DNA from: Geosiphon pyriformis
Taxonomy: Eukaryota; Glomeromycota; Glomeromycetes; Archaeosporales; Geosiphonaceae
Length of the DNA: 64,000 bases
Assembly (NCBI GenBank): GCA_016748015.1
Contig: JAAOMT010000003.1
Span: 1,549,365 to 1,613,364, forward strand
Reading direction: 5' to 3'
Below are positions 1 to 64,000 of the stretch, in pieces; the first letter of the stretch is position 1, and every line of letters starts with the position of its first letter. The notes beneath the pieces were generated by a model that had not been told where the DNA came from, did not search any database, and was given only the letters and a program-made list of their open reading frames with translations. Position numbers and translations under genes: made by a program.

Positions 1-429
1 TAGTTAGGACTATAACCCTATCAAAAAGAAATGACAGATTAGAAAGGAAAGTCAAAACACAACTAAGCTTCCCAAAATAACATTAATAAGCAAACGCTTT
101 GCAGTTAATAACTCTGACACTTGGAAGAATCAAAGTAATCATTTATTAAATCATCATAAATAAAGAAATTATTGCAAATAACCAATTTTTCATCTATTTC
201 AGACTATTTTATAATTAAATTTCAAGTGTTTACTGATTTCTACAACTTTATTAGTACTTAGATAATTTGAGTTTTCAGATCTGAAAAGAGGGGCTTAAAT
301 CAAAAAAAATTTCCCTATTAAAATAATAATATATACTTTTATATCTTTGATAGCATCTTGTGTCTCTTTGGAATTAAGTCTTTTTTTATGGAAAATTTCA
401 TTCAATTTACAGTTATTTGAGAGCAGCAA

Positions 430-960
430 TAGCTTTTTTTTGAATCATTTCCTGAATACATTTAGGTGTATGCTTTTCACCAATTGTAGTGCTCTTTCCT
501 TTAAACACTTCAAATTGCACGAGATTCAGATATTTAATATTATTTCAAGGTCTTTCTCTGAAATAATTTCCCATGAATTTGATAGCAAAACTGTAAATAT
601 TCCTGTGCATGGTATGACGCGACGAGTTCCAAATTTCGGGCGCTAAGTAGTGAATAACACCATGTATATTATTGGGCTGGAAAGAATAATTGGCAGGATG
701 ACAGAGTCTAAGGTCAGTAATGACAACTTTTAAGGCACTTGATTTTAAAAAGAGATGTATTGACAGAATTTAAGTTTCTATGCACTTTTTCCACTAGTTT
801 ATGTTTGAAAAATTGTGAATATTCACAACATTTAGACCAAAGGGGACCTTTTAATATACTATAGCATTCTGAACATTTCGGCAACCTCCGCTTTAAAAAT
901 ATTACACTTTTATTACAAAACGAACCTTTAGGTGATCCATTAATGATTTTACAAAATTTT
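430..960 (-). pseudogene. Protein-kinase relic, N-lobe missing
   Basis: No open frame spans this stretch, but kinase C-lobe motifs follow one another in order on the minus strand across frame changes. They are a catalytic-loop-like VHRNLNSVN near 785-760, VVITDLRLCHPANY near 724-690, HGVIHYLAPEIWNSS near 665-625, NIYSFAI near 600-580 and GEKHTPKCIQEMIQ near 480-438. This spacing and wording match the tyrosine-kinase-like kinases common in arbuscular mycorrhizal fungi. Just upstream, in the same frame as the catalytic loop, is a Cys-rich run with CSECYSILKGPLWSKCC. It resembles the N-terminal zinc-binding part of such kinases, yet only about 15 residues separate it from the catalytic loop, so most of the kinase N-lobe appears deleted. 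HRD reads HRN and DLG reads DLR. I regard it as dead. The C-lobe identity is fairly sure; the Cys-rich part is less so. Confidence 0.6.
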
Positions 961-1129
961 CCACATTTCAGCTACTTAAATTCATCTGAAAACTGGTTAA
1001 AGAAAGCTTCAAAATCTAAAAATTCTCCTTTGGAATTATCTAGACATTTAAAACCTCAATTTTGCAATTATAAAATAAAACGCTCCAGGTTATCCTAATT
1101 AAAATTAGGAAAATTCCTTTTAAGAACTT

Positions 1130-1549
1130 AATTTATTTACATAGGCTTTTAGATAGAGTTTAAATCTTTTTCTGAATCTCTTGCTGTTCCCATCCTTTTT
1201 TATATAACAAAATCCAAGATTTGATTGTGTTTTTGTGTTACCCGCCTCTGCTGCTTTTGAATAGAATTCAAAAGTTTTTCCTCATTTTGACGTCATTCTC
1301 CATTATTACAACAAATAACAAGATTTTTATTGTGCATAAATTTCTTGCTTTTGCTACTTTTAAATAGCGTTTAAATGCTTTTTCTTCATTTTTTTTGATT
1401 GCGCTTAAGATCCTTTTTGAAAAAATATCTAAACTTTCTTTGATAGCAATGAAGTTTCCTTTAAGAAAATTGGGAGATAAAATTGCGTTTTCACTTGATG
1501 AAGTAAACGACATGATTTTCAAACAAGGCAAAGGATTATTGAACTTCAA
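1130..1549 (-). pseudogene. Sel1-repeat protein relic
   Basis: Two minus-strand frames carry Sel1-type repeat text. An open stretch near 1549-1268 contains NEEKAFKRYLKVAKARN. In another frame, near 1267-1130, come FYSKAAEAGNTKTQSNLGF and then FKLYLKAYVNK. These match the Sel1 pattern (A-x-x-x-Y-x-K-A-A-E-x-G-N-x-x-A-Q-x-N-L-G), but the frame changes between repeats and stops intervene. It is therefore a frameshifted remnant. It lies upstream, in the minus sense, of the kinase relic at 430-960. Kinase-Sel1 fusions exist in these fungi, but here the Sel1 part would lie 5' of the kinase, so two separate relics is the simpler reading. Confidence 0.5.
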
Positions 1550-2153
1550 ATAACTTGTATAGGGAAAGAAGGATTTCTATATTAATTCAATCTAAATCAC
1601 ATTTCTGAAAAAGGCTAAGACTTGCAACGTTAGAATATGAAAAAAAACTTTGAAAATAGGCAGTTCCCGGATTTGATATTTTTTTAACGGATAGAGGATT
1701 ATTTTAAAATATAGCCTCTTATCAAAAAAATTCATTTTTTAATGATAAATTAGCTGTCACTTTGAAAGACAATATAAATAAAATCTTGAAACATATCTGT
1801 TGTTATTATTATCATATTCCTGTAGAACTGAGCTTTATCTAAATTGGGCCGCAACAATCTTAATAATTTAACCCCGAGATCTACAACGTTACAAAGAAAC
1901 AATACTTAACAAAAATAGACCATCTTCTCATTGTCTCTTCAGCACACAATGCGGGGTATTACTGACAAATTGGCAGAACTCGGATCATGTACCACCTTTT
2001 CTTTGTTTTGTGCCTATTTAGGGATCAATGAGAAGTTTTCTATAAATATAATTGATTTTTTAGATTCAAAAAATAACAAAAAAACCATCTAATTTCAATA
2101 ATAATATCAAAAAATCCATTAAATTTCAAAATAAAGAATCATCGAATTTCAAA

Positions 2154-3053
2154 ATGATTTCAAATCTCCATCCAGAAAATTATATCAATGGTCCATTCAA
2201 CCAGATCGCAAAAAGTTTCCTTGAGTCAATCGATCGTGGAGAGATTTATTGTGATATCGCGCTCGATATCCAAAACAATCTTAAAAGTCACAACCTTTCC
2301 CTGGAATATCTAATTGAAAAACTCACGATTAGAACACAGTACGTTCGACAGTTTAGATGCCTCCTAGGATTCTGTCATCAGTATATCAAGGAATGTTTTG
2401 ATCCGATAAAAGCATTTGAAGCTTACGAAATTTCCTCCGATAGTGGTTACTCGTATGGCCATTTATTCCTTGGAATCTGTTTCGAGACTGAATTTGGCGT
2501 GGAAAAAAATCTAGAAAGAGCTTTCGAATTGTACCGGATTTCTGCGAATGATGGTAATGGACATTCCCAATATCGGCTTGCAAGGTGTTATCAGCGTGAA
2601 ATAGGAACTATTGTTGATATGGAAAAATCATTAGAATGGTTTCTTAGATCAGCTGAATCTGGTCACTTAGGTGCCCAAAATAACGTCGGATGCTTTTACA
2701 AATCAGGGTTAGGTACTCAGCGAGATCTTGTCAAAGCTTTCTATTGGTATCAAACAGCAGCCAGGGCTGGTCTTCCCTGTGCTCAATTTAATTTGGCCGA
2801 GTGCTTTCGAGAGGCACAGGGTACAAAAAAGGATGATAAACGAGCATTATATTGGTACAAGAAAGCTGCAGCGGGTGATGATCTTAATGCCAAGATTCAG
2901 CTGGCTAATCTTGACAAAGAACAGGTCATCAAAAAGGAGGAGAAATATGCACCAAACGGTTATTTGAGCTCGGCAAGTTGTGATCCTCAGGCTCAGTTTG
3001 CTCCAAAGGAAATGTACAAAAATCGAAAACCTGTTGTAGATCACAAACGGTAA
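2154..3053 (+). CDS. Sel1-repeat (TPR-like) protein
   Basis: Intronless gene for 299 residues. After an N-terminal helical region (about 1-80, no recognised domain) come four full Sel1 repeats at about 83-118, 119-155, 156-191 and 192-228, and a partial fifth at 229-254. Signature strings include AFELYRISANDGNGHSQYRL, WFLRSAESGHLGAQNNVGCF and WYKKAAAGDDLNAKIQLANL. Sel1 repeats form alpha-alpha solenoids that bind other proteins. In arbuscular mycorrhizal fungi the family is hugely expanded, often with kinases, and most members have no known partner. No catalytic domain, signal peptide or membrane segment is visible. The tail (255-299) is polar and probably disordered. The ATG is the first in frame, and codon use is richer in G+C than the flanks. 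The fold is sure; the specific role is unknown. Confidence 0.88.
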   Translation: MISNLHPENYINGPFNQIAKSFLESIDRGEIYCDIALDIQNNLKSHNLSLEYLIEKLTIRTQYVRQFRCLLGFCHQYIKECFDPIKAFEAYEISSDSGYSYGHLFLGICFETEFGVEKNLERAFELYRISANDGNGHSQYRLARCYQREIGTIVDMEKSLEWFLRSAESGHLGAQNNVGCFYKSGLGTQRDLVKAFYWYQTAARAGLPCAQFNLAECFREAQGTKKDDKRALYWYKKAAAGDDLNAKIQLANLDKEQVIKKEEKYAPNGYLSSASCDPQAQFAPKEMYKNRKPVVDHKR

Positions 3054-4370
3054 TTCCCGTTAACCCGAAGTTGAATTAACTGTACGGTTGCCCACAGAAG
3101 AAACTGAACACGAAAAAAAATGACGAAATTCGAATGTCTCGCCAAAAATTAATAATATACATTGGTTAAAATGACAAATATTACTTTTCTTCAAATACAA
3201 CAACTCATTTGCAAAATCACCTGCAAATTTTAGCTCATAAACTATTAATAATTTGTATTTCGCACAATATTTAAAAATAAGATTTTAAAATAATCATTAG
3301 TTATCATTAGTTATAGCAAATCAAATTTTTGATAATTTTTTTTAACATTATGAATGTAATTACTTTTATTGTACAAACTTAATTTTTACAGCTTAAACAA
3401 AAACAAAAATTCTCTCTTTTTTTTATAATAGTCAATACTTTTATTATTTAATGATAATACTATACAATGTAATAGTTTTTTGAAAAAAGATAACCTACAA
3501 AATATATTTTAGGTTTTTATTTCAAAAATGTGCAATTGCGCGCATAATAAATAAGAAATTGAATTTTGACACTCTTACAAAAAGCATTATTTTTATCTAT
3601 AGGTTGGGATATTAAATTAACTGATAACAGGAGTTAAAAAATTTAAATTTAACTAGAAAAATTACAACAAGAAAGCAAGTTGAATGTAAAAGTAATTTGA
3701 TTAATAAACTTCTTTTTGCCAGTTAAATTTTTCTAAATGCACGGAATTTCAAAAATCTCGAAACTACTATGTTCACATTTCAGATTTTATTAATCTCAAT
3801 TGTTTTTCTCTTTTAACATATCATTGGTTTCGAGGTTCTCACAATGTTTCATATTTTTTCAAAATATGGGCCATAACGAAGGTCATTTAGTTTCCCGAAA
3901 TACTTTGAATCTCTTCTTATCATTTTCTTAAAATATATAATTTTTCGAGATTTATACCGGATGTTCGTTCAATATGTGGCTGTTATAGCATTCATATACA
4001 AGTGAGTAGGTGCTTGCTGGCCATTCACAATATTTTTCCTAGGAAATTAACTCTGTGCGTGTAAATTTATGACTGAATGAAAATGAACGAGAATTTTTGG
4101 GGGTTCCAAAAATCGATTTTAATAGAATTTAAATTGATTCCCATTTGATAACAGAAAACAAAATTATATTCCAATTTATAGTGAATTTGATAACAGCTCA
4201 AATGCTTTTTCCAAATTTTGATTGGTTATCTATATGAGGGTCTATCCCCAAGTGAAAACTTTCTCTGAAACTCCATAAATGAATAAATACATTCTACAAT
4301 TTTATATTTGCGATAAATCTCTATGATCACGCTCCTGTTGAGAGCTGATAACAGATCAAATTTTTGGCAA
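3054..4370. other. Intergenic, no gene seen
   Basis: AT-rich spacer between the Sel1 gene and the transposon relic. Both strands are broken by stops and I recognise no protein motif, RNA gene or clear repeat. Confidence 0.6.
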
Positions 4371-4376
4371 TTGTAA

Positions 4377-5410
4377 CGAAAATTTGGGACGTACTCTAAG
4401 TACCAAAAGTCACGCCCAATTTTTTATTAAAACAAAATTTGAATATATATTTAATTTATTCTATTTATTAATTATAAACCTGATTTTTTTAGAATAATTA
4501 ATATTTTATTGACTCTCCCTCTGCATCTAATACTGCTTCAATTCTTCGTGGCATTGAATCACAACTGTTTGGAGAACTGATACATCAAATTTTCACCATC
4601 CTAGTCTTAAAGCAGTTTTGAGTTCTTCTATAGTTCTTGGAAAGTTTTATGCTTTCGAATATTGTCCTTTAACAACTTCCATCTATTTTAAATAGGGTTA
4701 AGGTCCGGAGAACTTGCTGGCCAATCCAAGGTTTTGATTTTTTTTGTTCTTCAACCAATTTTTGACATCTTTTGCAGTGTGAATTGGTGCGTTGCCTTGT
4801 TAAAATGTTATACTTTTTCCAACCAATGGATGTGCTGCATTATAAAATGATATAAGATTATTTTCCAAGATTTTTAAATAGGTTTTTGCTGTAATTTTTT
4901 CATTTTTTTTTATGTTCATCACACAATACTAATCGATTTTTGATTTCTCCCATAAAACATCTCCAAATCATTAATGATTGTTTACCACTTTTAAAACTTG
5001 GTGCTAAATATTCAGCAATATATTTCTTACCTGTATTACACCATACATTGACTTTTTAAGATTGTTTTCCAATTTCTATACTTATTTCATCAGAAAAAAT
5101 GATTTGTTGCCAATTACTTGTAGTTTTATTGTTTTCTGACATGAAGAGCTTCTTTACTGCTATATAAAATTGAATTTCAGAGTTGCGAAATATTCTAACA
5201 GCGGTTGTTAAACTGCAATCCAATCATAAGTCATTAGTAACTTGTTTTGATAATAAAGTTTTTTTGTGTTTGGTAGAACTTGTGACTGTACAGATTGTGT
5301 TAAGTTTTCTATTTTCTCAATCTCCTTATACTTGGCAATAAATTATCGTATTGTGGTATGGCTATAGTTTATAGTTCTTGGAATTCATTAGGCATTCATA
5401 TTATCCATGT
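4377..5410 (-). mobile_element. Dead Tc1/mariner-type transposon
   Basis: On the minus strand the decayed frames give a recognisable Tc1-family DDE transposase in order. First is an HTH-like N-terminus near 5340-5200. Then come IIFSDEISIEIGK (first catalytic Asp) near 5105-5065, SLMIWRCFMGEIKNR near 4980-4935, NAPIHTAKDVKNWLKN near 4790-4745 and LDWPASSPDLNPI near 4730-4692, followed by NRWKLLKDNIRKHKTFQE. In active relatives the second motif reads QQDNAPIHTA and the third PIENLW. Here the second Asp is Gly (stop-Gln-Gly-Asn), and the Glu of PIENLW is a stop codon. Several further frameshifts and stops are present. The segment near 4377-4425, read on the minus strand as a GGGCGTGACTTTTGGTACTT-containing block, is a candidate 3' terminal repeat. 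I cannot find its partner, as the 5' end dissolves into the AT-rich block. Confidence 0.8.
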
Positions 5411-6889
5411 ATGCTCGTATATTTTTTCAATAACATTAGTTAATTAAAGTGAGTAGTTACTATATTTTGCAATAATATTTCTATAATATGTTTATATAAA
5501 ATTATGAAAGTAAACATTAAAAACAATTATTAATATAGAAATATTTTAAAAATGGTTATAATTTATAAATATGTTTAAATGCAAAATATTTAGCTATAAT
5601 TGTTAATAACAAAAACAAATTAAATTATTGATTTTAACAACAAAAATTAAAAAAGAAAATTTTTTAATAACATTAATAATATTTTATTGGTTGATTTTTT
5701 TGTTAATTAATAAAATCAAATAATAATTAATATATTAATAATAAGAACTAATTAAAGCTTGGTGAGTTAATAATTAAATTTATGACTTCACAAAAAAATA
5801 ATACAAAAATCAATAAAGATGAAAAATAATTTATTTAAATTACTTAGTACAGAAAATTACAAAAATAAGATATTTAACAATATAAATTTTGTATAAATAA
5901 ATTGTAATATTACAAATAAAATTGAAAATGTAAATAATGGTTTTTTTATTGGTGTTTTTCATATTATAAATTAATTTATATTTTATAAATTAATTAATTA
6001 ATACCAATTAACAATTAATTATTTGATTTCGATGTTGAAAAAGCATTATTAAATTAAGAAAACATCGTAATTACATTATTGTCCCAATTTTTATTAAACA
6101 ATAAATTTAAATCTTTTTAATTAATTATTTCAAAACATTAGACTTTATGTATAATTTTTTAAACCTAGATAATAAAGCGAAACTTTATGTGTTACTATTA
6201 TATTTATAAATTTTTATTTAACCACTTTATTAGATTGATTAATACAGTATTTTTAATTTTATTTAATCTTTTTTTACTATTATTATCCAGACTTGTTTAT
6301 AATGCAAATTTCCAAACATTTTAATTAAATCAGCAAATCAATTTTAAAAACAAACTTTTTAACCAAAATATATAAGTTGATATATTAATATTAATATTAA
6401 TAATCAATATAAAATATATAAGTTTTGTGAAATTAATAAATGCTAAATTTACATTTGCTCAAAAATTTTGAAATTATATAAAAAAGAAAATAATATATTT
6501 TTTCGCTCAGAAATATTTTTACAAGTTAATTTTAACTTTTATTATTTTCTAATATAACACTCATTTTTTTGGTTTGCTTTCTTACTTGTAATTAATATTT
6601 AATAATAATAACAAAATTATTAATATTAAATAAAAGAGTTTATTAAAAATTAATTATCTACATAACTTTTTTAAACTAAACATTATTCCAAATCAGAATA
6701 ATATGCAATAAAATTGGTCAAAAAATATTTTAAACAAGAAAGCAAATTAAATAAGTAAGTATTTCAATTAATGTAATTAGGTTTATAAAATTATAGTTGC
6801 TGAATTTTTTTAAGTTGAGAAATAGTTTGTAACTATTAAAAAAAATAATATAGTCATTATAATTCTATGGCTTAATTAGAATTTTTAGA

Positions 6890-7190
6890 TTCAATAACAG
6901 ATAGTACTCGTTTTTCAATAATTGTTTATTTAAAAATATTTTTATTAAAGTTAACAATAATACGAATCAAAAAAGGGAAAAAATTGCAATTTTTTATTTT
7001 AAATATTCAAATTTAGTATAAATTAAAATAAATTGAATGATTAATATTTAAATAATTAGATACTTTTTTATAACTTAAGAAAACTTATTTATGTATTTTT
7101 TGAAAAAAATTATTAATTAATTAACAATTAAATTAACAATTTAGCCAATAATTAAATTTATAATTAGGTTAATAATTAATTTTAAAAATA
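6890..7190. repeat. Diverged AT-block repeat, copy C
   Basis: It shares ordered landmarks with 7590-7900 and 12300-12600: a TTAACAATAATACGAATC-like box (ACAAATCAAAAAA in the others), an AAAACTTATTTATGTAT-like box, and a tail of alternating AATTAA/GTTAATAATTAA units. Part of the middle block is also seen near 13515-13535. Confidence 0.4.
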
Positions 7191-7589
7191 AAATAAATAA
7201 AATATGTAATATTATTATAGTTGAATATTTTAGTTTTTAGTTTTTTCTAATATTTAATTTTATTTTATTATCTATATTAGCTATTAAGTCATTTAAATTA
7301 ACCATTCTATTTTTATGATTAATTATTAATATTGTTATAGATCATAATAACACGCTAACAAATAGCAATGAAAAACAAATATTGTGTAATAAAAAAATAA
7401 TTAAAGAGTAAACTCAACTTAAGAAATAAATTAAATTTGTAAAAATTCAATATGCAAAATAAATTTTATAAATATCTTAATTACAATTTTTTCCAAAAGT
7501 AACAAAATAAAAAAATAATTTGTACTATTAACAAAATAATACATTTATAATTATATATTATGTTAAAATTTATATAATTTAATAAAATA

Positions 7590-7900
7590 TATTATTTGAA
7601 CTTTTTAGCACATATTTATTCAATATGTCCTACAATAATTAATAATATACAAATCAAAAAAATAAAGATTAAAGATATAAGTAAATTAAAATTGTGGTAT
7701 TAATTTGTAATTAAAAAATAATTCTAGTTTGAAATAAATTTTAGTTTTAAGAAGTTTTACTTACATATTCTAAAGAAAATGAATTATAAAATTAGTAATT
7801 ATATTAATAATTTAGTTAAAAATTAGACCAATAATTAAATTAATAATCAAGTTAACAATTAAGTTAATAATCAAATTATTAATTAAGTTAATAATTATAT
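7590..7900. repeat. Diverged AT-block repeat, copy A
   Basis: The order is a CACATATTTATTCAATATG box, ATACAAATCAAAAAA, AATAAATTTTAGTTTTAAG, a GAAGTTTTACTTACATAT box, and a tail of short TTAATAATCAA/GTTAATAATTAA units. The same order recurs at 12300-12600. Confidence 0.5.
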
Positions 7901-9845
7901 TAATAACTTATTTTAAAAGTAGAATAGTAATACAAATAACATTAATAACTAATATATATAACTAAATATAATTAAATAATTAATATAAATAAAACTAAAA
8001 GATTTAATCACAATATTATTAATTTAAAAATATTAAATTCTAGTAAAATAAAATTATCTAAGAAAATTTTTAGCATATTTATTTTAAAACTTAAAATTTT
8101 TGGATAAAAAAGTGTATAATAACTGTAATAATATTAACTTTAAATTTAAAAAACCAAATCTTTATATAAGTATGTTGACTTTTTTTACAATAATCTAAAT
8201 TTTTAGAATATTTTACTATATAATATTTAAGACTTTTATTTGAATTTCTAAAGTTGTTTTCTTTAAAAATTTTATATTTTCTATAATTTTACTAAGTTAT
8301 TTATAATGTTTAAGTTATTTTTATAAAATAAATTTTAGTTAATAAACAAATTTTTTTATTGTTTTTTTAAATATATTAAAAGAAAAAATAATTTAGCAGT
8401 TATGTATTTAAATATAAATTTATTTATTCTACTGCCAATTTTTTGGGTTTATAACAAAATATACTTTAATTTTGTTTTTAATTTTAATTTGTTTTTTTAA
8501 TAATAAGCAAAATATTAAATGATTTTTTGTTTAATATTCATAAAAAATGGAAAGAGTGTTTTGTACAATTTAATTAAAAAATAATTATTTATGTTGAATA
8601 AAAATATGTTTGTTTTAAGACTACAATAATTTTATTTATACATGTTTTGGTGTTTTATTGATTAATATTATAAGTATTCCAACAATAATAATTATTTGAA
8701 TCTTTTGTAATACTTTTTAATTTCTGTATTTTAAACAAATTAATTATTAAATATTGTTATATATTAATTTTACAAAATAAAATTTGGTATTCAATATTTT
8801 GTTTAATAATAAATAATTTTTTATCAACTTAAAAACTTATTGCTAAAAACATTGTTTTGGTTTAAATTGTATTCGAAAACTAATATATTAATACATAAAA
8901 TACAAGATTTTAAAATAATTATAACTTATATATTTTATATATATAACTAGTTATTTAAACCAGTTAAAACTATTTTATGTTATATTAATCATAATACTTA
9001 ATCTATTTTAACATAAAGTTGAGCAACAAAATATAAAGCATCAAAAAAAATTCTAAATTGCTGTTTCAATAAGTGTAAATTAATTGATAATATTTTAGAG
9101 TTATTATGTCAGATATGATTATTACTTTAATTTAATTGTTGCTGTATTATTTCTAAAAAAGTACTAAATGTTACTAGAAATTTTTCTACTTTTTTTTAAT
9201 GTTGTTAATATTATTTTGCTGTTAATTCTGCTGTTAATAGAAGTTGGTAAACCTTTAATAAGTTAATTTTTTTTTAAGTATCTTTTTATATTTTAGACTA
9301 TGTATATTATTGTACTTATAATAGAATAACCAGTTTTATATTAATTATTAGTGTAATTATTTTGCAATAAAAGTCAACTTTTTTACAGAAAAATTTTGTC
9401 TGCAAGCTTTTCAAAAATAATATGTAGTTACTTTGCTGTAAAAATCAACTTTTCTACAAGAAATTTCAATTATAGGCTATCTAATAATATAAAAAAAATA
9501 AAAAAATAAAATAAAAAAATTTTTAAAAAAAGAAATAAGAAATATGTTAATAAAATTATTTCAGATCTAAGTCTGGAAGTTACTAATAGTTACTGAAATT
9601 AGTAGCTAATCAATTTTAGAATAATAGTTTCGAATAGATAAATTTCAAGTGTTTAATACTTAAAAATTTGGTTTTAAAGTTATTTTTATTAAATTGATTT
9701 GTAAAAACTATTGGTTTTAAGATAAGATTGCTTTTAAGAAAAATATTTGGTAGAAGATACATTTTTTCGAAAAGAAAAATTTTTTTTTTATACAACTTGT
9801 TATAATAATATTTTATGATCTAGCATTTTTTTTTAATTTTTTGGC

Positions 9846-9950
9846 AAACTACAATACATTTTATTAAACTACAAGTTGTTTCTGTAAACTATAGAATATT
9901 TTAGTAAACTGTTAAATATTTTATCAAATTACTAAATATTTCAGCAAATT
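9846..9950. repeat. Decayed 20-bp minisatellite, five units
   Basis: Five consecutive 20-bp units each begin AAACT (AAATT in the last) and most carry an ATATTTT-like core. A sixth unit starts and then fades. Phase is kept exactly across all five units. Confidence 0.65.
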
Positions 9951-12299
9951 TTAAATTTTATATAGTTTAGTGTATTATATAATTTGATCATTACAATTTG
10001 GTTATATTTGTGTTTTATACAAATTAGGTTATTAATTGAATAATAATTTGGGTAATTTGATAAGATAATAAATGATATATTAAAACAATAATATATGTTA
10101 ATTAATGATAAAAATTATAAAAATAATTTTAAGCTAACTAATATCTTAAATTTCAGCTGATAATATTACTTACAAATTAGCAACATGTTTTTATTTTAAT
10201 ATAAATAATTGAAAAATTATTTTTTTATTAACTTTGTTTTATTTGGTGTCAAATTTTTTAATATTATTAAACCAATTCTAAAGACTAATTATTAGTTAAA
10301 AAAAATATTATTATGTAAATTATTAATAATAAATTATGAATTATAAGTGAACTTAAATGTATAACAGCTAATTTACCACAAAAAAATGATTTGGTTAGAA
10401 TTAAATAATATAAAACAAATTATAAATATCAAATATATAACCAATTTATTAATTTAACATTTAATTATATTGATAATACATGTTTTTGTTAATATATTAA
10501 TAAATTGTATACTAAATTAAATAAACACTAAACTAAAGTTCTATATATACAATTGGCAATTTATTATAACTTAACTATATTAAGTTTTTTTAATAAATTT
10601 ACTTAGAATTATTATTTGCAAATATTATATGATGTATATTACTTAATATTTAAAAAAACATAAATATTAATAAATTTTATATTTAATTTTTTTAACCAAA
10701 TTAGTGAGAAAACATAAAATATTTATTGACAATATATTAAAAAATCTGTAAAATAAAATTGAATACCAAATTTTTTAATTTATTATTAAAGTTTTACTTT
10801 TAATAATATTTTTCAGTTTTTTATCTTAATATTATTTATTTTAAAACGTTTTTTTAAGCAATCTTATTTGAAAACTGAAGTATTACAAGATTTACATATT
10901 AAGATAAATTACAGATATAATATAAAAGTTATTATACAGATATATTACTTATAGACAATTGAAGAAAACATTTAAGTATATATTTACTACTATAATAACA
11001 GAAAAAATTATTATAAATTGCATAATATTTTATAAATAGAATAATTATTTTTATTACAAGTTATTTATTTATTAATAAATAATAATTATAAAGCTAATTA
11101 TATATTATTTTAAATGTTTTTCAAAAAATTTTCAAGTTTTCCGAATTTATGTATATATATATATTTTATATAACATGTTCACAATTATAATATACTTATT
11201 AATATAATTATAACAGTTAAAAAAATTGTTCATTACAAACACAAAGATTAAGAACCTTAATTAAATTACGAGATTATCAAATTTAATTTAACATGATATA
11301 AAAAACAAAAAAACAATTTAATACTTAATTGATAATTGACAAGATTTTTGTTTTTTTACATCATTAAATAGTTTTTAACAATTTACAACAGATTTTATTT
11401 CTTCAATTATTTTATGTAAACCACATATTTATAATAAAATAAAAGATTTTAATAAGTATTATTATTTTATATAATATTGTATTATTTTATTTATTGTTAT
11501 AATAATTTTATTTTTTATAAAAATAAACAAAATAATTTATTATAATTCTTATTTTATTAACATTATATTGTACCAATTATGAAACACAAAAGAATTATTA
11601 TATTAAAACTAGTCAAAAAAGCTAATTATTAATCATTTGCTTTTTTATATATTACAAAGTATTATGAGCAAAATTTGAATAATTGTGCTTATTCTTATAT
11701 AATTTTAAATAATAATAATAAAGAGCCAATTTAAGTACAATAATATATTAAAAACATTATGAATATTTATAAAAAATTTAAAAAAGTTGCATATTTACAA
11801 ATTAAAGCTATTTTTTGTTATCAAACAAATTCTAATCAAATTTATGTTTTTTTATTTTTGATTAATTTCAAACAATTAATTTTTTAAATGCTATTTTTTA
11901 ATATTTTTATTATATTATTCAAAATTTTAAAGAAGTGCAATATTTAAATATTTATTCAATAATATTTTTAATTACAATTTTTATGTTTACTTTGTTTATA
12001 CATATAAATTTACATGTTATGCTTTTAAACATAATAAAGCAATATTAAAAATAATTTTTTTATAAATTTTTAAATTTTATAAATAATAAAATAGTAATAT
12101 TATTACAATAAAACAGCAATATTATTATAATATAATAATATTTTAATTATGAGAAATATATGATTTTTTAAAAAGTTTAATAAGATATTTAAAAAATATT
12201 TATAAAATATAAATATTATATAAATATTATATTATTAAAATTAATTAAGTTTTAGCAATATAATTCTATATTTTATATTAGTACTTTTAAAATTCAATA

Positions 12300-12600
12300 T
12301 TAGATATTAGTTGTATTTTTTAGTAAATATTTATTTAATATACTTTATAAAAATTAACAATTATACAAATCAAAAAAGAAAAAAAAATAGTAAAAAAAAA
12401 ATAAAAAAGTTAATATTATTGTATTAATCTTTTCTTTAAATAAATTTTAATTTAAGTGTGAATAAATTTTTACAGCTTTGAAAAGTTTTATTTATATAAT
12501 TTTAAAAGAGAATCAATGATCAAGTTAATAATTACAGTCAATAATTAAGTCAATAATCAAATTAATAATCAAATTAATAACTAAATTAAAAAGTTTAAAA
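12300..12600. repeat. Diverged AT-block repeat, copy B
   Basis: It matches copy A (7590-7900) in order: TTTATTTAATATACTT, ATACAAATCAAAAAA, AATAAATTTTAATTTAAG, GAAAAGTTTTATTTATAT, then a tail of AATAATTAAGTCAATAATC-type units. Confidence 0.5.
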
Positions 12601-12904
12601 TGCAAAATTTATTTAAAAAAGTTCAATATTGTTTTTAATAATTAATTTCAAATTAATAAAATTATATAAAGATTAAAATTTAACTAACTTAATTTTGTAG
12701 TTTTTTGACAAATATTAAAATAAAAATTACTTATTTAAAATTTTTTAATAACTTATAATTATTTTTCAAATATAAATAAAATTAATAATTTTTTCAAATA
12801 ACAAAAAAAAGCTATATTTTTTATTTAATTTGTTTAATCTTAAAATCAAGTAATCATATAAATTAATTGGTTAAAACTAAATATGAAAAAATATTTTTTT
12901 GGTT

Positions 12905-13120
12905 ATTTAAATAATACTACTAATAGCCAAAGACTGCTTTGTATTTTAATTATTTAAGAAATATACTATTAAAAAATACTGTTAGGCTGTTTTTATTTTT
13001 AAAAAAGTTTTTAGAATATTAGAATTATTAAACCAACAGAAAAAAAGAAAGTGCTTTCTTTTTATTTTTTGCTTTGATTGTAATTATAAAAATACAAAGA
13101 AAAAGAGTTTTTTTTAAAAA
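12905..13120. repeat. Repeat shared with second AT block, copy 1
   Basis: It starts with GCCAAAGACTGCTTTGTATT and ends with a TATAAAAATACAAAGAAAAA box. Both landmarks occur in the same order at 33745-33885, about 21 kb away. Confidence 0.55.
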
Positions 13121-14361
13121 AATTTAAAATTTGTTATATATATTTTAAAATAAATAAATTAAAAAAAATTTGGTTATATATTATTAGTTAAAAAATTTTT
13201 AAATTTAATTAACAAATAATTAATTTATTGTCAATATATATGTTATTATAATTATTTATAATAAAAGATCAAATTAATTTAAACAAATTTATATATTAAT
13301 TAAAAAACAAAATTATTTAATTTTAAGTTTTTTTAACAAATTTATTATTTATTTTTATTCAAATTTTTATAAAAAATGAACAATTAATTAATTATTTAAA
13401 TTAAAAACAAACAAACAAACAAATAAAAAAAATATTTAACTAAAAATCAAGAAATTTTAATTTTAATTAATCAAGTTATATGTTTTATAATTGTTTTTAT
13501 AAATAGAAAATTTTTAAAAACTTATTTATGTATACGAATAACATATTCAAAAATAATCATTAATTAAAAACTATAAAACATAAAATATTGTGATTGCTGT
13601 TTTATTATATTACTATTTTTAACTTTTAAATTTTTTGTTAATATAAAATTTGCAAAGTTATATAAATATTTTATTTTATTTTTTTATTAAACTTTAAAAT
13701 ATTTGGAGTGTTTACAATTAAATTGAAATTAATTGCTTTTTTTGAAGATTAATAGAAAAAAACTCTTGTTTTTTGATATATTAAGAAGAAAATTATGTTT
13801 TGAATATTTTAAAAAAAATTGGCTGCTATTTTTGGTGCTGGTAATAAAATTGCTTTTTGGTTAGTTTGTTGTTAAATTTTTAAGATTTTTGTTAATAGTT
13901 GTAATGACATTAAAATTATTCTTGGTGTTTTGTTTAAAATCTGTAAAATAAAAAAAATGCTTTCAAAAAACATTTGTTTAATTGTCTTTATTACTAAGAA
14001 ATTTTTCATGGTTGTTGCATTTTCAGATATAATAATAAGAATAATTTAATATGAAAATTAAAAATAATATTTTAAATAGATTATAACAATTTAACCAAAT
14101 ATTTGCTACAGTTTTATAAGATATAGTGATACTATTTCAAGAAAATTGTTTAAAATAATATTAAAAAATAAGAATAAATGTTAACCAGTATAATGATAAA
14201 CTTTTAATAATTTAAGTTGAATATTGATCTATAATATGTGAAGAAATTTTTGATTAAAATTACTCATTATATTTTTCATGTTTCCAAATATAAACTTATT
14301 TGAAATTTAAACTGATTTCATTTTTTGTAATTGGAAATGTTTTTATTACATATAATTTTAA

Positions 14362-14455
14362 TGCTTACAATAATAATAAAAATAATAAAAATAAAAATAA
14401 TAAAATACTAAAAATAATAAAAATAAAAAAATAATAATAATAATAAAAATAATAA
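14362..14455. repeat. AAT/AAAAT microsatellite tract
   Basis: Runs of AATAATAAAAATAATAAAAAT with irregular units at the right edge of the AT block. Confidence 0.7.
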
Positions 14456-14799
14456 TTTTACTATATAAACTGGTAAAATTTTGTAATAAAATAAAAGTGG
14501 CAAAATTTTTTTTTGATCTTTTATAAATCTAGGTGTTGAACGTTTCTAATCAAAATAAAATCTTTACTAATAAGAATAATTTTATTTTATTTATAAATCT
14601 TAATTGTAAAAAAATTTATCCAATTGATCACATTATTCTGGTCATTGATATCAAAAAAATTAAATTGAAAATGAGCTAATTCAAATAAAATAGTTGACAA
14701 TCAAAAATCTAATTCCCAAAGCAAATACAAATTATTGCTTCGATTTGTGCAAGCTGATTTTATATGTGATACATTATGAAGAATCAATTTTTTTATTTA

Positions 14800-15940
14800 A
14801 TTAATAGAATAAGATGTACAAATCGTAGCTACTTAATATTGTGACTAAATTGACCCCCGCATAAACAAAGGTTGCCGTAAAAGGAAAGATGTGACTCAAA
14901 AGAGTTTATTTTTTCGAATATCCCGATGCTAACCATTATACCTGATTACTGGTTCCACAAACATTGATAGGTGCCTAAAATTTTCGGTAAAATGGTTCCC
15001 CAGGATCTTCAGGTATTTTGTTAAATTTTTATTGTCCCTTTTCCATGTAACTTGTCACCATCTATTATTAATCTCTTTAGTATCATAAACGTGAATGATG
15101 TCAAAAAATTGTTAATTATTGAATTTTCTGTTCAATTCTGTGGTATAATAACATTTAAATTTGATAACCTCTTTTTTTTTTAATACTCATTACAAAACCC
15201 GAAGCTAGAAGATTCGAATCTCTTTTGATTAAGGTTTCACACAACAAAAAAATGCCATCACAATGACGTTTTCAAATAGTTATTGCGAAAAACTATAATT
15301 GTCAAAATATTAATTATTTTTTAGATCTAGCTTTTTTAATGAACAAGGAGTATATAAGGTATTGTTTTACGTTATTTTGAAGAAACCTAAAAGAAAATCC
15401 GAATAACGCAAAGTTTTATAAACTTATTGGGAAAACAAGAATACCCAAAAAGTTATAAAATTTTGATTTGCGGAATTTTCGATAGTTTAGGGTAAAAATA
15501 AATAAAGTTTTTATTTGATCCGATAAAATTCCACCAGCTTGGAAAGGAAAAGTTTTTATAGATGAAATAAAAAGGGAATATTCTATATAAAGTAAAAATG
15601 ACGCTCATTGTTTGAAATCTTTTATATGTTATACGTCATCGAGATGATGATGCTATCGTATTCTCAAGAAGAAAAAAGCATCTCAAATTGGTCATTTTAA
15701 ATCAAATTTAATATTTAGTATTTGAAACTTTTTACATTACAATTTTTTAATTGTAACTTTTTTACAAATTCTGAGAATAAAAAATATGTAATAACTTTTT
15801 TATAAAAAGACCTTTTTCAAACAGCTAACTTAATTGTTAAATTTACTTTAATAACAAAAGATAAATGTGCTTGAACTGAATTGAACACAAGATTTTTATC
15901 TTTTAAATAAAAAATATAAACATGGGGAAAACCAAAAAGA
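14800..15940. other. Intergenic transition, no gene seen
   Basis: G+C rises from about 14.8 kb (for example GACCCCCGCATAAAC near 14850). Neither strand keeps an open frame or a motif I recognise. Confidence 0.5.
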
Positions 15941-15942
15941 AA

Positions 15943-15975
15943 TAAAGTAAAGTAAAGTAAAGTAAAGTAAAAGTA
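15943..15975. repeat. Pentanucleotide (TAAAG)n tract
   Basis: About five to six perfect TAAAG units followed by a decayed tail. Confidence 0.85.
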
Positions 15976-16269
15976 AATAAAATAGATTCAAACAAAAAAA
16001 TTTGAGTATATGAATGTATAAATAATCTTGATTTTTTTTTATGTTAGGTTGGTCAATGTAAATGAATGAAATAAACTTGAGGGAACGAACAATAATATTG
16101 TCAATTTCAAATAGTTTACATGATGGTTGAAGTTTTAAAGGAAGAAAACTTGCTTGTTGAACACCACTCTTTTATGTTTCTCCTCATTAGCATACTGCTG
16201 CCAATCTAGACTGCTCTTTGTAAGAGCTTGGGGAATTGTTGGCAAGAACTTGTGAGCGTAAGGTTTGTG

Positions 16270-16425
16270 ATGTAAATTATGGATAGGGTCGGCTAGCATT
16301 GCTAAGCGTTTTGAAGCAATTAGTAACGAGTCTTGAAATATTAATCACACGACAGATTTCTGACATACGCCTACCATTGTTATTTCTATCTCAATTCAAA
16401 GCTTTTGTTTGCCCCTTAAGTGCCT
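16270..16425 (-). mobile_element. Possible transposase HTH remnant
   Basis: On the minus strand a short frame reads KGQTKALN, a stop, then DRNNNGRRMSEICRVINIS (Met codon at 16366-16364). This is the style of the first helix-turn-helix of Tc1-like transposases (a basic stretch, then G-x-S-x-x-E-I-A-x-x-L-x-x-S). No catalytic DDE motif follows. Local G+C (16.1-16.8 kb) is above the surroundings, as expected for a younger insertion. The evidence is thin: one motif and a stop. Confidence 0.3.
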
Positions 16426-17506
16426 GGATCTCGTACGTTTTTTTGCCGTGGGAGTTTTTTGCATGTTGTACGAAGGGCGAGACCCTTCTCTCAGTGGTAT
16501 GACGGTAGTAGAGAGGCTCACAAAGTACTGGGCAAAAAGACGAACTGCATAGATTTTACTGTCCAAGTTTTTGAAGAGGACCTAATCGAGCAACGCTGAT
16601 GTAAAGATGACTTTGCATCATTGTTTTGATGTGCCTATTCTACGAATTGTTTTCGCCACAATGTTATCTCAATCTCTGCAGTCGAGCACTATTTTTAAAA
16701 ACCCTTGGTACATTTATTCGTGGCTGGGAGTTGTGTAGAATTACAATAGCACACATATTTATTAGACTGGTCCAGCTCGCTTTGATATGATAATCGAATG
16801 ACCATGTTATAGTTTGGATGGGAACTAGAAGCTAAAAATAATGTGCGTGTTTGTTATACCTGATCCGCGAGCAATTTGCATGTGACATCATGTGGTTTTG
16901 TCGCATTATGCTGCACATTAATTATTATTATTGGTAGTTTTTATTATGGCATCACGTTTCAAAGAATAATGAATTGAAATTGGTAAAAAAAAATTTTCGG
17001 CAAAATATGAAATTATTCTATATAATTCCGAGTTGACATTATTTGCCCAAAAATGTCAATTTTAATTTTAATTTGTTTTGGATATTCCGGAAATTTCAAG
17101 TAACTACCAAAATGTTTTCAAAAACGAAATTTTCTTACTTTCGGATTAAAGAATTTCCCATCATCACAAAGATGATCTATGGTCATTTCAGTGATCATGG
17201 TACAAAACTATTGTGTGTGACCTCCAATATCAAATATTGTTTTTTTTATAAACATATTATTCAAGTAGAGTTTTAATGATCTTAATCTTTTTTCCGTTCA
17301 ATAACCATTCTGTTTTCCAAATTGGCCATATTTGAGTCGTAAAACTTTCTTTTTAATCAAGTTGATATTTTTAATACAGTCACGTTTTTATTGATATTTG
17401 ATCTCGTCAAAGTACCATCAATTTTATTGATAATCATCCAAATCAATGGGATTTAATATCTCCAAGTAGATTTTATAAGTTAATCTATAAACTATATTTA
17501 AATTTG

Positions 17507-17641
<135 letters not shown>

Positions 17642-18001
17642 ACCAAATTATTAAATTTAAACTACCTTTTTCTTATAAAAATTTTAATCTTGTAATCTGA
17701 AAATATTCATGAAAATAAACTATCTATATAACCAATATCCGAATTAACAAACTTTCTTTAAAGAATACTTTGAAAATAATATGGTAACAATATTAAAAAG
17801 ATTAGTAAAACCCATGCACTTATTCCCTTTGAAAACAAACCAATTATTAAATAGCGGAAAAATAAATTTCGTGCATCAAACAGGTAATTCAAATTTTAAT
17901 ATCCGTGCGCTAATTCTGCATGATGCAACATTACAGAATGCATTATCAAGCTATTTTGACTGAAAAATTTTGTTCATTTCGTCAAAAAAATCAATCATAA
18001 T

Positions 18002-18006
<5 letters not shown>

Positions 18007-18032
<26 letters not shown>
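18007..18032. repeat. (AT)n microsatellite
   Basis: Perfect AT dinucleotide run. Confidence 0.9.
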
Positions 18033-19246
18033 TAAAAAACCAATTTATTCGGGCAAAAAAAAATCTAAAGTGATAAAAAATGATACGTTTTGTTTTCGTA
18101 ATTTTTTGATATTGTTCCCAGCATTTTTAATACCTTTAAATAAAAATTTTTCTTAAATTCTTAATTATTTTTTTATGTTAAACTTTTGTGCAAATAAATC
18201 TATCAGGGTCTTTTTTTTACTACAATAAAAACTTTTCCCCTTTGTTCTAGGTTACATTTAAATACGAGTTTTTTTTTTTTTTTTTGCAAAAGAAAAATAT
18301 GTCTCGGCAATAATTGTTCTTCCTGTGTTTATTTTCGAATGATTCGATTAATATTTAGCCATACTCAATTGAAAAAATCTCTATTACAAAAATTAGTTGT
18401 GCGTGAGAAGTTATTTTAAGCTGGAAAGTGTCAAGAAAATAATATGTAATAATTCACTCAAAATCAGGTCATTATTTATCAAAAGGTGATCAAGATCAAA
18501 AAATTATTTGTGCTAATTATAAATTCTTCAAACATTTTTGAATCTGTTCTGTAATAAACGAAATTAAAATATCGAAAAATTCTAAAAAAAAGTGTTTATC
18601 AATCATCATTAAACAAAGATAAATAATCCAAATACTTCAAAATAATATTTTATTAATCTTTACCCCCAAAAAAAAATTTTAAAAGAAAAATTATTTTTTA
18701 TGTTTGCTATGAAAGATGAAAATAAATTTATATGTCTCGTAATGAACAAGGAGACATCTTTAACTCTTAAAAAATTAATATTGAAAAGCTCCCAAGAAGG
18801 GAGAGGGTTTTGTCGATTGAGTAAACTTAAAAAAAAAAAAAAAAAATGATGAAAGAAAGGTTGTCTTCCTGATCAGTATAGTATGCGGTAACAGGTAACA
18901 TTTAATAAACTATGATAAGAGTCTTAATTTTAAGAGCATTGCATTAAGCATAAATTTTTTTTTCGCTGAACAATGTCGTTCATCAATATTAGAAATTATC
19001 AAGTGACAACACTACCAAAATGGTTCAAATTAAAGATCAGCGCGTGACTTTTTATGTTCGCGCATAACTTTTATCAAATGATTCGTCATTAATTATGATA
19101 CTCGGGAGGAAAGAGGGAATTACTTAAAATTGTTTTAAAAGGGCAATAACTGATTAATTTTAAGAATTAATATATTTGATCTTTTATGCATAGAAAAAAT
19201 CTAAAATCTAAAATAAAATTTAAATGTGCGTAAAAATTCAAGAAAT

Positions 19247-19247
19247 C

Positions 19248-19289
<42 letters not shown>

Positions 19290-19290
19290 T
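19247..19290. repeat. (AAT)n microsatellite
   Basis: Perfect ATA/AAT triplet run of about 44 bp. Confidence 0.9.
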
Positions 19291-19917
19291 ATAATTCTAT
19301 TATTATTCGTTTTTGATTTTCATATATATATATAATTTATTAGCTTTACCATTTTTTATTCCAACCATTCAACTATAACTTTTTGTAAGACTTTCAAGCA
19401 CAATGATATACTTTTTTATTTAAAACTTGGCACTTGCCATTTTTAATATCTAAACCTCAATAATAATCAATCCCTAATTTTTTTAACCAACTACAAGCTC
19501 TTACCAGTTTACTGGTTACCACGTTAATTGACTCAATTTTATACACTCCACAAACCTAATTATTAATACCATAGCTATCTAAGCACAAAAATTCTGTCGC
19601 AGCTTCTTCCATTTACCATTTTTAAATTCTCAATCTTCAATTCATTGCCGAAAAAAAAACTTGTCATGATACAATTGGCAACGATAATCCTAAATATAAA
19701 TTGTTTATTTAAAATAAATTCCTCATGTTGTTGTTTATCGTCATCCGATATTGGTTGCCAAGATTGATCATCGTGCCATGTCAGATATTTTGATTATCTC
19801 GCCAACCCTGATCATGAGATCGCGAAATTCACTCAACGATTACAACTCATTTTTCTCACTTTTTGTAACGGCACACCATTTTATTAAAAGCTAAAACTCA
19901 ATTTTGTATTGCTATCA

Positions 19918-19980
19918 TTGATTATTATCATCATCATCATTATTATTAATATTATTAATATTATTATTGTTATTATTAAG
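19918..19980. repeat. Imperfect ATT/ATC microsatellite
   Basis: ATTATTATC and ATCATC units grade into ATTATTAAT units. Confidence 0.7.
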
Positions 19981-21065
19981 AGTATTGGAGGCTTTAGAGA
20001 TTTACCTAAAGAACATTGAAAGAAAAACAAATTTTTGATTTTAAATAAAAAGAAGTACAAGATTTCTGAGTACGAAAGAATTTTTCTCAATTTGGGAATT
20101 ATGATTATCCACAAAATGAAGAGAAATAAATCGATCGACTAGCGAAAAAGTTTTATTTTTGATACATTTTGTAAATGAAGGTTGGGAAAGAATGTATTGA
20201 GTTTTGATGAAGCTTTGAGAGATGAAGGTATGCTATTATAATGATATGATATCAAAAAAAGTAGAAATACATTCTTGGCTCAAAAATTAAACTGAAGGTG
20301 TATATATGTCTTATTTCGAAAGGGATGTTTGTTAAAAAGTATCGTAGCCAGAATTATTTTAAAATCAAAATTTTTCATGCTTTTCTATGTAAACCTGTTG
20401 TCGAAATGAAAATGATAGCAATGGAAGAATGATTTTTTGTATAAATATTGGAGATGCCAAATAGCTAAAGGGTAAAAATATATTCACAAAAAAAAATTAC
20501 AATCTAGTGGTGAGATATGTTTTGGAAGATGTGTGAAACTTTTTAAGAAATGTTAAAAAAATATGTACAGAAAAAAAAGCTATGTGTATATGGAAGGGGA
20601 GAGGCATAGAAGTTTGTAGGTTTAGGAATTTAGCGTGAGTTTCAATCTTAGTGATTAAATGATTGAGAAGGCTACCCGAGTTTGACGTCTAGACAGGATA
20701 AACCATATTATTCTTTGTCTCCCATGAATGCACGAGGAAAATAATTTTAAAGATTGGGGAAGGAAGAAATAATAAACAAGAGAAAAAGGACAAAGGGGAA
20801 ATTAAAAATAAAACAAGAATGGAAAATCTGATTGTCCATCCGAAAGAAAAAAATTTTCTAAAAACTAATCGGCAAAATGAAACTTGTGGTATATCTAATC
20901 CATCAAAAAGGCACTTGCAAATTCCCTCAAACTATGTTTCGGTATCATAAATAACAATGTTCCTCCGATTAGATCGGAAATTATTAATAAAAAAATACTT
21001 TTGGATATTAGGATTATTAAGTATTATTTTTAAATCCAAAAAAATATCAAAGTCAAACAAACAGA

Positions 21066-22307
21066 TCATGCCCAAATATCATCCGATAAATGACTAGGAA
21101 ACACGTTTCGTATCGGGGTAACTGGTGATCCTGATATTAAATCGCCATTACTATCGGTTCCATTATATGCGTCCAAATAGTTTGTATCATGTGTTGATGC
21201 CATTTTTGTATAATGTTCCTCGCGAGTACTCTCAAAACCGTTTCTCATTTTGACATCACGATCAGGGAAGAATACTGCATCAGGAGATGAAGTGTACTTT
21301 GAATTGTCGCCATGAACCATGATAACTGGAGCGTTATGTTGTATATTTGTTGATGCAATTTCTTTGAGAGATAAAGATAATTTGCGAGAATGTGGAGCTG
21401 CGAATGGATTTCCAATACGTCTTTCTTGTAGACACGAATGAGAAACTGGTTTTCGGAGGATTGGCTGCCCTAAACCATATATAGCGATTTGATTGCTTAA
21501 CAAAGAAGTTTGTGGTCGCATCCGTGCTGGCAGAGAGTTAGACGATGTTTGTATGGATCGCTCATTTGAACCAGAGCCAACGCCATTTTGATTATTGCAT
21601 CCACTACGAATCGACTCTATTGAACTTTTCCTCGAGTCACGCGAACCTAGTGATGGTGTATCTAAACTCATTGAGTCGGTTGATGGACGCCGTGAGGAGA
21701 GTGTTGACGAAGAACCGTTACCACTTCCACTACCACTACGAGAATAGAAAGAGTTCACTGAGCTGTAGCTTCCCTGTCTTCGATGACCACCAGATGTCAA
21801 ATCTAATCGATCAAGTACTATGTCAACAATATTACGTTCACCAATTCGTGATTGTAAAATTGAAATCCATTGTCGCATTTCAATTTCTGAATCTGCATAG
21901 GCGATAAAAGAAGCTGGGTTTTTCAATTCATGATAACTTAAATTTGAACGAACGGAATCAGATGATTTGGCAATTTTTTCTATTCGAATACAAAATTTTG
22001 ATTTTTTGGTGATGGTCGGGTCGTGTACTACGGTGTTATACTTTGATAAATGAATTACGCCAGCTGGTTCAGAGGCACCCTAAATGAAAGGAATTGGAAG
22101 AATGAAAGATTAATGAATGTCGCATTTTGATTTAAATCAAACGATGCAGATTATCAATAAATTGGAAAATAAATTTACCTGTTGACGGTAATAGTACAAA
22201 TAATCTCCTTTTATTTCGCACCAACGTTTCTTCCATGTTTTTCGAAGAGCATTGCCCCCTTGCTTTGTTAACCAACCTGAGCGTGTTTCTTCAGATATGT
22301 ATTGCAT
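21066..22307 (-). CDS. PH-domain protein, Ser-rich tail
   Basis: Two exons: 22307-22179 and 22079-21066. The intron starts GTAAAT and ends TTTAG, phase 0. The joined product is 380 residues. A pleckstrin-homology domain fills about residues 9-120. It starts SGWLTKQGGNALRKTWKKRW, has the central YLYYYRQQ strand, and ends with SFIAYADSEIEMRQWISIL, which includes the conserved C-terminal-helix Trp. PH domains bind phosphoinositides or proteins and bring their owner to membranes. The remaining 250 residues are Ser/Thr/Arg-rich, low in order and full of possible phosphosites (for example RRPSTDSMS and SRDSRKSSIESIRS). No catalytic domain follows, so an adaptor or signalling role is inferred. The ATG is the only Met that leads into the PH start. 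The PH call is very sure; ligand and pathway are unknown. Confidence 0.9.
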
Positions 22308-23140
22308 TATTGCGATAATTTTTGTTTAGGATGAGAGGGTGAACAGTCTCAAATCGAAATTTGCGACGGTTATTGATAGGAAAAAAGAGGTAGAGAGAGC
22401 AGGAAACTTTTTTGTTATTTTCGTCTAGTGAAAGGGTGAGCGCGTTTGTCCAGCAAGCGTCAAGAGAGAAGGGAAGAAGCAGCTGAAAGTAGTACAGAAG
22501 GATCTTTGATAGTAGGTTTAAAGGAAAAATATTATTAATTCTGATAGAAAATTCAGAATTAGTCGGTGACTTTTTTATGTGAAAAAGGATTTAGATAAAA
22601 GGAAAGAAACGAAGAAAATAAAATTCAAAGTTTCTTTGTTAGAGGTGCTACTGTTGTTAATACTAGTATAATGGGAAATTTATACTAGGGTTTGAGAGAT
22701 AGGAAGAGAGAGGAAGAGAGAGAAAGAGAGAGATGCAAAAGAATAATAGTTGGTTATTATACAGGAACAAAAGTGAAGTTACTTTTGAAAAGTAAAGTAA
22801 GAAAGAAATTAATGTGGGGAATTTGGTGGGATTTTATACATTTTTTTTGTTAACGACTAAAAATGAAGAGTATCGGGTGCACAGAAAATACGATTGTAAT
22901 CACAATAGTCAACTTTTTTTTTTTTTTTTTTACATTACACATAGTAACGGGGGGTAACGGTAGATGGTAGTAATGTAGGATATTTGATGTACCAAAAGTG
23001 AGTGATATTTTTATTTGTGTATAATACTACAAAAACAGGTATTAAAGAGAAACGTAAATATTTAGAGAGAAAGTCATACCGTTGTATATTCGCTTATTGC
23101 TAATAACAATATTATAAAATAAGGAGTATTAAATATAAAA

Positions 23141-23162
23141 TGTGTGTGTGTGTGTGTGTGTA
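23141..23162. repeat. (GT)n microsatellite
   Basis: Perfect TG dinucleotide run. Confidence 0.9.
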
Positions 23163-23883
23163 TGACAAAAAATAAATAAACAAAAGGGGAAGATGACGAG
23201 TTAGAAAAGTACCAATTCACAAAAACTCAAAAAAGTGTGTTCCGATGTGATCCAAGAAACAAGTTTTTTTTTTTCAACTCTATATTTATATTTTGTGAAA
23301 ATTTAAAGTGTAAATTCTATTTCCCAGTTCCTGGAATTCTAAAACTTTAAAATTTTGTTCAGGGAATAATTAACCAAAAAAAAAAACTTTTGGTAGGTCA
23401 TCATGATATTATTTTCCTTGTCATAAAAGAAGGTGAAATGACCAAGGGAAACAAAAAAATTTAAAAGAAAATTTTGAGATTAATAAGTAACAATCTATAA
23501 CCGATACATTAATGAAGTCGCCGATTCTTTACAGAGGTGAAAAAAATTAATTGATACATTTGTGACCCCAATGACAGATGAAAGGTTTATTATTTTTTTT
23601 TTAATGTCGTAACTGTACGATCCTTTTTTGCGATAGCTTTCCTGAACCTGTGAGCAACGAATGGTTCTAATGATCAATTATGAGCTCATTGATAATAAAT
23701 GATCATATTATGCGCTTAAATAAACTATATTGACTAAGGTCATATATACATTTATTTTTACTTTCCTAATCTATCAAAATCTTTTTTAAAATTTGATTTC
23801 TTTTTTTACTTTTATATTAGATATCGCTGCAATTATCTGTGCTTTTGAATATGCAATTGGGGAAAAGATAGAAAGAATATAAA

Positions 23884-23925
23884 GATGATGATGATGATGA
23901 TGATGATGATGATAATGATGATGCA
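23884..23925. repeat. (GAT)n microsatellite
   Basis: GATGAT run with a single AAT interruption near its right end. Confidence 0.9.
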
Positions 23926-25789
23926 AGCGTGAAAAAAGATGCAATCAAATTATTAAATGCAAGTAAGTATCATAAATGGTAATCGGGGATATCGGTACCA
24001 AAAAAAGTGATTGTTTTCCATGCAGAATGCAAAACTTTACTCGACAATTCCTTTCCTAATAATACTTTTGACAATTATAAATTTAAAAATAATTTTAGGA
24101 GTATTTAAGAAACTGGAATCAAAAGTAAAACGGGGATCAAAAAAGTACTAAAGAACAAAAAGAAGCCTAGCAAGCTCTTTATAGGTAATCATCAATTAAC
24201 AACGCTAACCTAATCTTAAACAACTTTTTTCGTAAGTTTCCAGTCAAAAAAAAAAAAAATTTTTTGTTTATGAGCCCTTGATGAAACCTAATTTATTAAA
24301 ATTTTTTGATTCTGTTAAGGAAATTATGAATCTATATTAATATTTATATTTTAAAGGAAAGTTACGGCACATTTTATTTGATATTTTTCCTATATTTGTT
24401 TCAAGGTTGTTCCTTATTTCCATTATTAAATTGGATTGGGGGGGGATGATCAATTTGGTTAATTGATACTCTTGATGCTCAATATCATGAGGTAGGTTAG
24501 GAACAAGTTTAATTCTTTCCGATTTACTAGCATTATGAAAAACGATTTCACAATTGCTACTCTTTTCCGAAGAGAAATCGGCCGCTGATTATTGGAATGA
24601 GTAAGAATGATTTTCTTTGAAATGTTGCACCATTTTTCTTTTTCGTCATTTCGATTATTAAGAATCTTTGAATCTTATTTTTTACCCTGTTCAATGACAA
24701 TTGAAACAGGATCTTAACTAGTTGGCTACCGGTTTGTAAAGTGAGTTGTAGTAATCATACGATTCAAAGAGAATGCATCAATTTGAGAATTTTGTAACAT
24801 GTTAATAATGAAAAAATAATTAAAAATGGACAAGAAAGCTTTAAGATTTCATCAATAATAAATTCAAAAAGTAAAACAAACCATTTATGATTTCAAGAAA
24901 AAACTTGTTTACTGGTTTACCATTAAAGTCATTTTAAGTATTCTTTCAAATTTTGTCCGTTATGAATTTTAAGATTTGATACCATCCAAAATCTCAAACA
25001 AATTTAAAAATCATGTGGAAAATTAAGCAAGTACCACTGGGCGTTAAATTTTAAAAGAGATCTAGTTTTATTGGGGAAATCAGGACCAAAAAACTTATTC
25101 AGGGGAACAACAAAAAGGTTAATTGATCGGGTTCAAGGGTTTTTTGTCAGCTAATTTTGTTTGACTAGTTTGATCAAAACTCCTGTACAATTACCCCTGA
25201 GCTTGTTCAAAAAAAGATTGATATACAAAACAAACCTACAGAAATGGATTTTTAAAATTTTAAAATTTATTTATAAACAAAGAAAGCCAGAAACAAAGCT
25301 AAAAAATATCAGGGGATTGTTTGAATCTAATCTTACATCACTCTAATGTAAAATTTAATTAGTATGTTTTGCATGCTAGTAATTCCAATAAATTTATATG
25401 TTAAATTAGTAAATCAACTTTTTAGGAAGAGTCGAGTCATTATTGAAAATCAAACACTTGTTAAATGCAAAAATCGTGACAATAAAAATATCCAATTACT
25501 TTTTCGCTATCTAACCTTTTTTTCATGAACCAACATCCTATTACCACCTTCGTTACCAAGAAAGGTCCTCTCGGCACCAAGCAAAAATAGAAGTTCGGCC
25601 TCCTCTCTCGATTTCCAATCTACGAACATCTCAGCGCGATATCAGCTCAAATGTTAAATTTTAAGGTACCATTTGAATGGTGAAATTGCGGCTTGAAAAG
25701 ATTTGCCTTTAGTCGAATGAACGTTTTCCTAGATCTATAAAGATAATTCGGTGGACAACTTCATATATGCAGTCTTTACTTATCTTAAG

Positions 25790-26175
25790 GGGTTCTTCGT
25801 AAACCTTTACACCTTTAAAGGTGTGTGGGTAAAATAGGCTCCAGTGACATTGGACAAATTTTTCATCTCTTAAAAGCATATGGATCGAAAAAATTTAAAC
25901 TCAAAGGATAAGAAACGTACGGGGAAGGATTGTGCATCTGCAGAGTGAAATTCCCAGAAATCCTATCGTGTTCATTACTCACCGATAATGTTTAATTGCT
26001 AAAGCTAAATATTTCATGTTTTCATTCAAAATGAGGCCTATAAATACAAGACATATAACTTGTATGATAATATAAAGATCATTCGAGGGTCCGGAATATA
26101 TTTGCACAGCTGTAATAGACAGAGATGAAAATGACGCTCGGTGAATCCTCCTCCGGGAATTACTTTATATAGCCT
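25790..26175 (+). pseudogene. TnpB/Fanzor-type nuclease relic
   Basis: Decayed frames on the plus strand carry landmarks of TnpB-type RNA-guided nucleases, in the right order. Near 25822-25895 is CVGKIGSSDIGQIFHLLKAY, like the segment that follows the RuvC-I Asp (V-G-x-x-D-I-G-R-I-x-R-L-x-x-x-x-D-x-L). Near 26018-26040 is NEAYKYKT, like the RuvC-II box DEAYTSKT with the Glu kept. It runs into YNLYDN, where the family has C-x-x-C of the zinc ribbon, and then GSGIYLHSC. After a one-base frame change comes VIDRDENDAR, a stop, ILLREL (26113-26157), like the RuvC-III box IDRDxNAARNILLR with its Asp kept. Stops, frameshifts and Cys-to-Tyr changes show it is dead. A possible RuvC-I remnant (GVLRK) is near 25790. 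Eukaryotic relatives are called Fanzor. No terminal repeats or serine recombinase were found. Confidence 0.6.
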
Positions 26176-27506
26176 TGATTCTCCTGAGATTTCATGCAGG
26201 ACAAGAAATAGTAGTCTTTACTTTGGAAAGTTTAGCATTGTTGATTTGTTAAAATTCATCTGATAAACTTTTGGTTAGATAATTTCTCGATAGATTAATT
26301 TATTTACTTGTGGAGCAGTTATATTATAGTTTAAAGAGACACATGATGCATTATATATTACACCAAAGGTTTCTTCTGAATAAAAAATATCATTTTTTTT
26401 TTAATAAATTCTAAGAAGCTTGAGAAGGCTGTAGTGTTGTTTGCCAAAGTTTTTTTATTTATTTATTTATTATTTAGAAAAAAATTAATAATCCTTTTCT
26501 TGATAATTTGCAAAAAAATTTTAATAAAAGAATTCTTTTTTGGAAAGTTTTTATTTAGAAAATTTTTTTTTTCACTGAAAAAATCCTAAACCTTTGTTAA
26601 ATTGTTAATGTAGTTCTAGTTTCAATTAAAATATCAATAAATAATAATTAGTATTCTATTCAATGGAAAAAGAAATCTTTTTTTTGAAAAATTTATTTAA
26701 AAAGAATGTAAGAAAACGGTTTTTTTTTTCTAAAAATATTATCCTGCATTGTGTGGAATGGTTTACAAGAAAAAAATCTCGGGAAATATTAATATTGGAG
26801 TTACGAACTAATAATATGTGGTGTTTTATTTAATGCATTGGTAACTTAACCTTTTAAAGTGCATAAAGAACAATAAAAATGTGCAAAAACTGTTTCACAA
26901 AATTTTTTACGAAAGAATGATTCAATGATCTTTCTTTTTTGATGGATATTTTTAGAATTAACTCTTTTTCATTTTATTTTTAAAGTTCATGAACTCTTCT
27001 GTTCGATTTCATTGTTTCCAACTTTGTCCCTTGTAAAACTTGTAATTTCTTTTACTTGCAGTATATAGGGGCAAGTTTGATATTTAAAAAATTTTGTGTA
27101 AAGGTTATTTTTATTCTATTTACAGATTAAAGTCATAAATAGCTATATAATAAAAAACCCTTTCTAAGATTTTTTTTTCATTCTGAAATAAAGTACATAT
27201 TTTTTTTTTACACCATTTCAAAAGTGTTACATGCGAGCAGTATTTAATTAGTATAAACGTTAATATTTCACTCAAAACCCAGTTTAAGGACGCATGCTGA
27301 ATTGTTGTGATAATTTAAAAAATTCAAGTTGTTTCGCCTGTGCGAAATTAACACATTAACATTAAAATAAAAGCATGCTGTTCAATAATTGGATTATTTT
27401 TTTAAGGGAAGGTTAGAGCTTTTTAACCATGCTTATTTAAAACATTCTTTAGAATTCTTTATTCATTATGATTTCAATTTAGGTAAAATTTAGTTTTTTA
27501 GGTAAG

Positions 27507-27512
<6 letters not shown>

Positions 27513-27545
<33 letters not shown>
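27513..27545. repeat. Poly(T) tract, 33 bp
   Basis: Uninterrupted T run. On the minus strand it would be a poly(A) tail-like tract, but no retro-copy was recognised beside it. Confidence 0.9.
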
Positions 27546-27550
<5 letters not shown>

Positions 27551-27894
27551 TAAATTATCAACTAATTTTTATTCAGTTGAAAATATTAGATTTATCTAAT
27601 TATTTTTTATCACAAAATTTTCACATTCCCTGTTCAGTTCAAAGAATCTTTCAACGGATGTCAACAAATATGCAAAACAATTAAAGAAGATCTATTTGAT
27701 AGAAATATAAATTCCTGAAAGCTCAAATTAATATTAGAATTTCTTTTATTATAATATTTTTAAGAAAGTATATAAAGGTATATCATAGCTTAGTAGATAT
27801 TATGTCGTATTGGGAGATAAAAATCTTTATGTATGTTTGTATTTTCAATGGAGATGAACCTTTTAATTTATTGCTTTAAAGGGAAGAGACTTTT

Positions 27895-28014
27895 AAATCT
27901 TAGTTTTGAAATATTTTCAGAAAATTTGAGAATGAAATCATGGTTTTAAAATATTTTCAGGAAATGTGAGAATCAAATCTTGATTTTGAAATATTTTCAG
28001 GAAATTTGAGAATC
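27895..28014. repeat. Three 40-bp tandem repeats
   Basis: Three head-to-tail units of exactly 40 bp (27895-27934, 27935-27974, 27975-28014). Each begins AAATC and contains AAATATTTTCAG and GTGAGAAT or TTGAGAAT. They differ from one another at only a few bases. Confidence 0.9.
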
Positions 28015-28159
28015 AAAAAATTTTTCTAATTGAACAAATTATCAATTTCAAAAATGATAGCTATTAACATTTTGACTCGTGCTGAGTACTCCCCGAAACG
28101 CATGCAGGAAGTATTATGTTTATTTTTTTTTCAGCAATTTGCTATCATCTCATTTGACT

Positions 28160-28192
28160 GGATGGATGGATGGATGAATGAATGAATGAATC
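28160..28192. repeat. (GGAT)n(GAAT)n microsatellite
   Basis: Four GGAT units pass into four GAAT units. Confidence 0.9.
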
Positions 28193-28988
28193 AATAGGAT
28201 TGATAATCATCATTCATTTTTAATTTCCTCGGAACAAATATTTGAGGTTTTAAGCAAATCCAAATACCCTAGCCAAAGAAAAAAAAAAGGCATTTTAGAT
28301 TGTTATTAGAAATTAAACAAATAATTTCAACAAGTTTTGATGATTTGAAAACTTTTACGTTAATTATTTGTTTAAAGGATTAAAGTTACAGAAGTCTCAA
28401 TTTTGAATTTAATCAATGTTTTGGTCAAAAATTATTATCTTTTTAATTGAGAACGAGTCGTAAAACAATAATTTTACCGAAAAAAACATTGTACTTGTAA
28501 TTGAAATTATTGATTTTTGAGATGATCCCGGAAAACAAAAACAAACAATGATCGAAAATTCTTTTGATGTTCAACTTTTATTTTTTTTGGGATGATTTCA
28601 AAGTTCCATTTCATAGTCGGTCTCATAAACATCAGTTGAAACGTTTTAAAACAAGAGAATACAAGAATTTTCGGAAAAACTAGTTTTAAATTTTTTTTTC
28701 AGTATCGATTTTATTAATCCGACAAACCGAGAAATCTTTGTTAAATAATATTTTCATAACATAAAAAATTATTTTCATTATAATAATATCTAAAAACTTG
28801 ACACCATCATTAATTTTCATTATAAAATGAGATTTTCTACTTGGAAGGTTTTTACCTTCTTTTCAAACTTGTTTTTCTCAATCATGAGCTGTCAAAATTA
28901 ATTTTTCCTTTTTAAATTTTATACTTTGTGATTCAATGAAAAAAAAAAATTTTTTTTTTTCACCATTTACAAAATATTAATATTTTGA

Positions 28989-28989
28989 T

Positions 28990-29022
<33 letters not shown>
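28989..29022. repeat. (AT)n microsatellite
   Basis: AT dinucleotide run with one G interruption. Confidence 0.9.
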
Positions 29023-29393
29023 TGACAAAACAGATTAAATTTATTTTTTTCTTTGAAATATTTGAAAACGGGTAAAAATTTTTTTTTAAAAGGCATATTT
29101 CTTGACGCAGAAACTTTTTAAAATAAATTACAAAAAGATAATTTAGTGAAGAAACTATTTTTTTTATTGATCAGATTATTCAGTCAGTCATAAATTTTTT
29201 ATTGTTATAATACATTGATTTTTTAAGATGTTTATTCACATGGATAAATTTTACTTTATTCAATATTTTGTATCAATATTTACTTGCCGCAAAATAAAAT
29301 AAAAATAAAAAATTAAACTATTCTTTAAGAGGTTTATATTATCGTGATATATATCGATATCCCAAAAATATCTGATATATTTTTCTTAGATTA

Positions 29394-29437
29394 ATATATA
29401 TATATATATATATATATTAATTAATTAATTAATTAAT
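29394..29437. repeat. (AT)n then (TTAA)n microsatellite
   Basis: An AT run merges into about five TTAA units. Confidence 0.85.
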
Positions 29438-29701
29438 GAATCAATTAATTAATGAATCTATATTAGCCCTTAGCAATCCACCTATAGTTTTTCTATTCGC
29501 TCAACTTAGGTTTATCTTTTTGTCATCGTTTTTGACAGACTATCTTTTTACCAGTTTTTCTTAATGGAAACTCGGTAAATCTTTTTTAAACACAAATTAT
29601 TTCAAAGAGAAATTAAGTTTAAATATGAGATTACTAATAATTTTTTATTATATTAAAAGATTTTCGGTAAAAAAATGTAGAAAAGAGAATGGTTTTTTTC
29701 G

Positions 29702-29750
29702 AATAATAGTAATAATAGTAATAGTAGTAATAGTAATAATAGTTGTAATA
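29702..29750. repeat. AAT/AGT triplet microsatellite
   Basis: Mixed AATAAT and AGTAAT triplets in constant phase. Confidence 0.8.
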
Positions 29751-29994
29751 ATTATAATTACAATAAAATTATAATCAAACTTTAATTATTAATAAAAAAT
29801 TTTAAATTAATAATCAACTATCTACTAAATTTAAGAAAGAGTGTTATACTTTAGTAATTCGAACATTCATTTAAAAAAAAAAAACTTTTATACGATAACA
29901 AACCAAAAATTTTTTTAAGTTTAAAGTAAAGAAACCAATTTTTGGTTTCCTTTCAAACTAAAAGATGCTCCCTTTTCGCTGAATAAACAGATTC

Positions 29995-29996
<2 letters not shown>

Positions 29997-30048
<52 letters not shown>
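29997..30048. repeat. (TTA)n microsatellite
   Basis: About 50 bp of perfect TTA triplets. Confidence 0.95.
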
Positions 30049-30054
<6 letters not shown>

Positions 30055-30836
30055 CTATCATTATTATTGTCATTTAGTTAAAATAAGATTTCTTGTTTAT
30101 TCATTAATTAAAAAACGGTTGAATTCGTGTCAAACACATGGAATGTTAGAACTGAGAGAGATCAAATTAAGAGTTTTTTTCATTTATTCTTTGCATTACA
30201 ATGTGATTTTCAGAGTTTTAAAGGATTGTTTTAATTAACAAATGAATTAATGAATTAATTAATAACCAAATATCCCGCAATACCAAACATCTTTTTCCCC
30301 CTACTTCTTTAGTTTAACCAAATTTAAATCATTCTGCAAAACTATTTTATTTGCGGGTGTAAATTCAGTGACAATATTAAATACAAGACCTTTTTTAAAA
30401 AAACGTGTAGATCTAAATCTAGACTTTTCTTTTTTCATACTAAATGAAGGATTTAATAATCATAATGATTTGTTCGATTCTAACATTTTGGATCGTCTAA
30501 ATGGATGACTATCTTTTAAATGAGCAATTCCGAAAAAAGAAATTGAAAAAGTTCATTTTCCAAAGGGTTTCAAAAATCCCAACCACAATTATTAATTATT
30601 ATTATGAGATCATTTTTTTTTTCTATTGCAAAAAATTTTAACATGACATGTGGTCACTCGAAAATTTTTGTTTAAAAAAAAAAACCTTTGTATAGAAATA
30701 AAATCAAGTCTTTCAAAATTGATATTCGTAAGATAAGATCTAGTCTATCAGATTACTTTTTATTTCAAAAATTATTTATGTGTCCTATATACACATATTG
30801 GATGAAATTAAATGTAAATAGATTTTCAAAAAGAAA

Positions 30837-30837
<1 letters not shown>

Positions 30838-30870
<33 letters not shown>
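30838..30870. repeat. (TTA)n microsatellite
   Basis: About 33 bp of perfect TTA triplets. Confidence 0.9.
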
Positions 30871-30871
<1 letters not shown>

Positions 30872-31999
30872 ACAAAAAAGAAAATGTATTTTTGAAATAC
30901 CATAAAAAATTTTTAAAATATTAAAATATTTTTTTGATGTCAACATTTTATGACATGATAATAATAAAAGAGAATTTTAGAAAGGCAAATAATTTCAAGG
31001 TTTAATTAATTTTTCAATAAACTATTTGGAATTCAAAAGATTTGGCAATAAAAAACGTACATGTATATAAAATCGGGGATTTTTTAATGTCCAATGTGAA
31101 ACTTGTCAAAACATGGAAAACAATGGAAAACCATGAAATTAATAATGTTTTTTTATTATCATAAAAAAATAAATTTAGGGTAAAGTGAATAGAATTTAAC
31201 AAATTTTTATACCAAAGCTAGAATTTCTTATTTTTAACCATTTTTAGACTTTAAATGTCACTTTGAAAATTTTTAAATAAAACATATAAAATTTGTTTTT
31301 GCAAACAAAAACGATAATGAAAATTATTTTTATATTAACATGATAAATTTTAATATAAAAATAATAAACCTTTATTTAAATTAACCATTTTCTTCATTAA
31401 GTTATTTCCAAATGCAAATTTTAAACAATCTTTGAAATTCTATCAGTTGTTTCCTTCAATAAAAGAAGAAACAAATTCTTGCTTTTGTTTTTAATTTTAA
31501 TTTTTTACTCTAGCTATTTTCTTTCAGTTTCTGAAAATCATCTTCATAACATATTGGTGGATATATTGATTATCCCTATTAGCTTAAAATCAGACGATAA
31601 TTAAACATTTAACGCGCGAAAACCAAACAAAATTAAAAAGCTATTTCAAAGCCGAGCCAGAGCCTTTTAATCCGAAGGGAAAACTATGTTCACATAAGCT
31701 TAAAATCTTCATAACACACAAACAGGTTTAAACCATTTTTTGAGTCGACATATGGGTAAAAAGAATTAAGGATAGCCCAGATCAAATTTTTTATTTGTTT
31801 ATGGCTAAATTATTGAGCCAGTAAATTTTAAGTTTTCGAATCTGCAATGAAAGTTGGCTTTGAAGGTAATATATAAATATGCTTTGGCTTTAAAAATTTA
31901 CCTTGAATTATCAGGCTCTTTCAATAATTACTGCATGTGACTTTATAATAACAGTTAATTACATTGTTATATATGAAATAAAATATTTTTCACAAATTT

Positions 32000-34900
32000 T
32001 ATGAAACTTGCAAAAAAGTTTCAATATTGAATTATTTTAATGAGTCATTTTGAAGTCTTTTTATCTCTTTATGCAACTTTAATAATGTTTTATAATATTT
32101 TAAATTGATAATATTTTTAAGGTCTTGCTGTACAAAATATTGTATTATTAATTATAGAGCATTCCGTGCTTCTTTGTGAATAATTTTTTGACATTTTATG
32201 CTTATTCTTTTTTCACTACTATTCTTTTTAATAATTAAATTCATAATTTTTTGATTAATAAGTAGTTTATCTATGTGTGTTTCTTTGAATAATTGATGTG
32301 TTTACTAATATTTATTACATTTTGCAAGTAAAGCATTTTAATATCTGTTTGCAACTCTTTTATTATTAAAACTATTATTATTCCTAATATTATTGTTATC
32401 ACTGATATTATTGTCATTATTAATATTATTTTTTATATACATAAAACTAAAATATTTTACAATATTTATAATTTATAAATATTTTACATATAATTAATTA
32501 TTTAGTTCTAAATTAATAAATAATATTTATTTAACAAACCAAAAAAACTTATTGTTTTTTATTTATCAAAGCTTTTATCAAATGTTTAATTATTATAAAC
32601 ATACTTTTACATCTGTTTTATTGTTGGTTTTTTTTAAATTTCACTTTATTATTTTGTAAATTTCATATTTTATATATTTTACAATAAATTTATTTTTTTT
32701 ATTATAAACATCCGAAAAATAAGTTTTTTATTTTATTTTAAGCTGTTTAGTAAACCAGTAACTAAGTTATAAATACACTTTATCTAAGTTTTTAAAAAAA
32801 CAAAATAGTTTTTAATATTTATAAAAAGATTTATTTTAATAGTAAAAAAACCAAAAATCAAATTTTTCAATAATAAATTATATTAAACCAAAAAGTTAAC
32901 TAATTTGGTTTTAAATATATTATAAAAAACAATAACTTTTTTTAATTAATAAAAAAAGAATTTTAATGATATTTTTTATTGTTAAAATTAATTTATAAGC
33001 TAAAACAACTTTAAAAGCTTTAAAAACTTGAAATACACAAAATTATATTGTTATAAACCAATAAGCTTTGTATTAATATTAAAAACTTTATAAAAAATAC
33101 TAAAAATGTTAACTTTATTCAAAGAAGTTCAATATTATTTTTACTAACTAATTTTAATTAATAAATTTATAATGTATTCAAAAAGAAGTTTTCTAACTTT
33201 CATTTTATTAGTTTAATTTTTGTAATTAAATAACTTAATAAGTTGATTAAATAAAGTATATATAAAAATATAACTTGTTTTGTTTTTAAAACCAAAAAAA
33301 TATTTAAAATTCAAATATTAAGTAATTCAGTTATAATTTATTTAAATTAGCTTTAACAAACATATTACTATTGCTATTGCTATTATTTAAAAAACATTAT
33401 TGTTTATAAACAGATTAAGATTGAGTATTATAATTAGTGCAGCTGTAAAAAAATTGGTAAAAATATCAAAAACTAAAAAAAGCCAATATTTTATTTTTTT
33501 ATAAAAAAAGAATTAATAACAATAATTTTGGAAAAAACAGTTGCTTTTTTATATCTTTGACTTTTTGAATTATTTAAACAATAATAGATAGAGTTGTTAT
33601 AGAAAAAAGTAGCTTTGTTACCAGTTTGCTATTGGAAATTTTTAACTTTTTGGAATAATAGCAATTACATTAAAACTGGCTTTATTTAATTATTAAAAAA
33701 GAAAAAAACTTTTACTTTAAGTCAAAAAAATGTTATTTTATCTGCCAAAAACTGCTTTGTATTTATATTATTTAAAAAAATGCTGTTTAGCTAAATTAAA
33801 ATTTGAATTTTTGAGAAAAAAGTTTTATTTTTATTTTTATTTTTTTTTGTTTTGGCTGTTATCATAAAAATACAAGAAAAAGTTTTTTTGTATTAATATA
33901 AATTAATTATTAATTATTAAATATATAATTACATATTGAAAAAATAAGTAAGCTCTATTCATATTATATATTTTTTAATTTTTGTGCAAAGTTTTTGTTA
34001 TCATTGTAAATATTAATACTATTTTATTTTGATTTTATAAAATTTATTCATGCAATAGATTTATTATCTTTGATTATTAAAAAGTTGTTTGTTTTTTTGT
34101 AACAACTTTTTTATAATTTTTCTTAAATAGTTAATAGTAATTTGATAAATATATATATAAAATGTTTTTAATTTAATTGACAAGATCAGCTTGAATTTTG
34201 GTCTTTAAACATGATTATTGTAAGTCTTTACTTATTATTTAAAGTGTTTCTGGAAGACATATAAAATATTAATAGTTTAGAAAGTAACATATTAGAATTG
34301 GATGTGTTGAGATAAATGAATATTAACTAAATATCTTAATTTTTTATGTTAAAATTGATTCAAAATATGCATTTAACGTAGCAACAAAATTTTTCATATT
34401 GTTGACATGCTGACATTTAATTTTTTGCAAATTGAATGCAAAGTTTATTGTAATTCTTTTTTTGAATTTATAAAAAGACTTTAAATATATTTTCTTAAAC
34501 ATAATTGTGAATTAACTTGTTAAAATTTCAACAACTTTAGAATAAATTATTGATTTTTAATATATAATAATATGTGGTACAACAAAAAAAATAAAATAAG
34601 TTTAATATATACAAATAATTTACACATAAATAACAATAATTAACGCAGATATTAACATTTTTGAACGAAAATTCGAAAAACACTCTAATAATTAATAAAT
34701 TCATTTTAAAAATGTGAATTTTGTGAGGTTAAAAACTAAACTGTGAATCATTTAACACATCTAGATTGATAAAAACATCAAGTGTTTTAATCAAGTAACA
34801 AAAATAGAACTCAAAATGGCAAAATTTTTTTGTTTGAAATTTTCTTGGTCCATGCAATTTAATCACATATCGCGTTTACAGAGAAATTCACTTTAATAAG
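32000..34900. other. Second gene-free AT-rich block
   Basis: About 3 kb of very low G+C without coding frames, like the 5.4-14.8 kb block. It shares at least one repeat with that block (33745-33885). Another stretch, 33611-33690 (CAGTTTGCTATTGG...ACATTAAAACTGG), resembles 13845-13920. Confidence 0.6.
33745..33885. repeat. Repeat shared with first AT block, copy 2
   Basis: GCCAAAAACTGCTTTGTATT, then ATTATTTAAAAAAATGCTGT, then ATAAAAATACAAGAAAAAG. The same landmarks occur in the same order at 12905-13120. Confidence 0.55.
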
Positions 34901-35162
34901 TCTGTACGTGTTTCTTTGGGCCTTTGAATTACCTGTAAAAGGCTTTAATACAAATCTAATGGAGAAAAAATTAGCAAGGTTTTGATTTTTTTTGAAAAAT
35001 AGAAACTTTTTTTGCAATAATAAATTATAATTTTAATTAAAAATAAAATTTGAAGCAGACAAATCTACAGTATTATTACTATTAATGTACAAATTAGCTA
35101 AACATTTATGTTTTGAAAGTATAATATTAAATTAATTAAATCTAATTATCAAAAATTCTCTA

Positions 35163-35720
35163 TCAGACTTCAATCTTTTCTTTTAAATTATTAGTTCCTT
35201 TAAAGCGAGATTGTTTTGGTTCATGGCCAAAAAGATGAAAGACCAAGAGGCTAATTGACAAAATTGACAAAAGCAAGAATATAATAGCAACTATTGAAAT
35301 TAGCACCCATTTAATGGTTTCCCTTTGATTGTCATTGGTGTTAAAATCTATACTTGAAATTTGTGTTGTTAAGGGTTCTATTATACTGGTTACAATTCTA
35401 GGGGTGCTTGAAATAGTCTCCTTCATGCTTAAATTGGAAAAGGTGGCAGAAATTTTGGAAATTTTAGTTTTAGTGTATAAATGTTCTTCTGTTCGAGTTG
35501 AAACAATTCGTTCGGCAGTGGTGGGATACAGTGAATTAATTAATATTATTATTGTCATTTGAGCAAATTCTCTTTTCCTAAAACTGAAATTGGAAAGTGG
35601 TGACAATAGATATGAAAGTATTTCAAAAAATTTGGTATGTTGATGAGAACATCGCATGGACGATGTCAGTTGTTGCGGATTCTGAACTTGTTTTGTGCAT
35701 TTTTGTTTTGAATTTACCAT
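35163..35720 (-). CDS. Hypothetical single-pass membrane protein
   Basis: An open frame of 185 residues from an ATG, standing out from AT-rich surroundings. Residues about 137-165 are a strong transmembrane segment (KWVLISIVAIIFLLLSILSI and onward). A basic tail follows (KQSRFKGTNNLKEKIEV). Before it, residues 65-130 are Ser/Thr-rich, like a short O-glycosylated ectodomain. Met55 (MTIIILINSLYPTTA) would give a 131-residue form with a signal-peptide-like start, so the first 54 residues may not be translated. I recognise no family. The neighbours are an AT-rich block upstream and the BTB gene, same strand, 1.7 kb away. An exon of a longer gene cannot be excluded. Confidence 0.5.
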   Translation of the reverse strand: MVNSKQKCTKQVQNPQQLTSSMRCSHQHTKFFEILSYLLSPLSNFSFRKREFAQMTIIILINSLYPTTAERIVSTRTEEHLYTKTKISKISATFSNLSMKETISSTPRIVTSIIEPLTTQISSIDFNTNDNQRETIKWVLISIVAIIFLLLSILSISLLVFHLFGHEPKQSRFKGTNNLKEKIEV

Positions 35721-37390
35721 GGTAGAAAAGTGTATTTTTTGTAGAAAGTTTGGTTGTTTTCAATTTATGAAATTTCAAAGTTTTAACTCTTTTGTGAGAT
35801 TTAACTGAATTGCAATTTTTTAATTTATAAAAAATGACTTTAATAAAATTTTTTAGCTCGATAAAACAAAGTAAAAATTTTTTGTCTTCCAGTTATCACT
35901 TTTAAAGCTTTTTCAGCTATTCATAAAATCTTGTAAAATTTAATTTCCTTTGATTGACGTGAAATAGAATTTTCCGAGCCCATCATTTTCTAAATGACAT
36001 TTCATTAATTTAACCTGTAAAACGATTTTCCGAATTATAATTTTTTTTATATATTAAATGCATAAACATTAAATGCAACTCACACGTTTTACTACATGTG
36101 AACAGCAACTCGATTTAATAAAGTTAATAATTCCAGAGAGAAAGATTAATATATAAAGAAAAATGTCTTTTTAGAAGTAAGAAAATCCGTAAAAACTAAC
36201 CATATTTTACTATATTCAAAAGTTATATTATATATCATTCATTATAATTAATTTTTTGATAGAATTAACACGAGGGACCGATCCCAAGCAAATTAGAATA
36301 TCTTAAACTTTATTGCTTTTTAAATCTTCTAAGAAATCTAAAATCACACATAAAAATACTTTTTTCTTCTGTAGCTTTACCCACTTTATTTCTGATCATT
36401 CAGACGGCAATGCCGGTTTGTCAGCTAAATTACAAATTTAAATTACTAAGCTCGAAAATTATTTTGCTTTTAATCATATATATACAGTATAGTATAATTG
36501 TTTTTTTTTATTCTTATTTAATGAATAATTATTCTACATAATTTTTTCTATTAATAGAAGAATAAGATAAATTTACTTAAGACCATTTTTTAAATATATA
36601 ATTAAAAAAATGATTACAAACTGTGCCACAATTTAATTTAATAAATAAGTTTACTTAATATTATTTTATAAACTTTTTTTTTAATCTTATTTTCTCCAAG
36701 TTTAAAGTAAATCAATAAGAAATTGGATGGCTAATCATGCTTAGTAGTTTTCCTAAACTTGCTGGACTCATGTTTACTATAGACATTTACATGTACTAGG
36801 ATAGTAGGCTACACTCATTTAAGCATTTGAATAATGATCTTAAATAAACTTATTTTTTAAATATCAAAAAAACATATGTTATTAATATTTATTAATTAAA
36901 AAATATTCATTTCAAAAATAATTTTTCTTCATTGTACCTTAGATTGTTAGGTAAACTATAAGGGTAAAAAGTTAACGACCATGATTTTTTTGCCAAATAG
37001 TAATTCTACCATTTCGAGAGCTTGTTAAATTATATATAGCTAAAATAATTATTTCATGATATATTTTCCTAGTTACAATAAATTGGTATCAATCTCTTTA
37101 TTAGAAATATTCATTTCAACCAACGAAAATGATAGAGAGCTACATGCCAAAAAATCCCTAGATTGTAAAAAGGGTCCAAAACCCCATTAGTTGCTATATC
37201 AGGGATTAGGTATTCAAACTCAAATTTTCATAAAGGATATTCATCTTTTAATAAAGACTAAAAGAATTCCTGCCATATTGTTTTTTTTTTAAAAAAAATG
37301 GATTCATCCCACTAAAAATGCTTTGGAAAAAAAGAAATTAATAATAGAAAGTGTTGATGAAAATAAACCCCTTTTTTAAAAAAATTTTGA
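35721..37390. other. Intergenic, no gene seen
   Basis: AT-rich, stop-filled in all frames; no motif or repeat recognised. Confidence 0.55.
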
Positions 37391-38365
37391 TCATCTAATC
37401 AAACAGCTTTTTCTTAAAACTTGAGAATAATTAATTTCCTTTTTCAGCCGCAACACCACCACAATATAAGCCGAAGCATTCTGTAAATTCCATTCTAAAT
37501 CAGGGAACAATCTCACAAGGTTTTCCCCAAGTTCACTTCCAAACAGATACAAGAGTCGGAACCCACACATTTCAAAGTTTTTGAAAATCGATAAATTCTG
37601 CATGGGTGCATCAATTATTATATTCGAACTTCCGGTACGCGAAAATCGATACTTACCTTTACTAAACGCATCCGAAATTAGGAAATTATTCACACGTGGT
37701 GGACTATGGTAAAATTGTATTTGTAAGGTTTTCTGAAGGTTTTGTTGCATCTGACATATCAAACTTTCGAAAGCGGCGAAGAAATCATTTAATTTTTTTG
37801 CTAATTGAGATTCTTGAAAATCTTCAAGCTCTTGCGCCGTCATTTGTCGTGGTAGAGTGACTCCATATTTTAGATTTATTGGTATTTGAAAAAATTCTAA
37901 TTCTGCCGCTAATTCTTGTTGAGTTACGAGAGTTATCGCTGAAGTTTCGCTATCTGATGGCCATAATAGTTGTCCAGTTCGATAAAATTCTAAAATGTGA
38001 TGAAATGCTCGTCCATTACGATCAAAAAAATATTCATTCCCATTTTCCGGGTGTAAGAGACCGTTATTTCGTTTACTGAACATTGTCCCAAGCAGAGTGT
38101 CTGGATAAGCTGTCAAAGTTGATCGAAATGTTTCGTACTATGCAAATATCAAAAAAAGAGAAATGAGCAAAATACTTGAGATTTGAAGGAGAAATATTTC
38201 TTTTTAATACCCCAAGAGCTCCCACAAAATCACCTTGATCCCACCAATATTCAGTACAATTCTTTCATCATTCAAATTTGTCGCCATTATTTTACTAATT
38301 TTCCAATTGATAAATTCAACTTGCAAAAAATGGTCTTTCCAATGTTTTTCTAATTCAATATCCAT
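37391..38365 (-). CDS. KCTD-type BTB/POZ (T1) protein
   Basis: Two exons, 38365-38234 and 38137-37391, with a 96-bp phase-0 intron (GTGATT...GCATAG). The product is 292 residues. The potassium-channel-tetramerisation BTB fold covers about residues 35-125: RIVLNIGGIKYETFRSTL, PDTLLGTMFS, NEYFFDRNGRAFHHILEFYR and TGQLLWPS, ending near ELEFFQIP. The intron falls exactly between GGIK and YETF. T1-type BTB domains form oligomers and in KCTD proteins can bind cullin-3 ligases. The C-terminal half (about 140-292) has no recognised domain. No membrane segment is present, so it is not a channel. Fungal relatives are mostly uncharacterised. A frameshifted paralogue with the same intron site lies at 46832-47640. 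The BTB call is sure; the role is inferred only at the level of protein-protein interaction. Confidence 0.9.
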
Positions 38366-39000
38366 GATAATTGCCTATAATATAGCAATCTTAGATAAGA
38401 GAAGATATTTCTGAAACGCAAATCAAATAAACAAATTTTATAACTAAGACAGCGTATACCCTTGAACTTTCAATATTCGTTTAAAAATTCAAGTTTTGGT
38501 AATAGTTTTGATGATCTGTTTGAAATTGGTATCAGTTTGTGATAAATATTTTGCTAAAAGAATCAAATAAAGTAATCTTGCATGCAAACTAGTTTCTGAA
38601 ACTGCATCACTCGTTTCTGACATCTTCTATTTCACTTAATGTTGCTTTTTAACAAAAAGAAGTTTTTAATAAAGGGTACACACATATGACCTTTTTCAAG
38701 ATTTCTGTTTTTAAAGTTTATTAGCCTCAGAGCCTCATTTTTAATGAAAAGTCAAGTTATATTTCATTTATGCAATTTAGTTTAAATAAAAAAATCTTTA
38801 TAAAAGAAAAAGGTTGTGAACCTCAAATTGTTAAAAGATACTTTAAATAAATAAAAAAATTATTGAAAAATAATGTCCTTTACATATTCAGGTAACTATT
38901 GAAGGAGTAATTACGATGGTGAAATTCTGATTATGATTTTAGTGTTCAAGTGAAGCTGAATTTTTACAAATTACATTTTTAATGAGAAGAGAAAATTACA

Positions 39001-40192
39001 TTAATGGATTCTATGATTTTCATAAATTTTTTTTATTTCTTCTTCAGATAATTCTTCATTATCTTCATACCATAAAGCTAAATGCAGGAGGAAATAAAAC
39101 GGTTGAAAATTTATTTAAAGAGAATTTCGGTTAAGTTGAAAAATAATAAACAAATTTTTAACATGTTGAAGAACTTACCAACACTTCCAACTATTTGTGG
39201 AGCTTTCAACGAGACAACATCATCAACTTCGTGAAGAAACATTTTCTAGAAACAAGATTTTTAATTATCAATAAGTCCATACTATCTTCAATCAAAATCG
39301 TTGAATCGTACCTGTGCATCCGCACCAATCACTCCTCCAACTAAAACAATTTTTCCAGTATAGCCAATCATTCTAATGAAAGAGAGTGTTGCACGAGCAT
39401 TTTGACCAGTTTGAATACCATCGGTGACGAGAATAATTGTAGCATTTTCCCCAGAAGGAAACGAAATATTGGTTGTTGAGAGTTTTTTGGCAAGATTTTG
39501 AATTTTCGCACGCTATAGAAGTTAAAATATATGTTAATCAGGAGTTTCTCTTTTTTTTTTTAAATTTTATGTTTTTGGTTTTACTAGGAATATATAAGTG
39601 ACTTACTTCCAGTGTAACAGCTGCGTCTATTGTTTCTTGTGTAATATTACTGCCCCTAGAATAAGCGTTGGAATATATAATTAAAAATCATGACCTCAAT
39701 CATATTTGAATGTCTGACAGGTCCTACAAACCTAATAATGTGATCTTTTAACATAACTTGATCTGTCTTGTCACAGATGGCACCAAAAGTCAACCCATTT
39801 ATTTTTAATAAGCGAATAAGGAATAATCCTAGTGGAATATTTAGAGCTTGTGCAATCTCCAATGCGATTTTACTGGCAGACGGTTTGATAGAATATACCA
39901 CTTTAAAAGTCGATTATGAGGAAAAAAAATTTGGAAATTTTTTTTAACGTTTATCCAAGTTTCAAGAATAAACAATTAACACCAGAAAAATTATTTATTT
40001 ACCAGTATTTTTATGGTTTGCGTAATAAGTTAATAACCTGGCAAGCAATTTTCCAACATCAGTGAACGAAGTGAACTTTGAAAGACAATATGAACGTTGA
40101 TTGCCAATAATAATTTGGGAGTGTGTAAGACGAGCAGGCATGCGAATTAAAGATGTTGGGGTAGCCTCGGATAAAATATGTTCAGCGAGCAT
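39001..40192 (-). CDS. Phosphoribosyltransferase-domain protein
   Basis: Six exons: 40192-40003, 39900-39732, 39655-39607, 39512-39312, 39245-39179 and 39077-39001. All five joins use GT..AG and keep frame; the product is 250 residues. It matches the type-I phosphoribosyltransferase fold of bacterial-style PRTase-domain proteins: FTDVGKLLARLL near 43-54, IKPSASKIALEIAQALNIPL near 68-87, and the PRPP-loop region IILVTDGIQTGQNARATL at about 162-179. It continues with KIVLVGGVIGADAQ and ends in a LWYED...ELSEEEI-like tail. PRTases transfer or use ribose-5-phosphate from PRPP; substrate cannot be read here. The loop usually has two acidic residues (DDGxxTG); here the first is Thr (TDGIQTG), so activity is uncertain. 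It lies head-to-tail upstream of the BTB gene. The start Met follows an in-frame stop, but a further 5' exon is possible. Confidence 0.82.
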
Positions 40193-43170
40193 GATGGCAA
40201 GAATTGGATTATTTAATTCCAAAAATTAGATAAAAAGATTCTCTTGATTCACGAAATTTTTACGCATTCCTTGGACTGGAACAAGATATTGCGATTTATT
40301 AGTTTTTGAGGTGATGATCATCTACTAAATGGTGATGGGGGGGGGAAGCACTTTAATAATTGCTAACGCGGAAAAATTGGTGTGATTATGACTAATTGAG
40401 CTATTAATGTCAACAATCAGCAACGATCGTAATAGAAAGAATGAATCGGCAAACACCTCCGAGCTAATTTTTTGCCTGATCATCTTATCTTGTAGATGCA
40501 GGTCAATCTAAAACTTAGTTTGTTTAATTTAAAAAGTATCATTGGTTTTTACTTTGTGTAACGAAAAGGTAAAAGGCTTGGTCGGATCTTTAGGTTTTCC
40601 TATTTTGAGATGGATAATCATACTTGTCGTGAACAGGTATAATGGCAAATTTAGCCAAAAATTTTAAGGATCGTTTAAAATTTATCATCTTTCATAGATT
40701 TATTTCATAAAAAACTGGCTTTTTTGTGAAAACGAACTTCGAACAGGCCATTTAAATTTGTCTAGGAGAGTTCACACGGGTAAAAAAGATTAAAACGTTT
40801 TTATCAGATCACGCCAGTATAATATGGGGGTACAGGTAAATAAGAATTATCATAGTCATATGACCGTCCATCGTATCATTGATTCCCAATTAGATTGTCT
40901 TTTTTTGACTAGCTTCTCCAAGGCGATAATGGGACTTCTAATAATTGGTATTTCTGATCGATTCTTGTTTATCAGCTTTCAATCATAACTTAAACGATTG
41001 GTCTTTGTTAGAAAAACCAATTGAGGAGTAAAAATACCAATCTGAAAATAGATTATGATAATGATTTTAATATATTTCTTATTTTTACTGTTACGATTTT
41101 ATCCTCAGATTTCAAGCTCAATTCGAGCTTTTGAATTTCTTTTATCCAGAAATGACCAGAAATTCAAATTGTGCCCCTCATTTGAATATTTCTTGTCTAT
41201 TTGTAAATTACACTCTCCATTACTACAACTTAATAAAAATATTTATCTCAAAAACTTTTTAATGCTTTTTATTAAAAATACAATTAACATTTTTAACACA
41301 TTTTATTTTTTTTTACATTATTTTGTTACAACTCTTTTATTTTTAAATTTTTTAAAAATCTAATATTGTATTTTAATTAAACAAACAAACCATTTATGAT
41401 ATAAAATTTGTTTATAATAATGTTATATATATGACAATACTGTTTTAAAACATAAAATTATAACTATTTGAAATTAATTTTCAGGTAAAAAAATCAAAAT
41501 CAAAATCAAAAGTTAAAACATCAACTTATAATCAACATTATTTTTAATTTTTATAAATCATAAAAACTTTTTCTATTAATAATAGCCATTCAAAGCACAA
41601 AAATTATTATTAATTTAATAAAAAAAGCACATTTATATAAATTTAAAAATTTTATATAACAAATTTTTCAAAAATAGAATATAAATAAAAAGTCTTTACT
41701 ATTGGTTTAAGTATTAAAATCTTTGGGTTGTTTTTCAAATCATTACTAACATATATTATGTGTATTAACTATTATATTTATTATTAAATATTTATATATA
41801 TAAAAATGGTTGTTTTGAAAAGAAAAACATCTCAACATTTTATTTATTTTTTAATAGTTTAATTTCACATGTTGCTTGGATATCAAATACAAACAAAAAA
41901 CCTTTTTGATGAGTGTCATAAAAAGGCAACATTATGAATATTAAAAATATTCGATGTGATTATTCTGTAATTTAATTCAGATTCAATGGTAAAAAAAAGA
42001 GACAAAATATATATATCTTAGGTCATTGACAATTTAATCGACAGATTGCTTGACAATGGAGAAGGGGAAAAAAGTGGCAGATGTAAGTGGCTCAGTGCCA
42101 AAATTTTAAATTGGTAATAGGTAGAGATTTCAATGGCACCCAAAAAATCTCCTTGAAATTTTTTTTGCCTGATGGGTTGCACACACAAGTGTATGGAGTG
42201 AAAAACACTCATCTGACTAGTGTTGATTCGTTTAAACCCATTCGCATTAAGTAATCATAAAATAAAAGATTTACCAAAAGCCATCGTCTGAAAAAAATTT
42301 GCAGGGATTTAAATTTATAGGTTTCATAATATGAAGAGTGATGGGAATTTGGACATTAAATAATGTTTTCAGGCTTCAATATCTTGAAAAAAAAACGGTT
42401 TTTTACTATGGATTTTTTAATTTGAAATCAAACATATGTATCAAAACTCCTTCGGTCACTAATATATTCAGAACTATTGTTTTTATTCTTTAATGAGTTA
42501 GAGTATGATTATGATTTTAGAAGAAAAGGTGTAAAATTCTGTATGTGATCATAATAGAAAATTCATAAATTAACGAAAAGCTACTTATGTATTAGAAAAT
42601 TTTCATTGGAAGCAATTTCTTTCTCATCCGTTTTGGCAAATCTCATAAAACTTTTTTTTTTGAACCTTTGACGATAATTTCAAAAGATATTCACGAGACT
42701 AAAATTTTTTAGCTTTTTTCTGATTTGTTTAACTTAATAAAAACATTTACTCAATGATAGAAAATATGATGAAACACGATTTTTATGAACAAATAAAAGC
42801 TTCCCAAAAATTCCAAATGAATTTAAACTATTAAAGAATTTATTTTTTGAGATATTTTCGACAACTTCTAAATTAAAAAAAAAAGAGCATGTGTTTGCTA
42901 GCGAAAGAAATCAAATTTGACATGGGTAAAAAAACGATTGTTCACAATCGTGGAGCGTTTTTGGGAAAAAAGATCACAAAATAAATTGGTCCCTTATGAA
43001 CGCAATATATTTACTCAGCGTATTTAAAAAAAAACAACGTTCTCTAGAAGAGGGACTGTCGGACACGGAATTACTTGACCGATGATTTTCTATCTTAAAA
43101 TAATCAACAACTTTTTGCTTGAAAATTTAATTATATTGGTCTGAAGTCAAAATCCCGCTGACATATCTAA
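40193..43170. other. Intergenic, no supported gene
   Basis: The open frame at 41055-41363 is hydrophobic but its Leu/Phe/Ile-rich text follows from AT composition, and it has no motif. 42018-42212 shows nothing. A G8 run is at 40339. Between 42900 and 43170 a few short open stretches may be 5' parts of the unidentified coding segment that follows. Confidence 0.45.
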
Positions 43171-43228
43171 GAATGACTACATTTCGCATACCTCAATTTG
43201 CAAATGAAAATTTTGCAAGCTATATTAA

Positions 43229-43819
43229 GAGTGTTATTTCACGTGGGATAATGACGATTATGCTCCTACACTCCCAGTTCTTAGAAACAAAAAATTTGTA
43301 TTCATTTTGGAATTGTCGAAGAATCACGCAACTGTGTATTTAAGGAAAATCAAAGAAGCTATTAATTTTGGTTTTGTTTGGGTCCGAGAAGACAAGGCTG
43401 GTTTGACGAGAAGCAGATATTTGAATAAGGTTTTTTTTAATTCAAAATTCTTTTATTATAATAATTTCTTCTTTGAAATCTAATGTGCAAAATTTATCAT
43501 TCTAAGCTCATAAAGTCTCTATTTGGGAATAATGATGGAAAACTTTTATGCCTCACAAACTCCACACAAGAATATAAAAAGCATTCTTAAATTATGATAA
43601 ATTTAAATAAACAAAGGTTTTGTGAAATTTCTCGAACTTATTTTATATATATTATAAAAGGTGTTACCAAAATTTACAAAAAAAAAAATTTATGATGTTC
43701 ATATTTATTTTCCACAACAGAGTACTAAATACGTATGCTTGCTCTTAGCCATCATTAATACACCGATCTCTGGTGAGGATTTTGATAATATAGCAAACAA
43801 ATTCCTATCAAATCACAAG
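43229..43819 (+). CDS. Unidentified two-exon coding segment
   Basis: Two adjoining open blocks read like real protein and join in frame. Block one is 43229-43429 (YAPTLPVLRNKKFVFILEL, then VWVREDKAGLTRSRYLNK). Block two is 43661-43819 (VLPKFTKKKIYDVHIYFPQQ, then IINTPISGEDFDNIANKF). The join uses a GT donor after AATAAG and an AG acceptor after TATAAAAG. Block two ends at a good donor (AAG/GTAATG). Its phase-0 continuation would run into the AG just before the lipase-like gene's ATG at 43886, so it could be that gene's 5' part, though I think a separate or truncated gene likelier. Another frame just upstream (43171-43255, MTTFRIPQFANENFASYIKS) suggests more exon or a frameshift. I recognise no family. 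Gene, gene fragment or relic remain open. Confidence 0.35.
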
Positions 43820-43885
43820 GTAATGAAAATATTTATAAACCGCTTAATTTGAAGATTAATTTGGGAGGTTAATTATTCTCAGAAA

Positions 43886-45328
43886 ATGGCATCCAAAAGA
43901 AGCACTTATTGGAATATAAAAACTTTTTTAATTGCTTGGATTATTGGATTGATCATATTCAGAATACATGTATATGGTAAAGGGAAGCCTTAAAAATTTA
44001 GTATTATTTTAGTAGTCTGCTAATTATATATTATATATTTAAAATTTTCAAAATAATATTTGAAGAAAGCTTTTCAAGGACTAAATTAAACTTGTTTAAA
44101 GAGAAGAATTCGGCGATAGAACATATTGGCTCGACTGATTTCACCTCTAAAATATATTTCAGCAATGAAGAAAAACAAAATAGCACAATCATCATCCGAT
44201 CACGAAAAGGGCTGGATGGTGTTAAAACGGAATATCCCAATCAGTTTATCGTACGAGACCATTTACCGGAATATGCATGGTGGGCAATGCGATCGTATTG
44301 CCTCGATGGAAATAATTTAGTTGGTCCAGGAGTATACGGTTCGTCATTTTAAAAAGTTTTTAGGTTTATTCATTATTGACTATAAACAAAATTGAATCTT
44401 AATCTTTTGAATTTCAGCCAAAGTTGTTGTGCGAAACTCCAAATTAATTCTCATGGTAAAAGGCGAATCACTTGACAATGAAAACTACTGGGAAAAACGA
44501 GAAAATCAACTCATCGATTATCCAATACTCTCTTCAAAAGCTATTGGAGCAAAAGTCGATAAAATATTTTATAAAAATTTCAAAAAAATACGCAAAGCTG
44601 TGACTAATCTTATTTTAACTGCTCTCCGGAAACATGAGGTCGAGATTATTATAGCTGTTGGACATGGATCAGGTGGAGGTAACATCTTGAATCTTTTTTA
44701 AAGTCACTCACTTTGATACATAGAAAAATTCTGGTGATGTTCTTGTTTCATTATTTTAGTTTATGCAATCTTGCAAATGTTAGAATTAGTCAAATTAAGT
44801 ATGACGGTGCCTTTGAGGGTTTGCACTTTTGGCCAACCACATCTAGCGAATCGCGAGTTTTTTCAACAATTTAATAGAATGGCGACCAATATCAATGAAA
44901 TTTTATTAACTCGAGTGACGAATATGAATGATTATGTCCCAAAGCTTCCTGAAAGTACAATTCGAGACTTTTACGTACAAAGCCCCTCAGAAATTTGGAT
45001 TGAATCTGATGATTGTCAATGTGCTACTGGAAAAGTTTACATATGTCTTGGACCAAAGTTTTTCCAAAATGATGGGTCAGTTATTCTTCAGGAAAATCAG
45101 GTTTAGTTTTTGATGAATTTATTTAATTCAAACGAAAAAATATCCAATTTACAAAATTTTATCGATTTTTAGGATTGCAATGCTCAATTTTCAGAAAAAA
45201 ACTTTGCCCCACATAATGGGCCTTATTTTGACTACATGATGGGGAAATGCTTAGATGTACCACCACCTTGGGATATAAATTTTTGGCAAAAACTGCGCTC
45301 GAAATACTTTAGAAACTGGTATTTATAA
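43886..45328 (+). CDS. Class-3 lipase-like protein, Ser-to-Gly (copy 1)
   Basis: Exons: 43886-43976, 44066-44338, 44418-44678, 44760-45100 and 45173-45328; about 373 residues. The first join (acceptor TTTGAAG) is the least certain; later joins fit the paralogues exactly. A signal-anchor-like helix is near residues 9-30. The alpha/beta-hydrolase core shows LILMVKGESL, the elbow IIAVGHGSGGGVYAIL, CTFGQPHLANREF, TRVTNMNDYVPKLPES, SEIWIESDDCQC and a C-terminal GPYFDYMMGKC. In class-3 lipases the elbow is GHSxGG with Ser as nucleophile; here it is GHGSGG, with Gly at that place and Ser one residue later. The Asp of NDYVP is kept, but the His six residues before the Trp of EIWI is Gln. So two of three triad residues are missing. 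It is probably a membrane-anchored or secreted non-hydrolytic protein. The family call is sure, the function unknown. Confidence 0.82.
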
Positions 45329-46831
45329 ACATTTGATGAGTAATTAACTAATAAAAATAATGTCTTCCATACTCATAATTTCCTAATTTCAAAAGGAAAT
45401 TAATGGAATGATTATATTTTTCAAATAAACAATTTCAAAGTTAAATATTTGAGTAGCTATTCTTCGCGATATTAAAATAGAAATATTTATAACACATGAA
45501 TAAACCTAAAGTAGTATGAGAGTTTAAATATTTTTAATAAAACTAAACTCAAAATTAGTTAGGCACTTAAATTCTTTTTGAACTCTAAACCCAAGGATTC
45601 TTTGTTTGTAACTAATGTTTTGAGAGATAATTGTCTGAAATTTTATTTTTAGTTTCAAATTTAGAACCTCATTGGAAATTTTTGTGAAATTAAAATACCT
45701 TTGCAATGGCAACTGAAATCAGGCCACTCCAATCTCCAATGCATGGAAGGCTAGTCATCTTAACTACAGTGATTTTTCAAAGAGTTAATAGCAGTTTGCT
45801 GCTCTCAAATTCCAGTTTCTGTAGAAAAATGACAGTATACCGCATACTTAATGTTTTAACTTATTAAAATTAAAAATACTTAAGAATTTTTCAAGCCTGG
45901 AATAAGTAAAGTTTCTTCTGTGAGCAACTACATATGATTCACAGCTGACTTTCTTTGTTATTGAAACCTATTAAAGAAACAAAATTCGATCCGATCTGTA
46001 GTCCAAAAATTTTTGTTTTGATCTTGGAAAATATTTTGAGTGGTTAATACTCATTTTATAAAAAAATTTTTTTTTTTTAGCTAGAAATACTCCAAGCTAA
46101 GGTTTTTTTTGCAAGTATTAAATTCGGGAACTTTATGCGAAAATATTCTATAAAAATTTAAATCTTTCATTTTAAAATGCGGGAGGAAAGGCTCAATGCT
46201 TATAATTAAAAGTTTTTATAAATATTTTCGTCAAAATGCTATTTCTGATAAAAATATTTAACATGATTTGATTAAAAGCTATTTTGAAAATAACTCAACT
46301 GGCTCGTTTGAAAAAAAAATTAGGTTTTGTTTTTAAAATATTTTTTGGTGTCACAATTCTTTTAGAAAAAATCGAATTTGGTAAAGAAAATTTATTAGTT
46401 TGAACCAAAGAAAAGAAAAATTTTACCAAACTGAAAATGTTTTGAAATCCTTTGAAATGATAAAAAAAAAATTTTTTCTTTTGATCTTTATCAACTTTCG
46501 AAAGATGAATTGTCATTAGGGAATTCAACGATTATGAAAAATGTTTCTGAACAATTGGTTTTAATTGTCAAACTTTTTCAAATGCTAATTTTTAAAAATA
46601 ACTACATGTAGAATTCTGGTAGCTCGAGAATATCAGAAAATTAATCAAGTCAAATCACTATCAATTTTAAATTATAATTAAAGGACCAATCACAGTAGCA
46701 TTTTATGATACATTCAAGAAACCCAATCATTTTTTTAAAGCGAATATCATCATCAATTCAAAAGCCCTCCTTTATCTTATATATATATATAAGTATCATC
46801 ACATTGATAAAATATATTTCAGCGATGAGAC
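45329..46831. other. Intergenic, no gene seen
   Basis: AT-rich spacer between lipase-like copy 1 and the BTB relic. Frames at 45524-45712 and 46295-46528 have no motif. Confidence 0.55.
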
Positions 46832-47640
46832 ATGACTTGTAAAAATATAACTTGTGATGATCGCATTGTGCTAAATGTAAGGTAAGAAAGCTTTTCCTCG
46901 AGATTCAATAGCAATTATTTGCTGCGCGAAATATGGTAAATCGAATCAACGTTCTTAGTACGAAACTTTTCGCTTAATATTAACTGCGCGTCCTGACACT
47001 CTCCTTGGGAACATGTTTTCTGAAAGAAATAAAAGCATGCCTAAGCCTACCAAAGGCAATGAATATTTCTTTGATCGTGATGGTCATGTATTTCACTACA
47101 TAATGCAATATTATTGTCTTTTGCAAAGTCATATGGCCCCCTACCCCAAAGTGATTAAAAGACGAGCTCCGATATTTTCAAATTTCTTTTATTAATTCAC
47201 AATCAATCGACAGTCAGGAATTCGAGCTCGCTGAGGTAGTTGATGAATTTGTGTCGGCTTTAGAAAGCCTTATTAAAGGCTATGCGTCATAATTTTCAAA
47301 GTGAAGTAACCCTAAAGTGCTATGAGCGACTTTAGAACCGCCACAGGGTTGACAGGGTCACAAAATCAAGAATAGTTCCACATTTGAAAGATTCGTGCAA
47401 ATTTTAGAAAACTTTGACCTCGCGGCCTATGAAATACTCAAAAGATTAAGCTCAAAGATTATTACCACCTTGAGAAAAAAATTCCAAACGTGGATATCAA
47501 TATTGATTCGAATGAGATGCATACGGGTATGAAATATGCCTTTTTCAGTGTGAGAGCTAGGGATTCATATGATAATGATAGGATCCTTTCTCAAAGCTAT
47601 CTCAAAAATTAGAACGTAAAATTGCTCTGTTGCTGCCAAA
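46832..47640 (+). pseudogene. Frameshifted KCTD-type BTB copy
   Basis: A second BTB gene in pieces. DDRIVLNVR near 46856-46882 is followed directly by a donor (GTAAGA), but the GG of the family's NxGG is lost, which puts the join out of frame. After the acceptor (TTCTTAG, about 46954) come YETFRLILTARPDTLLGNMF and then KGNEYFFDRDGHVFHYIMQY. A frame change follows (CKVIWPPTPK, then a stop), with later fragments EFELAEVVDEFVSALESLI near 47218-47275 and FVQILENFDLAAYEI near 47400. The intron sits where the intact gene at 37391-38365 has it, and the C-terminal pieces match that gene's layout, so they are paralogues. Multiple breaks show this copy is dead, although much of the text is still recognisable, so decay is fairly recent. 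Confidence 0.75.
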
Positions 47641-47884
47641 CGAACAGCAATTTTAAAAAATCGTGTCCTTAAATTTTTGAATAAACTAAGGTTCCATCGA
47701 AACTATTTCGCTTTTGTTGAATCATTTGATTAGAGACTACAGGAAAGAATCCCAATTGTTAACATTTTTATAAAATTAGAAAATTCCATGAAAAGATTGG
47801 TTTTATCAAATATTTAGGCTTGCTCAATTAACATGAAAATCAATTCAAATTCGGCAGTGTCCAGAAATATAGAAAGTTTAATAT

Positions 47885-49334
47885 TCATAAAATGTCAACC
47901 GTACAAGTTCCCATCATGATACCCATATATGGTCCATCATGTGGTTTAAAATTTCTCGTTTTATATTGATTATTGCACAACTAATTTTCAAAGGCAAAAT
48001 GAAATTTTTTTAAATATTGGTCCATCATAACAAAAAATAAACTTTACAAGGCAAATAGGGGTGATTGCAAAAATACCTGACTTTCTTCAGTAAAAAGAAC
48101 CCCATCATTCATAGTAGTTGGTCCAATACATCCAAAAACTTTACTCTTTGTACAATCACAATCATCATTAGTCTCGATCCAGTATTCTACAAATGGGTGA
48201 TGGTACGGTATAAAATCTAAGGAAGTGTGAACAGGTAACTTTGGAACATAATCGTCCATATTCGTTAGTCGGACCGCATGGAGCCCCTTAATTTCGTTAA
48301 GATACTGGGCAAATTTCTTATCACCCATATGAGGCTGTCCAAAAGTTATTAAAGTGAGAACAATGTTGAAATTTAGCGTGTAGATTAAATCCAAAATTGC
48401 AAAAGTTGCATATACTAGGTTATTGAAAATTGAATCAACGTTAATTGAGCAAAGTTACTTTTCAAAGAAGATGGAAAACTTGATTTAACAGATGGTTCAG
48501 GTAAACTGAGAAAGTGCAGTTACTTACCGCCACCAAGCCCATGACCAACAGCAACAAAATTTCGAGCCTTTCCTCGCAAAGAATTCAAAACCATCTTAGA
48601 CATCTTATCCTGAGTTCTCAGATAGTTTGTATAAAAGAATTTATCCACCTGAGCTCCAACAAACTTGGGATATTTTATAAACTCATTTTGTCTATTTTCC
48701 CAGTCCTCTATCGCTGATTCTCCTTTTACTGTCAGAATGATTTCCGAACCATCAACAAATATTCCAGCTGTAAAAAGCAAAGAGTAAGCAAAGGTTTGCT
48801 TTATTAAAAATATTTAATTTAAAATGTATTTTTTGGCAAATTACCACGTATTTCCTGACCCAGATTTTTTGTTTCAGTTACACAATAAGCTTTCATTGCA
48901 TAAATTGCGTATTTTCTTAGCTCTATTAATTCTAATATGGGTAGAATTTCTTTTTTCCCCAATAGATCTGTTGTTTGACTATCAATTTCGTTAATTGTTC
49001 TTCTCTCCAAAATAAATCTTTTAATCTTTAAAGAATCATGTTTTAAAGTAGAAATTGAAGTGTTGTTGCCGCCCTTTGAAATGGAAGAAGTAACAGACGT
49101 GGTGCTTAAAATGAGTTTGGTATTATTATTTTTTCGAAAACTTTTAAAGATTTTTGATGTGAATAAAATTTCCTGATTTATTTTATGTTGAGAAAGTGGG
49201 TCAGTATTTTTCCAACTAACAAAATTTATTGTTATCTCTGTCAACAGTAAGTTAAGTAATAAATTCACGAAAATCAATATCAGCACGCAAATCAAGGCTA
49301 ATGTTGATGAGTAGAAATTTTGCGATGATAACAT
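47885..49334 (-). CDS. Class-3 lipase-like protein, Ser-to-Gly (copy 2)
   Basis: Exons: 49334-48845, 48767-48528, 48414-48077 and 47980-47885; all joins keep frame, and the product is 387 residues. An N-terminal signal-anchor lies at about 10-32 (STLALICVLILIFVNLLLNL), followed by a Ser/Thr-rich stretch to about 125. The hydrolase core has EIILTVKGES, FVAVGHGLGGGVYATF, LITFGQPHMGDKKF, VRLTNMDDYVPKLP, HHPFVEYWIETNDDCDC and a final DGPYMGIMMGTC. The elbow is GHGLGG, so the lipase nucleophile Ser is Gly. The Asp (DDYVP) and His (six residues before the Trp of EYWI) are conserved. The intron after the elbow Gly-Gly is phase 1, as in the other copies. It is convergent with copy 1, with the BTB relic between them. 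Intact and well spliced, it is probably expressed; substrate or ligand unknown. Confidence 0.87.
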
Positions 49335-49881
49335 TACTTTTTTGATTTAATAGGTGAAAACGATGTAAAATAAATAGGTTGGGTATTTTATACAATAAAA
49401 AATTTAAGGTATTATTATAACTTTAATTATTGAATGCTAGAAATATGTTACTTTTTAAAGATTGTTATTTTAATAATTAAATAAAGCAAAAGGTAATGTA
49501 ACACGCTGCCAGCATCGATTTTATATATATGGATTGGGACATGCATAATTAAAGGATGATCCTAAACACTCTTTCTGTGTTTTTTTCTTGCATGAGTAGG
49601 CTTTATTTTGATCGATTCGTAAGAATTTAAAACTAGAAACGAAACGAGAAATTTCTCGAGAATCTATTTTTATTTGGTTATTATCTTATCTCCATCAAAT
49701 GTAAACATCTTCTGTCACGCTTAATATCTTTTTTCAGCTAATGATTACCTATTTAGGCTAACGTATTCGTATATTTTTTTTCTTTGAGTGAGGTTATATT
49801 CACAAAAGAAGTCATTTTCCCTTGATGATTAATTTCAGATATTTTTCTCACAATGGGAAAGAAAAATGGTCGGGAGCCTAA

Positions 49882-50136
49882 AGGCTTTTCATCGTAATAA
49901 CTTCAAAATTCCCAAAATACATCACATCTACGGGTTATGACGATAGATCTCTGTTTCTCGTGCGATTCGACATCAAATTTGGTATCAATCCTGCTTATCC
50001 TGATACTGTATATTTAAAATTTTACATGCACAATGAGGATAATTTTCCTCATGCCAATTTTTTCATCTGTTTACGTCATACTGGGAAAATACACATAAAT
50101 GGCAGTCGCATGTGTTTCGCATATCAAATATCATAG
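49882..50136 (+). other. Orphan stop-free protein-like segment
   Basis: Eighty-four codons without a stop, but no ATG near the start. The text is protein-like (RSLFLVRFDIKFGINPAYPD, then HANFFICLRHTGKIHINGSR), and G+C is higher than in flanking DNA. It may be an exon or a relic; I recognise no family and see no clear acceptor. It lies about 120 bp from the pogo-type fragment, so it may have come in with a transposon. Confidence 0.25.
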
Positions 50137-50256
50137 GCTGAGGTCGTGATTTTATAAAATAGGCTTTAAAAAGTTTTGTTTTATATGGAGCGTGCTGCAA
50201 TAAAGCCAGACAAAGTGAATGTCAAGCAATTATGGCTTTGGTTATTGAAAAGGGAT

Positions 50257-50520
50257 TTATCTTTTCGCTGGCTTCTCAGCACTCAGAATATTGCTGTTAT
50301 CCCGGCTGTCATAAAGGAGATATTCGTCTTGAATTACTTTACCTAAGAGCTGGGTATAATGTTGAGCCGTCGAATACGTTCCTCTCCGGTGCCCAATAAG
50401 GAGATCAACCACACCACAAGAGGAAGAGATGCAAAAGCGGCGATGAGCGTTTGCTCTTTTCAGGGCATCCATCATTCTCTCGTCTGACCACTTTCTCCTT
50501 TTCCTCGCAATGCCAATCAC
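50257..50520 (-). mobile_element. Pogo/psq-type transposase N-terminal fragment
   Basis: The minus-strand frame begins with ARKRRKWSDERMMDALKRAN. This is the form of the psq-type helix-turn-helix that opens pogo/Tigger-like transposases (K-W-S/T-E-E-x-M-x-x-A-L-x-A-V). Shortly after comes VVDLLIGHRRGTYS, like the TLRDRLxGR box that closes the psq motif, but the linking helices are altered, probably by indels. No DDE catalytic domain follows on this strand, so only an N-terminal fragment remains. Host psq-domain proteins also exist; a transposon source is the likelier reading in this setting. Confidence 0.45.
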
Positions 50521-53500
50521 ACAAGGTACAACCTTGCAAACGAACTCCTTTTAGTTGTGACACCAGAATTGGTTACCCGCGACTCCATTTGAGATGAATG
50601 AATATGGTAAGGAAGGAGATTTTGAATTTTTGAATTTCCCTGACTTCTTTATTCAATTGAAAATCCTTTGTGACCCAGTGTTTTTTGTGGAAACCTTGAG
50701 CATGATATAAAAAGATTATCAGAAAATCATTTCTAATCAGGGGTCAATGAGCTATTTTAATTGGCGAGATTTATATAAACATTTGTGGAGGTCGTTATCT
50801 CGGGTCAACTAGTTTTTTTAAAATCACAGATTATATCTCGGATGTAATCAAATCTCATACCATGTTTGAGAAAAGTTATAATAAAATAAAATATAAAAAA
50901 TCTTTAATTCATAATCTAAATTTTAGTTTTGAATCAAAATAATGAGTATTTTGCATATTTCAAATAAATTGACTAATACTACCTTTTTAGTGGATATATT
51001 TTCGAAAAAGGATACATTCCATTCTTTGTAATACATGATAAAAATTAAATTCAAACAAAAATGTAAATAATTATTTTTATTTAGTGGAGCATTTGAAATT
51101 TCGAACGAAATGTGGTAAAATTTCTAAAAAAGATGCCCAAAACAACAGTTTAAAAATTGGATCAGCTCCGATTCATGTATGTTTCAAAGATTATCATTAA
51201 AAACTGTGTTTTATATTATCTTATCTTGCTGTAATTTATTGGACATATTTCAAGTTCTTATTTTCAAAAAATTATGCTTTCTCAATTTCTTTGTAGAATA
51301 ACAACAAGACTAATAAATATAAAACGAATAAGGTTTATGTAAAGCATTAAAATGATTCAAACTATATTAGATTTTTAAGAAAATAACCCAGTTGTTAGGA
51401 AGATTATATTTAATAAAACTATTTATTTTAGCGCTACAAAGAATTTCAGCAATGCAGCTGTATATAATATCAATGATTTTCATTGGATTAATATTTTAAA
51501 AAAATTATAAATTAAATAAAATTTTTATTTTTATTTATATGATTGTAATACTAATTTCTTAAAAACAAGTTTCTTTAACTTTGAATGGTCTAAAAAATTT
51601 GATTCACATAAAATAGCATTATTTTTAAAAAAAATTAATCAGCTTCATATTTAAAGAATTTTAAAACATAACCAAATATTCTAATTTTTTTTTTAAGGAT
51701 TAAATTTCGAAAACTAATTTTAAAAGCTTCAAAGTTTTATGTTTTTAAATAATAAGAAAGCACTAGATAAAAAACACATTTACTATTTATTAAATTACTT
51801 TACAAAATTTTGTGAATTTAAGATATAAGAATATAGTTAGAATATTAATTAAATCAAAGAATTAATTTAATTTAGAACCATTTTATTAATTAAGTTAAAT
51901 ATAATCCATCTGGAATAATGGAAGTGATTTTATTCTTTTATCATTTAACCATTATAAAGGATAGTATCGAGTGAATAATTATGAAAGAAAGGAATTCCTA
52001 TTGAATGTTGAACCTGTATAGTATATGCTTCTATCCAGAACATTGTGAAATTTTTTCAGACCGAATTTTCTATCAGATGTTCTGATTGATATTTCAATTT
52101 TTATTTTTGCTTTGGAGATAATGGCATTTTTTCTAATATTTTGAAAATTGATCAAACATAATTCTGTTTGATTTGCTCAAAGAATTTATCAATCACGTAT
52201 CACGTGTTACTCTGAATTTTCTTGGTCAGATCTTTCAGGAATCGAGTTAATCACTAATAAAACTATCAATTTTAAAACCTTAATAACTTGAGAAAAATTT
52301 ATTTAATTTGAAAATTTGTTCTGATATTATAATAGAACTCAACCTAATATGTCTTTTATCAGGTCCAATTCAAATTATTTATAATTTTGGAAGACTAGAT
52401 ACATTTAAAAATTAGGTAAGATTTCTTTGATGACTTCAAATGTCTTGTACTATAGCACTTTTATAAACTATAAAAAATTAGTGGTTGCTTCTTTTTTACT
52501 CTTCATTTTAGTTTTGATCATAAAAATTACAATATTTTATTCAAAATAATATAATAATTGTTGAAAAAATTTTATAAACTCAAATTAGATATTTTCAACT
52601 TTTTTTTATAAAATATAAAATTTATAATTAATTTTCATTTAATAAATATTCTAGTTAAATCCTAAAAATTTAATCAATAAAATATTAAAACTTTTAAGCT
52701 AAAAATTTTAAATTTTTTAACAAGGAATGCTGAAAACAAAATTATTTAAGTTTCTGTCTAAAAAAGCATTAGTATGCAGCAGAATATTGCTAAGACTATT
52801 AATTTTTCTCATATAAGCTTAAACAATGTTATTTGCAAGTTCAAAAAGAGCTTCAGAAATGAAAGTTACTTTTTTTCAAAATTACTTATCCTGAATTTTT
52901 CTCAATATTTTAACATAATTCTAAAGAGATTATTTTCTTTTACAATTTGTAAGAATTTTTTTTATTTAACCAATGTCATGTGAGACAGCTCATTATCGAT
53001 AATTCTAAAAACTTATTTTTCCAATAATTTAGAAAGAATGCAGAAGCCATATTATAAATTTATATCTGAATCAAATAAAGTTTTGATTTCAAAAAACTTA
53101 AATAAAATTTTTAATCTCTAATTTATATTCATTAAAATATTTTTGAAAAACTAATTTCAACCTGAATTATTAAACATAGCTTATCTTTTAGTTGGTATTT
53201 TTTAGAATGAAAAACATTCAAGATATGTTTTCTGAATATTGTAATAAATTATTTTAAAATTGTCAAAATTAATTTTTTTTCTAAAAACTTATAGTTATTA
53301 TACTAATATAAGTTAGTGAAATTGGAATATTTAAATAATTACTTTGATTCAATAAATTATTGCGGCTGGAACATAGTATCATAATACAAACCAATTAAAT
53401 AAATTAGGTTAAGAAAAGTCCTGATTGCATTTAATCTATTTAAATATTTGGATTGAAACTGCCAGCATAAATTTCTACAGTGACAAAATTTATAAAAAAC

Positions 53501-54810
53501 CAGAATACTCCAACCTTTTAATTAATAATAAAAATTTTTCAGATTTGAACTTTAAGTAGAATGTTTAAAGTTTTATTACTAATAAATAGAGGCAAAATTT
53601 TTTCTCTCAAATATTTATTTTATGAAGCATTTGGTCTAAAAATTGCGAAAATATTAATAAGAATCAAAAAATCTTGTTTCATCAAATGTTGAGCATTTAA
53701 TAAAAGATAATAAACTCAAAGAAATTTAATCACTGTTTAAAATAATAGGTAAAATTTATTAGAACTTATATAACGGGGATATTCCTGATAATTTTTTATT
53801 ATTAATGATTTTGTTATTGATTTGACACTATTTCTCGAAATTGGAATATTTCTGTCTCTTAGATTCTACGAGATGAAAATTACACATTTTTATTGTTCTT
53901 TGTTTTATATTTTCGATTAATTTGATTAATTTTATTTAAAAACGATATTATCTATTAGTTACCACTACTATCGTTGATAATTGGGTATTCTAGAATTGAA
54001 CTAATCTTTCTTCATCCAAGGTTTGAAATGGAAATTGACTCAAATTGTAATTTTTGATTAATGTTGCTTAATTTATCAAATAATAAATTTTATTAAAAAG
54101 TAATCTTAAACAAATAAAGAAATTTCTCGTTGTACATTTGAAGGAAAATTTTGTATGGAATGCATTAATGGGCAACGGGGCATATTTGAAACTCATCCCT
54201 TGAAAGTTTAGCAAATAGACGGTTCTATACCAGTTTCGGCTTCCCATTTATCTAAAAAGAATCGATATAACCCCCATATATGAAACATGGGCCACAAATT
54301 TTAGCTCCCAGGTTTTTCCATAATGAATCAATTGGGCATTTTATGCTCAACAAAATTAAAAATTAATATTTAGTCAAATGTCATATTACCATGATGTGCC
54401 AAATTCCAAGATATCGTGGTTAAATTTTAAACTTATAACATAAAAAAATCTTTACCTATCCGACTATCTCCAGTTTGTAAGTTTTCAAATGAATTTCTGA
54501 AACGATCTTACAAAGAACTTATCGTCACTTGGTTTTTGAGAAAGGGACCTTGATTTTGTTCAAAAATTTATTTTGCTGAAGTGTTTTACATCCAAAAAAA
54601 TTGAAGCTTTAATATTCATCAAAAACTAACTTTTCTTTCTTGAATTAATAAATAATTAGCAAAGAAAATATTCAAATAGAATATTTGTTAACAAATTAAT
54701 TGTCTTAATTAAAATTCACAAACCTAATTGTGAATAAAAATGTAACCTGAAGAAAATTTCTACTAATTGAATTCAATAAAAAATCCATCAACATATCAAA
54801 AAGACTATTT
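50521..54810. other. AT-rich intergenic stretch
   Basis: More than 4 kb with no supported gene. The open frame at 52774-52983 is AT-composition text. A slightly more G+C-rich patch at 54160-54330 has no open frame I can interpret. Confidence 0.55.
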
Positions 54811-56147
54811 TTAGGTATTTCTTTTAATATTTATTTCCTTGGCTTTTGTACTTGATGATATATTAACATTTGGCAAAGGATGATTCGGCTTAACTTGTAT
54901 CGTCTTAATCAAAGAATTTAAGGTCCTGCTTTTATAAAATGCCTGTCGATGAGGAGCTTTTGAATTTTCCGGCTCCTTCGGTTGGAATTCATAGACATCT
55001 CGATGCTCGGGATGGTTTTTATCCAAAATTTCTGAAAACAGATTTTTTAAGTGTTCAGCAGTTGGTCTTTTTCGTGGATCCGCAGCCCAACATTGTTGCA
55101 TTATATTGGAAAAGAATTTTGGAATGTTTTCTTGTATTTTTGGTCGAAGGCCATTACATATTTCTTGAATTAGATTTGCATCATGCTTTTTATGACAAAG
55201 GTATCTTTGTATTGAGCATGCTTCCCATACCAGGATTCCAAAGGAATAAATGTCTGAAAATTTTGATTTATTATGATTATATTTTTATATTTTAAAAACT
55301 TTATCTTATATTTGTAAATTACATACCAGACGCTTGAGTAAATGGCTTCCCTTGTAGAACTTCCGGTGCAATATAAGGAATAATGCCGAACACATCCTTA
55401 CTTTTATTTCGTTCCTTTTCTGTACGACACTGGGCGAACCCAGTAATCCATGCCCAATTAGTTGCCGATAGCATTATATTGCCAGGATGAAGGTCACAAT
55501 GAACCAATCCTTCTCCATGAACACTTTTTAAGCCGTCAATAATTTTGAATAACATAAAAGACGGTAATTTCCAGGCGTAGTCGTTCATTGTTTTGTCCGT
55601 CATGCATGGCATTACTAAAATAAAGTTTCTCGTAATTGGATTCTGGGACAAACCGAAGCATGGTATTATAGCATTTCCACTTAGGCAAGCTGATTTTTCA
55701 ATCTTGATTCATTTTAAAATATTTTCTTTTGAGAAATATGAAAAATATGAAAATACATACTAAAAATAAAAGGACAAAAATACATACCTCATTAAGAATA
55801 GCATCCCCAATTTTACTTGAGTTGAAGATTTCTTTTAAAGAAACCATTTTCTGTATCTCCCCGTTATTCTTACTTTCGTTTGAATAAAACAAAATTATCT
55901 TTTCACCGCACTCCCAATTTCTTACACCTTGCGTGATGAATTGAATTTTTTGTAATTTTTCGAATGGAATCCATTGAAACCAACGACCATTTCGTTTCTT
56001 CAACAGTTTTCTTTGAATTTCTTGGAGAAGGTTATCAATTTGTGGAATTCCACTCTGGTGAATTGGAAAGTCACATGGGGGACATACTGGTTGATTTATT
56101 GGCAAAAGATTTTCGCATTTAGGGCAAATTGAATTGTTTGGAGACAT
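54811..56147 (-). CDS. Kinase-like protein, degraded DFG motif
   Basis: Three exons, 56147-55788, 55702-55327 and 55253-54811, keep frame and give 392 residues. The second acceptor (AATCAAG) is inferred from frame. The N-terminus has C8-x2-C11 and C22-x2-C25, a small zinc-ribbon-like pair seen ahead of many Glomeromycotina kinases. The kinase fold follows: a weak Gly-loop region (FITQGVRNWECG), VSLK105, ILNE120, AIIPCFGLSQNPITRNFILV, a catalytic loop LVHCDLHPGNIML (188-200), YIAPEVLQGKPFTQA, DIYSFGILVWEA and QQCWAADPRKRPTA. HRD is HCD, with the Asp kept. The magnesium-binding DFG is GFA (208-210), so the metal-binding Asp is lost. Relatives here usually have DLG or DFG. A pseudokinase is likely, or one with unusual metal use. 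The tail (about 310-392) is polar. The fold is sure, inactivity is inferred. Confidence 0.85.
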
Positions 56148-57844
56148 TTTATCTGAGTTTCTTATCAAAGCTAGTGTTTTTTTTTGAAATTGATTTTCGA
56201 AAATTCGCTGTAAATATTATATACCAAGTTAAACAGAATAGTTGGAAGGGTTTGGATTGTAACAAAAAAAAGATCTCCCAATATGAATACCTTATATGCA
56301 TTTTCCATAAAAATCGTTTTGTTTGAAATAACGTTGTGCCACATTGAACACTAAAGGTGAAGTATTATCAAGTCCACAGAATTCTTTTAATACTAATTAA
56401 GACTAGCAGTTTATTTAATTTCTGGAGATAACTTTCAAAGAAATGTTGGATATATTACGTTCCAAAGAGCTATAATCTTATTCTTAACATTACTACTAAC
56501 CTAATTCGAGGATTTTGGTCAATTTCCATGAAAAGGTTTTCTAGATTTTTTAGCACAGTTCTAAAAGCTGGAAAAGATTATTCTATTCCTTGCTCATGTG
56601 ACTGAGAAAGTTAATCATTTAAAGTCCATCACTCAACCAATTTAAATGAAATGTAATCTGAATGACAATTGGGAACGTGAGCAACATGTCACCGATATCT
56701 TGTTTTAATATCTTAAGATGACAACAATTGAATTGCATTAGAAAAAAATTCAATCCGGGTGGAATACTTGCCTTCTTTAAAATTGAACATAAACTGCGTT
56801 TCAACTGCACAACTTTATTTATTTCAGATTGTTATTATTATTGAATCTGTAAAAACAACAACATTGATCCGCTTCTCTTTTTCATAACTCAAATCAAGTT
56901 TAAGCAATTTTTTAGTTTTAAAAGTTGATGTATCTTTTAAAGAGTTTTTGCCATCCAACATTGTTCATCCATATGACACATAATGGAACAAATTGTAAAC
57001 TGTGGTAAAAGTAGAATTTAAAGAAATATGCCTTATAAGATTTATATAAACTTAAGAATTAGAATAAATAACATTATAAATTCACTGTCAACAATAAGTT
57101 TAAATAAGATATTTTTTATGATATTAAGTTAAATAAATAAATAAATTGAAAATTATATTTCCTAAAAATAAGAAATTTGCATGATAATCATAATTCCTAT
57201 TCAAAGATATTTTTAAAACTAACTTTTAGTTATTGACTTCAACAAATATTTCAAAGTTTTATAACACTTAATTAATGAATTCTAAAGTAATACTCAGTTA
57301 ATATATAAGATACTATTTAAATTAAGGAGTTTATAAAAATGTTATTTTCAAAAAATATCATCCCTTTTGAATAATACTAAAAAAATTTGACTCAACATAA
57401 TTTGAAGTTTTTGAAATACGCTTTTTTCTAAAAATATTATTTTTTATCAAGAAAATCTTCGATTATTTACATTATATATTTTTTAAAAGTGTAAAAAAGA
57501 TATATTATAACTTTTTTGCAAATTATTCCTTTGTTCTTTATTCACAACTTGACAAGAGAATTATCAAAGCTCCTTTAAATTTCCTAAAGTAGAAAAGGTC
57601 TAATTTTTTAGAATTCTTTAAAATATTAAAAAATAATTTAATATGTGAATTTTTATAATATAAAATATAGTTCAAAAGCGGATTAAATGATAATTCTTTC
57701 CGGATTTAGAACATTCCTTATTGGGTAATACTCTTGGTAATCTTAAATGAGATAATTTTTGTTTCTTCTCATTTTAAATTATTATAAAAGAATAGCTATC
57801 TTAACGTCAGTGACATTGTTATGTTGACTTGAAATAATTTAATC
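56148..57844. other. Intergenic, no gene seen
   Basis: AT-rich spacer upstream of both the kinase-like gene (minus) and lipase-like copy 3 (plus). The two are divergent, so it holds both promoters. No motif was recognised. Confidence 0.55.
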
Positions 57845-59167
57845 ATGTTACATAAGGGGGAAATGTTTTACATTTTGAAAATTTTTTATAAATTTCATAT
57901 ATTATTAACAATTTTTTCATTATTTTTACTCTATTCTTATAAAATTTCCAATAAATTTTTTTTTTCAATAATTTCAAAATCAACATCTGAACAAAATTAC
58001 TTTTCAAAAAATTTGAATCAAAATTTATCCAATTCTATTTTATTTCAAAAACGAAATAATTTACCTTTAAATTCAAATGAGGGACGTTTTATTGGCCAGA
58101 ACGCTAAACTTAATTTAACCCCAAATCAACAAGGATATACCGACCTAAAACTTTCTGCTTTCTATGCTAGCACGGCCTATTGTTTCCACAAAAAAACACA
58201 CGAGATTGCTGATGGAGTTTATGGTAAGGTTTAGATTTTTTTCTTCTATTATAAATATGAATATCAATTGTATTATGCCAAAAATATTAACAATTTTTTT
58301 AAGCAAAAGCTCAGATTATTCCAGATGAATTTGGTAAAAAGGTCATTATGGTATCTTTTAAGGCAGATTTTCCTAAAACCTCTGAAGACTGGAAAAACAA
58401 AATATTCAAATTCGATTCAAAATTTGCTGATGTAAATGGTGCAAATTTTGATTCGGAATTTTATGCAAGATATAAAGCTTTCCAAGAGAAATTAATGTCA
58501 AAAATAATACCAGTTTTAAAAGAGGCTGAAGAACTTGGACCTGATATTGTGTCTACTATTCGATTTGTTGGTCATGGAATGGGGGGAGGTTGGTCACAAT
58601 ACTTTTTTAGATATATTATAAAAATATTGAGAAATTCTTTAGTAATTATTTTTTGTTATAGTTTTTGCATATTTAGCGGGATACCATATGTCTTTGCCAT
58701 CAACTAATCCCTTCAAGAATGTGATACATACTTTTGGTCAACCTCGTATTGGAAATCTTCAATCCATACAATCAATGCTTGCTAAAAAATTATCTGTATT
58801 CCGTGTTACGCACATGAACGATTATCTACCTCGTCTTCCAGAAAGTAATGCATTTTTGCATCCTCCATTTGAAATTTGGATTGAATCAGATTGCAATTGT
58901 TCATCTAATAAAGGTATTGACAAGGCTTATCTTTGTTATGGCCCCATTGACACATTAACTTATACTTATACTGAAAGCAATGTAAGCATAAGAGCAAAGT
59001 TTTTTATATTTAATATGCATTTTTTAAATTTTTAACTTATCAAAATTTTCTAACGGTTTATTAAGGAATGCATTAATGCACAACCTCTTAAATCTAAAGT
59101 TGCACATCTGGGTCCTTACTTTCAGCTTATGATGGGAGAATGTCCACACTTAGAGTTTGAAGAATAA
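57845..59167 (+). CDS. Class-3 lipase-like protein, Ser-to-Gly (copy 3)
   Basis: Exons: 57845-58223, 58304-58588, 58662-58981 and 59066-59167; 361 residues, all joins in frame. A signal-anchor lies at about 9-38 (KIFYKFHILLTIFSLFLLYS). The hydrolase core has KKVIMVSFKADF, IRFVGHGMGGGVFAYLAGY, IHTFGQPRIGNLQS, FRVTHMNDYLPRLPES, FLHPPFEIWIESDCNCSS and a final LGPYFQLMMGEC. The elbow is GHGMGG, with Gly at the nucleophile position. The Asp (NDYLP) and the His of FLHPPFEIW are in place, so only the Ser of the triad is missing. The paired Cys near the Trp strand (DCNCS) and the Cys in the last exon suggest disulphides, fitting a secreted or lumenal domain. Intron positions equal those of copy 2. 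I see no sign of decay. Confidence 0.87.
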
Positions 59168-61461
59168 GTGTGTATACTTTTAAAATGATCAAAACTCTTT
59201 AAAATTTTATAAAAATTAATAATTTTTTTTTCATTAATCAAAATGATTAAATCATTTATCATAAATCACACTTTGTAGTTAAGGAATAATTTGATTCGAT
59301 ATTGGCTTTTCATCATTTATTAAAGTATTCTATTAAATCTTCATATTTTATAATTTCTTTGATAATTCATTGAAAATTTCTTAAATAACTGGAAAACATC
59401 TATATTTATTTTCCCTAGTATGTTAAATTATTCTAAAAACTTTCCAATAAAAATATGCCCATTTAGAAATTTAAAGACTCTGTTTATTAGATTGATATTT
59501 CTTCTGAGCTATTTTTACCAATAATTCTACTATTTTTGAATTGAAATCTATTAAAAATTTATTTTGTTAAGATAAACTTCAAGCATTACATTGTAGCTAA
59601 AATCGAAAAAATCTAATTAAATTTTTTAATAAAAATATTTCAAATTTGTTTTAAAAGGCAAATAATTTTACTGTTCAAGTTAAATTCTCAATATAACAAT
59701 TGAGTTTTTATCAAAATTTTAACGAAAACACACTTTATTTTATTTTATTTTATTTAAACTTGATAATAAAATTTGAATTAAATATATTTATTTTTAACAA
59801 AACTTCAATTGAAATTGTTTTTGAAATTGGAAAATTTTCAGATCAAAACATTGAATTATCCTATATCTTTTTAGCCAATATTTCATAAAGAATTAAAATC
59901 TTTAATATTCGGTTATTTCCCAACTATTTATCAGCTTTACATTATAATTCATTTAAAGTTAAATCCTAAAAAGTTTTTGAGATATATGTTTTATCAAGAT
60001 TTCGAAAATTTTAAATTTTTTGTTTCTTACTAAGAAATTTTCTATTATTTGTAAAAACCATTGAATGTTGAGAATATTATATATTATATCAAAATTCTAA
60101 TGATGCTTTCATCTTTAATTCTGAAAAAATTGTAATTGATTATCCCAATTAAAATTCTGATAGACTTTTGATAGCATTAATTTTTTAAACAGATTTTCCT
60201 GATAGCTGATTTTTGTCAAAAAATCATTCTTATTTAAATTTCCTAAATATTTCAAGTATACATATATATTAAATTATTGAATATAAAATTAGTTATTATT
60301 CTTCGGGCTTACTAATTCATAACATAATGTCAAAAATAAATATTATTTGCAACTTTTTAAATATTTCAATTGCAGAATTTAAAAATTTTCAATATAAAAA
60401 AACCTAATAATCAAAAGTTAAAAGCTTAGGCCTAATTTCAAAAAATAATACAAAATTTTTAACTTAATAAATCTGAATTTTTCACAAACAAATAATTGTT
60501 ATGAATAAATAATTGCTTAAATTGATAATCATGAATTTTTTCAATATATAATATTGCTATTCAATTATCATTTTAGACATTTTTTTATATAAAATAACCT
60601 AATTTTGTAATTTCTCAAATAATTTATTGCTGAGAAATAAAATATAGATTTACATATTTCATTTGATATTGATGAATTAATCTCAAGTTTTGAATCATTA
60701 TAATTTATTTATAATTTTAATTAAATTGATTATTATTTTAACTTAGTTTTTATTATATTAAATTTATATTAATTAGAATATTAAAAAAATTGCTTCTTTT
60801 ATTCCCAAATATTCAGGTATTTAATTTTTCTTCTAATCATGCTTTTTCATTTCCTAATTTATGGTGGAACTTAAAGTCGAAAGCTTTTGGTTGAGTTGCA
60901 GGTTTTAGACAAATTTTAATTTTTATAAATTATTAATATAAAAGTTTTGATTTGGTTGCCATTGGTATTTGGAATGGTATGATTGCATTTTTACTTTCAC
61001 AGGAATTGGTGTATTTTGCGGGTATACATATTAATAAAAATAGATTGTAAAATCTCATGAATTTCATGATAAATTTCGAAAATGACTTCGAATTCATCCT
61101 ATCGTTATTTGCAAACAAAGAATGAATTTATTGGCTTGCAATTTACTATCTATGAAAATATTTGGCAGCTATACATTTTAAACACTTAACAGTTTATCCG
61201 GTTAATATAGAGTTACTTAATACTTTATCTTAGAGAATTATATTGCATTGGGAAATATTAAATGTTGAGATAGCCAAAATTTGAATGATCTTCAAATTCC
61301 ATACTGGGTCATTGGCCATTCGAAAAAAGATCCCTTTTTTGAGGTAAAAGTTATAAAAAGAAGGATTGAAAATTTCAAGTCAATAAATAACAGTACTCGA
61401 ATAATCAACAGGATTTTCTCTAAATGGATATTGAAATATATATTTTTTCCGTAAGAAAGCC
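59168..61461. other. Intergenic, no gene seen
   Basis: AT-rich spacer. Frames at 59700-59888 and 60933-61118 show no motif. Confidence 0.55.
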
Positions 61462-62918
61462 ATGATTCTCAATCACTTTAGGGGAAAAAAGAAAGGGTTC
61501 TTTACAAGACAAATTATATTTCTTTTCATCCTTATTCTAGCTACTCTCGAAATTCTTATCAATAAAGTTGAAAAATATTACTTAATTGGAGCAAAATTAG
61601 CTGAAAATAGATTAAATTGGTCAAATAATCAAGACTTTTCCTATTTGTGGCCAGAAACACTCCAAAATAATAGAACTTTGAGTAAACGTGAATTAATAGC
61701 AGCTGGCCCCTCAAGAGGTTTTGGTGGCAGATCTAAAAAAATTCCTCCTAAAACACTAGTTACAGATCCGGAGATAATAAATTTATTAAAAACGATGGCT
61801 TTCTGGGCAAATATGCCGTATTGCACTCCGAACCGGAAGGTTGCAAAAGATTCCCTGGGAGTAATTTGTAAGGAACATCTCTTTTTCAAGTTTGTAATTA
61901 TTTGATTCAAGGAAAAAAATTTTAAAGCCTAAACTTTAATATTAAAAACTTTTTTTTGCCATGAAAAGGTGATATTTCACTACAAACAATAGAAAAAAAG
62001 GAAGGAATAGTAATATATTTCCGTGGTTAGTTTTGTAAAACTTCTCATTGAATTCACTATAATTCCAGCTTCAATATTTTTTTCTTCAAATTAAGGACCT
62101 GAACTTACTAGAAAGCAATGGAATGATAGAAAATTTAATTTAGACTCGGATCGTAAAAAAGATTCTTGGCCGGTAGATTCTCAATGGAATGAAGTGACCG
62201 ACGGTGCCGTGGAAGGAGTGTTAAATGGAATTAAATACTATAGTTCCGAATTTACTGGCGATACGGTGTTCACATATTTTACAGGCCATGGAATAGGAGG
62301 GGGTAATGTTGTATTTAAATTTGTGCAAATATAATAAAGTAAAATTGATTTTTATGTTTTTTTGGATTATAGTATATGCTCAATATATAGCTAATATACT
62401 TGCAACGATGTCGGAACGCAAGAGAGTTGGTAAACATCTCGATGGTAAAAATATGGAAATCACAGTTGTTACATTTGGACAACCAAGAGCGGGAAACTTT
62501 CAATACGCAGAGCGTGTAAATGCCCTCATGAGGTCGAAATTTCTCAAAATCTATCGCGTGACTCACTCAAATGATCATGTGCCACAGCGACCATATTTAA
62601 AATCGACTTCAAAGCCTTGGTTCCATACCGATCGAGAATATTGGATTTCATTGAATTGTAATTGTTCGCAAAAAAAAGCGCCTGAATATGAACTTTTTGA
62701 ATGTCCAGGATATTCTAAAGCTGATTCTGAAAAATACGGAGAAAATAAGGTAATTCCCTCAAGTTATTTTTTTTCGAAAGTTTGACTTTATATTTATTTT
62801 ATGATAACTTTAATAGGAATGTAATCTTGGTACTGACGGTGCAAGTAACACAGCTAATTATGGTCCATACTTTGGAATCACTTTTGGAAAATGCGATGGG
62901 TTTTTTCCATTGAATTAG
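61462..62918 (+). CDS. Class-3 lipase-like protein, Ser-to-Gly (copy 4)
   Basis: Exons: 61462-61867, 61969-62025, 62096-62302, 62373-62749 and 62817-62918; 382 residues, in frame throughout. A basic start and signal-anchor lie at about 1-36 (FFTRQIIFLFILILATLEIL). This copy keeps the clearest lipase N-terminal core: PEIINLLKTMAFWANMPYC and then IVIYFRGPELTRKQW, like IVVAFRGT of active lipases. The elbow is FTYFTGHGIGGGVYAQYIAN, then VVTFGQPRAGNFQYAERV, IYRVTHSNDHVPQRP, WFHTDREYWISLNCNCS and YGPYFGITFGKC. Nucleophile Ser is Gly (GHGIGG); Asp (NDHVP) and His (FHTDREYW) remain. Like the others it has a phase-1 intron right after the elbow Gly-Gly, plus one extra intron inside FRG. It lies 170 bp upstream of the broken fifth copy. 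Probably expressed; ligand unknown. Confidence 0.87.
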
Positions 62919-63089
62919 TTGGTCTTAAAATCTAATTAGGCAAATTACTAATAATAAGATAATAACTCATATAAGTAGATTTTTAAATATAATAAATACA
63001 AGCTAGTTGCAACACTCCTGTAATTTACTATTAAATAAAAGCTAAATTAATTTCGCATTTGAATAATTAATTATTTCTCTATAATCATT

Positions 63090-63533
63090 ATGATTAAAAC
63101 TTTTTTTAATACCTATTATAGAGAAGTTTTATTGAAAAAACTTAATACTTTAACACATAGTCTAAAATACTATCTCATAATTGCAAGTTTTAAGGGTAAC
63201 TTTGATCACGATAGTAGGCAAGCCTTTCTTAAGTTGATGCGACCAATTGTTGCTCATATCAATGTCTTTTATGAAGTTTATTCGATTGGATATGGAGCTG
63301 GTGCGGGATAAGTGATATTACCGATAGTTTGCTTTTATAATAAAAATTCCTCTCAATCAATCTTATCTGCTATCTGGCTTTCAATGTTAGCTTACGCGGT
63401 TTTAACAGCACTAGCCCTCCCAGAAACTATCCAAATCCCCCGACCTGAAATTCCCAACGCTTTCACATTTGAAATCTCTAAGATATTTTGCAAAGCACGC
63501 AGGAAACTTAATAAATATTTAGCAAATAGATAA
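63090..63533 (+). pseudogene. Broken class-3 lipase-like copy 5
   Basis: Two pieces of the same family. The first (63090-63306) has YYLIIASFKGNF, then VYSIGYGAGA, the equivalent of the elbow. At the exact place where the other copies have the phase-1 donor (G/GTAAG), this copy has G/GATAAG: a base insertion breaks the GT and brings an in-frame TAA. The second piece (63391-63533) starts after TTAG with AYAVLTALALPE and ends NKYLANR. The block TFGQPR, the Asp and His motifs and the Cys-rich C-terminus are absent. The elbow Gly-Tyr-Gly-Ala-Gly also lacks the nucleophile Ser. No N-terminal anchor exon was recognised. It is a truncated, splice-broken duplicate, most likely of copy 4 or a close relative. 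Confidence 0.65.
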
Positions 63534-64000
63534 CTAAATTATCTGTAAAACCTTCTGTTCATAGCTACGAATAAATTGAGTAATGGGTCACCAATGCGGT
63601 TTAACGTAATCGGGTCTTTATTTTTAAGTGTTATTTAGGGTTTTCAGTGAAGAATCAGAATACTCTATTATTACGCACCCTCACATAATGATTATGAAAT
63701 GCTTCAAAATTTGAAAAATCCACATCTCATAATTGATCTTGCATAGACTCTTAAATTATAAGCGTAGAGTGGGTTATTTTTTAGTATATGTCTTACTTTA
63801 AATAAAGCTTTTTCTGATTAAAATCACTAAAAACGTGAAAATCATTCTTTAAGCGGCTGATTTTGAGATTGCTCAGCTCTATATTTGCCTAAGGAAAAAT
63901 TTTTTTGATTTGAGAAAGATATTTATTGATCGATCACATGATGTTATCCATTTTCTAAGAAGTATAAATTATTTATTGTTCACAATCTTAAACAACGAAA
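63534..64000. other. Intergenic, no gene seen
   Basis: No open frame, motif or repeat recognised up to the window edge. Confidence 0.55.

Follow-up and report, generated by a model that had tools for sequence, protein, structure and literature searches.

Several protein families retain a hydrolase fold in roles other than hydrolysis. In neuroligins, cholinesterase-like adhesion molecules and the yolk proteins of Drosophila, the nucleophile serine of the fold is replaced and the proteins serve in adhesion or ligand storage; neuroligins and yolk proteins belong to alpha/beta-hydrolase families other than the class-3 lipases, with few copies per genome. The class-3 lipase fold itself is used in plant immune signalling by EDS1, PAD4 and SAG101, which carry an EP domain, are intracellular and form small plant families. 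To our knowledge, pseudoenzyme families as large as the one described below seem rare. The inactive GH28 copies of leaf beetles, as presented in the available text of that study, are an expanded pseudoenzyme family next to active paralogues, but of another enzyme family and fold (PMC6549527).

Here, we analyzed a window of 64,000 nucleotides from Geosiphon pyriformis (Glomeromycota, Archaeosporales), which contains four class-3 lipase-like genes with glycine at the position of the nucleophile serine, and extended the analysis to the whole genome. The replacement of this serine is a likeness to neuroligins and yolk proteins. The original prediction knew of no description of such a family, and our literature searches, which did not cover the 2021 Curr Biol paper on the Geosiphon genome, likewise gave no description of a serine-less Lipase_3 family.

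Four intact lipase-like genes in the window

The four genes lie within 19 kb (Table 1), and our analysis confirmed the elbows, the frames and the intron after the elbow on which their reading as intact, spliced genes had been based. Their spliced frames contain no internal stops, and in all four a GT..AG intron of phase 1, preceded by an exon ending in G, lies directly 3′ of the elbow. A Pfam search, proposed with the original prediction as a check, matched all four spliced products to Lipase_3 (PF01764) above the cut-off of 22 bits, with scores of 57.9 to 66.6 bits and E-values of 1.4e-15 to 2.8e-18, and no other Pfam domain was above cut-off in these products.

Table 1. Lipase-like genes, nucleophile elbows and a possible relic, in positions of the window
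Feature	Positions	Strand	Details
Gene A	43886..45328	+	Exons 43886-43976, 44066-44338, 44418-44678, 44760-45100, 45173-45328 (first intron uncertain: one of five possible readings is given); 373 aa; Lipase_3
Gene A nucleophile elbow	44660..44677	+	GHGSGG, read in sequence
Gene B	47885..49334	-	Exons 49334-48845, 48767-48528, 48414-48077, 47980-47885; 387 aa; Lipase_3
Gene B nucleophile elbow	48529..48546	-	GHGLGG, read in sequence
Gene C	57845..59167	+	Exons 57845-58223, 58304-58588, 58662-58981, 59066-59167; 361 aa; Lipase_3
Gene C nucleophile elbow	58570..58587	+	GHGMGG, read in sequence
Gene D	61462..62918	+	Exons 61462-61867, 61969-62025, 62096-62302, 62373-62749, 62817-62918; 382 aa; Lipase_3; Asn in place of the catalytic His
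Gene D nucleophile elbow	62284..62301	+	GHGIGG, read in sequence
Possible dead-copy relic, just 5′ of gene A	43152..43241	+	Weak exon 3 match; family profile score 13.8, iE 0.031

The nucleophile serine of the G-H-S-x-G-G motif is glycine in all four genes, and by this motif none of them classes as an active class-3 lipase. The catalytic Asp, in a D-(Y/H)-(V/L)-P loop, is kept in all four, and the catalytic His of H-x-G-P-Y is kept in genes A, B and C, so that both counts given in the original prediction hold. The oxyanion Ser/Thr that follows R-G in active enzymes is absent, the alignment placing Glu here in gene A, Asp in gene C and Pro in gene D; in gene B the alignment has a gap at this column, where we read Glu by eye. 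Comparison with solved structures, made for genes D and B, matched both to secreted fungal lipases and aligned the gene D elbow with GHALGG of 1gt6, which we take to be a Ser-to-Ala mutant, and with GHSLGG of 5ap9. The entries compared include 1tgl, presumably Rhizomucor miehei lipase, and what we take to be Thermomyces lanuginosus lipase and feruloyl esterase A.

Two ways of recovering a serine were ruled out. A splice that restores a Ser elbow had been named as grounds for rejecting the prediction, but the elbow lies entirely within exon 2, and a different splice of the following intron therefore cannot bring the Ser back. Neither has the Ser shifted by one position, as GHGS of gene A might suggest, since the fourth elbow residue is freely variable across the family.

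These genes share with fungal secreted class-3 lipases the Lipase_3 match, the G-H-x-x-G-G frame, a TFGQP-like strand, the Asp and His positions, EYWI and a C-terminal Cys segment. They differ in that Ser has become Gly, the oxyanion Ser/Thr is mostly lost and VHxGF is mostly VDxx(F/W), and the window genes have in addition an extra C-x-C, an N-terminal hydrophobic segment and a long spacer. With EDS1, PAD4 and SAG101 they share the class-3 lipase fold and a weak sequence match, found for a canonical paralogue of the same genome (L005) against chains of PAD4 and SAG101 (E-values of 1.6e-4 to 3.2e-4) and for gene B against a PAD4 chain (E 0.033). Unlike these plant proteins, the window proteins have no C-terminal EP domain by Pfam and end 5 to 25 aa past their last Cys.

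Glycine copies across the genome

Our genome-wide searches covered 124.7 Mb in 406 contigs of G. pyriformis and identified 319 GHGxGG sites, against 21 for a reversed-pattern control. The pattern thus exceeds chance by a wide margin. The predicted genes are real, and the trait is not confined to their cluster. GHSxGG occurs at 58 sites against 7 in the control (TCN-coded 17 against 4, AGY-coded 41 against 3), and the elbow pattern with any residue at the nucleophile at 877 sites against 379. Family exons were present at 29 of the 30 GHG places examined (L009-L038, the exception being L015, and L029 being identical to L028 in its exon 2 letters), at 6 of the 17 TCN-type GHS places, one of them (L039) only weakly so, and at 28 of 30 AGY-type GHS places examined out of the 41, where L078 proved to be the gene of L008. 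Extrapolating from these site counts and family-exon fractions, we estimate that the exact motif occurs in near 310 Gly copies and no more than 45 Ser copies, some of which may be duplicated assembly stretches, and that the family has very roughly 350 copies in total. Lipase_3 exon matches number at least 163, a lower bound because 150 of the 748 candidates were scored.

A sample of 24 loci (L086-L109) was taken without regard to the nucleophile, hand-picked rather than random, by moving down the Lipase_3 list according to the exon behind the elbow. Gly was found in 17, Ser in 3, and Ala, Asn and Asp in 1 each, with 1 unread (the elbow of L103 is unreadable); two of the Gly elbows were GFG and one GDG, and two of the Ser elbows were GFS. 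Among the eight best Lipase_3 scorers (L001-L008), by comparison, there are 2 Gly, 1 Cys and 5 Ser, which indicates that copies with Ser generally resemble lipases most closely; one of these five, L006, is an uninterrupted lipase of another kind.

The Gly is written with all four codons in 50 readable family copies (GGT 22, GGA 16, GGC 6, GGG 6). The GGA and GGG codons of 22 of these copies are more than one base change from Ser, which argues against a single type of sequencing or editing error, and we rule out such an error, as the original prediction had done.

Other active-site residues

With eight duplicate chains removed, chaining of exons by profile yielded 97 rows, L064 being represented by two readings. 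The nucleophile is Gly in 52 rows, Ser in 40, and Ala, Cys, Asn, Asp or unread in 1 each. At least five paralogues are canonical (L004, L005, L007, L008 and L057), with Ser, Asp, oxyanion Thr, VHxGF and, where exon 4 was found, His.

Only rows in which exon 2 reaches 60 aa or more entered the oxyanion and VHxGF counts. At the oxyanion column, which we take to be Ser82 in R. miehei lipase numbering, gapped rows were set aside (10 of 49 Gly rows and 1 of 26 derived Ser rows). Thr occupies this column in 5 of 5 canonical rows, whereas Ser or Thr does so in 4 of 39 Gly rows and, among 25 derived Ser rows, in L088 alone (Ser), the commonest residue in Gly rows being Pro (14 of 39). All 5 canonical rows have the VHxGF His; so do 9 of 26 derived Ser rows and 1 of 49 Gly rows, and 32 of the 49 have Asp in its place. 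In these alignments, nearly all readable derived copies, those with Ser included, lack a part of the hydrolytic machinery other than the nucleophile, and we therefore read their Ser as tolerated and not as proof of activity.

Of the 52 Gly rows, 50 retain the catalytic Asp and the other two have Asn. Exon 4 was found for 48 of them, of which 44 retain the His and the remaining four all have Asn; among Ser rows with a letter at these positions the counts are 38 of 39 for Asp and 32 of 36 for His. When 197 filled columns are ranked by conservation in Gly rows, Asp is 17th and His 21st, and the Cys, Gly and Asp/His columns are near-invariant despite deep divergence. Conservation of Asp and His equal to that of Ser copies would also be expected under residual or altered catalysis, for instance if the dyad still worked with water or a substrate hydroxyl filling the space of the Ser. 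We consider such catalysis quite improbable, since the oxyanion Ser/Thr is mostly gone, the Pro most often found there has no backbone NH, the His exceptions are all Asn, and close copies differ in having Gly or Ser.

What we think probable is that these roughly 350 members form a lipase-fold family derived from secreted class-3 lipases, in which all but a few canonical paralogues would be non-hydrolytic proteins of the secretory pathway that bind a ligand or partner through the old pocket or lid. The oxyanion Ser/Thr would have been lost first in the derived copies, leaving the nucleophile Ser without catalytic use; the nucleophile elbow is a strained turn that suits Gly, and could then take Gly or Ser interchangeably. 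The Asp-His (or Asp-Asn) may be retained as a hydrogen-bonded pair that holds the C-terminal segment, or as a contact of the pocket. The minority of derived copies with Ser, and the 4 Gly copies with an oxyanion Ser/Thr, count against a non-hydrolytic role.

The canonical enzymes also allow for Gly copies acting as non-catalytic partners or regulators, which would pair with or shield the Ser paralogues or their substrate, much as the inactive leaf-beetle GH28 copies are described, in the available text, as sharing a pathway with active ones (PMC6549527). By analogy this is conceivable but unlikely, since so many derived copies set against five or six enzymes make for poor stoichiometry.

Repeated changes at the nucleophile position

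A careful tree comprised 93 rows, 90 of them with a masked nucleophile, and had an outgroup of two structures; the second L064 reading (L064_p1319) and the poorly filled L039, L026, L016, L041 and L023 were left out of the trees. Every Gly row falls within one clade of 85 rows (support 100/94), before which six Ser rows diverge (L063 and the five canonical paralogues), but Gly and Ser rows are intermixed inside this clade. The Gly label changes 17 times on the tree (bootstrap range 16 to 18), at least 9 of these changes being forced by well-supported branches, although the label is still clustered when compared with a shuffled mean of 31.1 changes. A single origin is thus not borne out, with Gly united in 0 of 200 bootstrap trees, and the part of the original prediction that saw one ancestral, maintained trait is not supported. 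The window genes themselves occupy three branches (A with B, C, and D), and close pairs differ at the nucleophile: L056 (Ser) and L031 (Gly) are 83% identical with an omega of 0.45, and L040 (Ser) and L024 (Gly) are 70% identical.

A model of one-way loss from Ser to Gly was strongly disfavoured against a reversible model on a quick tree (lnL -58.5 against -52.1) and weakly so on the careful tree (-52.8 against -50.7). Since the sample holds most Ser places but only about 50 of about 300 Gly places, the fitted rates themselves mean little. Under the reversible model, Gly is placed at the base of a clade of 28 rows at 0.99-1.00, and the eight Ser rows inside this clade could then be regained Ser. 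The best reading of this history is birth-and-death of cysteine-bearing lipase-fold proteins.

Selection, location and possible function

Comparison of dN and dS among copies, also proposed as a check, demonstrated constraint on the core. Omega (Nei-Gojobori) ranged from 0.28 to 0.93 with a median of 0.45 across 44 pairs with dS below 1.6 (second L064 reading excluded), and from 0.28 to 0.73 across 25 Gly-Gly pairs. Segment values, pooled without correction over nine hand-chosen pairs, gave a pN/pS of 0.59 overall, with 0.26 for the Asp loop, 0.27-0.43 for the elbow and 0.30-0.54 for the His segment, and 0.90-0.99 for the lid stretch and the region after it; the highest, 1.07, lies ahead of the elbow strand. 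The core is constrained and the lid stretch near-neutral, and the fast-evolving stretches would correspond to exposed surface.

The pair at 0.93 would fit relaxed constraint, and high omega in some pairs, together with the unreadable elbow of L103 and the possible relic beside gene A, is what would be seen if these were relaxed lipase duplicates on their way to becoming pseudogenes. We regard such decay as very unlikely, because the window genes have open frames and intact splice sites, the Asp loop and elbow remain at 0.26-0.43, and the near-invariant columns have persisted at deep divergence.

A hydrophobic stretch lies within residues 10-36 of every window protein (best 19-residue mean 1.81-2.96), and all four have six Cys at places that match by eye. 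Among the 52 Gly rows, 43 have an exon-1 match of the A-x-x-Y-C type, with a fitting Cys in 33, and 19 of the 43 have a Met and hydrophobic stretch, a count to be read with many loci being too short upstream. The hydrophobic stretch and the Cys suggest that the Gly-copy proteins pass through the secretory pathway, and from hydropathy they probably stay membrane-anchored. On the non-hydrolytic reading, they would enter the pathway by the N-terminal segment, and would bind lipids or partner molecules at the former lipase pocket or the surface of the lid, a role that we infer from the fold, the likely location and the fast stretches and that accords with the lipid-binding or receptor-like function originally proposed. 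The family may perhaps constitute a recognition or lipid-capture repertoire of a fungus that harbours cyanobacteria.

Canonical enzymes, Ser copies without the oxyanion residue and Gly copies coexist here, and the loss can be dissected within one genome; the question of why Asp and His persist once the nucleophile is gone becomes testable. The fungal lineage concerned has been reported to have no fatty acid synthase of its own, and the profile PF18325 had no match in the Geosiphon genome, weak evidence from a search without a fungal positive control. Should these proteins bind lipids, they would be relevant to the handling of partner-derived lipids in such a lineage. Counts of ‘lipases’ in Glomeromycotina genomes, for which the available text of one study gives a mean of 189 (PMC12574304), may include many proteins unable to digest.

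A more specific proposal, possible but doubtful, is that the anchored pseudo-lipases, with a nucleophile toggling between Gly and Ser over a near-fixed Asp-His, form a diversified surface for recognition of lipids or symbionts. High copy number, fast stretches and genomic clusters would also suit a self/non-self, symbiont-recognition or decoy repertoire in which balancing or positive selection acts on the lid and the surface next to it; this we hold to be improbable, as no segment has a pN/pS clearly above 1. As for the clustering, 58 of the 100 GHG places listed first have another listed place no more than 20 kb away, where 9.7% would be expected at random, and the strand of clustered places is about even (22 same, 20 opposite).

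Neighboring genes and atypical copies

The kinase-like gene, which lies between the lipase-like genes of the window, is possibly a pseudokinase next to pseudo-lipases, in that its DFG motif, read from the frame, is apparently TGF (..AWITGFAQC..), and the Asp of HCDLHPGN is retained in the same reading. The short, weakly matching stretch near gene A (a lipase-like gene with Gly at the nucleophile) may be a remnant of another family copy.

Features in the window and one locus elsewhere in the genome
Feature	Position	Strand	Match or motif
Sel1-repeat gene	2064-3053		
Small protein	35163-35759		TMEM154, below cut-off
BTB_2 gene	37391-38137		
Candidate relic of further family copy, upstream of gene A	43152-43241	+	weak
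Kinase-like gene	54811-56216	-	PF07714/PF00069
L006, different Lipase_3 protein	C368:383251-383685		GHSLGAAL, 350-aa uninterrupted frame

Among the genomic Lipase_3-type loci, L006 is not a member of the lipase-like family to which gene A belongs. Rare nucleophile residues occur in the otherwise family-like copies L003, L095, L097 and L100 (Cys, Asn, Ala and Asp, respectively), and the Cys copy could, judging by this residue, have activity. The letters read for exon 2, which carries the nucleophile elbow, are identical in L028 and L029, located 22 kb apart on opposite strands of contig C96, and this identity reflects either a recent duplicate or assembly doubling.
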